In this document: positions 1-64,000 of the stretch, one piece after another | Numbering within the stretch: position 1 is the first letter of the stretch | How the letters are laid out: each line of letters begins with the position of its first letter | Assembly: GCF_028009165.1 (NCBI RefSeq) | Contig: NC_079246.1 | Location: 3,782,001-3,846,000, forward strand | Reading direction: 5' to 3' | Source: Akanthomyces muscarius | Lineage: Eukaryota; Ascomycota; Sordariomycetes; Hypocreales; Cordycipitaceae | Length of the DNA: 64,000 nt | Translations under genes and position numbers: made by a program | Notes under the pieces: generated by a model | The model's database searches: none | Seen by the model: only the letters and a program-made list of their open reading frames with translations | Told to the model about the DNA's origin: nothing

Positions 1-1
1 T

Positions 2-571
2 GGAGTCTGGCTTGGCACAGCCTCTGCGTTGTATGGTGAAGTTACTGTGGCATCGACTGGTCAAACTCTGCCCTGCGTCTACGGTACTGTGGCTTCGGCC
101 TTCAGTCCTTGTCTTTTTTCGATTTTGATTACACTTGCGAAGCCGGCGAACTTCCAGTGGGCAGATTTTCGAAAAGAGCGCTTGGCCTTCGCGAAATCCG
201 CTCCTGGTGACTCAGATGAGGAACTGAAGTCCCATGAGCAAGTGATCTCTCAGTACGCCGCAGACAAACTTCGTCTGAAGCGCTGGCTGCGGATATCCTC
301 GCTCTGGGCTCTGGCAACCTTCCTGGGGCATTGGGTCTTATGGTAAGCTTTCCAAGTCGCAATAATCAGCCAGCACTAACCTGAGGGCAGGCCGCTTCCT
401 ATGTATGCGTCGCACTATATATTCGGCAAGTCGTTTTTCGAAGCTTGGGTAATTGTATCGATTATTTGGGTGTGGGGCACGATGCTTATTGCTGGATTTT
501 ATCCCCTTATAGACGGTTGGAGGGCCATCAGGAACGTCTTCATCGGATTGCGTGATTCCAAGCATGGGTAG
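2..571 (+). CDS. DUR3-type urea/H+ symporter, C-terminal end (partial)
   Basis: Two exons, 2-342 and 391-571, joined across a 48-bp intron (343-390, GTAAGC...GGCAG). The reading frame is already open at the window edge, so the 5' part lies outside. The protein belongs to the sodium:solute symporter family, urea-permease branch. Recognisable stretches are GVWLGTASALYGEV, the last cytoplasmic loop before a basic region (KERLAFAK), then ALATFLGHWVLWPLP and the last membrane segment around WVIVSIIWVWGTMLIAGF, and PLIDGWRAIR just before the stop. These match the end of fungal DUR3 urea transporters, plasma-membrane proteins that take up urea. The family has several paralogues in moulds, so the exact substrate is not certain. 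Confidence 0.85.
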
Positions 572-1150
572 GCAGCAGTCGGGTTTCATGCGACAGTACC
601 GGAGAAAAACGTCGCAAGATTTATCAACGGGAATTACAACCAAATAATATATTGAACTCGCTGAAGGAACTATGCGAACTACGTGGAGTTAGACGTGTGG
701 AGTGCGCTCGTTCACCGTTGATATAGGCGAACATGCCGCCGCAAATATGTTCTCATTTATACCACCTTCGCTTGACGGGCCGTTCTGCCATGCAAAAAGG
801 AAACGCACAATCAAGGAATAAATTAATAAGATTAGTTCTTTGATTCCAATTTTTTGAAACTTTTTAACCATTGTAGCGCTCACCTTGTCGCTATGTGTGT
901 GACTGTGACTATTGCTACTACTGTGGCGGATACGACGGGTAATGCGGGACCTAGTGCTTCCGACGCGTGTCGTCAAGCTACTTATACAAACGCGTGGCGG
1001 CCTCTGAACTAATCCGTCTTTCACAATTCACACCTTACGGTACACAGTGGAGGACCGTTCTATTTTCTTTGTTTCTCCATTTACCTGTCACTGGCAGAGT
1101 AGACGATCATCTCATATGTCCTGTCTGCGTTCCAACGACTACACGCCGAC
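572..1150. other. Intergenic region, no gene seen
   Basis: No supported coding sequence. It holds the 3' flank of the urea permease and the promoter of the nitronate monooxygenase gene. No clear TATA box or operator was recognised. Confidence 0.5.
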
Positions 1151-2248
1151 ATGTGGGTAGCCCGGCAGCGTAAGCAACTGGCTTTACTGGCCCAGCGCTA
1201 CAAGTGGCTGAAAGCTCCGTACATCATCGGAGCGCCAATGCGAGTTCTCGCAGGCCCGGAATTGGCGGTCGAAATCTCCGCGGCTGGTGGTCTAGGATTC
1301 ATAGGACCCCCTGTGAAGGTTGCTGCTGCGGCTGTCGACTTGGCCAAGGCGGCGCAACTTGCACGATCCTCAGCATCACAATCTCTTCAAAGCCATTTAT
1401 CTAGCTCCGAAACTTTACCTGTTGGGATAGGGTTTCAAACATGGACCACAGATTTAAATGAAGCTTTGAATGCCTTGCAAGAGAACAGCCCTTGCGCGGT
1501 CTGGCTGTTCGCGCCTAGCCGTGGCCAAGAAGAGCTCGATGAATGGACGACAGCGCTGCGGAAGACCGTGCCCAAGGTCCAAATATGGATCCAAGTAGGC
1601 ACAATACGGGAAGCAGTTGCAGCTGCTACTAGCTCTTCGCCACCCGATGTTCTTGTTGTTCAAGGCGCAGAGGCTGGTGGGCATGGCAGGGCGCAGGATG
1701 GTGTCGGCTTGCAGGCACTTTTCCCCGAGATCTCCGACGCAGCAAGCGAAAGCGGCATTCCTCTCATAGCTGCTGGGGGCATTATAGATGGAAGGGGTCT
1801 CGCAGCAGCTCTCTCTCTAGGGGCTGCGGGCGCCGCTATGGGAACCCGGCTGTTGGCCGCAAAAGAGACTCGCATTAGCAACGGCTATCAAAAGGAGGTG
1901 CTGCGCGCCAGCGACAGTGCAACATCTACAGTTCGCACGCACCTATACAATCACCTACGAGGAACATATGGCTGGCCTGAGCAATTCGCCCCCCGAACTA
2001 TCATTAACAAGAGCTGGACCGACCACCAAGATGGTATTCCTTTTGAAGAGTTGAAGATACGACACGACGAGGCTGTCAAGTCCGGGGACGCAGCTTGGGG
2101 CCCAGAGGGTCGTCTTGCAACATACGTTGGCGCTGCCGTCGGCCTTGTCCGCAACGTTCAGGCAGCCGGCTCCATCATCGCCGAAACTCGGTACGAGGCG
2201 ACATCTACGCTGGCTTCCATCTCGAGCTTACTAGAGAGTGATGGTTGA
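1151..2248 (+). CDS. Nitronate monooxygenase (2-nitropropane dioxygenase family)
   Basis: A single uninterrupted 365-aa frame. Family signatures occur in order: IIGAPMR near residue 25 (start of the FMN barrel), the AAGGLGFIG turn near residue 43, VVQGAEAGGHG near 170 with the catalytic-type histidine, and IAAGGIIDGRGLAAAL plus GAAGAAMGTRLLA near 205-235, the FMN-phosphate site. These FMN enzymes oxidise alkyl nitronates such as propionate-3-nitronate and detoxify nitro compounds, usually in the cytosol or peroxisome. Length is normal. The ATG at 1151 leaves about 25 residues before the barrel, usual for the family; the next in-frame ATG (1238) would cut into the first strand. It lies downstream of the urea permease, so a nitrogen-use context is possible but unproven. 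Confidence 0.9.
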   Translation: MWVARQRKQLALLAQRYKWLKAPYIIGAPMRVLAGPELAVEISAAGGLGFIGPPVKVAAAAVDLAKAAQLARSSASQSLQSHLSSSETLPVGIGFQTWTTDLNEALNALQENSPCAVWLFAPSRGQEELDEWTTALRKTVPKVQIWIQVGTIREAVAAATSSSPPDVLVVQGAEAGGHGRAQDGVGLQALFPEISDAASESGIPLIAAGGIIDGRGLAAALSLGAAGAAMGTRLLAAKETRISNGYQKEVLRASDSATSTVRTHLYNHLRGTYGWPEQFAPRTIINKSWTDHQDGIPFEELKIRHDEAVKSGDAAWGPEGRLATYVGAAVGLVRNVQAAGSIIAETRYEATSTLASISSLLESDG

Positions 2249-2459
2249 AGTATATAATAAATGATGAGCATCCAAATTTATAATTTACCGAATTTTAAGT
2301 GTGCTGTTCTGGAGATTCCGAGAAGCAAGGGTTTTCTCGTGAAACGAGCTATTGCGAGCACTTGCTGGACCCACACTGCAGATCGCCGTCGCAGTCATCG
2401 TCGGACGAGCAATGAGCGCCTAGACAATGGTCTTTTCAGGAGCAGCTGGGAGAATTTCC

Positions 2460-3388
2460 CTAGTTGCCAGGGCTGCGACCACCGCCATTATTGCCGTCGC
2501 CGATGCGTTGCAGCAGTCGCTCGCCAAGTGATCCCAAAGACGACTCAAAGGAGTCGAAACTATCAGCATCCCATTGAGCGCCGCTAGCGCCTGGGACTGC
2601 ATCCGCCCCGGTAAACCCAATGTATAAAATGTCATTTTCGTCGTGAGCTTGGTTTCCATTCACAGAATCACCGTAGCAGGCTTTTCCAAGCGAGTCAGAC
2701 ACTTCACCAACGAGAGGAGGGCCATCGTCGCCATTGGTGTCGCCCCATACCCCGTAGAACTGAGAAAGAGTTAGAAGTAGTTTCACGCTGCAAAAGGGTG
2801 CAACACAACATACCATCTTGTTACCGCAGACAACGGCCACAATAGACAGAGGCTCCACGCCATACTGTTCAGGCTTGAAAGTGATGTAATCACGCTTGCT
2901 GCCATCATTACCTAGTACAACATAGGAGTGGACGTAAGCATTCAGGTCCTTGATGCCTTTCCCGTAGCCCTCTATATCTGCTTGGAATGTCGTCTGTCCT
3001 TGAGTATCGTTGGAGCTGTCGCAGCTCCCATCGCCGTCTCCCAAAGCGCCATCGCAGTCGATATCCATGTTCACGAGCTCTCCGTTTTTGCCCTGAAGAT
3101 AGATAATTCCATAGTCAGAAAGATGATCGCCACAGTATCCAAAATCTAGAATTTAAGAGTTAGTGGTGCCAGTAGTCAGCAAAATATACACAGCCACTGT
3201 GATTGGCAAAGTAGAAGCATACTTTTGGAATCTTGTTCTTGGCTATAAAAGCCACCTTTCAGCTCGATGTTGCAGGCCTTTTGCACCCGGATCGAGTCGT
3301 ACAAATTGCGAACATTCTGAGGTATCTGGCGGCCGAGCGCCGCCTCAGCCAGAAGGGCTGCAAGTAGGACCGGGCTTGAGGTCTTCAT
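2460..3388 (-). CDS. Secreted GH75 endo-chitosanase
   Basis: Three exons on the minus strand, 3388-3223, 3145-2814 and 2759-2460, with introns of 77 and 54 bp, giving 265 aa in one frame. Residues 1-20 (MKTSSPVLLAALLAEAALG) form a signal peptide. GH75 hallmarks follow: GKNGELVNMDIDCDGALGDG, SYVVLGN, then GVEPLSIVAVVCGNKM, FYGVWGDTNGDDGPPLVGE and DENDILYIGF. The Asp and Glu of the NMDIDCDG and PLVGE segments correspond to the conserved acids of fungal GH75 chitosanases. The enzyme cleaves beta-1,4-glucosamine chains in chitosan outside the cell. The C-terminus is a Gly/Asn-rich tail. The start is fixed by the signal peptide. It fits with the other wall-degrading enzymes of this window but is not clustered with them. 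Confidence 0.9.
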
Positions 3389-4010
3389 GGCTGCAGTCTG
3401 ATTCGCCTATTCGGTTGTCCGATTATTGACTTCACTTGCTGCTCAAAGGAAGGGCTCAGCATTATATTTATAGTTGAGAGCATAGACCTGCTTTGGCGAT
3501 CATCAGTGCGGGTCGGTAGCACTTGTCCGTGCATCAGAGCCCCGGTTTCTTCAGAGCCCCGGTTTCTTCAGAGCCCCGGTTTCTTCAGCAAAAATATAAC
3601 TTGTTGGCTTCGCGTTAGTCTTGATTAGAATGCGGAGGTGAGATTGCTAATGATCATCTGTGCCTGAGACAGGCCCGAGTGCTTTGGATGCAACGATAAA
3701 GAGGTAAGCCGGTGATGGTCGGCAATTTCCCCGTACTCGAGTCCGCAAAGTCCAGGTGACCATATACGGAGACTCTAGGATATGCATAATCAGATACATA
3801 TAATATCCTTCAAGATGTTCATTTCACCTGGTGAATAAAAAAATCCTCGTCACTAAGTCTAGAGCATACTGTACACAAGCCACAAAAACGACCGAGACAC
3901 CTGCTCGGTGTTCACGGCCCAGGAGGGAAAAAGAATTTATCGCTCTTACCTCGGTTCCAATCTCTTTGAGTTATGTACGAAATATAAACAAAGCTGTATA
4001 TACATGATTT
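3389..4010. other. Intergenic: chitosanase promoter and hexokinase 3' flank
   Basis: No gene seen. Contains the three-copy 17-bp repeat and, around 3820-4010, AT-rich sequence that is probably the 3' untranslated region of the hexokinase gene. Confidence 0.5.
3535..3588. repeat. Tandem repeat, three copies of a 17-bp unit
   Basis: The unit CAGAGCCCCGGTTTCTT is repeated three times without change, followed by CAG. It sits about 150 bp upstream of the chitosanase start, so it could lie in its promoter. No function is visible. Confidence 0.9.
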
Positions 4011-5558
4011 TTAAGGTACCGACTGCGCTATGAGAGCTGCTCCGAGGCTGGAGCCATCCTTGGCCAGTCCAATTTTTACTCTGGCTTCGCCTTCTACTCC
4101 AATCCGGGGCACAGTACGAAGTGCACGTCGCACTTCTTCTTCAAACCCGGGATAATACTCAAACAAAGAGCCATCGATACCAATTTCAATGTACCCTGCT
4201 GCTGCATCTAGCAGCGCAGGTGCGTTGTTGTCCCTGTGACCTCGACAACCACAGCAGATCGTAGTACTAAATGCCGCCCAGTTACGCCACCGTCTCCATT
4301 TTGAGGACGCACTTGGGTTTGGTCTTTGAAAGATGGTTTCAAGTCTCTCAGAGTGGATGATCACTGCTGCAATTGTGGCTCCTGCAAGCTGGGCAGCACG
4401 TTTCACAATTGCAGCTCCCAGTTGCACGAGAATTTGGGCATCCTTCATGCTAATATTATCGACATGCAGGGCTTTTGAAATTTCGATCTTTACCGTTTGC
4501 CAGTCTCTAGCTTTTGGCTCGTCAAAACTTGTGGCGAGCAAGGATAGAAAAGAGGCGCTGACATGGTACGCCGTTTCAAGAGGTGACCCAAGCTTAAGCG
4601 TCATTTGTAGTACTTTCGAAGCGATCAAGTCGACAATTACCAACCGCGCAAGTTCGCCAAGATATAGTCCAGAGGTTCGCTTTTCGAAAAGCTGCTGTCC
4701 CGGTGTAGGACTCTCTCGATCGAGAATGTGATCGTAAATACAACCAGGCAAGGCAGACGGCGTTGTGTCAAACCAAGCTCCCCATTCAGTATTAATGACC
4801 ATGACAGAGTCTTCACTTCGGTAAGATTCTTTCAGTGGCGGCAGTTTCTCGATCCTCGCCCGGTCTTCGACATAAGCAGCATTTGTACCTGTTCCAAAGA
4901 TTGCACCAATCAATGGACTACATGCATGTGATGATGTGTACGCTTTTGCCATCAACGTACCGACACTATCATTTGTGAGTGCAGTTACGCGGACACGTAG
5001 TTTCTGCCGGTCGATAGCGTTCTGCAGCATGCGGCAGGGATCTCTTCCAATCGCATCCGGAATGTCCCAGCCTTTGTCCCACTGGAGCATGGTGCCATGG
5101 CTGACGGAATGGCTATCATATGTGAAGCTGAAGGTGAACCCCAGTTTGCGAAAACTGGCAGCCTTCGGAGTACCCAATTCGGGAGTGTTGCTAGCAGCCA
5201 TTTCCGGGTTCGCCGTGAGAAAAGACGCAAGCTTTTCCGCAATGAAGTCGAATAAAGGTTCATGCCTGCGATTCACCATAAATTCTTGCGGAACTGCGTG
5301 TTTTGCTTGCTTCATGGAGTACGTCGCATTGCCATGTAGCTCAAAAGCAGATATTCGACAATTGGTGCCTCCAAGATCGACGGCGAGAAATACTCCTGTT
5401 TCGAGTCCATTTGGTATGTTGGTAACGAAAGATGGGATCTGTGTGCCCCCATCTTCTTTCAGCGCGTCATCTGTACGATTTGTCATTAAATAGCTGCCAA
5501 TAAGCAGTTTCTTGAGTACCAACTCATATATTGCAGGCAGTGGTCCGTGGCACCACAT
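4011..5558 (-). CDS. Hexokinase-family sugar kinase (or hexokinase-like regulator)
   Basis: One frame of 515 aa; an internal Met at 5486 is an alternative start. The hexokinase fold is complete: phosphate-binding LAVDLGGTNCRISAFEL near residue 58, sugar-binding LGFTFSF and QWDKGWD near 140-163, ALTNDSVGTLMAKAY with the catalytic Asp near 193, IGAIFGTGTNAAYVE near 215, NTEWGAWFD near 252, DRESPTPGQQLFEKR near 280, and the adenosine segment IGIDGSLFEYYPGFE near 463. Lys, Asp and Glu residues needed for glucose binding and catalysis appear present. Between residues about 415 and 450 there is an unusual Trp/Arg/Cys-rich insertion that may be a linker or an unspliced intron. Some fungal members of this branch are regulatory rather than enzymatic, so activity is likely but not certain. 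Confidence 0.8.
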   Translation of the reverse strand: MWCHGPLPAIYELVLKKLLIGSYLMTNRTDDALKEDGGTQIPSFVTNIPNGLETGVFLAVDLGGTNCRISAFELHGNATYSMKQAKHAVPQEFMVNRRHEPLFDFIAEKLASFLTANPEMAASNTPELGTPKAASFRKLGFTFSFTYDSHSVSHGTMLQWDKGWDIPDAIGRDPCRMLQNAIDRQKLRVRVTALTNDSVGTLMAKAYTSSHACSPLIGAIFGTGTNAAYVEDRARIEKLPPLKESYRSEDSVMVINTEWGAWFDTTPSALPGCIYDHILDRESPTPGQQLFEKRTSGLYLGELARLVIVDLIASKVLQMTLKLGSPLETAYHVSASFLSLLATSFDEPKARDWQTVKIEISKALHVDNISMKDAQILVQLGAAIVKRAAQLAGATIAAVIIHSERLETIFQRPNPSASSKWRRWRNWAAFSTTICCGCRGHRDNNAPALLDAAAGYIEIGIDGSLFEYYPGFEEEVRRALRTVPRIGVEGEARVKIGLAKDGSSLGAALIAQSVP

Positions 5559-6482
5559 ATGTCAGCCGCACTCAAAGAGAAGCAAGCGACTGCGCCTTGA
5601 GCGCCGCGATCTACGGGTACGACTTTGCCTGACATTGCAACCGAATGCGTCAGAACACCCTCAACATGGCAACACGGCGGTCATCGCTACAAAGAGAGAG
5701 CAGCTTTATAAAAAAAAGAGCTCAAGAAATGACGCGCTATCAATAGCACCGTTTTGCCTGTGCCTGTTTTTTCTGGCCATACTCTCCACTGTAGTGCCAC
5801 AGACACGCAGCGCCGCCAATTCGCTGACAATTAAAATGGCAAAGACCCCGGCAATATCCGGCGAAAGTTACCGGGCATTGCCGCAGACAGCGTGCACTAG
5901 TTGACGTTAGCCTTCAGGCCTCTGTATTTTGGCCTCCTCTCGCACTACTGGCGCAAGATCTGGTGTGACGCCGAAAGTCGGCAAAGCCGGGACAAATCCC
6001 TTCGCACCTCATTTTAATAAAAAGCAAAGGCTCCAGTAAACTAACTGCGTATACTTATATCTCTGGAGACCAAGATCTTGGCTCCAGCACCAGCACCTGT
6101 CGCATGTGTCACGCAGCTCATCCGAATCTAACCAGTCCTCCTTCAGCCCTGCAACAATGACCAGATTACGGTGCCCTGTTCATGACACCTGTACAGATTA
6201 ACTAGTAAACGTTGGCGCACTGTGTGATAGCCTGATAGCAACCATGCCTTGTCAGCGCCGGCGCTTGGCGTAGATGGCGGTGGAGTCCTGCCCCCCGCAT
6301 TCCCCAACTCCCCAGAAACACATCATCTTCTGGAGGGTTACTGAGCGCGTGCACGAAAGCTTCAGCATAGTAGAGCCTGGAATCTTCCCTTTCTGGTCGC
6401 CTGATGGCTCGCCATTCTGCGCAGTTGCCCAACCACTAGTGCACAACGCTGGCACCAACCACCTCGGCGCAGTGCTGTCGCC
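5559..6482. other. Divergent intergenic region (hexokinase / Zn2Cys6 regulator)
   Basis: About 920 bp between two divergently transcribed genes, so it must hold both promoters. Short CCGG-containing elements occur at 5857-5885, the kind of triplet bound by Zn2Cys6 proteins, but this is only suggestive. Short open frames here show no family features. Confidence 0.5.
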
Positions 6483-8354
6483 ATGGAAGACGAATCAGGA
6501 GAGCCCAAGGCACGCAAGGCCTGCAGTGAGCACCCCGGTGTGAAGTCGGCGCGGACACATGGGCAATTCCATGTTGCTAATGCTCTTCAGTCAACTGTCG
6601 CAGGCAGAAAATGAAATGCCGGATAGATTCCGGTAACACCTGCCGCCGCTGTGAGCGTGCTGGGCTTCCCTGTATTTTTGTGCCGAGAGCCAATGCCTCT
6701 GCGTTCATGGTGCCAGCCTCGATGCCGTTGGCGGAGATGGCATCATACGACGTGACACGCGATATTCTGCGACGCGTGAAAATAATTGAGGACCACCTTG
6801 GACTTCCTAGTGTGGGGAAAATCGACGACCCTGAGGCAAAGCCAGCGCTCACTCCAACAACCCAAGATGCGCCGACTCAGCTGGATAATTCTGCCAGTGG
6901 CCAGCTTCAGCACCTGTGGGATGCGGTAGCGAGCCTTGAGCGGTGTACAACAGGGCCCCGGGATGCAGTGCTTTGGAACAAGAATATTATACAGTACCTG
7001 TGGGAGACGTATGAGGCCTTCCATCCTTGCGCAGAAAACAGTCGCTGACATGCTTATAGTTTTCATGACAAAATGCCTGGGCTTCACTTCTTTCCGAGTA
7101 AGCAAATATTTTCCTCGCCTCAGCCCCTGTTACTGGCATCCATGCTATACTGCTCAAGTATTCGGGGGTCTGTTGAGCATGCGGCACTTGCGCCAGGCTA
7201 CTTCAATGTCCTGAGCTGCGCCATCGCACAACTGAGCATACCAGGAAGCGAGATCGCCATCCCATTCGATGATCCCGCGACTTCGGAAGCCATTGCGTTT
7301 CATTCTGTTCTCGGCCTAGTCCTGGCAAGCCTGCTCAATGAAGCCAAGGTCCGGGAAACTGGACTTTGGATATCCATTGCATACAATCTTATACTCGAGC
7401 ACTGCCCGTCGCAGATTGATGAGAACATTTTCGACTGGCCCAAGATTTTCAAGGGCGTACAAATTGTCGATCTAGAGCACGCATCGCTCCATTTGACATG
7501 CCCTGTGGTTCCCATCGAACCTCCGTTCCCCGCGCTACAGATTCCGCACCACGACCCTCTATACCGTCTGTCTCGGATGATGCACACAGGCCTGTCTCGA
7601 TTCTCTGGTCGGGGCCTGCCTACCATTTGGTCTTGCTTCACAGCCAAATTCGGTACCAGCGCCCCCTCGTCCATCCCTTTTACACCTATCGATGCTGCAG
7701 TCATCCGAGACTGGGCGAGAAGTCTTGATGATTGGCTCGTGGAGTTTGCTAAAACTGGGGATGAGACCGACCATCAGCGCACTCTTGTCTTTCGGCAATA
7801 CGTGCTGCACCGACTTGTGGTCCTCTCAATATACCATCCAGCTCGTGGATGTAACTTGCAATCGAATAGTATCACACTACATGAGCAACACGAGCTTCTC
7901 GTCTCTGCCAGAGCGACATTAAAGCTTCATCTTAACGACAAATCAATATGGTCCAATTGGGATCTGGTCATGATAACATGGGCAGCCCTCATTGTTCTAC
8001 AAGGGGTGGAGGCTGGTGCCGGGGAGCAAGACGGTACCGATCTTTCTCCAACTACCAAAGCTGATCCACCAGAGTTAACTTGTGATAGACTTTCACAATA
8101 TCCGAATACATATGGACCTGTTACGCGATACAAACGAAACGAAGCCCTGCCTACGCGAAAAGCTGGCGGCACGATTAGAACAACAGCTCAATTCTCTTCA
8201 GACACCGAGTCCTTCCACTACTCAACATGTGTCAATAGATATGACCCAGGACTTGGACTACTCGTGGCAATTGTTTGATCATGCGATTATCGAGCAGGTG
8301 ATGGAACCTTTTTGGGTGCGGCCAAACGGTCACCAACCAGCAATGCCACAGTGA
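6483..8354 (+). CDS. Zn(II)2Cys6 fungal-specific transcription factor
   Basis: Four exons, 6483-6525, 6591-7008, 7060-8033 and 8089-8354, introns of 65, 51 and 55 bp with GTGAGC, GTATGA and GTACCG donors, giving 566 aa in one frame. The first junction falls inside the zinc cluster: Cys14-x2-Cys17-x6-Cys24-x7-Cys32-x2-Cys35-x6-Cys42. This is a DNA-binding binuclear cluster; the basic linker is short and followed by a possible dimerisation stretch (RDILRRVKIIEDHLGL). The middle (LWETFHDKMPGLHFFPS through LLLASMLYCSS) matches the start of the fungal-specific transcription factor domain. The last exon is in a different frame from the preceding open frame and is needed to avoid an unrelated tail. 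Target genes are unknown; the divergent hexokinase gene is a candidate by position only. Confidence 0.8.
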
Positions 8355-9535
8355 GCTTATGTGGTACGACGCTAGCGGACGAGATCATGTAAGATACCTG
8401 CGACGGGGACACTGCAATGCCCGTATTGAACATATTCTGCTTCACATAGAGTACTATTGGCGCTGCAAGAAATAAAGCGCCCTCCGTCGTCACGCACTAA
8501 ACGCCGCAGGGCCACACCGTCAACTTTTAACTGCGCCTACTGCCCACTGCCTAACATTACGAAATGCAGATATGAATTCTTTCCTATCAATGGTCATCAC
8601 CGTAAGACCTCCTAATAATATAATACATTTCCGCTCTTCCTCCAACGCAATTGTCCGCAGTTGCATGAAGGACCACGTACCACTAGACACAGCTAGCTAC
8701 CCTACAAGCAACGCCTTTAGTAAAATTCATCATTTGGCATTGGCAGATACTTATGATGACATAGACCTGCATTTACTGTTGTGGGTTTTTCTTTTTCTTC
8801 ATCACGTCGACGAGCGAATCGCATGCCGCATCATCCGGTTGGCCTGTCATCGCCACAGTCTCTGTCCTACTTTAAACGGGCTGGTCGTCAAGATTTGCAA
8901 GTTTGTCCACAGACGTCCTGGAATATTTCAGCGGGAGGACTTCCCCACATAAATTCGAGGGCGCCACACGGTGCTACGCTGGCCGAGCACCATCTCGCCG
9001 TCGAGATTCGGGATTTTGTGCCACGGTCGCATTTCCTAACGCCACATGCTCTTTCTTGAAAAATAAAATAAAAAAAATAAACCGCGAACGCAGACTCGAA
9101 AGACTCAACTGTTACTCCGTGTCTGAAATCGTTGTGTATTACTCTGTAGCAGCACAAATTGACAGGAAAGCTTTGACCCTCAATTTCCGTGTCGGCTTCA
9201 CGTGGATAGTAGACGGACCGCTAGCTCAATCTATCGCTATAACCCATGGGCCGTATCACTCGATTTTATAGACGGCTTGCCCGCTATAACGAAGACTGAC
9301 AGTGTTAATATGCGACGAGCTTTATCACAAGCACGAATGATGAAACAAGAATAGCAGCCTCTGTAGCTGTCTGTAACCCCTAACTTTTCATCTATTCAAA
9401 ACCCTAGTTGCCGTAGAATTCGATCCAGACACAAGCGCTCATGCTTCCAAATTTGATGTAAGTGTCCCCTTCTATCAGCATAAACAGACGCAAATTCTAA
9501 ATTTCTAACTCTAAGAACCTACGTATTGAATCGTG
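8355..9535. other. Intergenic region, no gene seen
   Basis: Several open frames of up to 126 codons overlap each other on both strands, without introns, signal peptides or recognisable motifs. I regard them as chance. The region holds the 3' flanks of two convergent genes. Confidence 0.45.
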
Positions 9536-11036
9536 CTAAGCAGTGACATTGTAAACCGTAAGCACAGCTTTATGGTCGGAAGGCCACTCGTTGTCGGCAT
9601 GATTTGGCTGGGCAGTTGGCTCTCCCACCACTAGCGCTTCCGAATTGTCGACATTGAGCTTTCGACCTTTGTGGTAAATGAAGTCAATACGGTCCATTGG
9701 CTCTTTCCTGCTCCCGTTCTCAAGAAAGATTGGAGACCATGTGATACCAGGCTCGGAAGCAGGATCTGGGTAGACAAATCTGTACGAATCTACCAAACCG
9801 GCATCCGCGGGGAGTTTCGAAGTCGGCCACTCCGTGTAGCCAGTGCCACAGTGCTGATCCTTCGTGGCATCAGTCCAATCTAGATGAGATGGGGCATTGA
9901 AATCACCAGTGAAGAACAGCGGAACATTGTCGGCATTGGCAATGCTGTCCTTCATGCTTTCCATGATGGCTGTGATTTCCGGTGTTCGGCCAGATTGAGC
10001 CTCGCGCTGCATGACCTCCTCGAAGCTCATATGATCAAAGCAAAAGTCGTAAGGCCCATATGGATCATATCCTAAATGGCAGTTCCAAAACACGATATCG
10101 AGCGCCGCGCCATCAAGGCTGATGCGAATTGCGCCAGACTTGGCAGGAGTATCGATAACCTCCGCGATAGGATACCGAGTGATGATGGCCACGTCGGGGC
10201 CTTGCCAGGAGTGCCACCCGAGTGCACGGGCGAGGCGAATTCCATGTCCGCCGCCACTTTCCTGCAAGCCCACGATGTCGATGTTTTGTTGTGCCAAGAA
10301 CCGAATCTGTTTCTCGTGATGATTATTCACTGGCTGACCACCAAACCAGAGATTGAAGCTCAACACGCGTAGCTTTCCCACCAATGGCTCTTTTGATTTT
10401 CGAACTGGGATTCGAACTTCCAGGCTTGCCACACCTCCTCCATTTTTGACCGTGACACACATCGTTGTATCGCTGGCATCAGCGGGCGGTATTCCGGTGA
10501 TGATGCCATTGCCATCCACTTTGGCCCAACAATTCTGCTCGGTTACAGAAAAGTGGGTGTTTGGATCACCAGCACGATTAACAAGATTTCCAACATTAGC
10601 CGTGAAGGCCTCTCCTTGACGCGCGTTGTGAGTGAGGAATGAGTCGGTGAAGAGGGCCAGATCGCTGGGGCTGCCGAGATTGATAACGATCGGTTCCGCT
10701 AGCAATCGATATCCGCCATCGCCTAACAGATAGGCCTTATATGTACCGCTTCGCAATTTGTCCGGCGAGACAAAGGAACTCCCGCTACCCGAAGGCGCCC
10801 AGTTCCAAGTCAGCGAATCTTGCACATATTCGCCGTTGTCTGGTCCACCGCCATATGCATAGTAAATGCCAATCCAGTTATTGTCACTCGCGTCCGTGGA
10901 GCTGTATTTGAAGGTAAAGCTCGGTTTCGAAGAATCGAGAGAGAGTGTGCCAGGATGGTTCTCTGTGCCTATTTGTTGTTAGGGTCACGCGACCACCAGG
11001 CGGTGAGCTGGGCGTCTCTGAACACTTGCCTGCCAT
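9536..11036 (-). CDS. Endonuclease/exonuclease/phosphatase-fold protein
   Basis: Two exons: a 7-nt first exon (11036-11030, ATG GCA G) and 10968-9536, separated by a 61-bp intron that begins GCAAGT rather than GT and ends AAATAG, with branch point CCCTAAC. The 479-aa product then starts MAGTENHPGTLSL. Residues 1-85 form a beta-rich N-terminal domain (NNWIGIYYAYGGG). From about residue 200 the EEP fold is clear: LSFNLWFGG, DIVGLQESGGG with the metal-binding Glu, NCHLGYDPYGPYDF, FTGDFNAPSHLDW with the Asp/Asn pair, MDRIDFIYHKG and WPSDHKAVL with the catalytic Asp-His. Members cut phosphodiesters (nucleases, sphingomyelinases, inositol phosphatases); the substrate here cannot be told. There is no signal peptide with this start. 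Confidence 0.82.
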
Positions 11037-11707
11037 GGTGGGCGCTGAGCAACGGTGTGTAATGATACGGTTGAGTGGGATTAGCTTGTTCGAGATAAAA
11101 GGAACGAGCGACGCGGAGAACCCAAGCACTATTATCAATGGGTTACCCTATGATGGTCTCCATATATGCTACGAAAAGGAGAAAAAGCGCACAAAATTCT
11201 GGCCACCCTTGCATTAAACCATGACTACCAGCTCGCAGCAGTGTCACGATTTACGTCACTCGACTGCTGTAAAATCCACTTGGCGGGGCCGATTGAATGA
11301 TAGTGGGCTAACCCCCCTTCGCTGTGATCACATCCCAAAATTGAGGGGAAGGAATGAGAAATATCCAGTGGTTCAATTCAACATCTACTTCGCTCCTGAT
11401 CCGAACTCGGTGTGGCAAGGATCCTCGATCGGCACAAATCTGATGCGGTCATAGAGAAATCACTTTGCGACCCAGCATTCCACAGACTCTAGCAGGCAAC
11501 GTGGGGAACAACAGCCACAGCTAAGAGATCGTACTTGAATTACGATGAATCTCAACTGACACCAATAAACACCATATCCTCTCTGCACAACGAAACTGTA
11601 AAAAAAGGCACTCGAGTTGTCCAGACGCGGCCCGGCTATCCCACTGCTATACGTCGCGTGCGTCATCCATATTACTGCCCTCGCCATGTTCTCGAAGTAG
11701 ACCTCTA

Positions 11708-12109
11708 TCATCGAACCAGCAGCATGCACCTTGATTCGGTGCATGCATACGAACCAAAGACGACATAGCATCCCTGATAGACGTTGAGCCCGCGGCCCAG
11801 GCTCGACGCCTGGAACGAGATACCCGCGGTGCCAGGACCATATTTGGTGAGCAAAACGTCGGCCTTCAGGGTGAACTCGGCAAAGTCGATGTTCATGGTG
11901 GCCTTGCAACTGCCCTAGCCGCCGCTGCTGTCGCCGACGAGGAGACTGCATCGACAAGAGACAGATTGCCTTGCCCCGTCGCTATGATAGTACAGCACTT
12001 TACCTAAGTTTTCCAGCTTAGGAAACAAAGTTCTCCATTGCTCTGCTGCTAGTTCGCGCCAGACTTCTAACATCCAATGTTCTTCAATACCTTCTGTTGC
12101 ATTGCTCAT
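11708..12109 (-). CDS. Possible small protein gene or remnant, unknown
   Basis: Two minus-strand stretches look coding but I could not join them with confidence. 12109-12012 reads MSNATEGIEEHWMLEVW and on to KLENL before a GTAAAG donor-like site. 11908-11708 reads CKATMNIDFAEFTLKADV and on to GCYVVFGSYACTESRC, ending in a stop. An in-frame TAG lies between them (11917-11919 region) unless it is spliced out. I recognise no family. A short Cys-containing protein or a decayed copy are both possible. Confidence 0.2.
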
Positions 12110-13062
12110 CCCCGTCCGCGAAGACTGGTCCTGTGGTCGAAAGCACTACACCAATGACTCTACGCTGCTCTGCCTTTGTCGTTTCATTGTATGTAAGATT
12201 GCCGCCCGAGAATCGGAGCTCTCTGAAGTGGAAACACCGCGACTTGGTATAAGTGGAGCGGAACTCAAGCTACTTACTGTCTAGTACCCGAGAACTGGCT
12301 TTTTCTGGCGGGCCAACTTCCTTGAGTGATACTATAGTGGCTAAGTCTTGGGAGCTCGCAGACTTCTCTCTCTCCGCGATGGAGAGAGCAGGGTACTGCA
12401 ACAAGTTTAGTATGATGCATCGGAATAGAAATTTGCTAATAATTATGTGTTCCAAGCATATGGACGAGAGGAATCTGTTGGTCATAAGGTGGTGCTGGTG
12501 GTGATGGGCGACAGCCTAATTCCTTCTGTATTGAGGAACTGACTGTCTATGAAGGAAGGAAGAAGAAGCTATCGAGGTCCTGTTAGGCAGCCACCACATT
12601 AGGTGGAAGTGGGTCTAGCCCAGTCACTGGTGCTTGCAACAGAATCAATCTGCTTGCTTCCATTCCCTGCATAGACGGTGTTCTAAACGGCAGCTTTTTT
12701 GTCACGTTGACACAAGAGCAAAAGCGAGCTGAAGAAACGGGTAGCTATCACAACCCTTTAAGGGAGGTTGCAAGTGCATAAAGGGGACACTTGTATGCAA
12801 CGAGCATCGGGTGAGCGTAATGTTCATGTCCCCGCCGACTGGCAATTATCTCACGAAAATCCGGTACAAAACCCGTCACAACCTACAACACGACGAGCCA
12901 GCCGAGCCCATAGCACCGAAGCTGAAATAGCTTGCATCTCTAATGGCATCAGAGCGATAGTTTTATACGCTTGCAAAAGATTTGCATGTCTCCTCCCGCA
13001 TGGATGTTCAATCCCTATTAAACCACGGTTAGCCAATGCGACTGTTGCAGTAAAATCAGCTA
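12110..13062. other. Intergenic region, no gene seen
   Basis: A 109-codon open frame at 12768-13097 runs into the transposon inverted repeat that begins at 13063 and shows no family features, so it is not annotated as a gene. Confidence 0.45.
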
Positions 13063-14894
13063 ACGTCGATCACCCACTTGGGAGCCAACCCACCTAGGAG
13101 CCACCATCACCTAATAAGAGCCTATTAATAAAATGCCTTATAATAGCCATAAATAAAATCAATTAATTACCAAATAATTATAAGGTAATAGCCTTACTAT
13201 CAGAGATCTTAGTATCTAATAAATCAATTATCCCTACCTCTTCTACACTAAGTAATTACGTGTTAAGCTAGTAGCGCACTATATTAACCTCTATAATTGT
13301 AATAAAGTCTTTATTAGGATTCAGTTAGACTTTCTTTCACCTCTATAGCTTAGAGTTATTAATCTATTATTAAAGATAACTAATCTATATCCCTAAAGTA
13401 ATATTAATACTATTCTATAAATTAATTCCCTTCTATATTTTCTATTTAATAAGGTAGTATATAGGCGATATTTTCTAAGTACATTTAAGGCTAGAAAAGA
13501 GCCTCTTAACGTCTTAGCTATTAGATAGAGTTATAATATTAATATAGTAGCTTATTAAAGGCGCCTAAGGCTTTTTTAGAGTAGTTAGGCGTTATAATAC
13601 CTCTAAAAGAAGTAAAGGACTAAGTAATAGCTTCACGATATTAATAGGCTAAAGTCCTACTACCTACTAGCTAGTAATAACATTTACTTTAGTAATTCTA
13701 AGTTCCTATATCTTTAAATAACACTCTAAGAAGATCCTTTTACTAAGTAGTGATAAATTAGTAATAGTTAGATACCTTCTAAGATATGATATATAATACC
13801 TCTTTATAGGGCTAAAGATAGCTATATTAAGAGGTTAAAGTATATAACTACTATATACTAGTAAGAATAGGATAAAAATGTTATTCTAATAATATTCTTA
13901 TAGAAATTTAGTAGTATAATGACTTTTATAACTATTAATAACTAGTAACTAGTAGCTTAATAGGTATAGCTTTATCTTTAGGATAAAGACTATTTTAAGC
14001 TAGTAAAGAGTGATATTATTATTTATCTAACCCTTCTTTATAGCCTTAAAATACTAGTAGGTATAAAGATTAAGCTTATTTAGGAAGTATTATTATTAAA
14101 CACTATTACCTTAAAAGATAACTAGTAAGTTAAGCTTCTTCCTAGTAACTAAGATATACTTAATAATTATACTCTAATAATATAGCCTAGACTACTTCTT
14201 TATTACTATTTACTTCTTTAATAACCCTAGTACTAAACTATTCTCTTATTAGCCTATTACTAGGCCTATCTTATCTATATTATATTAGTGCTTAGGAGGA
14301 ATATTATATAGGGTAGGAAGGTTAATAAGGCGAAAGAATTCCTATATAGTATTAGTTAATATACTATTAATTCTCTTTATATTAAGTCTCTTACCTTTTA
14401 AGGTCTTAATTTTAGGATTTTAATAAAGGAATCCTTATAGCTAATTCTTACTAAGTGGTCTTATATTGCCATTAAGGGTAGCTACTTTCTAAGCTATCTC
14501 TTAGACTTAGCTATAAGCTAGAGTGAGGCTTACTATATCCTAAATTAGAATCTAGTTATAGAGATACTTCTTTTAAGTATTAGAAAGGTATTATATCTAT
14601 TTAAATATATCCCTTTTAAGCTATTTTCCCTTTAGCTAGCTACTAAGGGTTTATTAAGGGATTCCCTAATATCTTCTAGCCTTATATTAGCTTATACCAC
14701 TAATAATATCTTAAATTATATTTTAAAGGTCTTCTTTAGTATAATAGGTATCTATAATACTCTTATTAAAAAAGAATTAAATAATAATAATAAATGTGTG
14801 AGTTATCGCGGTTATTATAAGGAGGTGATGGAGACGGACGCGACGTGTTAGAGTGGCTCCCAGGTGGGTTGGCTCCCAAGTGGGTGATCGACGT
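13063..14894. mobile_element. Fot1/pogo-like (Tc1-mariner) transposon, RIP-mutated
   Basis: The ends are inverted copies: 13063 onward reads ACGTCGATCACCCACTTGGG and continues AGCCAACCCACCT, and the same sequence reads inward from 14894 on the other strand, about 45 bp in all with few differences. Each end abuts the dinucleotide TA (13061-13062 and 14895-14896), the target duplication of this superfamily. Total length 1832 bp is typical of Fot1/Pot2-like elements. The interior is AT-rich, nearly lacks CA and TG, and is full of stops in every frame, so no transposase survives. The GC-rich ends have escaped most of the mutation. Confidence 0.85.
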
Positions 14895-16661
14895 TACGGG
14901 CTGTCAATCAAGACTCAGACTTGCAAAATTTGTCGCGGCCTGAAAAAGGCTGATGCAGCTGACCCTGTCGAGAGCATAGCCTTCCGAGGGTGGGTAATGA
15001 GGAAAGAAATGTCAATTTAAAATCAGGCTGCGAGACATGCTGAGCCTTGGCCTTGCATTGTCTGCTTACAGCACTATACTACGCTTGTGGTCTGTGGATC
15101 AATCCCCGGTTTGTGGTTGCTGCCCGCTGGAGTCAAGACGAAGGAATAGCTGGTGACATCCTGCTGAGCAACAGATCATCATTTATCAATCGATAGATGG
15201 GGCTTACATGTTACCTATTGCAACAAAAGTGTCACCTTCGAAAGGGACTTTTAGTCGCTCGACAAAGCACCCATCCCACTGCTACCAGCGCTGCCTCATT
15301 TGCTGTTCCAGGAGCATTTTGCCAGACGACCATCCGACGGGCGTGCAGGGTCACCTTCAAGAAAGGAATACCCTCAAAAGCATAGAAGTCACGCATTCCG
15401 CAACAGTAATGGCGGTCGGATGGTCAGAGGCCTTAAGTTAAAATAAAAATAAAAAATCAGAACAGTGCTTGGAAAGGTAAAGGACCGGCCACCTGAGTCA
15501 GCCCTGAAATTTAGAATTGCGTAGTGCAGCGGCAACCACCACCATTGCACGCCATTCATATAATGGACTATTTCCGGCTGGAGATCGTGTGGGTTATATT
15601 TACGAGGGGGGGCTAAAGAGGCAACGTACGTGATGGGGGCGTGGCAGGTGTCGAGTGCGGCCATCCACAAGGCTGACGCGTCGCCGTAAGCAGGGACCTG
15701 GAGCCAGTTCCATGACGTACATCGCTATACAGGCTTTTAACACGCCAGCATGTACCAAGACAAGGAATGCTGCACATCTCGCTTCAAGACATTGTTCTCG
15801 CCATTCGTTATGGCGCTCGCACCCACTACCAAGGGTACAGAAGAAGGAGCAATATCCTGGCGAGACAACGCTGGCGAACGAGACAGCCTGGTGGTTGGCT
15901 GGCTAGTTAATTTCTTACGAGAGACGCTATAATTATGGATATAGCTCCTCCAGTGTCCATCCAATGTGGGCAGTTTCCAACGCCAGCGTGCCCACTGACT
16001 TTACGGTGTGGCGCGAACACACCTGATGTAGGACTCTCGGCAGGGACCCCGAGTCTCGGAGGTTAATAACCTAATACTTAGTAAGTTAGATCTTACAATT
16101 ATCTGCGAGAAGGTGTGGGCTCCGTAACAAGAGACGGGTAGGGGCAGGTTTCCTCTAACATCCCAACACCCCAATGTGTCTCTTCCCGCGGACTGTAGCA
16201 ACAAGCGCAACCCCTTATGCCCTGACTCACGCCAAACACGGGGACTATTTCCCCTTGCGTGATGGGGCATACGAACGAGGCTGGGGAGCAGAGGTGTCAA
16301 TGTCAAGCTAGCAGAATTTTTGTACGAGACTGTGGGGAGCATCCCCATAGTACCCCCGACCCCACGAATATAGCGAGTCTACCTCATCTAAGCTGGACGC
16401 CACTGTAATCTGGTTAGCCCTGTTGCCCAGTCTCTGGGGTTGCGGCGCATGTGTGGCCATTGGGGCAAGGGAGGGAGAGTCGTAAGGCTGACAGACCGCG
16501 CCATCCTCGGTTGGTTTCGATTCCTGCCACATGTTCCGGATCATGCCTCATTGATGTGTCGAGTCGAGAGAAGCGACAGCGCACCTGGGTTCTCCCGCAT
16601 CCTTACCCGCCCATACTGCGGGCTTTAATGCTTCTCTCCAATAGTCTCGTGTGCGCCGCCG
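14895..16661. other. Intergenic region, no gene seen
   Basis: Normal base composition, but the open frames are short, overlap on both strands and show no recognisable protein features. It contains the upstream region of the GT69 gene. Confidence 0.45.
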
Positions 16662-18293
16662 ATGCGACCCCGAAGCTGGCCCGGCATGAAGACGACACTG
16701 CGATTCGACGCGCGCGACACACTCCTCTACTTCAAGAACAAGAAATGGAACGCATTTCGCAGGGTGCCATACCTCGAAAATGTCGAGATCGACCAGCGAA
16801 CCGCATATTTATTCCTTTTGCCAGCGCTGTTCTTCCGTTTCTTTCCATTCATAATGACACACAACTCCACACCTATGAGCGCATTCCTGGCACTCGTTTT
16901 GATATACATACCCGCCCATGTTGCCCTGACAGCTTGGCAAAGCTATTCTTCACTCCTGAGAACGATGCAGCGAGCAAGAGAGATGCGGGAGTGTTCGCCA
17001 GTGCTGATGCGGAATGCGCCAAAGCAAGCGTACTCGCCGCCTTCTCCATGGCTAAGGAGCAGTCTGGCGAGGAACCCAGACACCGTCAGTCTGTCGCTAT
17101 GGGTGTGCGGCGCCCTCCTGACCGTGTGGGTTTATACGTCGGGCATATCTCCGCCGTTTCCGTCGGCCTCGAGCCTCATATCCTCGTCGCCGACGCTCAC
17201 GGCGTATCTGGAGCGAAATGCGACGTACTATATTTCGGCCACATTTTGGAACAATGAGGACATCTTGAGTGCATGGACATCTGAGACGCTCCAACTCATT
17301 GACATCCTCGGCCCCTCCAACGTATACGTATCGATGACGGAAAACGACAGCGAAGACGATACGCCGACGATGCTCCGACGATTTGGCAGACAGCTTGACG
17401 TTCTGAATGTCAGGCACAATGTGAATATTTCGACTGGAATCCGTGAAGAGCCCCTAGATGACCCTTGGCGAAGTGTCAGGCATCGGGTAGGGTACATGAC
17501 AAACCTCCGGAACGGCGCCTTGCAGTCTTTGGAGGACGCCCGCCAACGATTCGATGTTGTCATATTATTGAACGATATTGTCTTCCATCACACCGATGTG
17601 TTGAAGCTGGTTTCTGCGCTGGGGGGCGATGACCAGAGGGAGAAAGCTCGCAACAACCACCACAAGAACACGAGGCGGCGCATGGCGTGTGGCCTGGATA
17701 TGGACAACGCGGCGCTATACGACGCGTGGGTTCTCCAGGACCGTTGCGGTCGGCCCATCACCGGCTTCTGGCCCTTCTTCACCTCGGAAGAGGATAAGCA
17801 GGCCGTTAGAGACGGCCATGTGCTAGAAGTTGGGACCTGCTGGAACGGCATCGCGGCTTTGGACGGCGACATGTTCCTCGACTCGCGACTGAGGAGCAAA
17901 ACGGCAGATTGGCACACGGATGCGCTGAGATTCTCGGAGCCACCAGAGTGCGTCATATCAGAGTGCGCGCTACTACCACTGAGGATCACAAATACGACCG
18001 GCGGCGCGCCCATCGTCGTTGACCCCACCGTCGTGGTGGCGTACAGTGTGCGCGGGTGGAAGTATTACGCCGTCTGGCTGCGGATGCCAGTAGTGAAGCT
18101 CTGGATGCGCATATTCGAGGAGCGATATTGGGATCTTTGGTGGAACATGGGGATGGGCAAGGGACTGAGGTGGACGGGGCTGGACAATGGGAGAGAAAAG
18201 AAAGAATGCATCATTGATGGCTGGCCGCGCTGTGATACCAACGACACCGCTGTGCCAGGGGGTTTCTCGCTCAGATTCAGAGGAGACCTTTGA
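16662..18293 (+). CDS. GT69 glycosyltransferase (CAP59/CMT1 mannosyltransferase family)
   Basis: A single 543-aa frame. The N-terminus has hydrophobic segments near residues 48-65 and again near 145-160 (SLWVCGALLTVWVYTSG), consistent with a type II membrane protein of the Golgi. The catalytic region runs from about residue 190: YYISATFWNNEDIL, LGPSNVYVSMTENDSED, FDVVILLNDIVFHHTDVL, MACGLDMDNAALYDAWVLQD, VGTCWNGIAALDGDMF, then PPECVISECALLPL. These are the conserved blocks of the CAP59/CMT1 family, which includes the alpha-1,3-mannosyltransferase of Cryptococcus. In moulds the acceptor is generally unknown. An internal Met at 16686 is an alternative start. Downstream lies broken DNA, but the gene itself is intact. 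Confidence 0.85.
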   Translation: MRPRSWPGMKTTLRFDARDTLLYFKNKKWNAFRRVPYLENVEIDQRTAYLFLLPALFFRFFPFIMTHNSTPMSAFLALVLIYIPAHVALTAWQSYSSLLRTMQRAREMRECSPVLMRNAPKQAYSPPSPWLRSSLARNPDTVSLSLWVCGALLTVWVYTSGISPPFPSASSLISSSPTLTAYLERNATYYISATFWNNEDILSAWTSETLQLIDILGPSNVYVSMTENDSEDDTPTMLRRFGRQLDVLNVRHNVNISTGIREEPLDDPWRSVRHRVGYMTNLRNGALQSLEDARQRFDVVILLNDIVFHHTDVLKLVSALGGDDQREKARNNHHKNTRRRMACGLDMDNAALYDAWVLQDRCGRPITGFWPFFTSEEDKQAVRDGHVLEVGTCWNGIAALDGDMFLDSRLRSKTADWHTDALRFSEPPECVISECALLPLRITNTTGGAPIVVDPTVVVAYSVRGWKYYAVWLRMPVVKLWMRIFEERYWDLWWNMGMGKGLRWTGLDNGREKKECIIDGWPRCDTNDTAVPGGFSLRFRGDL

Positions 18294-18395
18294 TGACCAC
18301 AAACTCCATGTGGCTAATTTATAATCATGCACGGTAAATACTATTTAATCTACATTTATATCTCGTATCCGCTGCTCCGCATGCGAACCAGGTAG

Positions 18396-18557
18396 CTAAA
18401 ACCCGCCGCGCCCCGTCTCACAAAAACTACCCAGGAGCACTTCCAGGCTATCCTTCAACTCGATAACCATTTCCTTCTCGACAATGTCCTGCTGCAACGA
18501 CAGCGCAATGGTCATGCTTCCTCTTAGCGAGCTCGAGACACTCACCCCCACAGCCAT
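18396..18557 (-). pseudogene. Fragment, possible end of a condensation/acyltransferase-type protein
   Basis: A 53-codon minus-strand frame reads MAVGVSVSSSLRGSMTIALS and then LQQDIVEKEMVIELKDSLEVL. The pattern of a short strand followed by an amphipathic helix resembles the last part of acyltransferase or condensation domains, but the match is short and from memory. No upstream exon is visible. Confidence 0.25.
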
Positions 18558-18637
18558 ATCTAGCTGTCTAAGGATTATAGGTCATTCTGTCAAGCTAACC
18601 ATTACAATCGGCTACTGGACATAAGATCGGACCAGGG

Positions 18638-18834
18638 CTAAGAGCAATTGATAGACACAAACTTGACATCGTCAGAGAGCATGACGCCGTTGCTATCCTT
18701 GCCCCTTTCGACCGTGACCGTCTCGCGGTAGTCGCCGCCACAGGTGTCCCCGTTGCCATTCCCCTTAAAGGCGAATTCGCACTTGGCAAAGCCCACGTTA
18801 GCCTGGACCTTAAAGTCGCCGCAGATTTTACCCG
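18638..18834 (-). pseudogene. Last exon of a small Cys-containing protein, cut off by the RIP island
   Basis: Minus strand, from an acceptor-like ACTAG at 18835-18839 to a TAG stop at 18638. It reads CTGKICGDFKVQANVGF, then CEFAFKGNGNGDTCGG and ends DVKFVSINCS. Cys spacing suggests a secreted disulphide protein. The upstream exon would lie in AT-rich decayed DNA and was not found, so the gene is probably truncated. The family is not recognised. Confidence 0.3.
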
Positions 18835-18952
18835 TGCACTTCTAGTATAACTTAATATAATAACTATAAATAGTAATTATAAAGCTTAAACTTATTAATA
18901 TAGTAATTTAATATTAAAATGAAGTTAGATCTAACTTACTTTTTTAATAATA

Positions 18953-20010
18953 ATATAGTTAATAAGTGAGTCGCCTAGATAAGCAAGTCGCCTATTTTAA
19001 CCCACTTATTTACTAAAGTTAAAATAACTCTATAAAAGTAAAGCTAAAATAGTTAGGCTTTTAGATATAATATATTAAGTTATTAGACTATTTATAATAA
19101 AATAGTAATAATTATAAATAAATAGTAATTATATATTATATTAAATAATATATATTAGATTTAATTCTTTTTTAAATTGTTTTTAAATTTAATAACCTTT
19201 TAGTCTTTATATATATAACTATAAAACTTAATAAAGAGCTTTAATAAAATTATATATAGTTAGTAAAGTTTAATAAATAATTATAATTAATTCTTTTAAT
19301 AAGTTATATTAAAAATAAGAAATCTTCTTTTATTTTTTTATTTTTCTTATTTAACTTATTAAAAAAATTAACTATATTCTTTTAAGCCTTTATATCTATT
19401 TTTATTATTATAGTATACTATAATTCTAGGAATATAAACACTAAGTAAAGCTATATACTAACTTATAGAAATATTCTATATACTCTAATATTAAGGTATT
19501 ACTCCTATAAAGGTTATATATTAAATATTAGTATAATAAAAAGCGCCTTTAAGTAATTAATTATAATCTTTAAGAATTAAGTTAATTTAGGTTAAGTTAC
19601 TTTATATAGGTTAAATTTACGTCTTATATATTATAGTAGGGGCCTTAATAATAAGTTATTATTATAGGTTAAAGGAGAATACCTAGAAGGGCAATTCCTG
19701 CCTATAAATATAGGGCTTTATAATTAATTAATTATAATATTTTAAAAATATATTATATTAAAGGAAAAAATTCTACTACTTATTATAAGGTATTAGGCTT
19801 TTATAGTTATAATATAAGGGTAGTATAACACATATATATTAAGTATATTATCTAGTATTATAATACTATATATTAAGAAGATATTTTATTTTTAAATAGA
19901 CTAAAAGATAATTAATTTTAAAAAGAGTTTAAAAAAGAATTAAATCTAATTATTATTAAATTAGTTATTTAAATTTAAATACTTAATATAAAGTATTATT
20001 TTTAGATATA
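18953..20010. mobile_element. TIR-transposon fragment C
   Basis: Starts with ATATAGTTAATAAGTGAGTC followed by GCCTAGATAAG, next to TA at 18951-18952, the same end type as the better preserved elements A and B. The opposite end was not found. Inside, about 19158 and 19950, lie inverted copies of a segment containing AGATTTAATTCTTTTTTAAA, suggesting a further small inverted-repeat element of about 0.8 kb. Confidence 0.45.
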
Positions 20011-20168
20011 ATATAGTTAATAAGTAAGTTACCTAAATAAATAAGTTACCTCTATTTTCTAACTCTATACCTTTTAACTATTAATAACTTAATTATAATA
20101 TAAAAAAACATTTAAAATTAATTAAAATCCTCTTCCTTACTAGTATTTATATTTATAATATAAGTATA
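20011..20168 (-). mobile_element. TIR-transposon D, left part
   Basis: Starts at a terminal repeat (ATATAGTTAATAAGTAAG, TA at 20009-20010). The next 140 bp match, inverted, the right-hand end of element A (for example CCTCTTCCTTACTAGT and ATTTATAATATAAGTA). The element is broken at 20169 by the insertion of A; its other part resumes at 31172. Confidence 0.6.
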
Positions 20169-21270
20169 TAATATAGTTAATAAGCGAGTCGCCTAGATAA
20201 GTAAGTCACCCACTCTACCTAGTTTTTAGCACCCTTTATTTTAGTACTTCTATTACTTAATAACGATTTATAGAAATCTCTTTAAAAGAGGTAGGTATTA
20301 TTCTTACCCTTTAAGCTCTTAAAAAAGACCTAAAACTAAGTTATAAAGAAGCTATATTAATCTATAATATACCTTAAATAACTATCTATAACTAATATAA
20401 TAGCTAAGTTATATAATATAACTTTATACCTAATTTAAAGAAACTTACTAATTTAAAAAAGAGAGCTATAATAAAATATATTCTTTAACTAGATTTATAA
20501 AGACTTCCCTTTTAGTATATAAATATAGAAGATATAGTAAATTAACTACTTATTAAGTATAATAGTAGATATATTAGAGTATACTAGGTAAAAAACCTTA
20601 TATAATAATAATTAAAGCTTATTATATATTTTTAATAGAGATATAATTATTAAAAAACTAAATATTAAAATCTAATTATTATTTATAATTAGTTTATACT
20701 TTTAGAGAATATAATTATAAAATATAATATTATAAAGTCTAATATTTATAACTTTAATAAGACTAGATTTCTAATAGGCTTTATTATAATAAGAATAGTT
20801 ATTATAAGCTCTAATTAGGTTAGAAAAGTAAAAGTAATATAACTTAGTAATAGGGAATAAGTTACTATAATTTAGGTGGTAAATTCTTAGGGCTTAATAG
20901 TACTACTATATATTATAGTAAAAAGCTAAAAATACCTTATATTTTAGTATAAAGATAAATACTTACTTTTAGAGTAGTATATTAATATAAGCTTAAATAG
21001 CTAGATAATAAATAAAATTAGTATAAATTAGATTAAATATTTTAATAAATATATAAAAGATTAAAAAAAGAGTAGTTATTATCTTCTAATTCTAGATAGC
21101 TATAAAAGTTACTACTTAATTACCTTTAAGCTTTTCTATTAAAAAAAGAATATTATTACCCTTTATATACCTATATATTCTTCCTATATACTCTAGCTTT
21201 TAGATATTAGCTATTTTAATATACTAAAAAAGGCTTATAAGTAATAAATTAAGGATCTTATAAAAGCTAG

Positions 21271-21517
21271 TGTTATAGACTAGCCCTAGGGTGTCTATAA
21301 ATAGGCGTTATAATTATTATTAACTCTCTTAAGGAGAAGAAAGAGAAGAAATAGGAAGATAGTAAGCCCTTTCTATTTTATAGTAGTCTAGGTTTTATAT
21401 AAAGTTAGTGTGGAGTTTAGCTAGGGTCTTAATAAAGTTAACCCTAAGCTTAGCTAGTTAACACTTAATCTATACTATCTTAGTTATAATAGTAGGCTAA
21501 AGCCTAGTACCTTTATA
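21271..21517 (-). repeat. 3' LTR of the gypsy element
   Basis: 247 bp; begins TGTTATAGACTAGCCC on the plus strand and ends CCTTTATA, where the expected terminal CA has become TA by RIP. Nearly the same as 28283-28529. Confidence 0.85.
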
Positions 21518-24500
21518 TACCCCCCCTATTTATCCCCCCCTTACTAACTAGTAAAAACTTTTTTTTTTTTTTAGTATATATTATTCTTAGGCTCCCTAAG
21601 TATAGTGTGGAAAAATATAACTCTAGTAGGGCTATATATTACTATTAGCTAGGGGTTAGTGGGTGGTAGTTAGTGATTATATAGCTATAACTAGGCCCTA
21701 CCCGCTCTTTTAAATATCTAATTAGGCCTTTATTATAAACTATTATATAATATATAGTACTATCTAGGTGCTTTAAGTATAAATAAAGTGAAGTAATTAT
21801 AAAAAGGTAAACTATATAGTAAAAAGACTATACCCCCTTAAAAGAAATATTTATAATAATAAGGTTTTTATTATAGCGCCTAATAGTATTTTCCTTTTTT
21901 CCCTCTATTAACTATTTTATTTCCTTATAGTACTATACTTATATTACTTTATTCCCTTCTTACCTTAATAATATTCTTATTATATCTTACTATATACTCT
22001 TCTAAACTAAATAACTTTCTTTATATATTACTATATCTTTCTCCTAGCCTTAATAATATATCTACTACTACTATACCTCCCCCTCCCTCTCCCCCTAGTA
22101 AGAATAGCCGTAACCTAAATATTAGGTATTATCGCCCCTAATATTCCCTAACTAGCTTTATTATAAAGGGTAACTCTAATAGTGATAAATTTATCTTAAA
22201 TAATAAACTTAATATACCTTACCTAACCTATCTTAAAGGCACTACTAATAATAGTATACTTAACTACTAACTAGGGCCTAAGGACGCCTATATATTTTAT
22301 AATAGTAGATATTAAACCTATAAATAGGCCCTTACTATTTTTATAATAAACCCTACTCTATACTACCTTATTTATAATATATAGTAGATTTATAATTTTA
22401 GTAAGGCTATAAAAACTCTTACTATAAGTAAGTTAGGGGAGAAGGGCTCTAAAAAGGCTATTTTATAGCCTACTATAGTGCGCCTTATTTAATAATATTA
22501 TAGTGCCTTAGATACTACTATACTCTACCCTATCCTTATTTAGGATATTTTTACTCCTTATTATCTTAGCCCTAGTACTAATAAGGGCGCTACTACTACC
22601 TTATTATAAATAGTACTCCCTACTAGTTCCCTAGGTAGAAACTATACTAGCTAAACTAATATTATTAGTACTACTAACACCTTTAATTAGCTTAGCTAGA
22701 ATATCTAAGCGCTTATAGTGTATATTCCTAAAAACCCTCTTTCTCCCTTACCTTAGTATAATCTATCCTATTATAGAATTACTACTAATTTAATTATACT
22801 CTTAGGAAACCCTATACTCCCACACTTATATCTAGGATAAGCGTAATATACACTATAATAAGAAGAGTATATATATAAATATATTATTAGTAGCTACCCT
22901 TATATACCTAACTACTCCTATACTCCTATTAATACCCTCTTATCGCCTCCTAAGCTAGTATAAGTATAATTCTTATAGCTCCTACTCTTTATATTATTAT
23001 TATAAGTCTTATTCTTAATCGCCTTCTAATAGGCATTCTAATTATTACTATTTTAATTACTATTATTATTCCCCTCACTATTTATCTAGCCGCCTATATA
23101 GTTACTACTATTCTAACTAAACTTATAATATTAAAGACATAGACCTTAATAAGTACCTTAGAGAATTAAATAAGGTCCTATCTAAAAAGGAAATAAAATA
23201 GTAGTTCCTAATTAGGGTGCCTATTAGGGTAATTAATTTTTATATTATTATTAGTATATATACTAAATAAACTAGCTTAGAGTTTAGGGAATTATTTATA
23301 ATTTTTTTTTCTTATATTAGTTTTTAGTATTATAAGTTTAGATTAGGTAATAAAGAGATTAAGGTATAATATTAATAAAGCTATAAGTCTATAAAGTAGC
23401 CCCCCCCCCTAAAATATTATAATATTAATTATTTCCTATTACTTATACCTATATATCCCCTAATTATTCTATTTTACCTATTTATTATAGCCTACTATAG
23501 TGTACTTATTATATACTATTATATCTATTAGCTTCGCCCTAATAAGCCTTAAATATAGCTAATATTAAAGTGTTCTATAAGGCACTAAGTGGCTCCTATA
23601 TTAGGTCCTAAAAGCCTATCTATTTTACTAAGACTTCCCTTTTTCCACCCTAGCCTCTAGTATTATAGGTATAAAGAACCTCCTTAATAACCTATTTTAG
23701 GTATTAGTTATCCCCTAATTTATTATTAACTAAGGTTAGCTTAGGCGCTTAATTATTCTACGCCTAAAATAGTAAGGGGTCTACTACCACCTATTTAACT
23801 AGGTTAATATAAAATATCTTATAGAGGCTCCTAGGTAGGTCTAATATTACTATTAATAGACTTAGGGTAACTATAATATAATATTTAGAGCGGACCTAAT
23901 TAAGCTTTTTATTAGGATAGTTAGTTATAATATTATATAAAGATAGCTATACCTAATTACTAATCTAGAATTTTTCTACTAGATACTAGTTTTAGTTAGA
24001 CATTTCTTTTTATTATTATTATATATAGGTAATAGTAGACTATATTAGGTTATTATTATCCTTAATATATTATAAGAACTATTAGGCGTGGCCTATTAGT
24101 ATTTTATTTAATAGGTGTGGGTTATTTAGGTATAATTAGACTACTTTAATATTATATCTATATAAAAGGAAGTTTAAGTTAAAACTTATAACACTTAAGT
24201 CCTTATTATTAAGGGCATATTATACTATAAGAAGTTATTATAACTAGTTATATTATAAGTAGAAGATAAGTACTCTTAGGACTACCTACACTTCTTAGTT
24301 AGCGTGTTCTATACTACTATCTATCTAGGGATAATAGGTAGTAGATAAGAGTTATAATATATCTAATAGGTGGCATAATATTCTCTAGAACTAACTAACC
24401 TAATCTAATTTATAGTTACTAATAAGTTAGTCTAAAAAACTATAGAAATACTACTATATATAGAGGAATTATTTTATACACACTTTAGTACTTATTAATA

Positions 24501-27500
24501 TTATAGCTTCTAACTAGATATATTTTAATAGGTAGTCTATAATAACTATAAGGAAATATAGTTATTCTAGTCTTTCACTTAGTAGATCTATTATAAAATT
24601 AACTAAGATTTACTTCTAATATTAATTTATAGTTAGGATAGGCTATAAGAGGCCTTAGTATAATTACCTTAACTTATATATACTATAATAAGGGTAATTC
24701 CTAATATAATATATTATATCTTATAATAATCCTAACTAGTAATAGTCGCGAATTAATATCTAAAATATACTATTCCGCCCTAAGTGCACTATTATATTAG
24801 ATATATAAGCGCGTTTAATAAGTATAGTTATTAGGGGCTCCTAACTAGGTACCTATATATAGTTATAAAATTAGAGTATCCTATATACTAAGATAGTATA
24901 GTCTATTATTTACTCCCTATAATTTATTTTAAATAAAAAAGAGTAAGCTCTTTCTTAAATAACTTTTACCTTTTCTATATAGGATATATTTACCTTTAAA
25001 CTAGTCTTCTATAAAGTTATTAAACTTTTATCTAAAAAGGGGGATAAGGAATAGCTAGATTTAATTACTATAATATTAATAGACTTTAAGATCTTAGTTA
25101 AGGGTTAATTAAGGCTATCCTTAAACTATTTAAGGTAACTAAGAGCGTTAAGGTAAGCTATAAGGGGGCCTAGTTAATAGTATAATTAGTATTAAAATAA
25201 AGATAAGAATTCTAACTATTATACCTACTATTTAGAAATAACTTATAGTTTAGTAAAGTATTTAAGGTTTTTATAGTTAGTAAGGATTATAAATATATTT
25301 TCTTATCCTTATAGCTTAGCCTCTTAGGCTTTTAGATATACTATTATAATAAGGAGTTTTTTATTATAGATAGTATAGTTATATTTAACTAATAAGAGTT
25401 TAGCGGAATAGTATACTACTAGGTGTAGAATATTATTATTATCTACCTATAATAGATAACTACTAAGCCCTATTCCTAAATAATCTATTTTAATAATTAT
25501 ATTCTAATTAGGATCTTATAGGGTAAGGTAGAGATTAGATAAGAATAAGGACTTAAGTTACTTAAAAGTGTTATCCTCTTACCTTCCTTATATAAATAGG
25601 ACGCCCTTATAGGTAAGATATATTAGGGGTTTAGTAAATAAAGAGAAATTAAAAATAAAATCCCTATAAAAGTTTATAAAGCTAAAAAAGCTATATACTC
25701 TATATACCTTAGTAGGGGCCTCTTACTACTATATAGCTTTAATCTTCTCTAGGTCTAGTTTAAGCGATTTCCCTACCTCTACTATAAACCCTAGGTACTT
25801 AACATTTATAACTAAGAATTCACACTTATTAATATCTAAAAATAGTCTAGCTTTTACTAGCTTATCTAATACTACCTTAACCTTTTCCTTATATTCTTTA
25901 AGTATATCTAAGTTATAGATAATTATATTATCTAGGTATATAGATATAAAGTTATTAAGTGTCTTACCTAGAGTCTAGTTAATATAGTATTAGAAACTAG
26001 TAGGAGTACCTATAAGCCTAAATAGATATATAAGCTACTTAAAAAGGCTAAAGTAGGTATAAAATACTATATACTTTTTAAATCTAAAAGCTATATATAG
26101 CTAATAGAAAGCCACTTAGATGTCTAACTTAGTAAACTATTTTACTATTAAGAATAAATATAGGGTCTCTTTAATAAGTAAGAGAGGATATTAGTCTTCT
26201 TTTATAATTATATTAAGGGCCTTATAGTCTATATAAAATCTCTATTTACTATTAGGTTTTTTAATAAGTAAGATAAGTGCTATAGCTAGTAAGGAACTTA
26301 TATAGATCTAGCCCTTATTAAGTAGGGATATAAGTTATTAATATAGCTCTAATAATTATTTATATAATATTTAATATAGGCGCCTATATAGGAGTTATTT
26401 AGGCGTCCTATTAGCTTTTCTCTTAATATTAATTATATAATTAAAGCCTAACTAATTTAGTAGGAGGCTTAATATAGTGTCTTCTAAAAACAGATTAGTA
26501 TATTCTTTATATTAAGTTAGAAGCTATTTCCTAGGGGATAAGGACTTCTATAATAAGGAGTTAATCTTAAAGATACTTATTATAAGTACTAGAACTTCCT
26601 AGCTAGTTTCTATATATTTATATTTTAATACCTTATAAAGTTAGTATCTATTAAGGAATAAGTGTCCTTATACTTTTAACCTTTTATCTAGTATATATAT
26701 TTACTAGTCTAGGGTTAATTAGGGGTATATATAGCTTATACTTATATCTAAGACTAGGTTATAGTGTCTTAATTATAGAAGGCCTAAAATAATAGAGTAA
26801 GCTAGTAAGGGGATAATATAAAATAGTACTAGAAAAGACTAGCTATTAATATTAATACTTACCTATACTATATAAGAGACTATAAACTTAAGGCCTTTTC
26901 TTATTACTAGTTAAATATTTCATTTAGTAGGTAAAGGTATAAGTTAAAGGCCTAATTACTTAGTTATACCCTCCTAAATAGCTCTATAATAGTTATAGTC
27001 TAAGTCTATAAAAATATTAAGTAAAGTAGAAGCCTCTAATATAGCTAGTATTAGGAAGGGTTAAGTATTTATTCTTTTTTTTACCTACTTTTAAACTATC
27101 TTATTCTATAACTTAGTATTTAGTATATTATTTAAGACTAACTATTTTAGTTACTTTAAAGGGAGACTTTTTTTTAGGGTTTATTATTTTCTAAGCTTAT
27201 AGTGGATTTATTAGGTTTTAAGCTAGTATTTATTTAATTAATACCTATTAGGGGGAGGGCTTATATAAACTTATATTTCTTAATATAGTATCTATCTTAC
27301 CTATATTAAAGATAGGCGCTAGATTCTTATTATATACTTATAACTTCTTATAAAACCTATAAGGCTTACTTTTACTTTAAATTCCCCTAGATATTTTAGA
27401 TAGTAACTAAGGGTAGTATTAGGAGTATATTAATTCCTATTATAATAAAGTCTCTTTTATAATTAATATAATATTAGCTTCTCCTATTTAGGGGTGGTTT

Positions 27501-28282
27501 TAATATTACTTTAATCTAGTAGGATTTTAGGTTAACTATAAAGGATTATAGCTATTATATAGTAGTATTATAATAGCTTCTAGAAACCCCCTAATTAATA
27601 ATAAAATATCTTATAATATCTAAGAGTGTAGGATAAAGTTTATCTAACTTAATCTTATCTACCTATAATAGACCTCCTATTAGGGCTAGCTATTACTTAA
27701 AGTGGATATAGAACTTAGAGAAAGACTCCTATTCCCCTTATTATAGTTAACTAATTCTACTTAAAGTAAGTTCCTATTAGTGTAGGTTATTAAACACTCC
27801 ACTTAGATAATAAAGGAAATTATATAAATTAGTATTACTATATTAGCCACCCTCTTTAAAATATATAATAACTTTTTATTAGGCTACTAGGCTAAGATTA
27901 TTCTAAATATATATAAATTAGGACTTTAGAGGGCTAATAAAGTCTATATTAATTTCTAGCTTATACTTAATCGCCTTTTTCTAACCTTAGAATAAATCTA
28001 ATTTACTATTATACTTCTCTTTAAGTAGGAGAGGTTTCCTCCTAGGTATATAAATATTATTTCCTAGTTAGATTAGGGGGGCCTATATAGTATAATAGGG
28101 TGGATTCCCTATACCCTATAGGGCTTAGAGTTATTCCTATACTACCCTTATCTAGGCTTATATAAGTATATTTTACTCTTATAGTGCTTTATTTTATTCT
28201 TAGAGAGAATAGTATTTATTTAAAGGCTCCTTATAGGTTAGGTAGCCTTCTATTTTATATTCCTTTAGTAAAAAGAGTTAAT

Positions 28283-28529
28283 TATTATAGACTAGCCCTA
28301 GGGTGTCTATAAATAGGCGTTATAATTATTATTAACTCTCTTAAGGAGAAGAAGGAGAAGAAATGGGAAGATAGTAAGCCCTTTTTATTTTATAGTAGTC
28401 TAGGTTTTATATAGAGTTAGTGTGGAGTTTAGCTGGGGTCTTAGTGAAGTCAACCCTAAGCTTAGCCGGCTAATACTTAACCCGTACTATCTTAGTTATA
28501 ATAGTGGGCTAAAGCCTAGTACCTTTATA
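28283..28529 (-). repeat. 5' LTR of the gypsy element
   Basis: 247 bp; matches the other LTR but keeps several G/C bases that are A/T there (for example GGAGAAGAAATGGG and GCCGGC), so the two copies mutated independently. Confidence 0.85.
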
Positions 28530-28590
28530 GCTAGTATTATATATATTACTAAAAAAGACTTCTTCTTTATATTCTTTAATACTTTTAATA

Positions 28591-30450
28591 ATATAGTTTA
28601 TAAGTAAGTAGGCTACCTAAGTAAGTATATCACTTTATATTATTTTTTAATTAACTATATTTAAACTCTATTAACTTAATAGGATAAAATAGTTTTAACT
28701 CTAAATAAAAAAGATATTATTAATACCCTTAAGGCTTTAAAAAAAGACCTTATATTATTACTCTAAAATATAACTTATATCTATAATATACTATAAATAA
28801 TACTAATATATTATTAATAAGAATAATTAAGTTAAGCTAATATAATAATATACTCTTAAAAATTAATAAATAAAGAAGAAAATCTTCTTATTTAGTATAT
28901 TCTTAATCTAAATATATAATCTTAACTACCTTACTTATATAATATAAAAGCTATAACTAACTACCTACTAGAGCTTAAATATAATATTCTAATTATAAAG
29001 TATTAATTTATAAACTTTATTAGGTAATATTTAGAACTTATTATATCTTTATTATATTAAATTAACTATTAAAGAGTCTAATATAAAGATTTAAAGTAAT
29101 ATTAAGACTAGTTTTAGCTTATAAAAAATACTATTATAAAATATAATATATAAAAGAGGGAGATTTATAACTTTAATAAGATAGGATTTATAATAGGCTA
29201 AATATTATTTAAAATAGTTATTATAAGTATAAAAAGATATTAAAAAGGTTAGAAAATATAATAAGGAAATTATATTTAGGTAATAATAATAGAGTATATT
29301 AGTATAGCTAGTATTATTATTCCTCTATTTATTATTATTATAAGTAAAACCTACCTCTCCTTTTAGTATAAAAATAGCCCCTTACTTTATAACTAAGCTA
29401 TTTTTATTACTAAAAATAGATAGACTATAAATAAGAAGTGCTTAAAATAGTTTAAATATTTTAATCTATATATAAAGACTAAAAGAATTAGTAAATATAA
29501 GCTATTAATCCTTAATAGGTATAAAGGTTATTATTTTATAAACTTTAAGCTATATTATAAAATAAATAATATAATTATATTATATATACTTACTTATTTA
29601 TTATATATACTTTAACTATTAGATATTACCTATTTTTAGTTATTAAAATGTATATATAGTAATATAATTAATAATCTAATATATATTAAAGTTACCTATA
29701 TTACTAAAAAAGAATTCTTTTCTATAATTTACTTAATATATAAAGCTTTTATAACTAAATTAAATATCCTTAGTGGTTTTTAAGGCGCTAAGATTTATCC
29801 TTTTAATTTAGAATATATTATTTTATAGCTTAATATAAAGTTATAAACTTTATTACTCTTAGTACTACTAATAGTTAAGAACTTCCCTAACTTCTAAAAA
29901 CCCCTAATAACCTAATAGAGACTCTATCTTAAATAGAATATATTAAAAAAAAGATAAGAATTTATTAGAGTAGCTTTTTAAGTAAAATTATTATAAATAT
30001 CTCTTAGTTATTAAAGTATATAATAAAAGTAATATAATAAATAGTACTAATATAAGAATAAATTAATAAGCTAGAGGTAATAAATATATAACTTTCTTAG
30101 TATTAATATATAAAAAAAAAACACTTATAGACTAAAAGATCTCTTACTTTAAAGGCTAGTACAAATTTAGCTATTTAGTTATAGGGGAAGGGTAAAAGAA
30201 GATATAATAAGTCTAAAAGTCTAGGTTTATTAATATAGCCTAAGTTATACTATTAGTACTATAATAATTATAATAAAATTAACTATAATTCTAGGATATA
30301 TAAAAAGATAATAAAAATCACTTTTTTAAATAATTATAATTAATTTTTATTAACTAGATTTTATTTTAGTTTATTAAAGTATATTTTTTATTATAAGGTC
30401 CTAAAAAGTAGCCTACTTATTTAGGTGGCTTATTTACTTATAAACTATAT
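28591..30450. mobile_element. TIR-transposon B (1860 bp), RIP-mutated
   Basis: Ends ATATAGTTTATAAGTAAGTA at 28591 and its inverted partner ending TAAACTATAT at 30450, flanked by TA (28589-28590 and 30451-30452). Size and TA duplication fit a Tc1-mariner/Fot1-like element of the same family as A. The flanking sequence ACTTTTAA / TA / ATACTTTT shows that it sits inside element A. Confidence 0.75.
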
Positions 30451-31171
30451 TAATACTTTTAATAAGTCTTTTATTAAGGAAAATATCTAGGGTGGTTTTT
30501 AAGGCACTAAGATTACCCCTTTTAATCCTAAAAAGGTTATTTCTACCTTAGAACTTAAGTTTATAATACTAAGTCCTTTAAACTTATATCTAAGATTAGC
30601 TAGGTCTTAGGTCTTTTAGATATTAAGTATTATTACTAAAATGGTTTTATAGTCTTTAATTCTAAAAAAACGAATTATTAATCACCTAAATAGCTCTCTA
30701 ACTAAAGTCTTAATATACTTAATAGTTTTAAAAAAGGTATAATAGTTATTATATACAAGGTTACTCTTTTATATATATAGGTATATACCTTTAAGGCTAT
30801 AAATAAGCTACTTAGTAAGTATTAGTAAGCTAAAAAGACTAGACTATAAACTAAAAGATCTCTTTTTATATAAGATATAAGAGATTTAAAAGAGTAAATA
30901 AATATAAATAGTTAAGTAAAGAATAAAATATAGACTTATAGTTATTATAAAGTAAGGGTTAAAATATATAGTTAGTAATATAGTATATATAGCTAGATAG
31001 GATATAATATATATACTTATATTATAAATATAGAAACTAGTAAGGAAGAGGATTCTAATTAGTTTTAGGTGTTTTTTTATATTATAGTTAAATTATTAAA
31101 GGTTAAAGGGTGAAAGGTTAAGTAAAGTGGCCCGCTCACTTATCTAGCCCGCTCACTTATTAACTATATTA

Positions 31172-31440
31172 AGTATATTAAGACTTTTACTTAAAAAGCT
31201 ATTTAAGTAACTAATAATTTATTTCTTTAAAATTAAATATTATAAGATTATTTTATTTATTATACTTAATATCTAAAAGACTTAAAATCTTACTAATTTT
31301 AAATATAAGTTTAAAAGACTTAGTATTATAAATTTAAGTCTTTAAAATAAAAATAACTATTTTATAATTAAAAAAGGTAATTCTAATACTTTAAAAACTA
31401 TTTTAAATATTTTCTTTTATAATAAACTTATTTGTATTTT
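31172..31440 (-). mobile_element. TIR-transposon D, right part (truncated)
   Basis: The reverse complement of this stretch follows 30,500-30,735 of element A closely (for example CTTAAATTTATAATACTAAG against the A copy). It continues the element begun at 20011 and then loses similarity near 31440. Compared with A it lacks about 270 bp at the insertion point. Confidence 0.5.
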
Positions 31441-31626
31441 TTATCTAATATATCTAATATATCTAAGAAATTCCTTATATTATAATAAATAAGGAAAGCT
31501 ATTCTAGATCTACTAACACTATAAATAGAGAGATAATATAATAGTTAGTAAGATAAGGCTAGATACTATAAAGGAGTAACTAGTCCTATATAAGTAGGTT
31601 TATAAAAGGAGAATTAATTCTTTAAT

Positions 31627-31675
31627 ATATAGAAAGTGTATAGAAAGTATATAGAAAGTATATAGAAAGTATATA
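31627..31675. repeat. Short tandem repeat, unit about 12-13 bp
   Basis: ATAGAAAGTATATAGAAAGT-type units repeated about four times. Probably derived from the neighbouring AT-rich repeat DNA. Confidence 0.7.
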
Positions 31676-31764
31676 GATTAGAATTTCGCTATATAGAATA
31701 TAGAATATAGAGTATAGAAAATTATATATAGATTAAATAATCTATACGCGTATAGATAGAAAGC

Positions 31765-31866
31765 CTGCTAGTAGCCTCGCTAGTGTTATTTACAAAGAAA
31801 CCAGGAGGTGGTCTTGAGTTCTGTGTCCACTACCGAGCACTCAATATAATAACCATCCAAAACTAA
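31765..31866 (+). pseudogene. Ty3/gypsy reverse-transcriptase fragment, not RIP-mutated
   Basis: Plus strand reads [20 protein letters not shown] and LNIITIQN, then a stop. This is the first conserved block of gypsy reverse transcriptase (family form: LFVKKPGGGLRFCVDYR...). Only about 30 residues remain. Its normal base composition contrasts with the RIP island that ends just before it. Confidence 0.75.
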
Positions 31867-32241
31867 TACTGTTGGAAGCGCAAGGCTTCTATCGGGCGAG
31901 ATATCACGATGGGTAACGAGGTTATTCCGGTATAATGTTGATGCTCATTCATAGTCCTCTAGCTATGGATAACGTACGACTGAATTGGTGTTGAGACCAC
32001 CCCGCGTGAGGTCTGTTTCAGCCACTGTTTGAGGCCATTCGCACTGACTCCGCCGTCCGAGGTGGCGGCGGAAGCAACAATCAATGATCTTGAGAAATTA
32101 ACACCACCACTAGTTTTGCAGCAATTTTGGTGGGAGGACGTTTTCGGATTAGCGCATTAATAGACATTCTTAAACCTTTGTGGAAAAAAGTACAGGTACA
32201 GTATAGGTCTATTTATGTATTTCGAAAAGACCGACTGCTTA
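31867..32241. other. Intergenic, no gene seen
   Basis: Normal composition, no coding sequence recognised; it includes the 3' flank of the GH55 gene. Confidence 0.45.
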
Positions 32242-35200
32242 CTAGACGTATCGAACCGTGACGTCGGCCCACGCGGCTGACGTCTTATACACACGCACCC
32301 CAACCCTACCGTCCTTGTAAGTCCCGTCTCTGACTTGCATGATTGGATTTTTCATTGCGGCATCATCCAGGTAGACAGAAATGAGATCTCCTCGCGCCAC
32401 TACTCCAAGACGATGAATTCCTTTGGAAGAGTCCTTAATGGTGGCTGGCACCTTGGCAAGATCTCTCCAACCATTGTTCTCGTATCCAAGGACCGCGTAG
32501 CCGTCTGTCGAGATACCAAAGTAGTATCCCCGGAAACTAGTATCGCCGCGGACGGTGGCCTGGTCACGGAAGACGACACCACTGTTACCACCACGCTCTA
32601 CTCGCGTATACACGTCCAGCGTGAAGTCCGCGAACGGTATTTGGTGTATGGCTCTGCCGCCTTCAGAGTACTTGCCAGTTATCTCACGCTTTACGATACG
32701 GAACTCGCCGCCGTATGAGGTCCAATACTCTGGCCCGTCGTTGGGTCGATCAATCGAGGGTGTGGGTGGTTGGATCTGAGCATCCCAATCGTGCACAGGC
32801 CCTGCGCAGTATGCATAGGACCTCACCAGTGTGGCGGTGCAGTCCTGTGTACTGAGGGAGGGATTGACTTTCAGGAAAAGGGAAATGTCAATCTTGTTTT
32901 TCAAGCAGATCGAAACGCAGTCATCGTCCTTGTCGGCAACGTGCCATCGCCCACACCTCCTGGTCGTGTTCTTCGCAACTACACCACTGTCTGGAGGAGG
33001 AATGACTGTATTCGCATATCCATCTGCTTGCTTCGGCGCAACGGGAGACCCGACTGTGCTGTTGAACTGTCCATTCTGCGGCGCGAGACAGACGACCCGC
33101 CCTAACGCGGAAGCAGCGGTGTGGAGGTTGCTGCAATCAAAGTAGAGCCATGAATTGTAGTGTCGAAGGCTACCTGGAAGCTCACCAAGTATGTAGTTAG
33201 CCTCTATGCTGCTGCAGGTATCATCGGGTTGAACTTTGTAGACATGGGCGCAGCTGAGGGGCAAACAAATTTTGAGTCCCGGCTGAATAGCGCTGCAATT
33301 GGCAATGGTTGGATTCGTGCCATACAGTGCCGCTGAAGAGACATTTTTGGACAACGCAATGGAGTCACAGGACTGGCCATTGTCAGGTACTTCATACCAC
33401 TGCTGCGATACGCAGAGGTCAGACCTTGGAATCTCCGCCGGCGGAGCGACCGATGGAGGGATGGATGTGTCGGACTTGATTCCACACTTTTTCACAACGA
33501 AATCGAGCGAATCTTTGTACATTTCGCCATAAATGGAGTAGGACGAACGTTGCATCATCCGAAGGCGACCGGCGTAGCAGTCTGAACAAAGCTCGTTCTG
33601 TGGCATGCTCTGCACATCGCTGACGAGCGTGAAATCCCTAATGATATCGTTGCAATAACGGTCCGACTTTGGATCCTTGGAACAGGTTTCATTGACTCCC
33701 GCCCACATGCGTCCACCAAGCAAGGTGGGAATCTGACTGGAGATGTTGTAGCCATTGCAGTTATCGTTGACGTTGTCAAACCAGGACTTCAAGGACAGCC
33801 CGCATCCTTCATCACAGACGGCGTCCATCAGCTTCGCACTTGATAGTGAGCCGCGATACTGCGGTTCAGCGAACGAGGAGACCAAGTCGACACATAGAAT
33901 CTTGGAAGTCAAGGCGGACTTGCAAAGATCGGGTAGTGGGACATTCTGCAACCCGTCGGCGGTGTAAACCTCAAATCCAGGAAACTTGTACCTGCCACTG
34001 ACTTCCTTGGAGCCCTGGAGCCACGCCAGAATAGAAGAGAGGAAACCATTGATATTATCTTTGGCGTATGTCGGCACAGCGCCGAGCGGTGACACCATCT
34101 CGACAATGGCCTTTGTGCAAAGGTTGTATATCCAGATGTCATGGCTGTTCTGAATATCGATTGCACGAGCTTGGCAGTCTTCCGTCTTTAAGCAATCTTG
34201 TGAATATTGGGAAAACCACGAGTACAATCCAGAACCGAGCATGTAAATGGATGACGAGTCGATCAGGCGAACGGCCCAAGAGGAGGCACAGCGCAAGTCG
34301 GTTGGGCTGCAATCACTAAAGGTCGGATCGTTGGGAAATGTTCCAGCCTTGAATGGCTGTGGTGCCATTGGAGAAGGTTGATAATACGGTGACTCTGTCT
34401 GTATCATTCCCATCAAGATGTTTTTAGCACCCGAAAGCTGATACTGATAAAAGACAGCGTGCTCCGAGGCCGTCCCCCACAGCCAAGCTCGCTGACTTTC
34501 GATGAGAATGCCACGCCCAACGTAAATGTCGATCTGGTCCTGGGTTACAGTATCGAGATCATGGTCTGCGACCCATGCCCATACATTTTCGAGATATGCT
34601 GTTGACTCGGGTTTTAGATGAAGCAGAAGCGAGGCGGCCTTGCATTGCGCATTGACCGCTCCGGTGAGTTTGGGGCACTGGGCTTTCTGCAGCTTAGACC
34701 CAATTGCACCTCCCACGCGAAAGTGAGAATCTAGAACAAGGAAGAAACCGATTAACATCACGAGCTTTTTGCTTCAGAAAGCCATTGCGCCAGTTGAAGA
34801 CTTACCCCACATTCCCACTGATCCTTTGCTTGACTCTTGAGCATTCCATTCCATGAGGACGGCGCCTGCAGTCGCGCCAGAGACCGTCACCATCATATCC
34901 TGGATCTCAATGATTCCACGTTCTCCAGGCTCTCCAACCTGGACAACCGCACGAGGCTCTGCTTCATTCTCAAACTTTGCGCCCGTTGCCATGATCTGCG
35001 ACCAAGCCTGACCTATTACTCTAGAGCCGATTGGGAATTTCACCGTGTCCCTCACCAGATACACTCCAAAGGGGAAATACACAACAGATGATGTATTGGC
35101 TGCCCCTTGGAGAATGGCGTTCAAAACGTAGGTGTCGTCTGTTTTCCCGTCGCCCTTTGCGCCGAGCTGCCGAACATTCATAATCTTATTGCGTGGAACG

Positions 35201-36998
35201 TCGTAGTACTTTGGCCGACGACGCGTGAAGAGGTTGCGCTGCATCTTATCGTATGCGCTTCCAAGAAGCTCCTCGCTGCGGTTCATCGCGGGGATGTAGT
35301 CCGCATCAACGAAACGGCTCGTTCCCTTGGCGTCTGTGACGCGACCGAACCCCCAGCTGGGAACGTGCACCTCCTGTCCGCCGGCCAGCAGATCGCGATT
35401 CTTGACGGTATCCTTGACTGCGGCCGTGACATTGAAGAAGCCCACGTTTTGCATGAGAAATGAGGTCGAGCTATCGGCCTGCAGAGATGTGACGATTCCG
35501 GCCGGGGTATTGGCGATGATAGTGTCGGTTAGCAGCAGCGACCCGACGCCTTGGCCGGTGCTGTGGGAACCGCCCGCGCCACCTGTGATCACCAATCCGC
35601 GCGTGCAGCTTTCGATGATGAAATCTTGCATAGTCCATGCCCAGTCCCAGTGTACCTGAAGCGCTGTGTTGCTTCGGGCAAAGACCAAATGGCTAGTCGT
35701 AAATTGCTGGTTGCCAAAGTACGCTCCGAAGTTGCCACCGACAAAGACAAGCTCTGACAGGAAGCCGCCGGAACCATTTTCCATGTAGATCCCCTGCTGT
35801 GTGTTGTCTGGGTAATCTGAATTGTACAGCATGTAAAACTCAATATTTTCGAGCGACGTGCCCTGCGCGACCTGCCAATGGATCGCGCAGATGTATGCCC
35901 GGCGCTCCGTAAGACGGATATCCATTTTGAAATTCTTAACGCTGCGCAGGAAGTTGTTTGTGTTTAAATACCTGCTTGAGTGTTAGATATGACTTCAGAA
36001 TCTTATATTATCAAGAGATTATTCATACCAGCCAATGTCGTCTCCAACATAGACGTTGCTAGTAATGACGCCTAGGCCGACGAAGCTTTGGGCAGCGAGG
36101 ATGGTTGGCACGTTCTTGGGCTTTCATGCTTTGTTAGCCTCGAAGTTTCCAATGATATACACTTAGATATTCTTACGTCACCTAGAAGCTGTGTATTGTA
36201 GTACTGGATGATAGGGCTGCTAACAAGGTAGGTGCCTGACGGAAAATACACGACAGCAGGATAGATGGTACTGGAGCCGCAGTCCGGACCACATCTGCCG
36301 CCGTTGGCAATTGCCCTGTTGATTGCTTCTGTATCATCGGCTTTGCCATCACCTTTGGCTCCATAGTCTTTCACGTTTCTCCAGACTCTGTAGCCAGCAG
36401 GCGCGAACGGGCTTTGACCAGGAAAGCTCTGGTCGTCAATCAACCAATACCCGGTGTCACGTTTTCCAACGCCAGCTGCATCATCTGCAAAGACGGACAG
36501 TCGTCCTTCTGGAGCGTCTAAGCTTTGGGGAACCTCGGTATCATTTGTCATTCCAGAGCTATACTTCTCTCGCATCTCCCTTGCAATCTGCTCATGATCG
36601 CCAGAGGGAACCTGCGCCGTCGACTCGGCAAGATCCCGGGCTGCCTGTCTGAGCTCATCCGGAATCGTGTAGCTTGTAACGTTTTGCGTGCCGTCAGAGG
36701 TTATGTTGCTCCGCCTGACAGCATGCTTCTCGTCTGGCAAGTATCGCAGTGGTTGGGCAAGCTTGCTCGAGCCTGCCGCGTCTTCCTCTTGCAGCTTGAA
36801 CTCGTATTTATTGAAAACTGGGCTCTCAAATCGAGCTAAGTTGATCTTTTCGAGGGTTCTGAGGGCTTGAGAGATGAGAGCAGCCGCACTGTTATTGGCT
36901 GGCAGTGTTGCATTCGCAAGCTCTGGACCGGCGACTGTCTGGCAGGACGCAACTGGGAGATGGAGCAGTCCTGCGCTAAGGACTTGCGCAAATCGCAT
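32242..36998 (-). CDS. GH55 glucanase with LysM-like modules and LamG-like C-terminus
   Basis: Four exons, 36998-36177, 36114-36029, 35971-34806 and 34730-32242 (introns 62, 57, 75 bp), giving 1520 aa in one frame. Signal peptide about 1-20. Two right-handed beta-helix halves begin VKDYGAKGDGKADDTEA (about residue 205) and VRQLGAKGDGKTDDT (about 565), the GH55 exo-beta-1,3-glucanase signature, followed by GMWDSHFRVGG and WLWGTASEHAVFYQYQLSG. After about residue 970 come Cys-rich repeats, then three LysM-like modules (near 1137 WYEVPDNGQSCDSIA, 1185 YKVQPDDTCSSI, 1282 WHVADKDDDCVSI). Residues about 1355-1520 form a LamG/DUF1080-like sandwich (FADFTLDVYTRVERGG). It is secreted, probably binds chitin and acts on beta-1,3-glucan. 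It is divergent to the chitinase gene. The GH55 catalytic Glu was not verified. Confidence 0.85.
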
Positions 36999-37709
36999 AG
37001 TGACTGTGAAAGTCTCAAATATCTGCAGCTTTTGGGGGGGGGGGGGGGGGGGGGCGAACGCGAATAAAATGAAGTGCGGTCTGCCATTTGACAAATTGGC
37101 GTGGGCGAGCGACTTAAAGGAAAAAGCTTGTCACTTGAACTAGTGAGTACCGTTACGCGAAATTGGCAATTTAACAGGCAATTAAAAGTTTTCCATAGTA
37201 TATTACACGTGCCACGCCCCCATTTTCGTTCTTCACTTTACGTGTAATGAAACTCGGCCGCAGTTGTTCCTTCAGGTGAAAACTCGCCAATGAGTATTGT
37301 TGCGTGTCATCTGGTGAATTCTGTACCGCTCGTCAGCAGTAGGCTGCGTGGGCCCAATCAACTTATATTTATTTGACCCAGTTTACGTAGAATAAAGTGG
37401 CTAATGCCAAGCCTCAAAGGCTGGAATAGGTGATTCCTAGCGACCGTTAAAATTGCATCAAATATATCATAATCAAACAACTAATACTTCTAAGCTCCGG
37501 ACGTAGCACGTGGTATCTAATTTTCATTTGTTAGATTGAGCACTATATTTGTCTGGAGACTCTTTGTCTTCCTGGCCGTCGTCGTAAATTCTGGAGCCAG
37601 TTATGGTTATGCGTCAAGTATAAGACTCCTTGAAAGCACCACAGGCTTCCTGATTCGGTGACTGTCAATGCATATCTCTCACCAGCCTTGGAGTGGACGG
37701 TATCTTGCT
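36999..37709. promoter_or_regulatory. Shared divergent promoter of the GH55 and GH18 genes
   Basis: About 710 bp between two start codons that face away from each other, so both promoters lie here and co-regulation is plausible. It contains a run of 21 G (37034-37054) only 36 bp upstream of the GH55 start. No specific binding site was identified. Confidence 0.5.
37034..37054. repeat. Homopolymer run of 21 G
   Basis: Uninterrupted G run in the 5' untranslated region of the GH55 gene (a C run on the coding strand). Its exact length is unreliable in most sequencing. Confidence 0.9.
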
Positions 37710-40700
37710 ATGGCCCCCTCCTTTGTTGGCAACCGCAGCAAGGGTTTCCTTGTCTTCCTATATGCTTTTTTTTATGTTCTTACAACTGTTACCGCGCAGG
37801 ACTGTAGCGCGTCAAACCATTGCGCTGTTGGATGCTGCACCAAATGGGGGTTTTGCGGCCTCGGTCCTGAATGTGAGTTTATGACCTAAACTATGACCGC
37901 GTGACGAAAAGGAAAGGTATACTAATAAGAGTATAACTGAAAAGACTGCAACTCTGATATTTGTGTCGCCAACTGTGACAGAAAGTCCCAGTGCGACCCC
38001 GGCGGTTTCGGTTCCAAATATGCCGAGCGCGTCAAGTGTCCTCTGAATGTCTGCTGTTCTAAATTCGGATTCTGCGGCCTCACAGAGGAATTTTGCGGCA
38101 ATAAAAAGGTCAAGAAGAGGTCTTGTGGCGATGGCCACGAGTTGCAGCGCGTGGTCGGGTACTACGAGGGTTGGTCAACTCAGAGGCCATGCAACCGATT
38201 CGTCCCCGAGCAGATTCCTCTTGGCGTTTACACGCATTTGAACTTTGCTTTCGCTACAATCAATCCAGTCACTTTTGAGATTCAGCCGGCTTCTCATAAA
38301 GATCCGGAGTATTACAAGCGGTTGACCTATCTCAAGCGCCTCGATCCAGATTTGAAAGTCTTCATAGCAATTGGAGGCTGGACGTTCAATGACCCTGGCC
38401 CAACGGCAACGACATTTTCTGATATTGCTCGATCTAAAGCAAACCAAGATGCATTTATCAAGTCCCTGATAAGCTTTATGGCTACATACGATTTTGATGG
38501 TGTAGATCTCGATTGGGAGTATCCCGGGGCAAAGGATCGCAGCGGCCGCGATGAAGATTTTGAGAACTTCCCCAGTTTCATGGCAGATTTGAAGAAAGCT
38601 CTCAAGTCTACAGGCGGAAGAGATGGAATAAGTATTACGTTACCGGCATCATATTGTAAGTTAATGCGGCCGAGATTGCTGCAGCAGAGTTCTACTAACC
38701 AATAGCGAAGGGTATCTGCAGCATTTCGACATTGTTAAACTGGCACCGCACGTGGATTTCTTCAACATGTGAGTAGGACTGAAACAGAAAAGGACAAGTC
38801 TCAATACTCGGCCAAAGAAACAGGTGCTAATTGACTAAAAATAACATTATAGGATGACGTACGATCTTCACGGTACTTGGGATCAAGGCAACAAATGGGT
38901 CGGCCCATATCTCAATGCGCACACCAACCTGACGGAAATAGAAGAAGGTATGAATCTCCTGTGGCGAAATAATATCAACCCAAACAAGGTCGTTCTTGGA
39001 ATGGCATTCTACGGTCGAGCATTTACGGCCGTTGACGGGAACTGTCGACAGCCTGGGTGCACCTATGCATCGGGCGCGCCGGCTCAAAGATGCAGCAAGG
39101 AGGTAAGCGTCATGCTCAACTCTGAAATACTGGACGTCATAAAGGAAACGAGTGCGAAGCCGTATCTGGACAAGAAAGCCGCGGTGAAGGTATTGCCTTT
39201 CGGGGACAGACACTGGGTGGCATACGATGACGAGGAGACCTTTAAACTGAAGGCTGCCTTTGCTCGGAGTCAGTGCATGAGTGGCCTCATGGTCTGGGCC
39301 GTATCACACGACACGAAGAATGCTGATTTTACCGGTGCACTCGCCCTCGCCGTTGGTAGAAAGTTCCCGTCGCTTCCCAACCTCGTCCGCCTGCCGGTGG
39401 GCAGCGACGACGGGCTCGAGAAGGTCGTCACCAAGCAGCCGCAGTGCATGTGGACAAACTGTGGCGAGGAGTGTCCGAGTAACTGGGTTCGGGTCATGCG
39501 CCAAGGACCTGGTGCGAGGAAGAACGAGCGCATGGCCGATCCGACAGGCTGCGGCGACCGTGGACTGCATTACTTCTGCTGTCCTCCCGATACCGAGGCG
39601 CCTACGTGTGGCTGGTACACGCACAACAATGGCAAATGCGATCCCAAGTGCCCTTCTGGCTTCACCGAGGTCGGAGCTCTCCAGGAGCACTGTAACAATG
39701 GCAAATACCAGGCCGGCTGCTGCACCGTCGGCGGCAGCAACATGAAGCTGCACGAACAATGCAAATGGTTGAACTGGCCCGATTGCGACGCTGGCAAGTG
39801 CGAAGCCGATGAGGTCGCCCTGTCGTCGACAGGAAACGGCGGCGGCGAGTGTAGAATGAGGAACTGGAACGACTTCCTCTCGCCGATCGAGCTCGAGGAG
39901 CGCAAGTACTGCTGCGACAGCAGCGAGAACCAGAAGTGGGAGGACTGCCAGTGGTACGACTCTCTCGGCGATGGCCCGGCGGACGACAGTGTCTTTTGCC
40001 GTACAGGTTGTCCGCCCGATCGAGTCCGCGTGGCCATGGATACCTTTGTCAACGACGGAGCCAACGGCCGACGCTGTAAGCGCGGCGGCCGATCCAAATG
40101 CTGCATCCCCCGATCTGCGACCGTTACAAAACGAGAGTCTTCCAAGGACGCGTTGTATCGCGATACGCTGACAGAGTTTATCAAGAGGCCCGTATGCGAG
40201 AACACTTCGCTCAAACGATCCCTCCCGCTGCTGTCGGAAAGTCACGAGCCAAAGGGCCATGTCCGGCGCGGCAAACTGCAGCTGAGAGCCTCCTCCGCGG
40301 ACGAGGAGCGCGTCGTGCGGTTTGTTGGTCTGATTGTCACGCAGACGGCTACTAGCAGCCAGGTTGCCATTTGGGAGCAGGTCGTCGCCACCAAGTACCC
40401 TGGCCTGAAGCCACAGCTCATCTGGTCCTGGCTCAAGAACAGCGCATATGCAAACGACTATGGATGGTCGCACTTCTCGACGCTATTCGCCTGCAACCTC
40501 CCGCACTACAATCAGTTGATACAGGGTAAAGGCGTGTCTTGCCCTTGCAAGACAGAGGTCTGCTGTCCGGGAGGCGGCAACGAATGCAGCGACGAGGGAT
40601 TCGCCGAGGATGACAGCTCCGATACCAGCAGGCGACGGTCTGACGGCTCAGAGTCTCCAGAGCTTCTGGAGACAAGAGACGATGAGACTGGGGTTTTTAA

Positions 40701-42069
40701 TGCGTCTGAAAGTGCTAAAGCCGTGCTATTCGCCGGCTCTAGAGTCCCTCCAGGTGATCCTCGACCTTACTCTACATCATTTACGACAGGGCAGGTACTC
40801 AGTTTTTTCTCTCTCGCGGTAAGTTACACATCTCCTTTTAAGGAAAACATTGTTTTCTCAGTCATCTATGTTTGCTCGGAATATTTGACGTTAACAGATA
40901 CATTTTTTCTGTTAGTATCAACCAAGCAACCTCTTATCAGCCACAAGTCCTATAAGGAATTTCGGTCTTACATTTACGGGCGATGGTGATTGCGTTAGTG
41001 TTGAGGTTCATTATGAGGTGGTGCTTTTCGGACAACCTGGATACCATAGTAAGTTCTTTCTATACTTGTGAGCCTCTATGAGCTGAGATAAACTACGTAT
41101 TAACTGGCAGGGTTCTAGTGGAACACATTCTTGAGCTCAATACCATATACCGGTTTTTTGGAGCTGCTGAAAGTGGACATTTCCCAGACATGACCTTGGA
41201 TCCGCATTACCGCGTACCGGCCAGCTTCTTTATGACTTTGAGCAGGAATTATGGTATCGGGCCTCCCATGAGGGGCGGTCAACTAAGCGGCGTTCCAATT
41301 GTTCGAATCATGAATGCTCTCGGGAGTCTGGATTTCAGCGACCATTTCGTGTTAGCACAGGGCGGACTGAATATGTTGAAAACAAAGGTGAGATGGTTAC
41401 CAATCTTAAATACTCGACTTTCACTCTCTGTTTCTTCCTTCCTTCCTTCCTTCCTTCCTTCCTTTCTTCCTTCCTTCCTTCCTTCCTTTCTTTCTTTCCT
41501 TTTTTTCTTTCTTTTTAGCCGCATCTTACTTCTTACTTTACTGATGCGTTGATACTAACCACGTCTGCAGATCTGGAAGTTGAATGAGCCAGTTGGGCAT
41601 GACATCATGGCAAATTACCTAGATCGAGCGACTACCGACGGTAGCTTCCTCCGCGAGATAAGACAGGTAAGGAGGAGAATGCTATAATCAATACGTTTCA
41701 AGTTGGAAAAAGACTAAAATTTCCTAGATCATCGCCGTATTCAGCTATTACGGCGACCACATCGTCTGGCAGAACATGTTGGGAACGTATTGGGCAGTAC
41801 GTGAGGAGCTTATGAGAGCACAGAACATATACAACATCCAAAACCCGGGGGCGACTGTGGATGTGGTCCATGTTTGGAGCTTGTACATGAAGTCTCTTTT
41901 CCGGCAGCAGCAGTTTCTCGCGCTCGACTTCATCAACGACTGGTACCTGCGCGCGATAAACCTCTACGCCAACGACAACAGCGATGACGTAATCATGTTC
42001 ATTGCAAGGCTGTCGACACTATTTAGGTATACAAGAGACATAGAGCTACCTATTGAGACCATGCAGTAA
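37710..42069 (+). CDS. GH18 chitinase with chitin-binding modules (killer-toxin-like subgroup)
   Basis: Eight exons: 37710-37872, 37945-38655, 38711-38768, 38853-40818, 40916-41048, 41119-41387, 41571-41666, 41728-42069, all junctions in frame, 1245 aa. An upstream ATG at 37668 would add 14 residues before the signal peptide. Two hevein-type CBM18 modules (CCTKWGFCGLGPEYC near residue 45; CCSKFGFCGLTEEFC near 90) precede the GH18 barrel (VVGYYEGWS from about 122), with the catalytic DGVDLDWEYP near 240 and FNMMTYDLHGTWD near 310. A long Cys-rich region (about 500-740) and a conserved C-terminal part follow. Large modular chitinases of this kind (subgroup C, related to the chitinase subunit of yeast killer toxins) are commonly next to LysM genes; here the neighbour is the GH55-LysM gene. 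Secreted, cleaves chitin. Confidence 0.88.
41432..41490. repeat. CTTC microsatellite inside a chitinase intron
   Basis: Repeated TTCC/TTTC units fill much of the 183-bp intron 41388-41570, which explains why that intron is three times longer than the others. Confidence 0.9.
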
Positions 42070-42317
42070 AGGTCTGGCTTTTCTGTTATTTAGACCAAGA
42101 TGGAGCCAAGGCCCGTCCAATGTTAGCTACTGGTTAGGTGGGGAGAAAAAAACCAGGAAAAGAAGAACAAAAAAAGCGTCTAGATATGGTTAGTGTATAC
42201 TCCGGTGTCTTTCCTATCATTTATGATCTTTTATATGACTATAATTTTTATCATCTTATTCTATTGATGCTCGATACTCTTGTCACTCTTCGCGGTCCCA
42301 AAACGGCTGTACCTGCG

Positions 42318-43115
42318 CTATTCGCACAACCAGGGCAACCAGGCTTCCCCAGTTTCCCCCAGCCAAGGAGCTGACATAAAATTGTCCGAATCCTCTGCCC
42401 CAAGTCCTGCGTGCCACAGCACTCCTGGCCTGACTGGGTCCGAGGTCACGACCAGGTAGAGCGGTACGTCCAGGAGCCCGAACCACAGGCTCGGCAGGAG
42501 TTTCCACGCGCCGTAGAACCAGAACACGCCGAGTCCGTCCCCCTCATCCGCCCAGGTCGAAATGACCGGACAGCACAGAAAATACGCGGCTCCCTTGTCG
42601 TCGCGCTCTTCGTACTCGGGCACGCGCAGCAGGTTCCTCATCGCCTGCTCATCCACCATGAGACACACCCTGTAGCGCGTGTCCTCGTTTTCGTACCCTG
42701 GACACGGGCTGAGCTCCTCGGCAAATGCGCGGAACCGAGCGGCAATAGCCTCCACTGTCGCGTTGTTCAAGGCGACGGGGTCCTCAATCACCTCGTTGCG
42801 AAAGCGCCGTAGCAGCTCGTTGTTGGGCGCCGGGTCCGGGTTCCAGACGGGCCTTACCCAGTCAATCTGAACATGTGTATATCGCCGCACAATTTTGTTC
42901 AGAACTTCGAGGGCCTTTGGGAATAGCTCGTCTGACTCTGGTGTGTAGACGGTCCTATATATCGTAAATCCCCATGTGCAGCCGTAGTGAGAAGCGGCAC
43001 AGTAATGATTTAGCTTAGCCAGGTCGCGATGGCAGCCGCGTTTCTTTCGGCAGTAGTGCCATGGCTCCGATGGCTCCAACAGCTCCTTGACGACCGGTGG
43101 AAAAGCGTCGTCCAT
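42318..43115 (-). CDS. Hypothetical protein (265 aa)
   Basis: A single uninterrupted frame with good codon use. It starts MDDAFPPVVKELLEPSEPWH and has a Cys/His-containing segment (CRKKRGCHRDLAKLNHYC, residues about 22-39) that could bind metal, then an acidic, Trp-rich body with VLNKIVRRYTHVQIDWVRP, and ends WLGETGEAWLPWLCE. No signal peptide or membrane span. I recall similar uncharacterised fungal proteins but know no function. It is tail-to-tail with the chitinase gene, about 250 bp apart. Confidence 0.6.
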   Translation of the reverse strand: MDDAFPPVVKELLEPSEPWHYCRKKRGCHRDLAKLNHYCAASHYGCTWGFTIYRTVYTPESDELFPKALEVLNKIVRRYTHVQIDWVRPVWNPDPAPNNELLRRFRNEVIEDPVALNNATVEAIAARFRAFAEELSPCPGYENEDTRYRVCLMVDEQAMRNLLRVPEYEERDDKGAAYFLCCPVISTWADEGDGLGVFWFYGAWKLLPSLWFGLLDVPLYLVVTSDPVRPGVLWHAGLGAEDSDNFMSAPWLGETGEAWLPWLCE

Positions 43116-43590
43116 AATGTCGCGTGTTCTATAGCAACTTGATGCTAGATCTTAATTAGAAAGTATTCAGGAGTATCGGTATCCGTATGCCAGTGAGGAT
43201 TGGCAACCGTTAGTCCGGTTCTTAAAGAGGGTTGAGAGTTACAGCTTGGCTTCGCACCACATGCACCGGTTTATTATGGGCCTTTGATCACATGACAAGT
43301 GAAATATACGGTGACAGAATCGCGCTTTGTGAAATTAATTAATGTATTTAAAGAGCGACCTTGGACCCTCCAAGGGCTGCAACCTTCCAGGCGTTCGCAG
43401 AGTGGGCACTGTTTAGCAACAATGCCTATTAGCGAACGAATCCGCTCCACGTGTTTGTGTTTTTGTTTTCTCATGTCTTTGAAAGAGGAAAAGAGGAAAG
43501 TTATCGTTGGCAAACAAGTTGGCTCTTTGGTGCCCATGGTGGAGTCGGGATTTGTCAGATCGAATTTGATTTGATTTGACTATTACGTCC
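43116..43590. other. Intergenic, no gene seen
   Basis: Promoter of the hypothetical gene at 43115 and flank of the large transposon. Overlapping short frames on both strands have no features. Confidence 0.45.
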
Positions 43591-43598
43591 GTCTGCGC
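43591..43598. repeat. Target-site duplication, left copy (GTCTGCGC)
   Basis: GTCTGCGC directly before the left terminal inverted repeat; the same 8 bp in the same orientation follow the right repeat at 51131-51138. The three bases before it (TCC) also match, so an 11-bp reading is possible. Eight to eleven bp fits Mutator-like elements (8 bp would also fit hAT). Confidence 0.75.
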
Positions 43599-43670
43599 GG
43601 GGGACTAGCTCACTGGTGGTGGTCGTAAAGCTATTGAAGGTTCAGGTGGGGCAAAAAGGCAAAAAGCGGT
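43599..43670. repeat. Left terminal inverted repeat
   Basis: Starts GGGGGACTAGCTCACTGG and runs through GGTGGTGGTCGTAAAGCTAT to GGTGGGGCAAAAAGGC. It aligns over about 70 bp with the reverse complement of 51060-51130, which starts GGAGCACTAAGCTCACTGG and contains GCGAAGCTATTGGAGG and GGTGGGGCAAAAAGCGG. Confidence 0.8.
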
Positions 43671-43946
43671 GAGTCTTGACCGCATATGCAATGCATATGC
43701 AATGGACGTACTGTGCGCTTGTCGGAAAGCTCATCTGCATACGCCATGCATATGCCGGCAGCCAGCTCTGCATATGCCCCCGGCCATAAATACGGTGTAG
43801 AAGAATTCTCATGCTATGGCGCAAAAGACGGTCAGAAAATTGAGTGAAGAGATAACAAGGAGAAAAATGATAAAGCACATAAGCCTCGCATATGCCATAC
43901 ATATGCTATTATCACACACAACAAAAATCAACTTCAATATTATTAC

Positions 43947-46900
43947 ATGATGTCATCACCAGAGTCAAGCGCGGTGAACCCTTGGGGGCAGCTGTTTCAG
44001 CATAATGAGGTAAGAATACCCTAATAAGGCTCTGGGCATATGCTAACAACATCAAGGACCTATTCGCCAACACTCTCGAAGACGATGACCCTACAAGCTT
44101 TTTTAATATCCCGAAAGAGATTATTGAAGAGTCTGGGCTTATGCTCAGTGGGCGCGGAGCGCGTGCTGTGAGCGTTCGCAAAGTGATTGATTGCATTGCT
44201 CTTCCAAGCTATCCAAAAGCATCGATGGATGGATTGGTATATATTATACCAAATATATCCCCGACATATGCTGGCGATAAGGTTGAGGAAGTGACAAACT
44301 TCATACAAGAGCAAATGAGTATTGTAAGTAATACTGGGCATATGCCAGTGCTATGCTCACTATCTACTAGGTACAGTTTGGTTCAACTCGGGTTGGCAAA
44401 TGCACAACTGTTTCTCTGGTATTCTTGTGAGTAAATTCTTCAAGTGTGCAGATGCTGAGCATATACTGACTAGAGATAGGGAGCAGATGCTTGGAAAAGG
44501 AGCGCAGGCACAGTGCTGGCATATGGCCTTCAAATGCACTGGAATACGAGTCTGCTCAAAAATCAAGCAAGATCTTATAACCTACCAAGACGACTGGAAT
44601 AATGGTTTTAACCCAGAGAATATTGGCCGCATACGCCAAACATATGCCACAAGTATTGATACCATGGAGATTGACGAACGCACACGAATGAAGACGGAAG
44701 CAGCATACCTGGCATATAAGAAGATATGGGATAGTTCACGACGCCCTTGTCGGCTACTCCCTGTATCAGAAGACCCTGAGAGTCTACCAGGCATATGCTG
44801 CGAAGAGCAACTAATGACCTGGGTCCAGACTGACGGGCAGTACTTTATTGGCTGTCCACAAACATCGAATGAGGCCTGTCAGCACACACAGCTCCGAGTT
44901 GTTATTGGTAATATTGACCTAGCATATCTTCAGCATATGGTCGAGTATGGGTTACACGAGCCCGAGGAGCCTCTACGCGATACTTGCTCTTTTTGGGATG
45001 CCTCAAATACACGGAGAAAGGACTGTGGTAAGTGATAAGAATATATAGAATGTAGAGTGAGCATATGCTAATAATATATAGTATTTCAGCATAAGGATAT
45101 ATCCCGCCTACGTCCACACAGTTGCCGTGTTAAATTTGACGTCTACATACCAATTAATAACCGCCGTTTCCCTTGGTATATGCTCAGCACACGCGACGTC
45201 CATACCCACGTTCCACCGCCACCAAAAAACATACCACAAGATATTCTTAAACATCTTATTTATGCCCTCTCTGAGCGAGATGATTTATTATATCTAACTG
45301 CTCGTAAGTATTATTCTATACTATTTAAAGCATATGCTAATAACATACCCTATAGGGAAAATATTTTTAAGCCCTTTACTTAATGAATTCCTTAAAAAGT
45401 ATAAGGCTAAGAATATTCGGAGCATCCACCCAGCATTGAATTGTGAGGATAAAATACATGCAATACTTATACGTGCACGATTCCTTAAATACCCTGAGGG
45501 TAATGATATTGCAGGTAAGTGCTATTTAGAATGTTGTGGGCATATGCGCTAACCATGCTAGGTGTACAACGAGAATTCTGCCTTGACCAAATCCGTGAGC
45601 CAAACCAGCAATGGATACGTGAGATCAAATTCTACGGCTCTGAGTATTGGATCATCATATGCTCAAAAAGCCAGGCTTCTGCTGCTCAGAAGGCAAGATG
45701 TATACAAATTGATCTATCTTTTAAGATGATTCGAGGGAAAGCAAATATTCTTAGCATCTCAAGCTGGAATGACACTTCTAATCGTAAGCATATGCCCAGT
45801 CCAGATAATACCTATCTCTAACCTACATATCTAGTTCGCGAAACATATATTTATGCTATAACAACAATCACAACTACAGAGGCATACACTGATGTAAGTA
45901 AGTGCCCAGCATATACCCAGGACACTACTGATCTAAATAGATGTTCGCAGCAATGTTTCGGTGGCTTGGTGACATTGGTGGCTTTAGCATACGCTGGCAC
46001 CATCTCGAGCATATGCCACACGGAAGACCTCCTCCTATGTTCTATACAGTGACGACAGATATGGATGGGAAGCAAGCACATGGTGAGCAGCTACACAGCA
46101 TATACGGAGAATATAGCTAATATCATTAGGACTTGGCAATTACTTACAAAGTCTTGATTCACGATGGACCTGGCAAGAACATTTAGAGCATGTGCTTATC
46201 TTCTGCCAGGTACATGTCCAACGGAACTGGCGACATAACCATCCTGATGCTCCTGATGAGTATACATATATGTCGCTCCTAGACTCACCATCTGCTGAGA
46301 TCTATAATGAGGAAGTACGTCAGCTTATTGAGGCACACCCTGAGAGAGCAAGTTGGTTTAAAGCAAAAACAGCTCCCTGGGTTGTTGCTGGGCTTGTTGC
46401 AAGTGCCTCAAAGGTGCCTCCAAAATGGCGATTATATGCTCAGAAGAATACGAATATCGCAGAGAGTGGCCATTGGGAAGACTACTCTGCTGTAGGACAG
46501 CACCGCAGCCTACTATCAGGTATCCTAGGGCTACGTCAGCATGTGCTGGAGAAATGCTTCAAGGTCCAAACACAAACAGACCTAGGAGTAGCAGTAACAT
46601 GGCATAATCGAGGGCCTGTTGCCCGCATAAGCCGAGCATATCTTCGACGAGATACTACTAATCGCATAGCGCAAGATCGACGTATCTCTCAGCCAAACCT
46701 ACCCCTTAACCCACGGAATCCCTACCATGTTCGACCCGAAGGCTCAAGCCCTGCGTCAGCATATGCCTCCGATACACCAACAACTCCTGTCCCACAAAGA
46801 TCCTTGCAACCCTCTGAGCCCCCGTCCTCAACAGGTTCTGGGCACATGCCGGCAATCTCTTCGTCACAACACACAATACAGGCCAACAACGTAGGCCTAT

Positions 46901-47673
46901 ATGATGCCGAGAATACACGTATAACACCACCTACTCCATCACCACAAAATATACCACAAGAAGATGTGCAGACATTGGCGGAGCATATGCCTGCACAACA
47001 ACCGGCATATCCGCAAATACAGGGGACAGGTACGCCCCGGCCCTCCTCGGCAGTCGGTAGGCATACGCCCAAAACCGATGGGGCATCAACTGCATTACTA
47101 GAGCCTCTCACAGCACCAGCACTAGTTAGGCATATGACTGTAATTGAGCTTAATAGCCTGTTAGATAGTGATCAGTTGGAAACAATCGATCTATCTACAG
47201 TCCCAGCCGCGGGCATATGCCAGGATGATGATCTATCAATCATCAGTATAAGAGCTTTAACACCAAGCCGTATTAGACCAATTACTGATGCAGATTGTAA
47301 ACCAGTAAGTAATAGACATAATATAGGCATATTCCCAGGACTAACTTTCTCTAGGAACCAAAAACACCACAACAACAAAAACGGGATCGCTCTAGCTCAT
47401 CAGCAACGTGCTCACTACCATCAATTTCTCAGATATCTCTACGACCAAAACGGCCCCGGCATATGCCAGAGATAGATCAATTTGATGATGCTGAGATTTC
47501 TGCACTTCTTCTACAGCAGAAGGTGGTCAGAGAGGAGTATAAAGATCTTATTCAAGAGGATATTCAACATATAAAAGAAAAGTGTCAAAGACTCAGACAA
47601 GGTATATGCTTAAGAGAGTTTTAAAAGATACTTAACTAATTTATATATAGGAAAGGAAAAAAGAATAAGCTAG
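43947..47673 (+). CDS. Putative DDE transposase (Mutator-like) of the palindrome-array element
   Basis: Thirteen exons: 43947-44009, 44057-44236, 44282-44323, 44371-44426, 44474-45027, 45082-45303, 45356-45514, 45562-45783, 45835-45893, 45941-46082, 46130-47304, 47355-47601, 47651-47673. The 12 introns are 45-54 bp and all junctions keep the frame, giving 1047 aa. Possible zinc-binding segments: FKCTGIRVCSK near residue 145 and CRVKFDVYIPINN...HTHVPPPP near 315-350. Catalytic core: CIQIDLSFKMI (Asp about 476), FYTVTTDMDGKQA (Asp about 559), CQVHVQRNW (a C-x2-H as in Mutator transposases) and NTNIAESGHWED (Glu about 678). The C-terminal 300 residues are Pro/Ser-rich, with a basic RPKRPR and a final coiled-coil-like helix. 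Every intron carries the palindrome or a near copy. Confidence 0.75.
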
Positions 47674-47727
47674 TTTTTTTTCGTTTTTTTACGCTAGATT
47701 GAAAATTAGATATTAAATAAGTATATG

Positions 47728-48744
47728 CTAGGAAAATGCTAAGTGGCTTACTTGTGATAACTTTTGTAAAGCCCGGGTAGTCTTTTTAGGTGAAGTAGTT
47801 GCGTAGCATATGCTCTGCGACTTATTAACTCTTATCACGGACTCTGTAGAGGTAATATCCTCAGGCATATGCTGACTGCTAGCTGTGTACATTCTGGCTG
47901 TGTCCTCAAGTGAGGAGTCTGTGTTAATTGTGGTGTCTGGTTGACCGTTGTCTGAGCATATGCTGGTTTGATCCCGCTCTGATCGTGTGGTTGTAGGATC
48001 TAATGTGGGAGAGACTGGCACACCGTGAGCATATGCACACGGTGTGTTGAATGTATTTTCGAACAACATCTGTCGGAAACTTGAACGATGGAATTGTCTA
48101 CCATATTTCTGTGCAAATGCTAGGTCTTGTTGGCTATAAGATTATTAGCATATGCGTATAATATGAATAGTAGATACCTACGCAAGATACTCAAGCTCAG
48201 TCGCTACCTTATATAAAAATGAGGTCTTTGGTAGGTTTTTTGGCTCACGCTGGTACCGAGCATCACGCCAACCGCCATTGAGAACCCAGGCGCGAATAGT
48301 ACTACTAAGTGTAAGCATATGTCACGTCTATTCTAAAAGAATACTTACTTCTCTCCAATTAGGCGTTCTTCGTCTGATATATTCGCCTTATTTGGGAGGC
48401 GGATATGGTAGGGATGTGCTGTTCGAATGTGACGATAAAACTAAAGTATTTGATAAGTATATCCCTAGCAAGCGCCTGGCATATGTTAGGCCACCTACAT
48501 TCACATTCTCAGTATATACCCTTCCACACATTCTGCCAGTACTGTTGACAATAATATCACAAATGTGTGTGTTGACACGGGAGAGAATTTGTGTGTTTTT
48601 CTTCTCAACTGGTCCTAAAATAGAGTTAGCATATGCTGATAAAGTGATATAAATATTCTGACCATGATGGAAGCCAAACTTTGATGGATTTGATGCATTT
48701 ATCACATCAATATCTGTATACTCTAATAGAAGTTGTCGCGCCAT
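47728..48744 (-). CDS. Second protein of the palindrome-array element, unknown function (265 aa)
   Basis: Five exons, 48744-48663, 48614-48520, 48440-48349, 48304-48182 and 48133-47728, introns 48, 79, 44 and 48 bp, all in frame. It starts MARQLLLEYTDIDVINA and includes RFYRHIRTAHPYHIRLP and AWVLNGGWRDARYQREPKN, then FAQKYGRQFHRSSFRQM, ending in a Ser/Thr-rich tail with RVNKSQSICYATTSPKK. No known domain recognised; the His/Cys/Arg content could suit a nucleic-acid-binding role. It is convergent with the transposase gene (54 bp apart). Palindrome copies in its last exon are read through as CAYAHG, SICSD, QHMPED and SICYAT. An accessory transposition protein is an inference. Confidence 0.6.
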
Positions 48745-49301
48745 CTTACAGGAATCTCAGTAGAAGATGTAAGGAGGAAGAGGGGTATATGCCTGATTAA
48801 TTTCTATACTAGGCGGGACGGATTATTATTAATCCATAGCTTACGCATTTTTCCTCCGCATAGAAATATCTTTATAGTAAGCATAACTTATAGCGAGCAT
48901 ATGCTAGATTACGAAATAACCTAGTAAGTGTCCAGGGGCTGCCTGCCCGCTACTAGCCCGTATTATGTATTGGAATTTCAGCATATGCCGAAAAAAAGTT
49001 GACTGCCTCGCCGCGCGGTCTGTAGGGTAGCCTGCCTGCCTTACGCTAGCTAGGCGCAGCTGGCAGCCTGTAGCCGTTTAAATCTCTCGGCATATGCTCA
49101 CAACATGCACATGAGGGACAGAAAAGATTGGGAAATGACTTTTTATTTTTCGGCATATGCCGAGGGTATCCTTCCGGTCTGCTTGCCGGGAACAAAAACA
49201 TCGCCGCCTGCCTCTCAGCATATGCTGAGCACCCTCCTGAAATTCACGAAAACAACAAAGCAAAAAACTGTCCAAGTCCCGAGGAAAGGCTGGGCATATG
49301 C
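48745..49301. other. Spacer inside the transposon between its second and third genes
   Basis: 557 bp without a supported gene; six exact palindromes lie at 48897, 48981, 49090, 49153, 49218 and 49294. It must contain the promoter of the 265-aa gene and the 3' end of the 280-aa gene. Confidence 0.5.
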
Positions 49302-50950
49302 TCAGGCCTTGTTGGCGGCAGCCTTCTTGGAAGGCTGGGCCTGGCGCGTGGAGGTGCGCGTAGCAGCTATTGATTGTCAGAATGCTGTCAGCATATGCTC
49401 GGCGTACTACTTACCAGGGGCGGCACCCTTGGTGCCCGTGGCCGCCTTGTTAAGGCGGCGCTTCTTCGACGGGGCTATTTGTCGAGGGTCAGCCTAGAAC
49501 CTTGTGGGCATATGCTCAGATACTTACGGGGGGGGCCCTGGGAGGGGGAGGGGGAGCGGTCCGGGACAGCAGCCTATTACTCGTCAGCATATGCTCAGTA
49601 CATGTTCGTAGTGATTAATACTTACACCGCGGCCGCGCTTGCGCGGGGTGGTCTGCGCCTAGAAAAAGTATTATTATCTTGAGTACTCGGCATATGCTCA
49701 GACTAAAACTTACAGCAGGCGGGGAGCGGTGGAAACGACCAGTCTTGTCGCCGGTCGCGGCGCGCCAGACGGGATCAGCGCGACTAACATTAATCAGCAT
49801 ATGCTCAGCTTGTTCGCACAGGATTCTCTACTCACGCCTTGGCCTCCAGAAAATCCGCGATCTTCTGGATCGGGCCGCCAAGGGGACCGGCACTAGAGGT
49901 TGTTAGCTCAGCATATGCTCAGACGGTTTCTTTCACTTACCCGGGCTCGTCCAGGAAGGCGGCCCTCTTCCACTCCTGGGAGAGGACATACCAGAGGAGG
50001 GAGCTATCACGGGTCAGCATATGCTCAGCATCGGCCTGAAACTACTTACCGGCGGGCGGTGGCCTTGTCGGCGGTGGTCAAGTTGCGCCGACCGGAGGAA
50101 ACGGCTACTGATGTCAGCATATGCTCAGAACTTACTTGGGCTTACTTACGGTCGAAGCCGTGCATCGTCTTGATGTGCTTCTTCATCTATTTTTTTTGTT
50201 AGCCCGGCATATGCCCGGAAGATGCGCAACACTTACTTGGCCGGAGCCACCCAAGAAGGCAATCACGGTGCCACACATGACGCCAAGCTCGTTCTTGACG
50301 CCGCACCTTTTGAGAATTAGCTGGGCATATGCTTATGCTCAGTATTACTTACACCATGGTGTTGACCTTGGCGATCTGAATCGAGCCTAAGAAAATTGGT
50401 CAGCATATGCCTGGAATCGGTTGACAGGGAGCTTACGGAGGGGGGGGTGGTGGCCTTCGATGCCCATGTCGCCTAGAAAAAAATTAGTATGTGGGCTTTG
50501 AGCATATGCTCAACCCGTGCTTACCGCAGTGGATGCCAAGGGCTGTCTCGCTGGGTGCCCCAACGCAGTTGACCAGCTCCTGGTCAGTGAAAGTTGCTGG
50601 GCATATGCTCAGTACATGTTCAAGTTATTGTACCACACAAAAACTTACTTCCGAAAGAATCCATCTGCATTCGTTAGCATATGCTGAGTGTACTCTAGGA
50701 ACAGGGGTAAACTTACCTTTGATGATGGCGGGGGGGCGCGCGCAGTTGTTGTATATCTACTACCTGTCTAGTCAGCATATGCTGGGTGCTTGCTTCGGGG
50801 GCAGGGCCTGCATACAGAATTTGATGATGATGAAGAAGAGAGAAAGGAGAAGAGGAGCAGGATCTAGGCATATGAGTTAATTGTTCCTAAGCACTGGCCA
50901 GGGCACGTGAGGTATCTCAAAGGAAGTGAATTCATTGTGATCTTTTTCAT
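49302..50950 (-). CDS. Third protein of the palindrome-array element: 17 micro-exons, Cys/His finger and basic tail (280 aa)
   Basis: Seventeen exons of 16-70 nt: 50950-50907, 50863-50816, 50767-50717, 50664-50649, 50579-50525, 50472-50437, 50386-50353, 50306-50237, 50186-50150, 50107-50050, 50003-49941, 49892-49836, 49783-49714, 49658-49626, 49573-49528, 49474-49415, 49366-49302. All 16 junctions (introns 42-69 bp, mostly GTAAGT donors) close one 843-nt frame. A possible zinc finger lies at about 96-127 (Cys96, Cys106, His122, His127; GQMKKHIKTMHGF). Then comes a helical region with SLLWYVLSQEWKRAAFL, and a Pro/Ala/Lys/Arg tail with TPRKRGRG (AT-hook-like) and SKKRRLNK (nuclear signal). Fifteen introns carry one exact GCATATGC and the first a one-mismatch copy. 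It may bind DNA, perhaps the palindrome itself (inference). The first two exons are the least certain. Confidence 0.65.
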
Positions 50951-51059
50951 TGTCTATTGCTCAGATCAACTTCAGATCAGAGTAACAAAGAGGCATATAC
51001 TAATTTGAGTGAAAAGGCGGGCACCTTGCATATGCAGAGCATCTGCAGCAGAGAATCAT

Positions 51060-51130
51060 TTTTCTGCCGCTTTTTGCCCCACCCTAGCCTCCAATAGCTT
51101 CGCCACCACCACCAGTGAGCTTAGTGCTCC
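51060..51130. repeat. Right terminal inverted repeat
   Basis: Inverted partner of 43599-43670, about 80% alike by eye with one or two small gaps; the blocks GCTCACTGGTGGTGGT and GGTGGGGCAAAAAG are exact. Confidence 0.8.
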
Positions 51131-51138
51131 GTCTGCGC
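51131..51138. repeat. Target-site duplication, right copy (GTCTGCGC)
   Basis: Exact copy of 43591-43598 directly after the right inverted repeat. Confidence 0.75.
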
Positions 51139-51906
51139 CCTAACGTCGGCCACCCACTTCTTGGCCCTACCCACATCTTGGCGCCGTCATTCCACCCACT
51201 TCAACACCAAACCTACATTACTAGAACCGTGTTTTCTCGCGTAATTATAATTATTTTAATGTTAAATTATATATATATAATAATACCTCCTAAATATACT
51301 AAATAGGCCCTTTAAAATGCTATTTATAATATAATTAGCGGTATAAAACTCTATATTACTATATAGTGGTAAGAGGTACTATAGTTAATAATATAAGAAT
51401 AATTAAAGGGCAGAATATTATATAAAGAGGCCTTTAAGGGCATATAAAAGCTTCTATTAATATAAAAAGTAGATTTAAAAGGCTAGATATTAATTTAGGA
51501 CACTTTAGGTAACCTACTAACTTATAAGTAGATCTGGTAGATAGTGGGCGAGTTAGTTAGAGTTAATAGTGATATAGAACTAGTCGGTAAGAACTAAATA
51601 TAGGGTTTTATTTAAAGAAATCTAGAAATTAAGACTTTAAGAGATAAGAGACTTAATTTCTAAAGGGCTAATAGTACTTTATTTTATATTATATAGAGTT
51701 TCTTTAAGCTTCTAATAATTAGTACTATTAATAAGATACTCCCTAATAACTAATATAATATAGATAAGACTAGGCTTATAATAGCTAATAAGAGAATAGC
51801 TTAATATTAGGGTTATTATAGAAGAGAATTGCCTTAAAGAAATAGTCTAGAATACACTATTAGAGTATAATCTTTAAGTGTATCTTAGTACTAGGGAAGA
51901 GCCTTA

Positions 51907-52308
51907 TGTAACGATGGCTTATTTACTAAGTCACAGTAGGTCTGTTTCTTAGAGAGTAAGTCAGGCTGAAGGCTACAGGGTAGCACGTTCTTGAGCAGTA
52001 GGCGATAAACGGTCGTTAAGAGTAGAACTCTCAATAGTGAAACTATTGCTTAGATTGATCAATAGAGATCTAGACTACCTAGCTACTGGAATACCCGTTC
52101 CTTAAGTACCTGTCTATCTCTCTATGGTATTCCTTGGCTCACTGCGCTCACCAGTGATCGCAGTGCGCACCGCTCACCACGCTCACCAGTGGGCGAGGTG
52201 ATCGGTCACGTGACTGTCTTGTCCTAATCGGGTAATCTGTATGCGCCCGCAGGGCCGCTGCCTTGGGCCGCTCTTGCGCCCGCTCCTGTTCTTTCTTCGT
52301 TCGTAACA
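51907..52308. repeat. Possible solo LTR (about 402 bp)
   Basis: Begins TGTAACGATGGCTTA and ends TTCGTTCGTAACA, i.e. TG...CA with short inverted TGT(A/T)ACGA ends. Composition is normal. No 5-bp duplication is visible at the edges, and no partner LTR was found, so the call is tentative. Confidence 0.35.
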
Positions 52309-52639
52309 GTCAGGACCTCCCCACTAGATGCTACAAATTATCAATTTACAAAGTTATATATGCTTCTACCGCTATTAGCGTGGTGATTTAGGCGGGGTTT
52401 ATATTCTTAATAGTATATAAGCCGACTATAAGAGTCTTCTATAAATGATCTTAATTAGGTATCGTACAGTTACTACAAGATAATTTGTAAGCAGTAAGAC
52501 AAGCCAACCGCTTTCAGCTTCCACTACTTAGAAATAAAACTCTCAGATAGAAAGGTTCTTTTACCTAGACACTATCCCTTACCTTATATTCTTAATTCAT
52601 ATTCTAAGACGTTTATATTCATTCTTATAAAACCAGCTT

Positions 52640-52855
52640 TTATTATGCTTAAAACTAGCTTAAGGTTAGACTCTCTATCTTTTAAATAGGCCTTGCGCTG
52701 TAGCAGCTAAAAATGGGCGGCACCAGTGCTAATTTACAGGCCCGCGGGCCTATTAATTAGTTTAAAGACCTGGAAACGCCCACTAACACCGCCTATCTTT
52801 AGCTATTATAGCGCACGCTAATTTTTAAAGACAGAGAGTGACCTTAAGCTGGTTT
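52640..52855. repeat. Imperfect fold-back (inverted repeat, arms about 105 bp)
   Basis: Centred on GGCCCGCGGGCC (52739-52750). The left arm CTTAAGGTTAGACTCTC pairs with the right arm GAGAGTGACCTTAAG, and inner blocks around GGGCGGCACCAGTG and CACTAACACCGCC also pair. A direct copy of part of an arm follows at 52885-52985. It could be a MITE-like element. Confidence 0.6.
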
Positions 52856-54018
52856 TACATATAATAATTCATCTTATATTCTCTATCTTTTTAAAATTAG
52901 TGTGCGCTGTAACCACTAAAAGTTAGTAGTGTTAGTAGGCGTTTTTAGGTCGTCACACTAATTAAGAGGGCTAGTAGGCTAGAAAATAGGCGCTAATACA
53001 CGCCCCTAAAACCTAAAATAATGATAAAGAAGATTAAAGAAAAAAACAGGCAAAACAATAAACAAAGGAGAGCCGCTAGCGCAGAAAAATTCGCAGCAAG
53101 CCAGCAACCAAGGCCTTAGTAAAGAAGTAAGGATACAAAAAGATGCTTATAGGTTTAGCTAGAGGAGATATCTAGAATAGCACGAAGATTAAGGTGGTAA
53201 TAAGTAAAGAGCTATAAACGCTAGCCAAAGGCCGGAGCAAAAAGCTATATCCTGGGTGGCCTTCACTGCCACCCTTACTTTTACTCTAGCCTAAAAAGCA
53301 ACATCTAGTTGGCGGATTAAAGAGAGAATGGATAAAAAGAAAGCTATTAATAGGCATTACACAGTAATAGAGCTACTAATAATATGATAATAGAAGTTAG
53401 CAAACTGCGCTAATAAGATAAGTATAGAGCTAAAGTGGATAGGCTAGAGGCTGAAGAATAGCGCTAGTCTAGTTTATAATAGCCACTAACATATCAGCCA
53501 AAAAGTGACTACACTAAAAGTGGCTACGCCAAAACCGGCTGTACAATACCATAATGGGGTAGAGAATCGACCCGCCGAGGTAACGACTAAAAAATGGAAA
53601 GCAAGAATCCTAATAGGCTTACTAGAGCGGAATACACTAATTTTATAGCTACGTTACTAGCGCTAAAGTGAGGGCTAGCCTCCTAATAAGATAGATCGTC
53701 TACCAACTGAGAAGGCTAGTTAAGGTAAGGGCGGCACGGTTATCATATTGCCATAACTTCTACTTACACGCTTATACCCGTGTAGTGTTCTTCTGTCTAG
53801 GTAATAGGTACTTTTAAGCAGTCACTTATGGGGAGATAGAGATATAAGGACCCTAGACCTCCTCGCTTATTATATAGCCTCTACTCTCCGCTCGCCTATA
53901 TATAAGTGTAAATATCTTCTTTCTATATTTTTTCTTATTTCCATTTTTACTTCTGCAGAATTAATATACACTCTCTTCTAACTGGGAGTTATAGCAACCC
54001 TCACAACTAAGCGCCCTT

Positions 54019-55593
54019 ATAAAGACTACTATCCTCATCTTAGCCCTAGCCATGGGCGCCTACGTATAGACTTACCCTAATTACGAGCATAATAGCTATT
54101 ACCGCAACCTAGTTAATCCTTGCTATTCTAACTAGGCTCCCGCCTTTTATATTGCCTGGATCTCTAGCACTACCATAGATATTAGTGCCATCCCCACGCA
54201 GTACTATAATTGCCTGGGTGTTGCTCCTCTCTTGTCTATCTACTCGTACATAGCTTACACAGCCACTATAATAGATTGTATCACCGAAACTATGACGAAC
54301 ACCCCTTCTCCTATTACAACCTCGTCTTAGTCGTAGATCACCGTCTCTACCCCTCCTATCACCCCTACCCTAGAGAGCACTACTGAGTGCGCCACCATAA
54401 CTGAGTCTAGCACTTCTTCTCTTATAATAATATCCACAATTCCTATCTCTACTACTGCCTACCCTATTAGTAGCAACAATACGTCCACCAGCGTGGCTAC
54501 CAGCTCCCTGGCAGAGAGTAGCTTTATTAGCTTTCAGCCTTCCCCATCGAAGACCCTTCTATGGACGACCTCGACTATTTTCACTACTTTAACGCATATT
54601 ATTACTAAGTGCCCTCTTTAGGCCATAAACTACCTAGATGAGTTAACTATTATTCTAACTTCTATTATTGTGAGGAACCGGGGCGCTAGGTAAACCACTC
54701 GGCCACAGAGATCAAAAAGATCAAGCAATACCAGACCGTGGCCGAGTATCCCTAGCATCCACTATATAGCTTCGAGGTCCCTGACAGGCTGCCCTTCCTT
54801 CCACGTAGCCGTCCCTGGCTACTATAGGTCTTACCCACCTGTTAGACCACCTAGAAGTATATAGTGTTAGGACCCCTAGGCTCCCTGTGGCCGCCTCCAC
54901 AGCTCACCTATCAGCGCGACGAAGATTAGCTGGTTGAACGCTAGTACCGATAACCCCGTACCGTAATACCCCAGCCAACCTAGCAACTATATCCACAGCC
55001 AGGATTCGAACCAGCGACCTCTTCTAGGCGCCTTCAGCTCGCAATCCTTAATACAGTGCACCGTGACGGTCTGGTATCCTGTGAGGAACCGGGGCGCTAG
55101 GTAAACCACTCGGCCACAGAGATCAAAAAGATCAAGCAATACCAGACCGTGGCCGAGTATCCCTAGCATCCACTATATAGCTTCGAGGTCCCTGACAATT
55201 ATTCCCATTTTAACTACTATCTGCCCTATGCTTAGCACTAAGTCTTCTCCGCTTCCTCTTTAGTCTTTAAACTAGGAGCTCCTCCCTTAGTCTTCTAGTA
55301 AAGCTCCCCCTCCTTCCTTATTTATTTCTAAAAGGCCACTTTTTCAACCATCAATCTATACTTCCTACACTCCTTCGTAGTCTTTTAGTTGCCGTTTTGG
55401 CTAGAAGGCTGGTCCCGACGGCGATTATAGTTCTATTACTTCTTTCTTCCCGCACCGTCCTCCTCCGCCTCTTACTAGTAGTCTTCCTATCGTCTCTAGA
55501 AGTAGTATCCCCCCCGTTTCTACAGCTAGTACCGCTTATCTTGGTATTGAAGCTGCTGTTATTATTGTTAGTGTCGTCGCTACTCTATTCTAA
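54019..55593 (+). pseudogene. RIP-killed gene for a Ser/Thr-rich GPI-anchored surface protein, split by a TRIM
   Basis: From 54019 the plus frame reads (I/M)KTTILILALAMGAYV, a signal peptide whose first codon is ATA where ATG is expected. A Ser/Thr/Pro-rich body follows, with TTIFTTLTHIITKCPL and, after the insertion, IPILTTICP, a pattern seen in fungal cell-wall adhesin-like proteins. The C-terminus STAYLGIEAAVIIVSVVATL ends at TAA 55591-55593 and looks like a GPI-anchor signal. At least eight in-frame TAG codons sit where Gln or Trp would be expected, the typical result of RIP. The reading frame resumes correctly across the TRIM at 54669-55197. Non-functional. Confidence 0.6.
54669..55197. 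mobile_element. TRIM-like miniature LTR element (529 bp)
   Basis: Two identical 118-bp LTRs (54669-54786 and 55080-55197; TGTGAGGAACC...CCCTGACA) around a 293-bp interior, flanked by the 5-bp duplication ATTAT (54664-54668 and 55198-55202). There is no coding capacity. On the minus strand each LTR contains GTGGCCGAGTGGTTTACC, like the A-box region of tRNA-Ser/Leu, and the interior contains GGTTCGAATCC (B box, 55002-55012) within a tRNA-3'-half-like stretch. The identical, unmutated LTRs show a recent insertion. Confidence 0.8.
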
Positions 55594-57595
55594 GTTGTAT
55601 GATTAAGCGGATTGGTTATAAGAGGAGAGGACGATTTAGTGTTCCTATATTCTACGATTTTTGAAAAAGACGGCTAAATTTAACTCCTAGTCAGTTTAGT
55701 AGAGGTAAAATCAATTTTAGCGAAAAGTGGCATTATATAATGCGTATATATACATAATGCCTAGGGAAACCTTAGAAAGTAGATAGCCCACTTCGTTGAG
55801 ATTTATATCTGCGATATATACACTTTAAGGGTTATAGATGTGCGAAACTGCGATATTCAGCTAAGAAAATAGACTAAGATTTCCACATTAAGCTTCCTCC
55901 ATAGCTATAAGGCACTCTTATAAAAGAGCTATGCTTAACAATAAAATGTAATTAAAAATATTTGGTGGGCTAGTTATATAATAACACTACTTTAGGTAAC
56001 TCGGACCTTTTTACCGGGCTCTAAGGCGGCCTAGGGGCTAGGGCGAAAAGAGCGTCACACCCCACTATGGCGATAGTGTAGAGGGCGGGCTAGCCACTAA
56101 AGAGTGTAGGTCTACTAACGCTAAATAAGCTGTTAAGGTAGATATACAAGAAGAGACAAACATTGGTCCTAGATTTTAGGAATTGATTAGGGGTGCGTTA
56201 GATTCTAACAGAGATTACGCAATGCAAGCGGAGGACGCGCTACTATAGCTCTTCTCCGCGGCTTTCTAGTAGCGTAAGGAGAGATAGAAACGTCTACTAA
56301 GATATGATTATTAGTGTTCTTTTTAGTTTACTATACTAATAAGTATAGGCTAGATCACGAGGGGAAGATATTAAAAAAGTATGGACGCTTTTAAGATATT
56401 AGAGAAGGGTGGTTAGATAGTGGATAGGGAGGTAGTGGTGAACTCGGCAAAGCGCCCTCTAAAATGGAGCGGGTGGCGGTTAAATACCTAGAGAGCGCTG
56501 ATAGCAAATACGTGTTTTAATTAGGTGACGTTAAATAGAGTGTATGTAATTTCCGTAGGGCCACTACGGCCAGATAAGGGAGAGTGACTAGCCAAACGTA
56601 GAAAAAGGATAGAATAGGGATGACCTAAGTTAGCTATAAAGGCAGATAGACAAGACACTACGGTCTTAGTAGGTGCTAACCTAAGAAGGCTATCAGGCTT
56701 ATGGTAGGCCTCTGGCGTTACTATCGCTGTTAATGAATGCCCTACCTATCACAGCTAGCAGCGCTATCTATAGGCATGTGCTGGCGTGGGTAGGCTATCA
56801 GGCCTAGACGACGGACTAGCTTAGCTGGTAGGTAACCACCATATACACCCGTCTATAACAGTAAACCTCCACTAGTAGTACTAGCCCATCTCACTGCCAT
56901 CCTCTAGTGCTTCCATAGCTGTCACTATTAATAGATGCTAATAGGAGGATGGCAACCTAGTTATAGTTAGTGCTATCCCTTCTACTAATGCGGCATAGAG
57001 TGGACAGCTAATATCCTTATAAAATGACCGTCTTTAAATGCACCACTAACTTTTAGTCTTTTCTAGAACCAACCAACCTCTTCCACTTTCATAATTGTCA
57101 CGCTTACGCCGCGACTTATAACTTTTTTTTTCTCTGGATCCCAGCGCGGCGCCTTCCCTTAGCTTGGCTTTCTTATATTATTATTGAGGAGTATAAGGCT
57201 TAGAAATATATTAATAACTCCGGGAACTTAGAGTAATCCTAGAGAAGTATACTGTAACGTTAATTGTGATAGTCCACTATTCGCAGACGGGGAGTGAGGC
57301 ACTATAAGACTTCTTCTATATACCATCTACTATAAAAGTATGCCGCTATTTTAATGAATTAGTCACCCATATAGTCTTTAAGAATAAACTGTTATTTATT
57401 AAATAAAGAACTTAGTTATTTCTCTAAAAGTGTATTTCTGGTTCCTCCTTACGTGTCTTGAATCATTTGCAGGCACCTTCAAACCGCTAGTGGCATTTGC
57501 CTACAAGCACGATACATTACTTATATAAGAGCAGGGCCACCATATATTTAAAAAAAACTTAATAAGTAATACTAAAATTAAAAGATATAAGAATA

Positions 57596-58380
57596 ATGTG
57601 GCTTGATACTATAATCATTGCCGCTACTACTGTCTCTGTCGCTAGCGCTTCTTAGAAGTAGGTAACCAATATAAAATAAGATTAAGACAATGTTTAACAA
57701 GCCTAAGTAGCAAACTTACTATAACTAACTCAAAGCGTAGCATTATCTACATGAAGCCAGTTTCAGGTCTTCTACGAGAGGATTATAAGTATATACACAG
57801 CATTAATATCAGCAAGATAGGTATTAATAACTTTAGTAATAACGGTAGAATCTAGATTGGTAATAATAGCCCTAACAAGCTTACATTTAATAACTAAGCT
57901 GATATTCCCGTTACACTTATAATCTAGCATAACGCTAATTTCCAATTAAGCTTTATCAGTACTCGCTAGCTATATATTACTTACTCACTGCCAATCACCG
58001 GGGATAGTGTCGTCATTTCCATAGGTAGTAATGTTTCTGGTGGATTCGCGGCTTTATATAATCGAACGACTATACTTAGTCCGTATAGTCAGGTTTATAA
58101 TACGTGGGGTGAGTTCACGTCTGGACCGTATGCTACCATTAATGTGTCCCGTGAGCCGAACATGAGAGGAAATAGCATGGAGATTCGAACCGGCGGTGGC
58201 TGTGTCTCAAATATGGAGACTTGTGTTTTCAAGTGTAAGAGTGGTAACTCCTGCTGGCAGGACAACACATACTATCTCTAAAATTGTGAAGCGCAAGCCG
58301 GAAACCGGCGCTTTGGGTACGATGCCAACGGCCAGCCACGGGGAGGATGTGGAGGCTGGGAGAATGGCGGGGTAGTATAG
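57596..58380 (+). pseudogene. RIP-killed small secreted Cys-rich (effector-like) protein gene
   Basis: 57596 reads MWLDTIIIAATTVSVASAS, a signal peptide, then stop. A later frame, from about 57730, reads through NGRI*IGNNSPNKLTFNN*ADI and on to VSGGFAALYNRTTILSP, NTWGEFTSGPYATINVSREP, NMRGNSMEIRTGGGC and NMETCVFKCKSGNSCWQD, then a stop followed by RRFGYDANGQPRGGCGGW. The NTWGEFT...VSRE.NM...TCVF.C block is shared by a family of fungal secreted proteins sometimes labelled effectors; function unknown. Internal TAG/TAA codons replace probable Gln and Trp. The left part is strongly RIP-mutated and the right part nearly clean. Confidence 0.55.
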
Positions 58381-58831
58381 ATAGACCTTTTTAATTGAGA
58401 ATAGTTTTGAAATTAGTCCTGTTTTGCAAATTTCTCCTTGAAATAGCTGCACGTTCTATTGATCACGTTTAGGTAAATACTACTAATAGACAGATGGAAA
58501 GACAGGACTACACCGTACTATTGTCAGCCTTACACAAAAGCGACAGCTACGCGAGGTCCACTGCGTATTTAAACACGCCGATTAAGTTACCACTATTACG
58601 TAGACTGCAGTTCTTGGGGGCTTCCTTCAACAATTCAATTCAACTCGGTGGAGGCGCCCTCACGCCAGCTTAGGGACCAGCCATATAACTGTTTGATCAA
58701 ACCTTTATGCAGATCGACCTGAACTATACGAGATATATAAGTCCTGCCCTAATTAGATGAAAACGTATAAACAATACAATCCTTTGCCATAGTCCCGCCC
58801 CGCCCGTAAGAATAACATTTTTTCTCAATGT
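58381..58831. other. Intergenic, no gene seen
   Basis: Mixed composition; no supported coding sequence. Confidence 0.4.
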
Positions 58832-59242
58832 CTAGTAGTGAGGTGTAGCATGTATCGGGGTTAATATCTTTGTGGCCAGTACAGCTCTTATTGATTGAGT
58901 CCCAATGCATAAAAAAATCACACCTAAGTCTACTGTGCGTATATGAGCTGTTATAGACGCCATTCTCGGGGGAAAGTGGTTCGTGTGTCTGTCGACAAAA
59001 GTCACGCGCCCACTTTTTGAGGCGTCCGTATAATTTCCACTATAGTAGTATGGTTTGTTGTCAAACTGCTCATAAGCTTCTTCTATCGCTGTTGGTAGGG
59101 ACGATGGGATCGATGGCGTCCTGGTAGACGAGGAAAGTTCTGTGTTGGAGGCCGTTGAGGTACTGTTTGGTGGGGTTGTGATGCTGGCTAACGTTCCGCT
59201 CATAAAACAGGGGAGGCTTAATAAAATCCAGTGGCACTTCAT
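58832..59242 (-). CDS. Putative small secreted protein (136 aa), possibly broken at the 3' end
   Basis: Starts MKCHWILLSLPCFMSGTLAS, a good signal peptide, followed by a Ser/Thr/Pro-rich stretch (about residues 20-50) and then EEAYEQFDNKPYYYSGNYT. The end (LGVIFLCIGTQSIRAVL...) looks unlike the middle and may be read in the wrong frame after an unrecognised intron or a lesion. No family recognised. Confidence 0.35.
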   Translation of the reverse strand: MKCHWILLSLPCFMSGTLASITTPPNSTSTASNTELSSSTRTPSIPSSLPTAIEEAYEQFDNKPYYYSGNYTDASKSGRVTFVDRHTNHFPPRMASITAHIRTVDLGVIFLCIGTQSIRAVLATKILTPIHATPHY

Positions 59243-59606
59243 TTTTGTAGTTTGTGAAAAAGACGCAATTGAATTGTTCCAACTTCAACTGCTGCAATCG
59301 TGATTCGTCTGCTGTTTTATATATCATCCGCGGACGTAATCGCTCTTGTAAACGACGGTATGGCTCGAGGCCTGTTGCGATGTAGGAGAATCTGACTTCG
59401 CTAAAAGGCGACTAACAGACCGATGTTGACTCAACAGGAAAAACAAATGCTGGAAACAAGGAAGGGTGTTTTCTTGTCAAGCATCAATTTCGTCGTTCGC
59501 TCACTTTCTCACTTCATAATATAAATAGGCAGCGCGATAGATACTGTCATATAGATGATGTAACATGGACACACCCTGCTCAGTCAATTTATGCTGGCTA
59601 TCTGAT
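59243..59606. other. Intergenic, no gene seen
   Basis: Likely promoter of the putative secreted protein gene; no other feature. Confidence 0.4.
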
Positions 59607-60035
59607 TTATAGAATAGCCTGTAACATCTTCGATGCCTCTAATCTTATTGTCTCCCGTTCCCGAGGTTTTGTGCCGCCTTTGGCCTGCTGGGCTAAAATT
59701 GTGTTTTCCTGACTGGCTAAGTGTGTCAAAATCCGTCCAATCTGACGAAGGCGATTTTCAGCATCGCGGACCTCTCTAGCAAAACATGTGCTTCGTCGCC
59801 GTTGCTGATGTATACAATGAGCATTTTTCATTCGGTTTGTTGTTGTGTGAGTTTCATAGAACTTGCTCTCGGGCGCGGAAAATACGGGCTGTTGCATTGG
59901 ATAAAATAGACGCGCGGGATCTTTCTTGCACGCGACACCTGTCTCGGGCCAACTTCCTCTTTTCCACTTCTGGCGCTCTTCCACTTCTGGCGCTCTTTCA
60001 CTTCTGGCGCTCTTCCACTTCTGGCGCTCTTCCAC
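59607..60035 (-). CDS. Hypothetical frame containing 17-bp tandem repeats
   Basis: 142 codons. The N-terminal part is encoded by tandem repeats and reads EERQKWKSARSERAPEVEER; since the unit is 17 bp, each copy shifts frame. The rest includes REVRDAENRLRQIGRILTHL and ASQENTILAQQAKGGTKPRE, a possible helical segment. No family recognised and no clear start, so a real gene is doubtful. Confidence 0.2.
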   Translation of the reverse strand: MEERQKWKSARSERAPEVEERQKWKRGSWPETGVACKKDPARLFYPMQQPVFSAPESKFYETHTTTNRMKNAHCIHQQRRRSTCFAREVRDAENRLRQIGRILTHLASQENTILAQQAKGGTKPRERETIRLEASKMLQAIL

Positions 60036-60055
60036 TTCTGGCGCTCTTCCACTTT
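59962..60055. repeat. Tandem repeat, five and a half copies of a 17-bp unit
   Basis: Unit TTCCACTTCTGGCGCTC, nearly perfect (one copy has TTTC in place of TTCC). Confidence 0.95.
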
Positions 60056-60258
60056 AAGTAAACCTTTCTTCGATTCTCCTGGCACCCTTGCGCTTGCGTA
60101 GCTGTAATTTTTCCAACTTCTATCTTCTTTCCTCTGGGTTTACACACGTTCGTATTTGTCTATGTCTCGATGAACTGACAGCCTCGTGCTCGATCGCAAG
60201 TACAATAAATGCCAACTACTTATAAGTCCTAGAGCGAAGAGCCGCACTTATCAAAATA

Positions 60259-61140
60259 ATGCCTTTCACTTCTCCCACACCAATCAATATCATCTTCACA
60301 CGCAACGCGCAAGAGGATGTGAGATGTATTAGCGAGCTCTCTGTTGTACTGGGAATCATTATCGGTATCCTCAAGCACACCATCTCCTACCGACTGCGCG
60401 CCACTAAAACACAGCGCCCAAGGCCTCCATATATTCTTTTAAAGACCTTACACCCTCTTTTACCTACAGGTGCTTTTACCAGTTCCTACGAAATATTTTC
60501 CGAAGTAGATGCCTTAAAAGAACATTGCCGTCGGCTTTATCGAAAGTATTAGGAAATACCTTTCCTGTCCTTTTCGTATAGGCTCGCAGTTCTCCTATAG
60601 TGCTGAAGCACTGAACCTAATCTCCATAACTACTTCGTCCCTATTTAATCAGGTCAACGATGTTAACGTGAGTCCTATGTGCGGCCTTTCTTATAGATTA
60701 GTATACGACGTGTTAATAAGAGGCCAAAATGGACTAGTATGATAGAGAGGTTAACGATATTTAAAGACTTTTTAATTAAGGCGCTTATTTAGGTGGTATT
60801 AGATATAGTGAGAGGTAATATAAGATATGTAAGAAATTATCTTAAGACCTCTTTAAAGGTGCATTTTTTTCTTTATAGAGTTAAATCTTAGGCTAGACTT
60901 CTAAGCGACCTGTCTATTAGTAATAATAATGACGTATATTCTATATAACCTAATAACTACGCCTTTAGGGTAATAGCGCTATATATAGCCGCTATGGAGT
61001 AGTATCCCGAGATAATTCGTCTCCTTATTATAAAGGGTGCTAATATTAACGCTATAGATAGTAACGGCCACACTTCTTTATAGAAGTAGTATTTTAGGGC
61101 TGGTTGGAGAATGTGCAGATTATTATATAGTTAAAATAAC
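60259..61140 (+). pseudogene. Decayed ankyrin-repeat protein gene
   Basis: An open frame of 97 codons (60259-60552; MPFTSPTPINIIFTRNAQED... ALKEHCRRLYRKY) is followed by decayed DNA in which one frame at 60945-61085 still reads YPEIIRLLIIKGANINAI and DSNGHTSL, a clear ankyrin repeat (family form: LLLEKGADVNAKD). Stops (TAG) stand where Gln or Trp is expected. Linking the two parts into one gene is an inference. Confidence 0.5.
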
Positions 61141-62300
61141 TCGTACTACGCCTATAGCTAATAGGTGCCATCGATACTATGCGATGGTGCACGTGGAACA
61201 CTATGCCGGCTTCCTTTGGCTTGGTGTAAGGGCCGGATACTACCAGCTTTTAGAAGCCGCTTTTAGCTTATATAGTGTGCTATAATTGTAAAAAGAAAGA
61301 ATGTACGATTTTACGCTAAATAGTATTAATATATATAGTATCTATACTGCCCCTTTTAGTAGCGCGCTTTCTTATCACCTCGTCTCGGGAAACGTAACTA
61401 CTAGGACGTCTCGTCATTATGCTTCGACACGGTCCTTAATTTATCGGGCATTCTAATTTTGTTTATATTTGTATATTTCCTAACTAGTAAGGGCTTTAGT
61501 ACGTATTTATAACATACTATTATTCTAGTAGAGTCCTTTAGATACTTATTACTAAGGAGGATGAATTTATTAGGTTAGTCTCTGTTCTTCGTTATAAAAA
61601 AGGGATATACTAATAATACGAAAAGTCCTAGTCTGGGATAGTATTAAGTTAATACTAGTTTAAGCTTCTTAATAAAGTATATGTTATCTTTCTTTTATTT
61701 TCGTCCATATAGTAAGGGACTAATCCGTGTTATTAGTATAAATAATTTAAAGGATAATTTTATTATATAGGAGATTATAGATAATATAATAGAAATAGTG
61801 CCACTTAATATAGTAGGAAATTTCTTAAGAAGAAAAGGCGACCTAGCTATTTAGTATACGAATAAGGCTTAAGACGGGTTCTAAAGAGCCTTCTTATTTT
61901 ATAATAAGGAGGTGGCTATAATATAGCCTAAGAATATTACCTTTTATACTTAATATTTGTCTATATATTAAGAGTATTAACCTTTATAGTGTATAAATTT
62001 ACTAGAGTTAGTATTAGTGTATCTGCTATCCTATACTATTCTAGTATATATAATAGCGTTTGCTATAATAGGGTCTATGAATTCGCTAATAATTAAGGAG
62101 GCTCGCTTAAGATTTCCTTCTTTTATTTACTATCCTATATATAAGATTTTAGTACTAGCGATAACTATATAATTATCTACGAGCATTTAATTAATAGTCG
62201 CCTTTTAGTCTTTAATATTAATAGAACTGGTGGGAATGCTATAGATAACAACTCTATAAGCCGGCACGATAAGCTCAGTGTGGGTTCCTAAGCCGCTAAT
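61141..62300. other. AT-rich decayed DNA, no gene seen
   Basis: RIP-like composition with stops in all frames. No recognisable protein remnant. Confidence 0.5.
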
Positions 62301-62630
62301 CTACTCCCTTTTCTGCTTGAGATGTGTAGTCTCGGCGGTTGTGCTCCCGAAAATTTGTGTGTCGCCGCCCTTGAGCTGATGCGCCGCGACGACCTTGACT
62401 AACTTCGTTGTCGTCTGGTTGCTGATGGACGCCTCAACCTGTTGTTTTGTCCAGGTCGCAGAGTGAGCTCGGTGACGTTGGGCGGCGCCTTGATCCTTAA
62501 GCTTGACTGCAACTACTCGGTCCTGGTATGCTGTCATGGTAGAGTGTGTCTTGGAAGCGGCTGCCTGTGGAACAGGCGAGGGGTTCGATGGTGAGCCCTT
62601 GGGTTGTGCCGCTACCCGAGTCCAGGACAC
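62301..62630 (-). pseudogene. Tad1-like LINE, ORF1 fragment
   Basis: Minus strand reads KLVKVVAAHQLKGGDTQIFG and STTAETTHLKQ, matching the conserved block of ORF1 of fungal Tad1-type non-LTR retrotransposons (typical form: VAAHQLKSGDIQI). It starts without a clear 5' end (the Pro/Ser-rich part upstream could extend to about 62790) and stops soon after the block, so it is a short fragment. Composition is normal. Confidence 0.65.
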
Positions 62631-62790
62631 TGCGGACCTTGCTCTGCTGAGGTTGGAACCATTCAGGGGGGAAGTGCTCAGGCCTACGGAGTTCTTGATA
62701 ATGATACACTTCCAAGTCCGCCTCCGTGTCCTGTTTCCTCAAGACGTGCCAGCCCAGGCGGAACTCGACGTTTTGATTCCGTTCCATGGA

Positions 62791-63132
62791 GATTGAAGTC
62801 GCGCTCGCTTCCAGATCCCGGGATTAGAGCGTCGGTTCGTGATGACACCTAGGGTCCGCTTTCCTCTAGGTTCAGTCTTGTTCGCGAGATTCAGAACAAT
62901 TTGGTCGGCGTAATCGTTCTTTGACTACACGACAGCGAGGATGATGCTTTGATGCTCCTTCATATAGTGCTGGACAACATTGTTGATGAGGTCAGTGTCC
63001 AAGGCGGACTGATACTTGTTTGAAGAGTGTATGGGGGACGGCGTAAACAAAAACGTGTATTCAGCTTCACATATGTGGAATATGTATTGACAAAAACGAG
63101 GGTACAGTATCTTGCATCAAGGGTATCCAACC
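62791..63132. other. Intergenic, no gene seen
   Basis: Includes the 3' flank of the kinase-like gene; no other feature. Confidence 0.4.
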
Positions 63133-64000
63133 TCATACCATATGGTTTATTTCAAGGCAATTTCGCGATTGCTTGGGTAAAACTTTATATCCCCGATCAC
63201 ACCATACTTGGGCCAAGGCTAGCAACCCGCCTAGGTGTCCCTTGTGCCATGGGATTCGCAACAATGGGTGCTTGGCAAATCAGCACTTTGCCCCGAACGA
63301 AGTGTATTTATACGTACCTGATTAAGCTCACCAATGCTCGTCATCTGCTCAAGTGCACAGAGAAAGTCAGAGCCAAGCGGAAAACGCTCTGGCCTATCCA
63401 ACCGAAATCGACCGTCCTTGTCAGCATACCCTTGTGCAAGCTTCATCGTTACGACGGCAATGTTCTGTATGGCTTCATTCAAGTTAAAGCAAGTCCGGAT
63501 GAACTCTTGACCCCCTATAGCGAGTTAGCTGAGTGTTTTTATTCTCCCACATGTTGACCTACAGAGCTTCACGGTCCCATGTATGTCGATGAGTATATTG
63601 GAGCACGTCAGTTTGGTATGACTCAAAGAGTTCTCCTCTAGGTATAGAAGTCCTTGCACGACCTGTTTTACTCAGCAATGCTTTTGCCTGCCGGGGAATT
63701 TTGTCACTTACCTGTCCCAGGATAGATGCGAGCCGGAAATCATTCATGAGAGGATTCCCTTCGAGCTCCGCAAGAGACAGTGGCATGAATTCGAATGTGA
63801 CGAAACGCTCATTTTCTACAGAGAAAATATGGCGAGGCTGAACAAACAGTTCATGCTTGATCTGCTGTATGAAGTTCATGCGTTCCTCGACGTTGATGCC
63901 AGAAAACCGTTTCACAATGTAGATTGGATATTCGTCTGACAGGGGCTGCGTCTGCTCTACTATAGAAAAGTAGTCGCTGTTACCGAATTGGAGACTGTAG
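63133..64000 (-). CDS. Protein-kinase-like (probable pseudokinase) domain, partial at 5' end
   Basis: Four exons: beyond the window to 63712, 63662-63563, 63514-63318 and 63270-63133, introns 49, 48 and 47 bp; the frame stays open across all junctions. The segment YPIYIVKRFSG has the Lys of kinase strand 3, followed by helix C and VTFEFMPLSLAELEGNP (hinge). The catalytic loop reads HTKLTCSNILIDIHGTVKLWG, so the usual HRD Asp and the DFG motif are missing. The C-lobe ends with ELNQ-HPLLRIPWHKGHL and LLALAQVW. This matches a family of degenerate kinase-like proteins common in filamentous ascomycetes. Partner and function unknown. An internal plus-strand frame here is a shadow. Confidence 0.7.

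Follow-up and report, generated by a model that had tools for sequence, protein, structure and literature searches.

The transposons En/Spm (CACTA) and Ac carry repeats bound by their transposase, which do not extend beyond a few hundred subterminal base pairs. Introners are introns that have a short sequence in common and occur in a transposon context. Mutator-like elements end in terminal inverted repeats and are flanked by target-site duplications of 8-11 bp, mostly 9 bp. Judged by analogy, the closest precedent for the locus presented here is the VANC anti-silencing system of the Arabidopsis VANDAL MULEs. In the part of the VANDAL study that we draw on, the protein VANC21 binds YAGTATTAY in introns, intergenic and terminal regions of VANDAL21 (Hiun), and the VANC motifs are described as non-palindromic, gathered as tandem repeats in non-coding parts and absent from the tested coding probes (PMC5735166). 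Among ascomycetes, the available sections on the Mutator-like element Mutyl of Yarrowia lipolytica report 9-10-bp target duplications, 22-bp terminal inverted repeats and a second gene, MutB, which is of the C2H2 type and has a DNA-binding role; they mention no motif array in Mutyl or the Hop group (PMC6446971).

Here, we analysed a window of 64 kb from the genome of Akanthomyces muscarius, which contains a transposon filled with a single 8-bp palindrome, GCATATGC. As in VANDAL21, the element is of the Mutator type, has accessory genes beside the transposase gene and bears one short element-specific motif over several kb of introns, intergenic and terminal DNA, going by the same part of that study (PMC5735166). 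Unlike the VANDAL motif, ours is palindromic and not arranged in tandem, and 11 of its exact sites are located in exons. VANC contains DUF1985/DUF287, whereas the accessory proteins of our element, m1 and m2, are C2H2-like; a Pfam search for both domains in m1, m2 and the transposase gave none at E ≤ 1. Likened by description, the element falls beside Mutyl and the Hop group as an ascomycete Mutator-like element, with two paralogous C2H2-like genes where the sections considered describe MutB (PMC6446971). No paper listed in a mainly open-access literature search describes a fungal transposon with an array of GCATATGC; the listed paper that contains the 8-mer deals with maize tryptophan synthase.

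Features of the locus (positions in the window):
43590..43598, no strand: left target-site duplication (CGTCTGCGC)
43599..51129, no strand: transposon, 7,531 bp
43599..43658, plus strand: left terminal inverted repeat, about 60 bp, with weaker similarity to about 100 bp
43682..51035, no strand: array of 45 exact GCATATGC and 35 one-mismatch sites
43947..47624, plus strand: gene model for the transposase, 1,056 aa; motif exact in 6 and with one mismatch in 4 of its 10 introns; 6 exact exonic motifs
47728..48744, minus strand: gene model for m1, 288 aa, C2H2-like; motif exact in 1 and with one mismatch in 2 of its 3 introns; 5 exact exonic motifs
49301..50664, minus strand: m2 gene model, 238 aa, m1 paralogue, basic AT-hook-like tail, 13 introns
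50665..50763, minus strand: possible extra upstream m2 intron, suggested by the start of annotated P0002 (MLTRQ-MDSFG); motif at 50677
51070..51129, minus strand: right terminal inverted repeat
51130..51138, no strand: right target-site duplication (CGTCTGCGC)

Results

The element belongs to the Mutator-like DNA transposons and has been active recently. Its 9-bp target-site duplication abuts both ends, 9-bp duplications flank all six full copies in the host genome, and the left terminal inverted repeat matches positions 51121-51070 at 86.5% over 52 bp (78.6% when extended to 103 bp). Five full copies are nearly identical (>99%) and hold 45, 45, 45, 46 and 46 exact motifs at (almost) the same places, with 29 of 7,580 columns variable by substitution and 1 of 368 motif columns. 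As the copies are this similar, the shared positions reflect common descent and are not independent evidence. A stretch of 50-odd bp with one motif, found in C4a, C4b and C3, is missing from the copy in the window and from copy C2. The sixth full copy, C1, is heavily altered by RIP-like mutation. Two relatives of the terminal repeats are solo ends, namely a 278-bp right-end fragment (C10; 98.9%, 1 motif) and a stretch of about 96 bp (C11; 79%), with neither a partner end nor a motif cluster in the 9.9-kb flanks on either side.

The encoded transposase is of the Mutator type. Residues D487, D568/D570, C601-x2-H604-x2-RN608 and E687 fit the sought pattern and are invariant in P0001, a metagenomic relative from a Logan contig of 4,119 bp with 33% identity (E 7.8e-128). 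No Pfam family matched the transposase (E ≤ 1) or P0001 (E ≤ 10), PDB chains gave no relevant match to the transposase, and the viral contigs aligned with it yielded no confirmed relative.

The array of one palindrome over the whole element is real. The initial annotation had described a 7.5-kb transposon with at least 45 palindromes, and indeed all 45 exact sites of the array lie within its bounds; the reported spacing of about 94 bp across 48981-50775 likewise agrees with the motif positions. Its statement that the motif is absent from the remaining window needs a small correction, since one copy is found at position 40444, which leaves the motif near-absent there (0.02 exact sites per kb compared to 5.98 in the element; 0.16 and 4.65 for one-mismatch sites). 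Altogether, the window contains 46 exact motifs, compared to 1.09 ± 1.10 expected and a maximum of 5 in 100 shuffles. Nor is the motif equally dense elsewhere: the genome total is 831 in 36.19 Mb, of which about 603 (16.7 per Mb) remain once the copies and the C10 fragment are subtracted, while the window shuffles give about 17 per Mb. The motif is at background frequency in the host genome outside the element copies. Motif pairs with a gap of 30-60 bp fall inside copies at 26 of 27 genomic places, and those with a gap of 70-100 bp at 48 of the 50 places listed out of 74. With clusters nearly confined to copies and the background frequency elsewhere, a general genomic or intronic host feature was rejected. 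When sites with up to one mismatch are counted, the density is 8.8-20.1 per kb across all seven sub-regions of the element, similar in the transposase gene, both minus-strand genes and intergenic DNA, and 0.21 per kb in the remaining window minus an AT-rich tract. A looser palindrome often surrounds the GCATATGC core, frequently RGCATATGCY and extending up to TGAGCATATGCTCA.

The 80 sites with up to one mismatch have a mean gap of 93 bp and are more even than expected by chance (gap CV 0.57 compared to 0.98 under random placement; 0 of 20,000 placements equally even), the evenness not being significant with exact sites alone (P = 0.13). An origin by tandem repetition was rejected, as TRF detected a single tandem array in the element (11 bp x 2.1); beyond a few bases, the sequences flanking the sites are unrelated.

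In the gene models, which are predictions from sequence made in this analysis, each of the 26 introns contains the motif, in exact form in 20 and with a single mismatch in 6. By location, 20 of the 45 exact sites are intronic, 13 intergenic and 11 exonic, and one lies at the m2 stop. Shuffling of synonymous codons predicted 1.79 exact motifs for the transposase exons, where we found 6 (reached in 1 of 2,000 shuffles), and 0.84 for the m1 exons, where we found 5 (0 of 2,000). The exonic motifs occur in all three reading frames, encoding AYA, xIC or HM, and selection on the peptide was rejected for this reason; the use of three frames together with the excess over the synonymous-codon expectation points to selection on the DNA. 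The m2 exons (GC 0.67) have zero motifs, and an exact motif is present in 13 of 13 m2 introns, so that the density is kept level despite the motif-free exons.

The proteins m1 and m2 are 30% identical over 127 aa (E 1e-11) and have three intron positions and phases in common, with a motif (up to one mismatch) in all three pairs. m1 matches Pfam zf-C2H2 at E 0.0081, under the curated cut-off, and m2 has no such match, its C2H2 likeness coming from the alignment to m1 alone; NCBIfam gave no useful match. The NCBI-annotated protein P0002 is 98% identical to m2, and its AlphaFold model (mean pLDDT 35.5) is too poor for use. A protein search with m1 returned zero relatives at E ≤ 0.1. A relative of m1 and m2, P0003, occurs in Gnomoniopsis smithogilvyi (locus N0V93_001021); P0003 and m2 both contain zero motif-encoded peptides, and P0003 gave zero matches against the host genome, an empty answer that shows little. 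A weak m2 match was seen at C1:5317045 (E 0.033), in surroundings with nothing recognisable.

An anti-RIP signal had been among the functions considered in the initial annotation. A shield acting in cis finds no support, since all 46 motif sites of the C1 copy are mutated. In this copy, 94 of 100 CpA in motifs and 800 of 959 elsewhere are mutated; with the GCAT context matched, the numbers are 89 of 94 and 71 of 79 (p = 0.26). The shield was rejected for the C1 copy.

Discussion

The initial annotation had also suggested a protein that coats or loops the whole element, or a self-recognition tag, and this part fits best with even sites (one mismatch allowed) in introns, exons and intergenic DNA and with two C2H2-like genes. 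From these sequence features, we propose with moderate confidence that GCATATGC is bound by an element-encoded protein, likeliest m1 and/or m2, which would mark the element as self. We infer that the two paralogous C2H2-like proteins, or one of them, would bind GCATATGC, and that sites every 90 bp or so would allow occupancy of the whole element, introns included, with exons taking up sites where the peptide sequence permits. Such occupancy would label the element as self, possibly keeping it out of silent chromatin in a VANC-like anti-silencing, or else holding it in a state competent for transcription and transposition. More tentatively, the genes themselves may be shaped by selection that keeps binding sites evenly dense: palindromes would be placed in exons in tolerated frames, the GC-rich m2 gene would have been split by about 10 added introns acting as one-site landing pads, and intron number would be set by binding-site density, in a fungal C2H2-based self-recognition (anti-silencing) with an origin independent of VANC.

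If true, the sequence-specific self-recognition of transposons, represented by the VANDALs in plants, has a second, fungal origin with a different type of protein. A small element, a culturable fungus and a palindrome would then allow simple binding tests, and one could ask if such proteins oppose fungal silencing. Questions would also arise as to how dozens of sites are kept inside genes and whether introns are kept for reasons of DNA rather than RNA, and transposons densely filled with a single short word could be sought in a simple computational screen.

Alternatively, the transposase or its N-terminal region might bind the array to find the ends, to achieve synapsis or to sense copy number; m1 and m2 would then have a different role. 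The first 348 bp of the element, its densest exact stretch (five motifs, 14.4 per kb), would suit such a function, as would the fact that the sole relative found with motif-encoded peptides, P0001, is a transposase. We nevertheless regard it as unlikely: the sites span 7.5 kb, and in the m2 gene, which lies 5 kb from the left end, they are spaced no less regularly than near the ends. Ac and En/Spm share with our element many short internal sites for an element-encoded protein (here putative), but theirs are subterminal, whereas ours extend from end to end.

Somewhat more doubtful is a host protein, such as a silencing factor, insulator or architectural protein, that would bind the motif; the element would then either exploit the array or have had it imposed. 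Triple-motif scans yielded 27 stretches from a viral collection and 62 from prokaryotic genomes, and none of these 89 matched the transposase, P0001, P0002 or P0003 (tblastn, E ≤ 0.01). Among the eight densest stretches, which were examined in context, several are arrays of a CRISPR-like or minisatellite kind. One, L097, is a contig of fungal appearance from a bacterial MAG with 21 motifs in 2.7 kb (4543-7190), in part a 63-bp tandem repeat; it would suit a host protein, as relatives of the element's proteins were not found there. This array could stem from a host factor of other fungi or from repeats that arose by chance. Against a host protein stand the background frequency in the host genome and the rarity of clusters outside copies (one place among the 27 and two among the 50 listed). 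Selection would moreover remove the sites of a silencing target rather than retain them in exons and introns.

We consider an RNA or splicing signal (a branch-site enhancer, an intron definition element or an introner-like spread) improbable. The motif is present in every modelled intron and in many continues into a branch-site-like CTAAC or CTGAC, but it lies anywhere from 4 to 39 nt away from the 3' splice site, and 25 of the 45 exact sites are non-intronic. Introners would show similarity over the whole intron length, which is absent here: beyond motif and splice signals the m2 introns are unlike each other (mean pair score 3.73 compared to 3.62 when shuffled; 53 of 200 shuffles as high), and the motif is found equally outside introns. 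A splice or branch-site signal and an introner origin were hence rejected as sole explanation.

Least probable, in our opinion, is a motif without function that tandem duplication, gene conversion or slippage has multiplied and that was not removed afterwards, for although the five copies are too similar to reveal purifying selection and differ by the one-motif stretch, the lone TRF array, the unrelated flanks, the exonic excess, the even spacing and the recurrence of the pattern in P0001 at 33% identity all argue against it. In P0001, known here as protein alone, AYA occurs 5 times compared to 0.11 expected (0 of 20,000 shuffles), while the scrambled control peptides AAY and YAA occur 2 and 0 times, and all motif-encodable peptides together number 9 compared to 0.70 expected. 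Most of these peptides lie off the positions aligned with the transposase, a pattern which suggests a lasting motif with moving sites.

Results and discussion

The window contains 46 copies of the palindrome GCATATGC (1.09 expected), of which 45 fall within the element, between 43682 and 51035. The initial annotation had placed at least 45 palindromes in the element and none elsewhere in the window; the former holds, but one further site lies outside, at 40444. Including near matches, exact sites number 45 in the element and 1 in the remaining window, one-mismatch sites 35 and 9. The proposed count in element, window and genome was completed with a host-genome total of 831, and subtraction of 227 sites in five copies of the element and one in an end fragment leaves 603, which is the background rate. 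A small minisatellite with three GCATATGC (G000 C2:573923-573988) is not part of the element family.

To locate the sites, we used three gene models, built without RNA evidence:

43947-47624, plus strand: transposase, 1,056 aa, 10 introns
48744-47728, minus strand: m1, C2H2-like, 288 aa, 3 introns
50664-49301, minus strand: m2, C2H2-like, 238 aa, 13 introns

Exact sites are distributed over intergenic DNA (13), introns (20; m2 13, transposase 6, m1 1), exons (11; transposase 6, m1 5) and the m2 stop (1). Each of the 26 modelled introns contains an exact or one-mismatch site, and m2 exons contain none, the m2 protein being hardly able to encode the motif (synonymous-shuffle mean 0.00). When one mismatch is tolerated, all seven sub-regions have densities of 8.8-20.1 per kb, and the gap CV is 0.57 compared to 0.98 for random placement, an evenness reached in none of 20,000 simulations; when only exact sites are counted, the gap CV does not differ significantly from random (0.83 vs 0.97, P=0.13). 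In these spacing and location analyses the element end was set 10 bp short, and those 10 bp hold no motif. R precedes and Y follows the motif at 36 of 45 sites, and no tandem array in the element exceeds 11 bp x 2.1.

Sites in exons fall in every reading frame (AYA, GIC/SIC, HMP) and exceed the expectation from synonymous-codon shuffles, both in the transposase (6 vs 1.79; 1/2,000) and in m1 (5 vs 0.84; 0/2,000), on which grounds a peptide-level reading was rejected. A reading at the RNA level was discarded as the sole explanation: the distance of intronic sites to the 3' splice site varies (4-39 nt), they share no similarity beyond motif and splice signals, and many sites lie in neither exon nor intron.

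Transposase residues 487, 568/570, 601-608 and 687 form a D-D-E layout with C-x2-H-x2-RN, which we take to be the Mutator superfamily signature; together with the 9-bp duplications described below, it points to membership of that superfamily. All these residues are invariant in P0001, a metagenomic protein and the sole transposase relative found (1 of 3,427 candidates; 33% identity, 75% of the query covered); a Pfam search matched neither protein. AYA is the commonest tripeptide of P0001 (5 vs 0.11 expected, reached in 0/20,000 shuffles), and motif-encodable peptides number 9 (vs 0.70), at positions that mostly do not coincide with the sites of the window element when aligned. P0001 is known from a protein record, from whose peptides we infer that its DNA is enriched in the 8-mer.

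A 9-bp duplication flanks the element at 43599-51129, and its terminal repeats are 86.5% identical over 52 bp. The host genome holds five more full copies, on contigs C1, C2, C3 and C4 (two, C4a and C4b), each with its own 9-bp duplication. The C2 copy is identical to that of the window across 7,531 bp, C4a is at least 99.8% identical, and C3 and C4b are 99.4-99.8% identical, both with in-frame stops (3 TAG) in the part of the transposase gene that P0001 matches. At 24 positions, counted by eye, C3 and C4b both differ by a C-to-T or G-to-A change from the window copy, C2 and C4a. These changes concentrate in the 5' half, mostly at TpG, spare all motifs and resemble a light RIP round. Among the five near-identical copies, 29 columns vary by substitution, and one of these lies in a motif (motifs make up 368 of 7,580 columns; about 1.4 by chance); copies so alike give no power to detect purifying selection on the motif.

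The C1 copy is only 81-82% identical and bears a RIP-like signature: C-to-T (753) and G-to-A (606) changes predominate, and no other type exceeds 14. The idea of an anti-RIP signal, taken as a shield in cis, was rejected for this copy: all 46 motif sites are changed, most commonly to GTATATAC (30) and GTATATAT (10), and the array gave no protection, since CpA was mutated, if anything, slightly more often in motifs (94/100) than elsewhere (800/959; p=0.0035), with no difference between motif and non-motif CpA in matched contexts (p=0.26). The strength of the signature in this copy (L033; C1:6921.8-6929.4k), with 85% of CpA changed, stands against a report on another A. muscarius isolate, in which RIP indices gave no sign of active RIP and rid alleles were not found (PMC11354060). 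A long AT-rich tract at 18000-32000 of the window (GC 0.21-0.32) is consistent with repeats that have been heavily mutated.

Sequence alignment makes m1 a paralogue of m2 (30% over 127 aa, E 1e-11), and all three m1 introns share position and phase with m2 introns. For m1, the Pfam zf-C2H2 match (E 0.0081) falls short of the curated cut-off; in m2, the alignment to m1 shows C, C, H and H in the same arrangement, and m2 further has an AT-hook-like PRKRGRG and a basic tail. A third relative, P0003 from Gnomoniopsis smithogilvyi (31%, E 2.1e-12), has no motif-encodable peptides, nor does m2. P0002, the NCBI-annotated A. muscarius protein, agrees with m2 at 98%, the differences being a few junctions and one short exon upstream; its structure model was unusable. 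The start codon it implies (MLTRQ...) is an ATG within the GCATATGC copy at 50775-50782.

Selection for occupancy by a DNA-binding protein, probably dimeric, would keep the palindrome at even density element-wide, regardless of local coding status, and the element encodes two candidate binders. We give an even chance to a binder that is encoded by the element and acts in self-recognition or anti-silencing. VANC21/VANDAL21 (PMC5735166; PMC10398659) is the nearest working model; the element described here departs from it in its protein family, in the absence of tandem repeats and in the motif sites inside exons. In Mutyl, a fungal MULE, the second gene is C2H2 (PMC6446971).

Binding of the array by the transposase itself appears unlikely, and binding by a host factor slightly more so. 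Room for a host factor is left by L097, a fungal-looking contig with 21 GCATATGC in 2.7 kb (4543-7190, NYXK01000082.1), a stretch without long ORFs and partly a 63-bp tandem repeat, on which no relatives of the element's genes were detected. This contig is filed as part of a deltaproteobacterial MAG, another contig of which (L126) has 4 motifs. The motif also recurs every 61 bp in prokaryotic arrays of CRISPR-like repeats (L098, L101 and L079), sitting inside GCATATGCGGGG in the first two.
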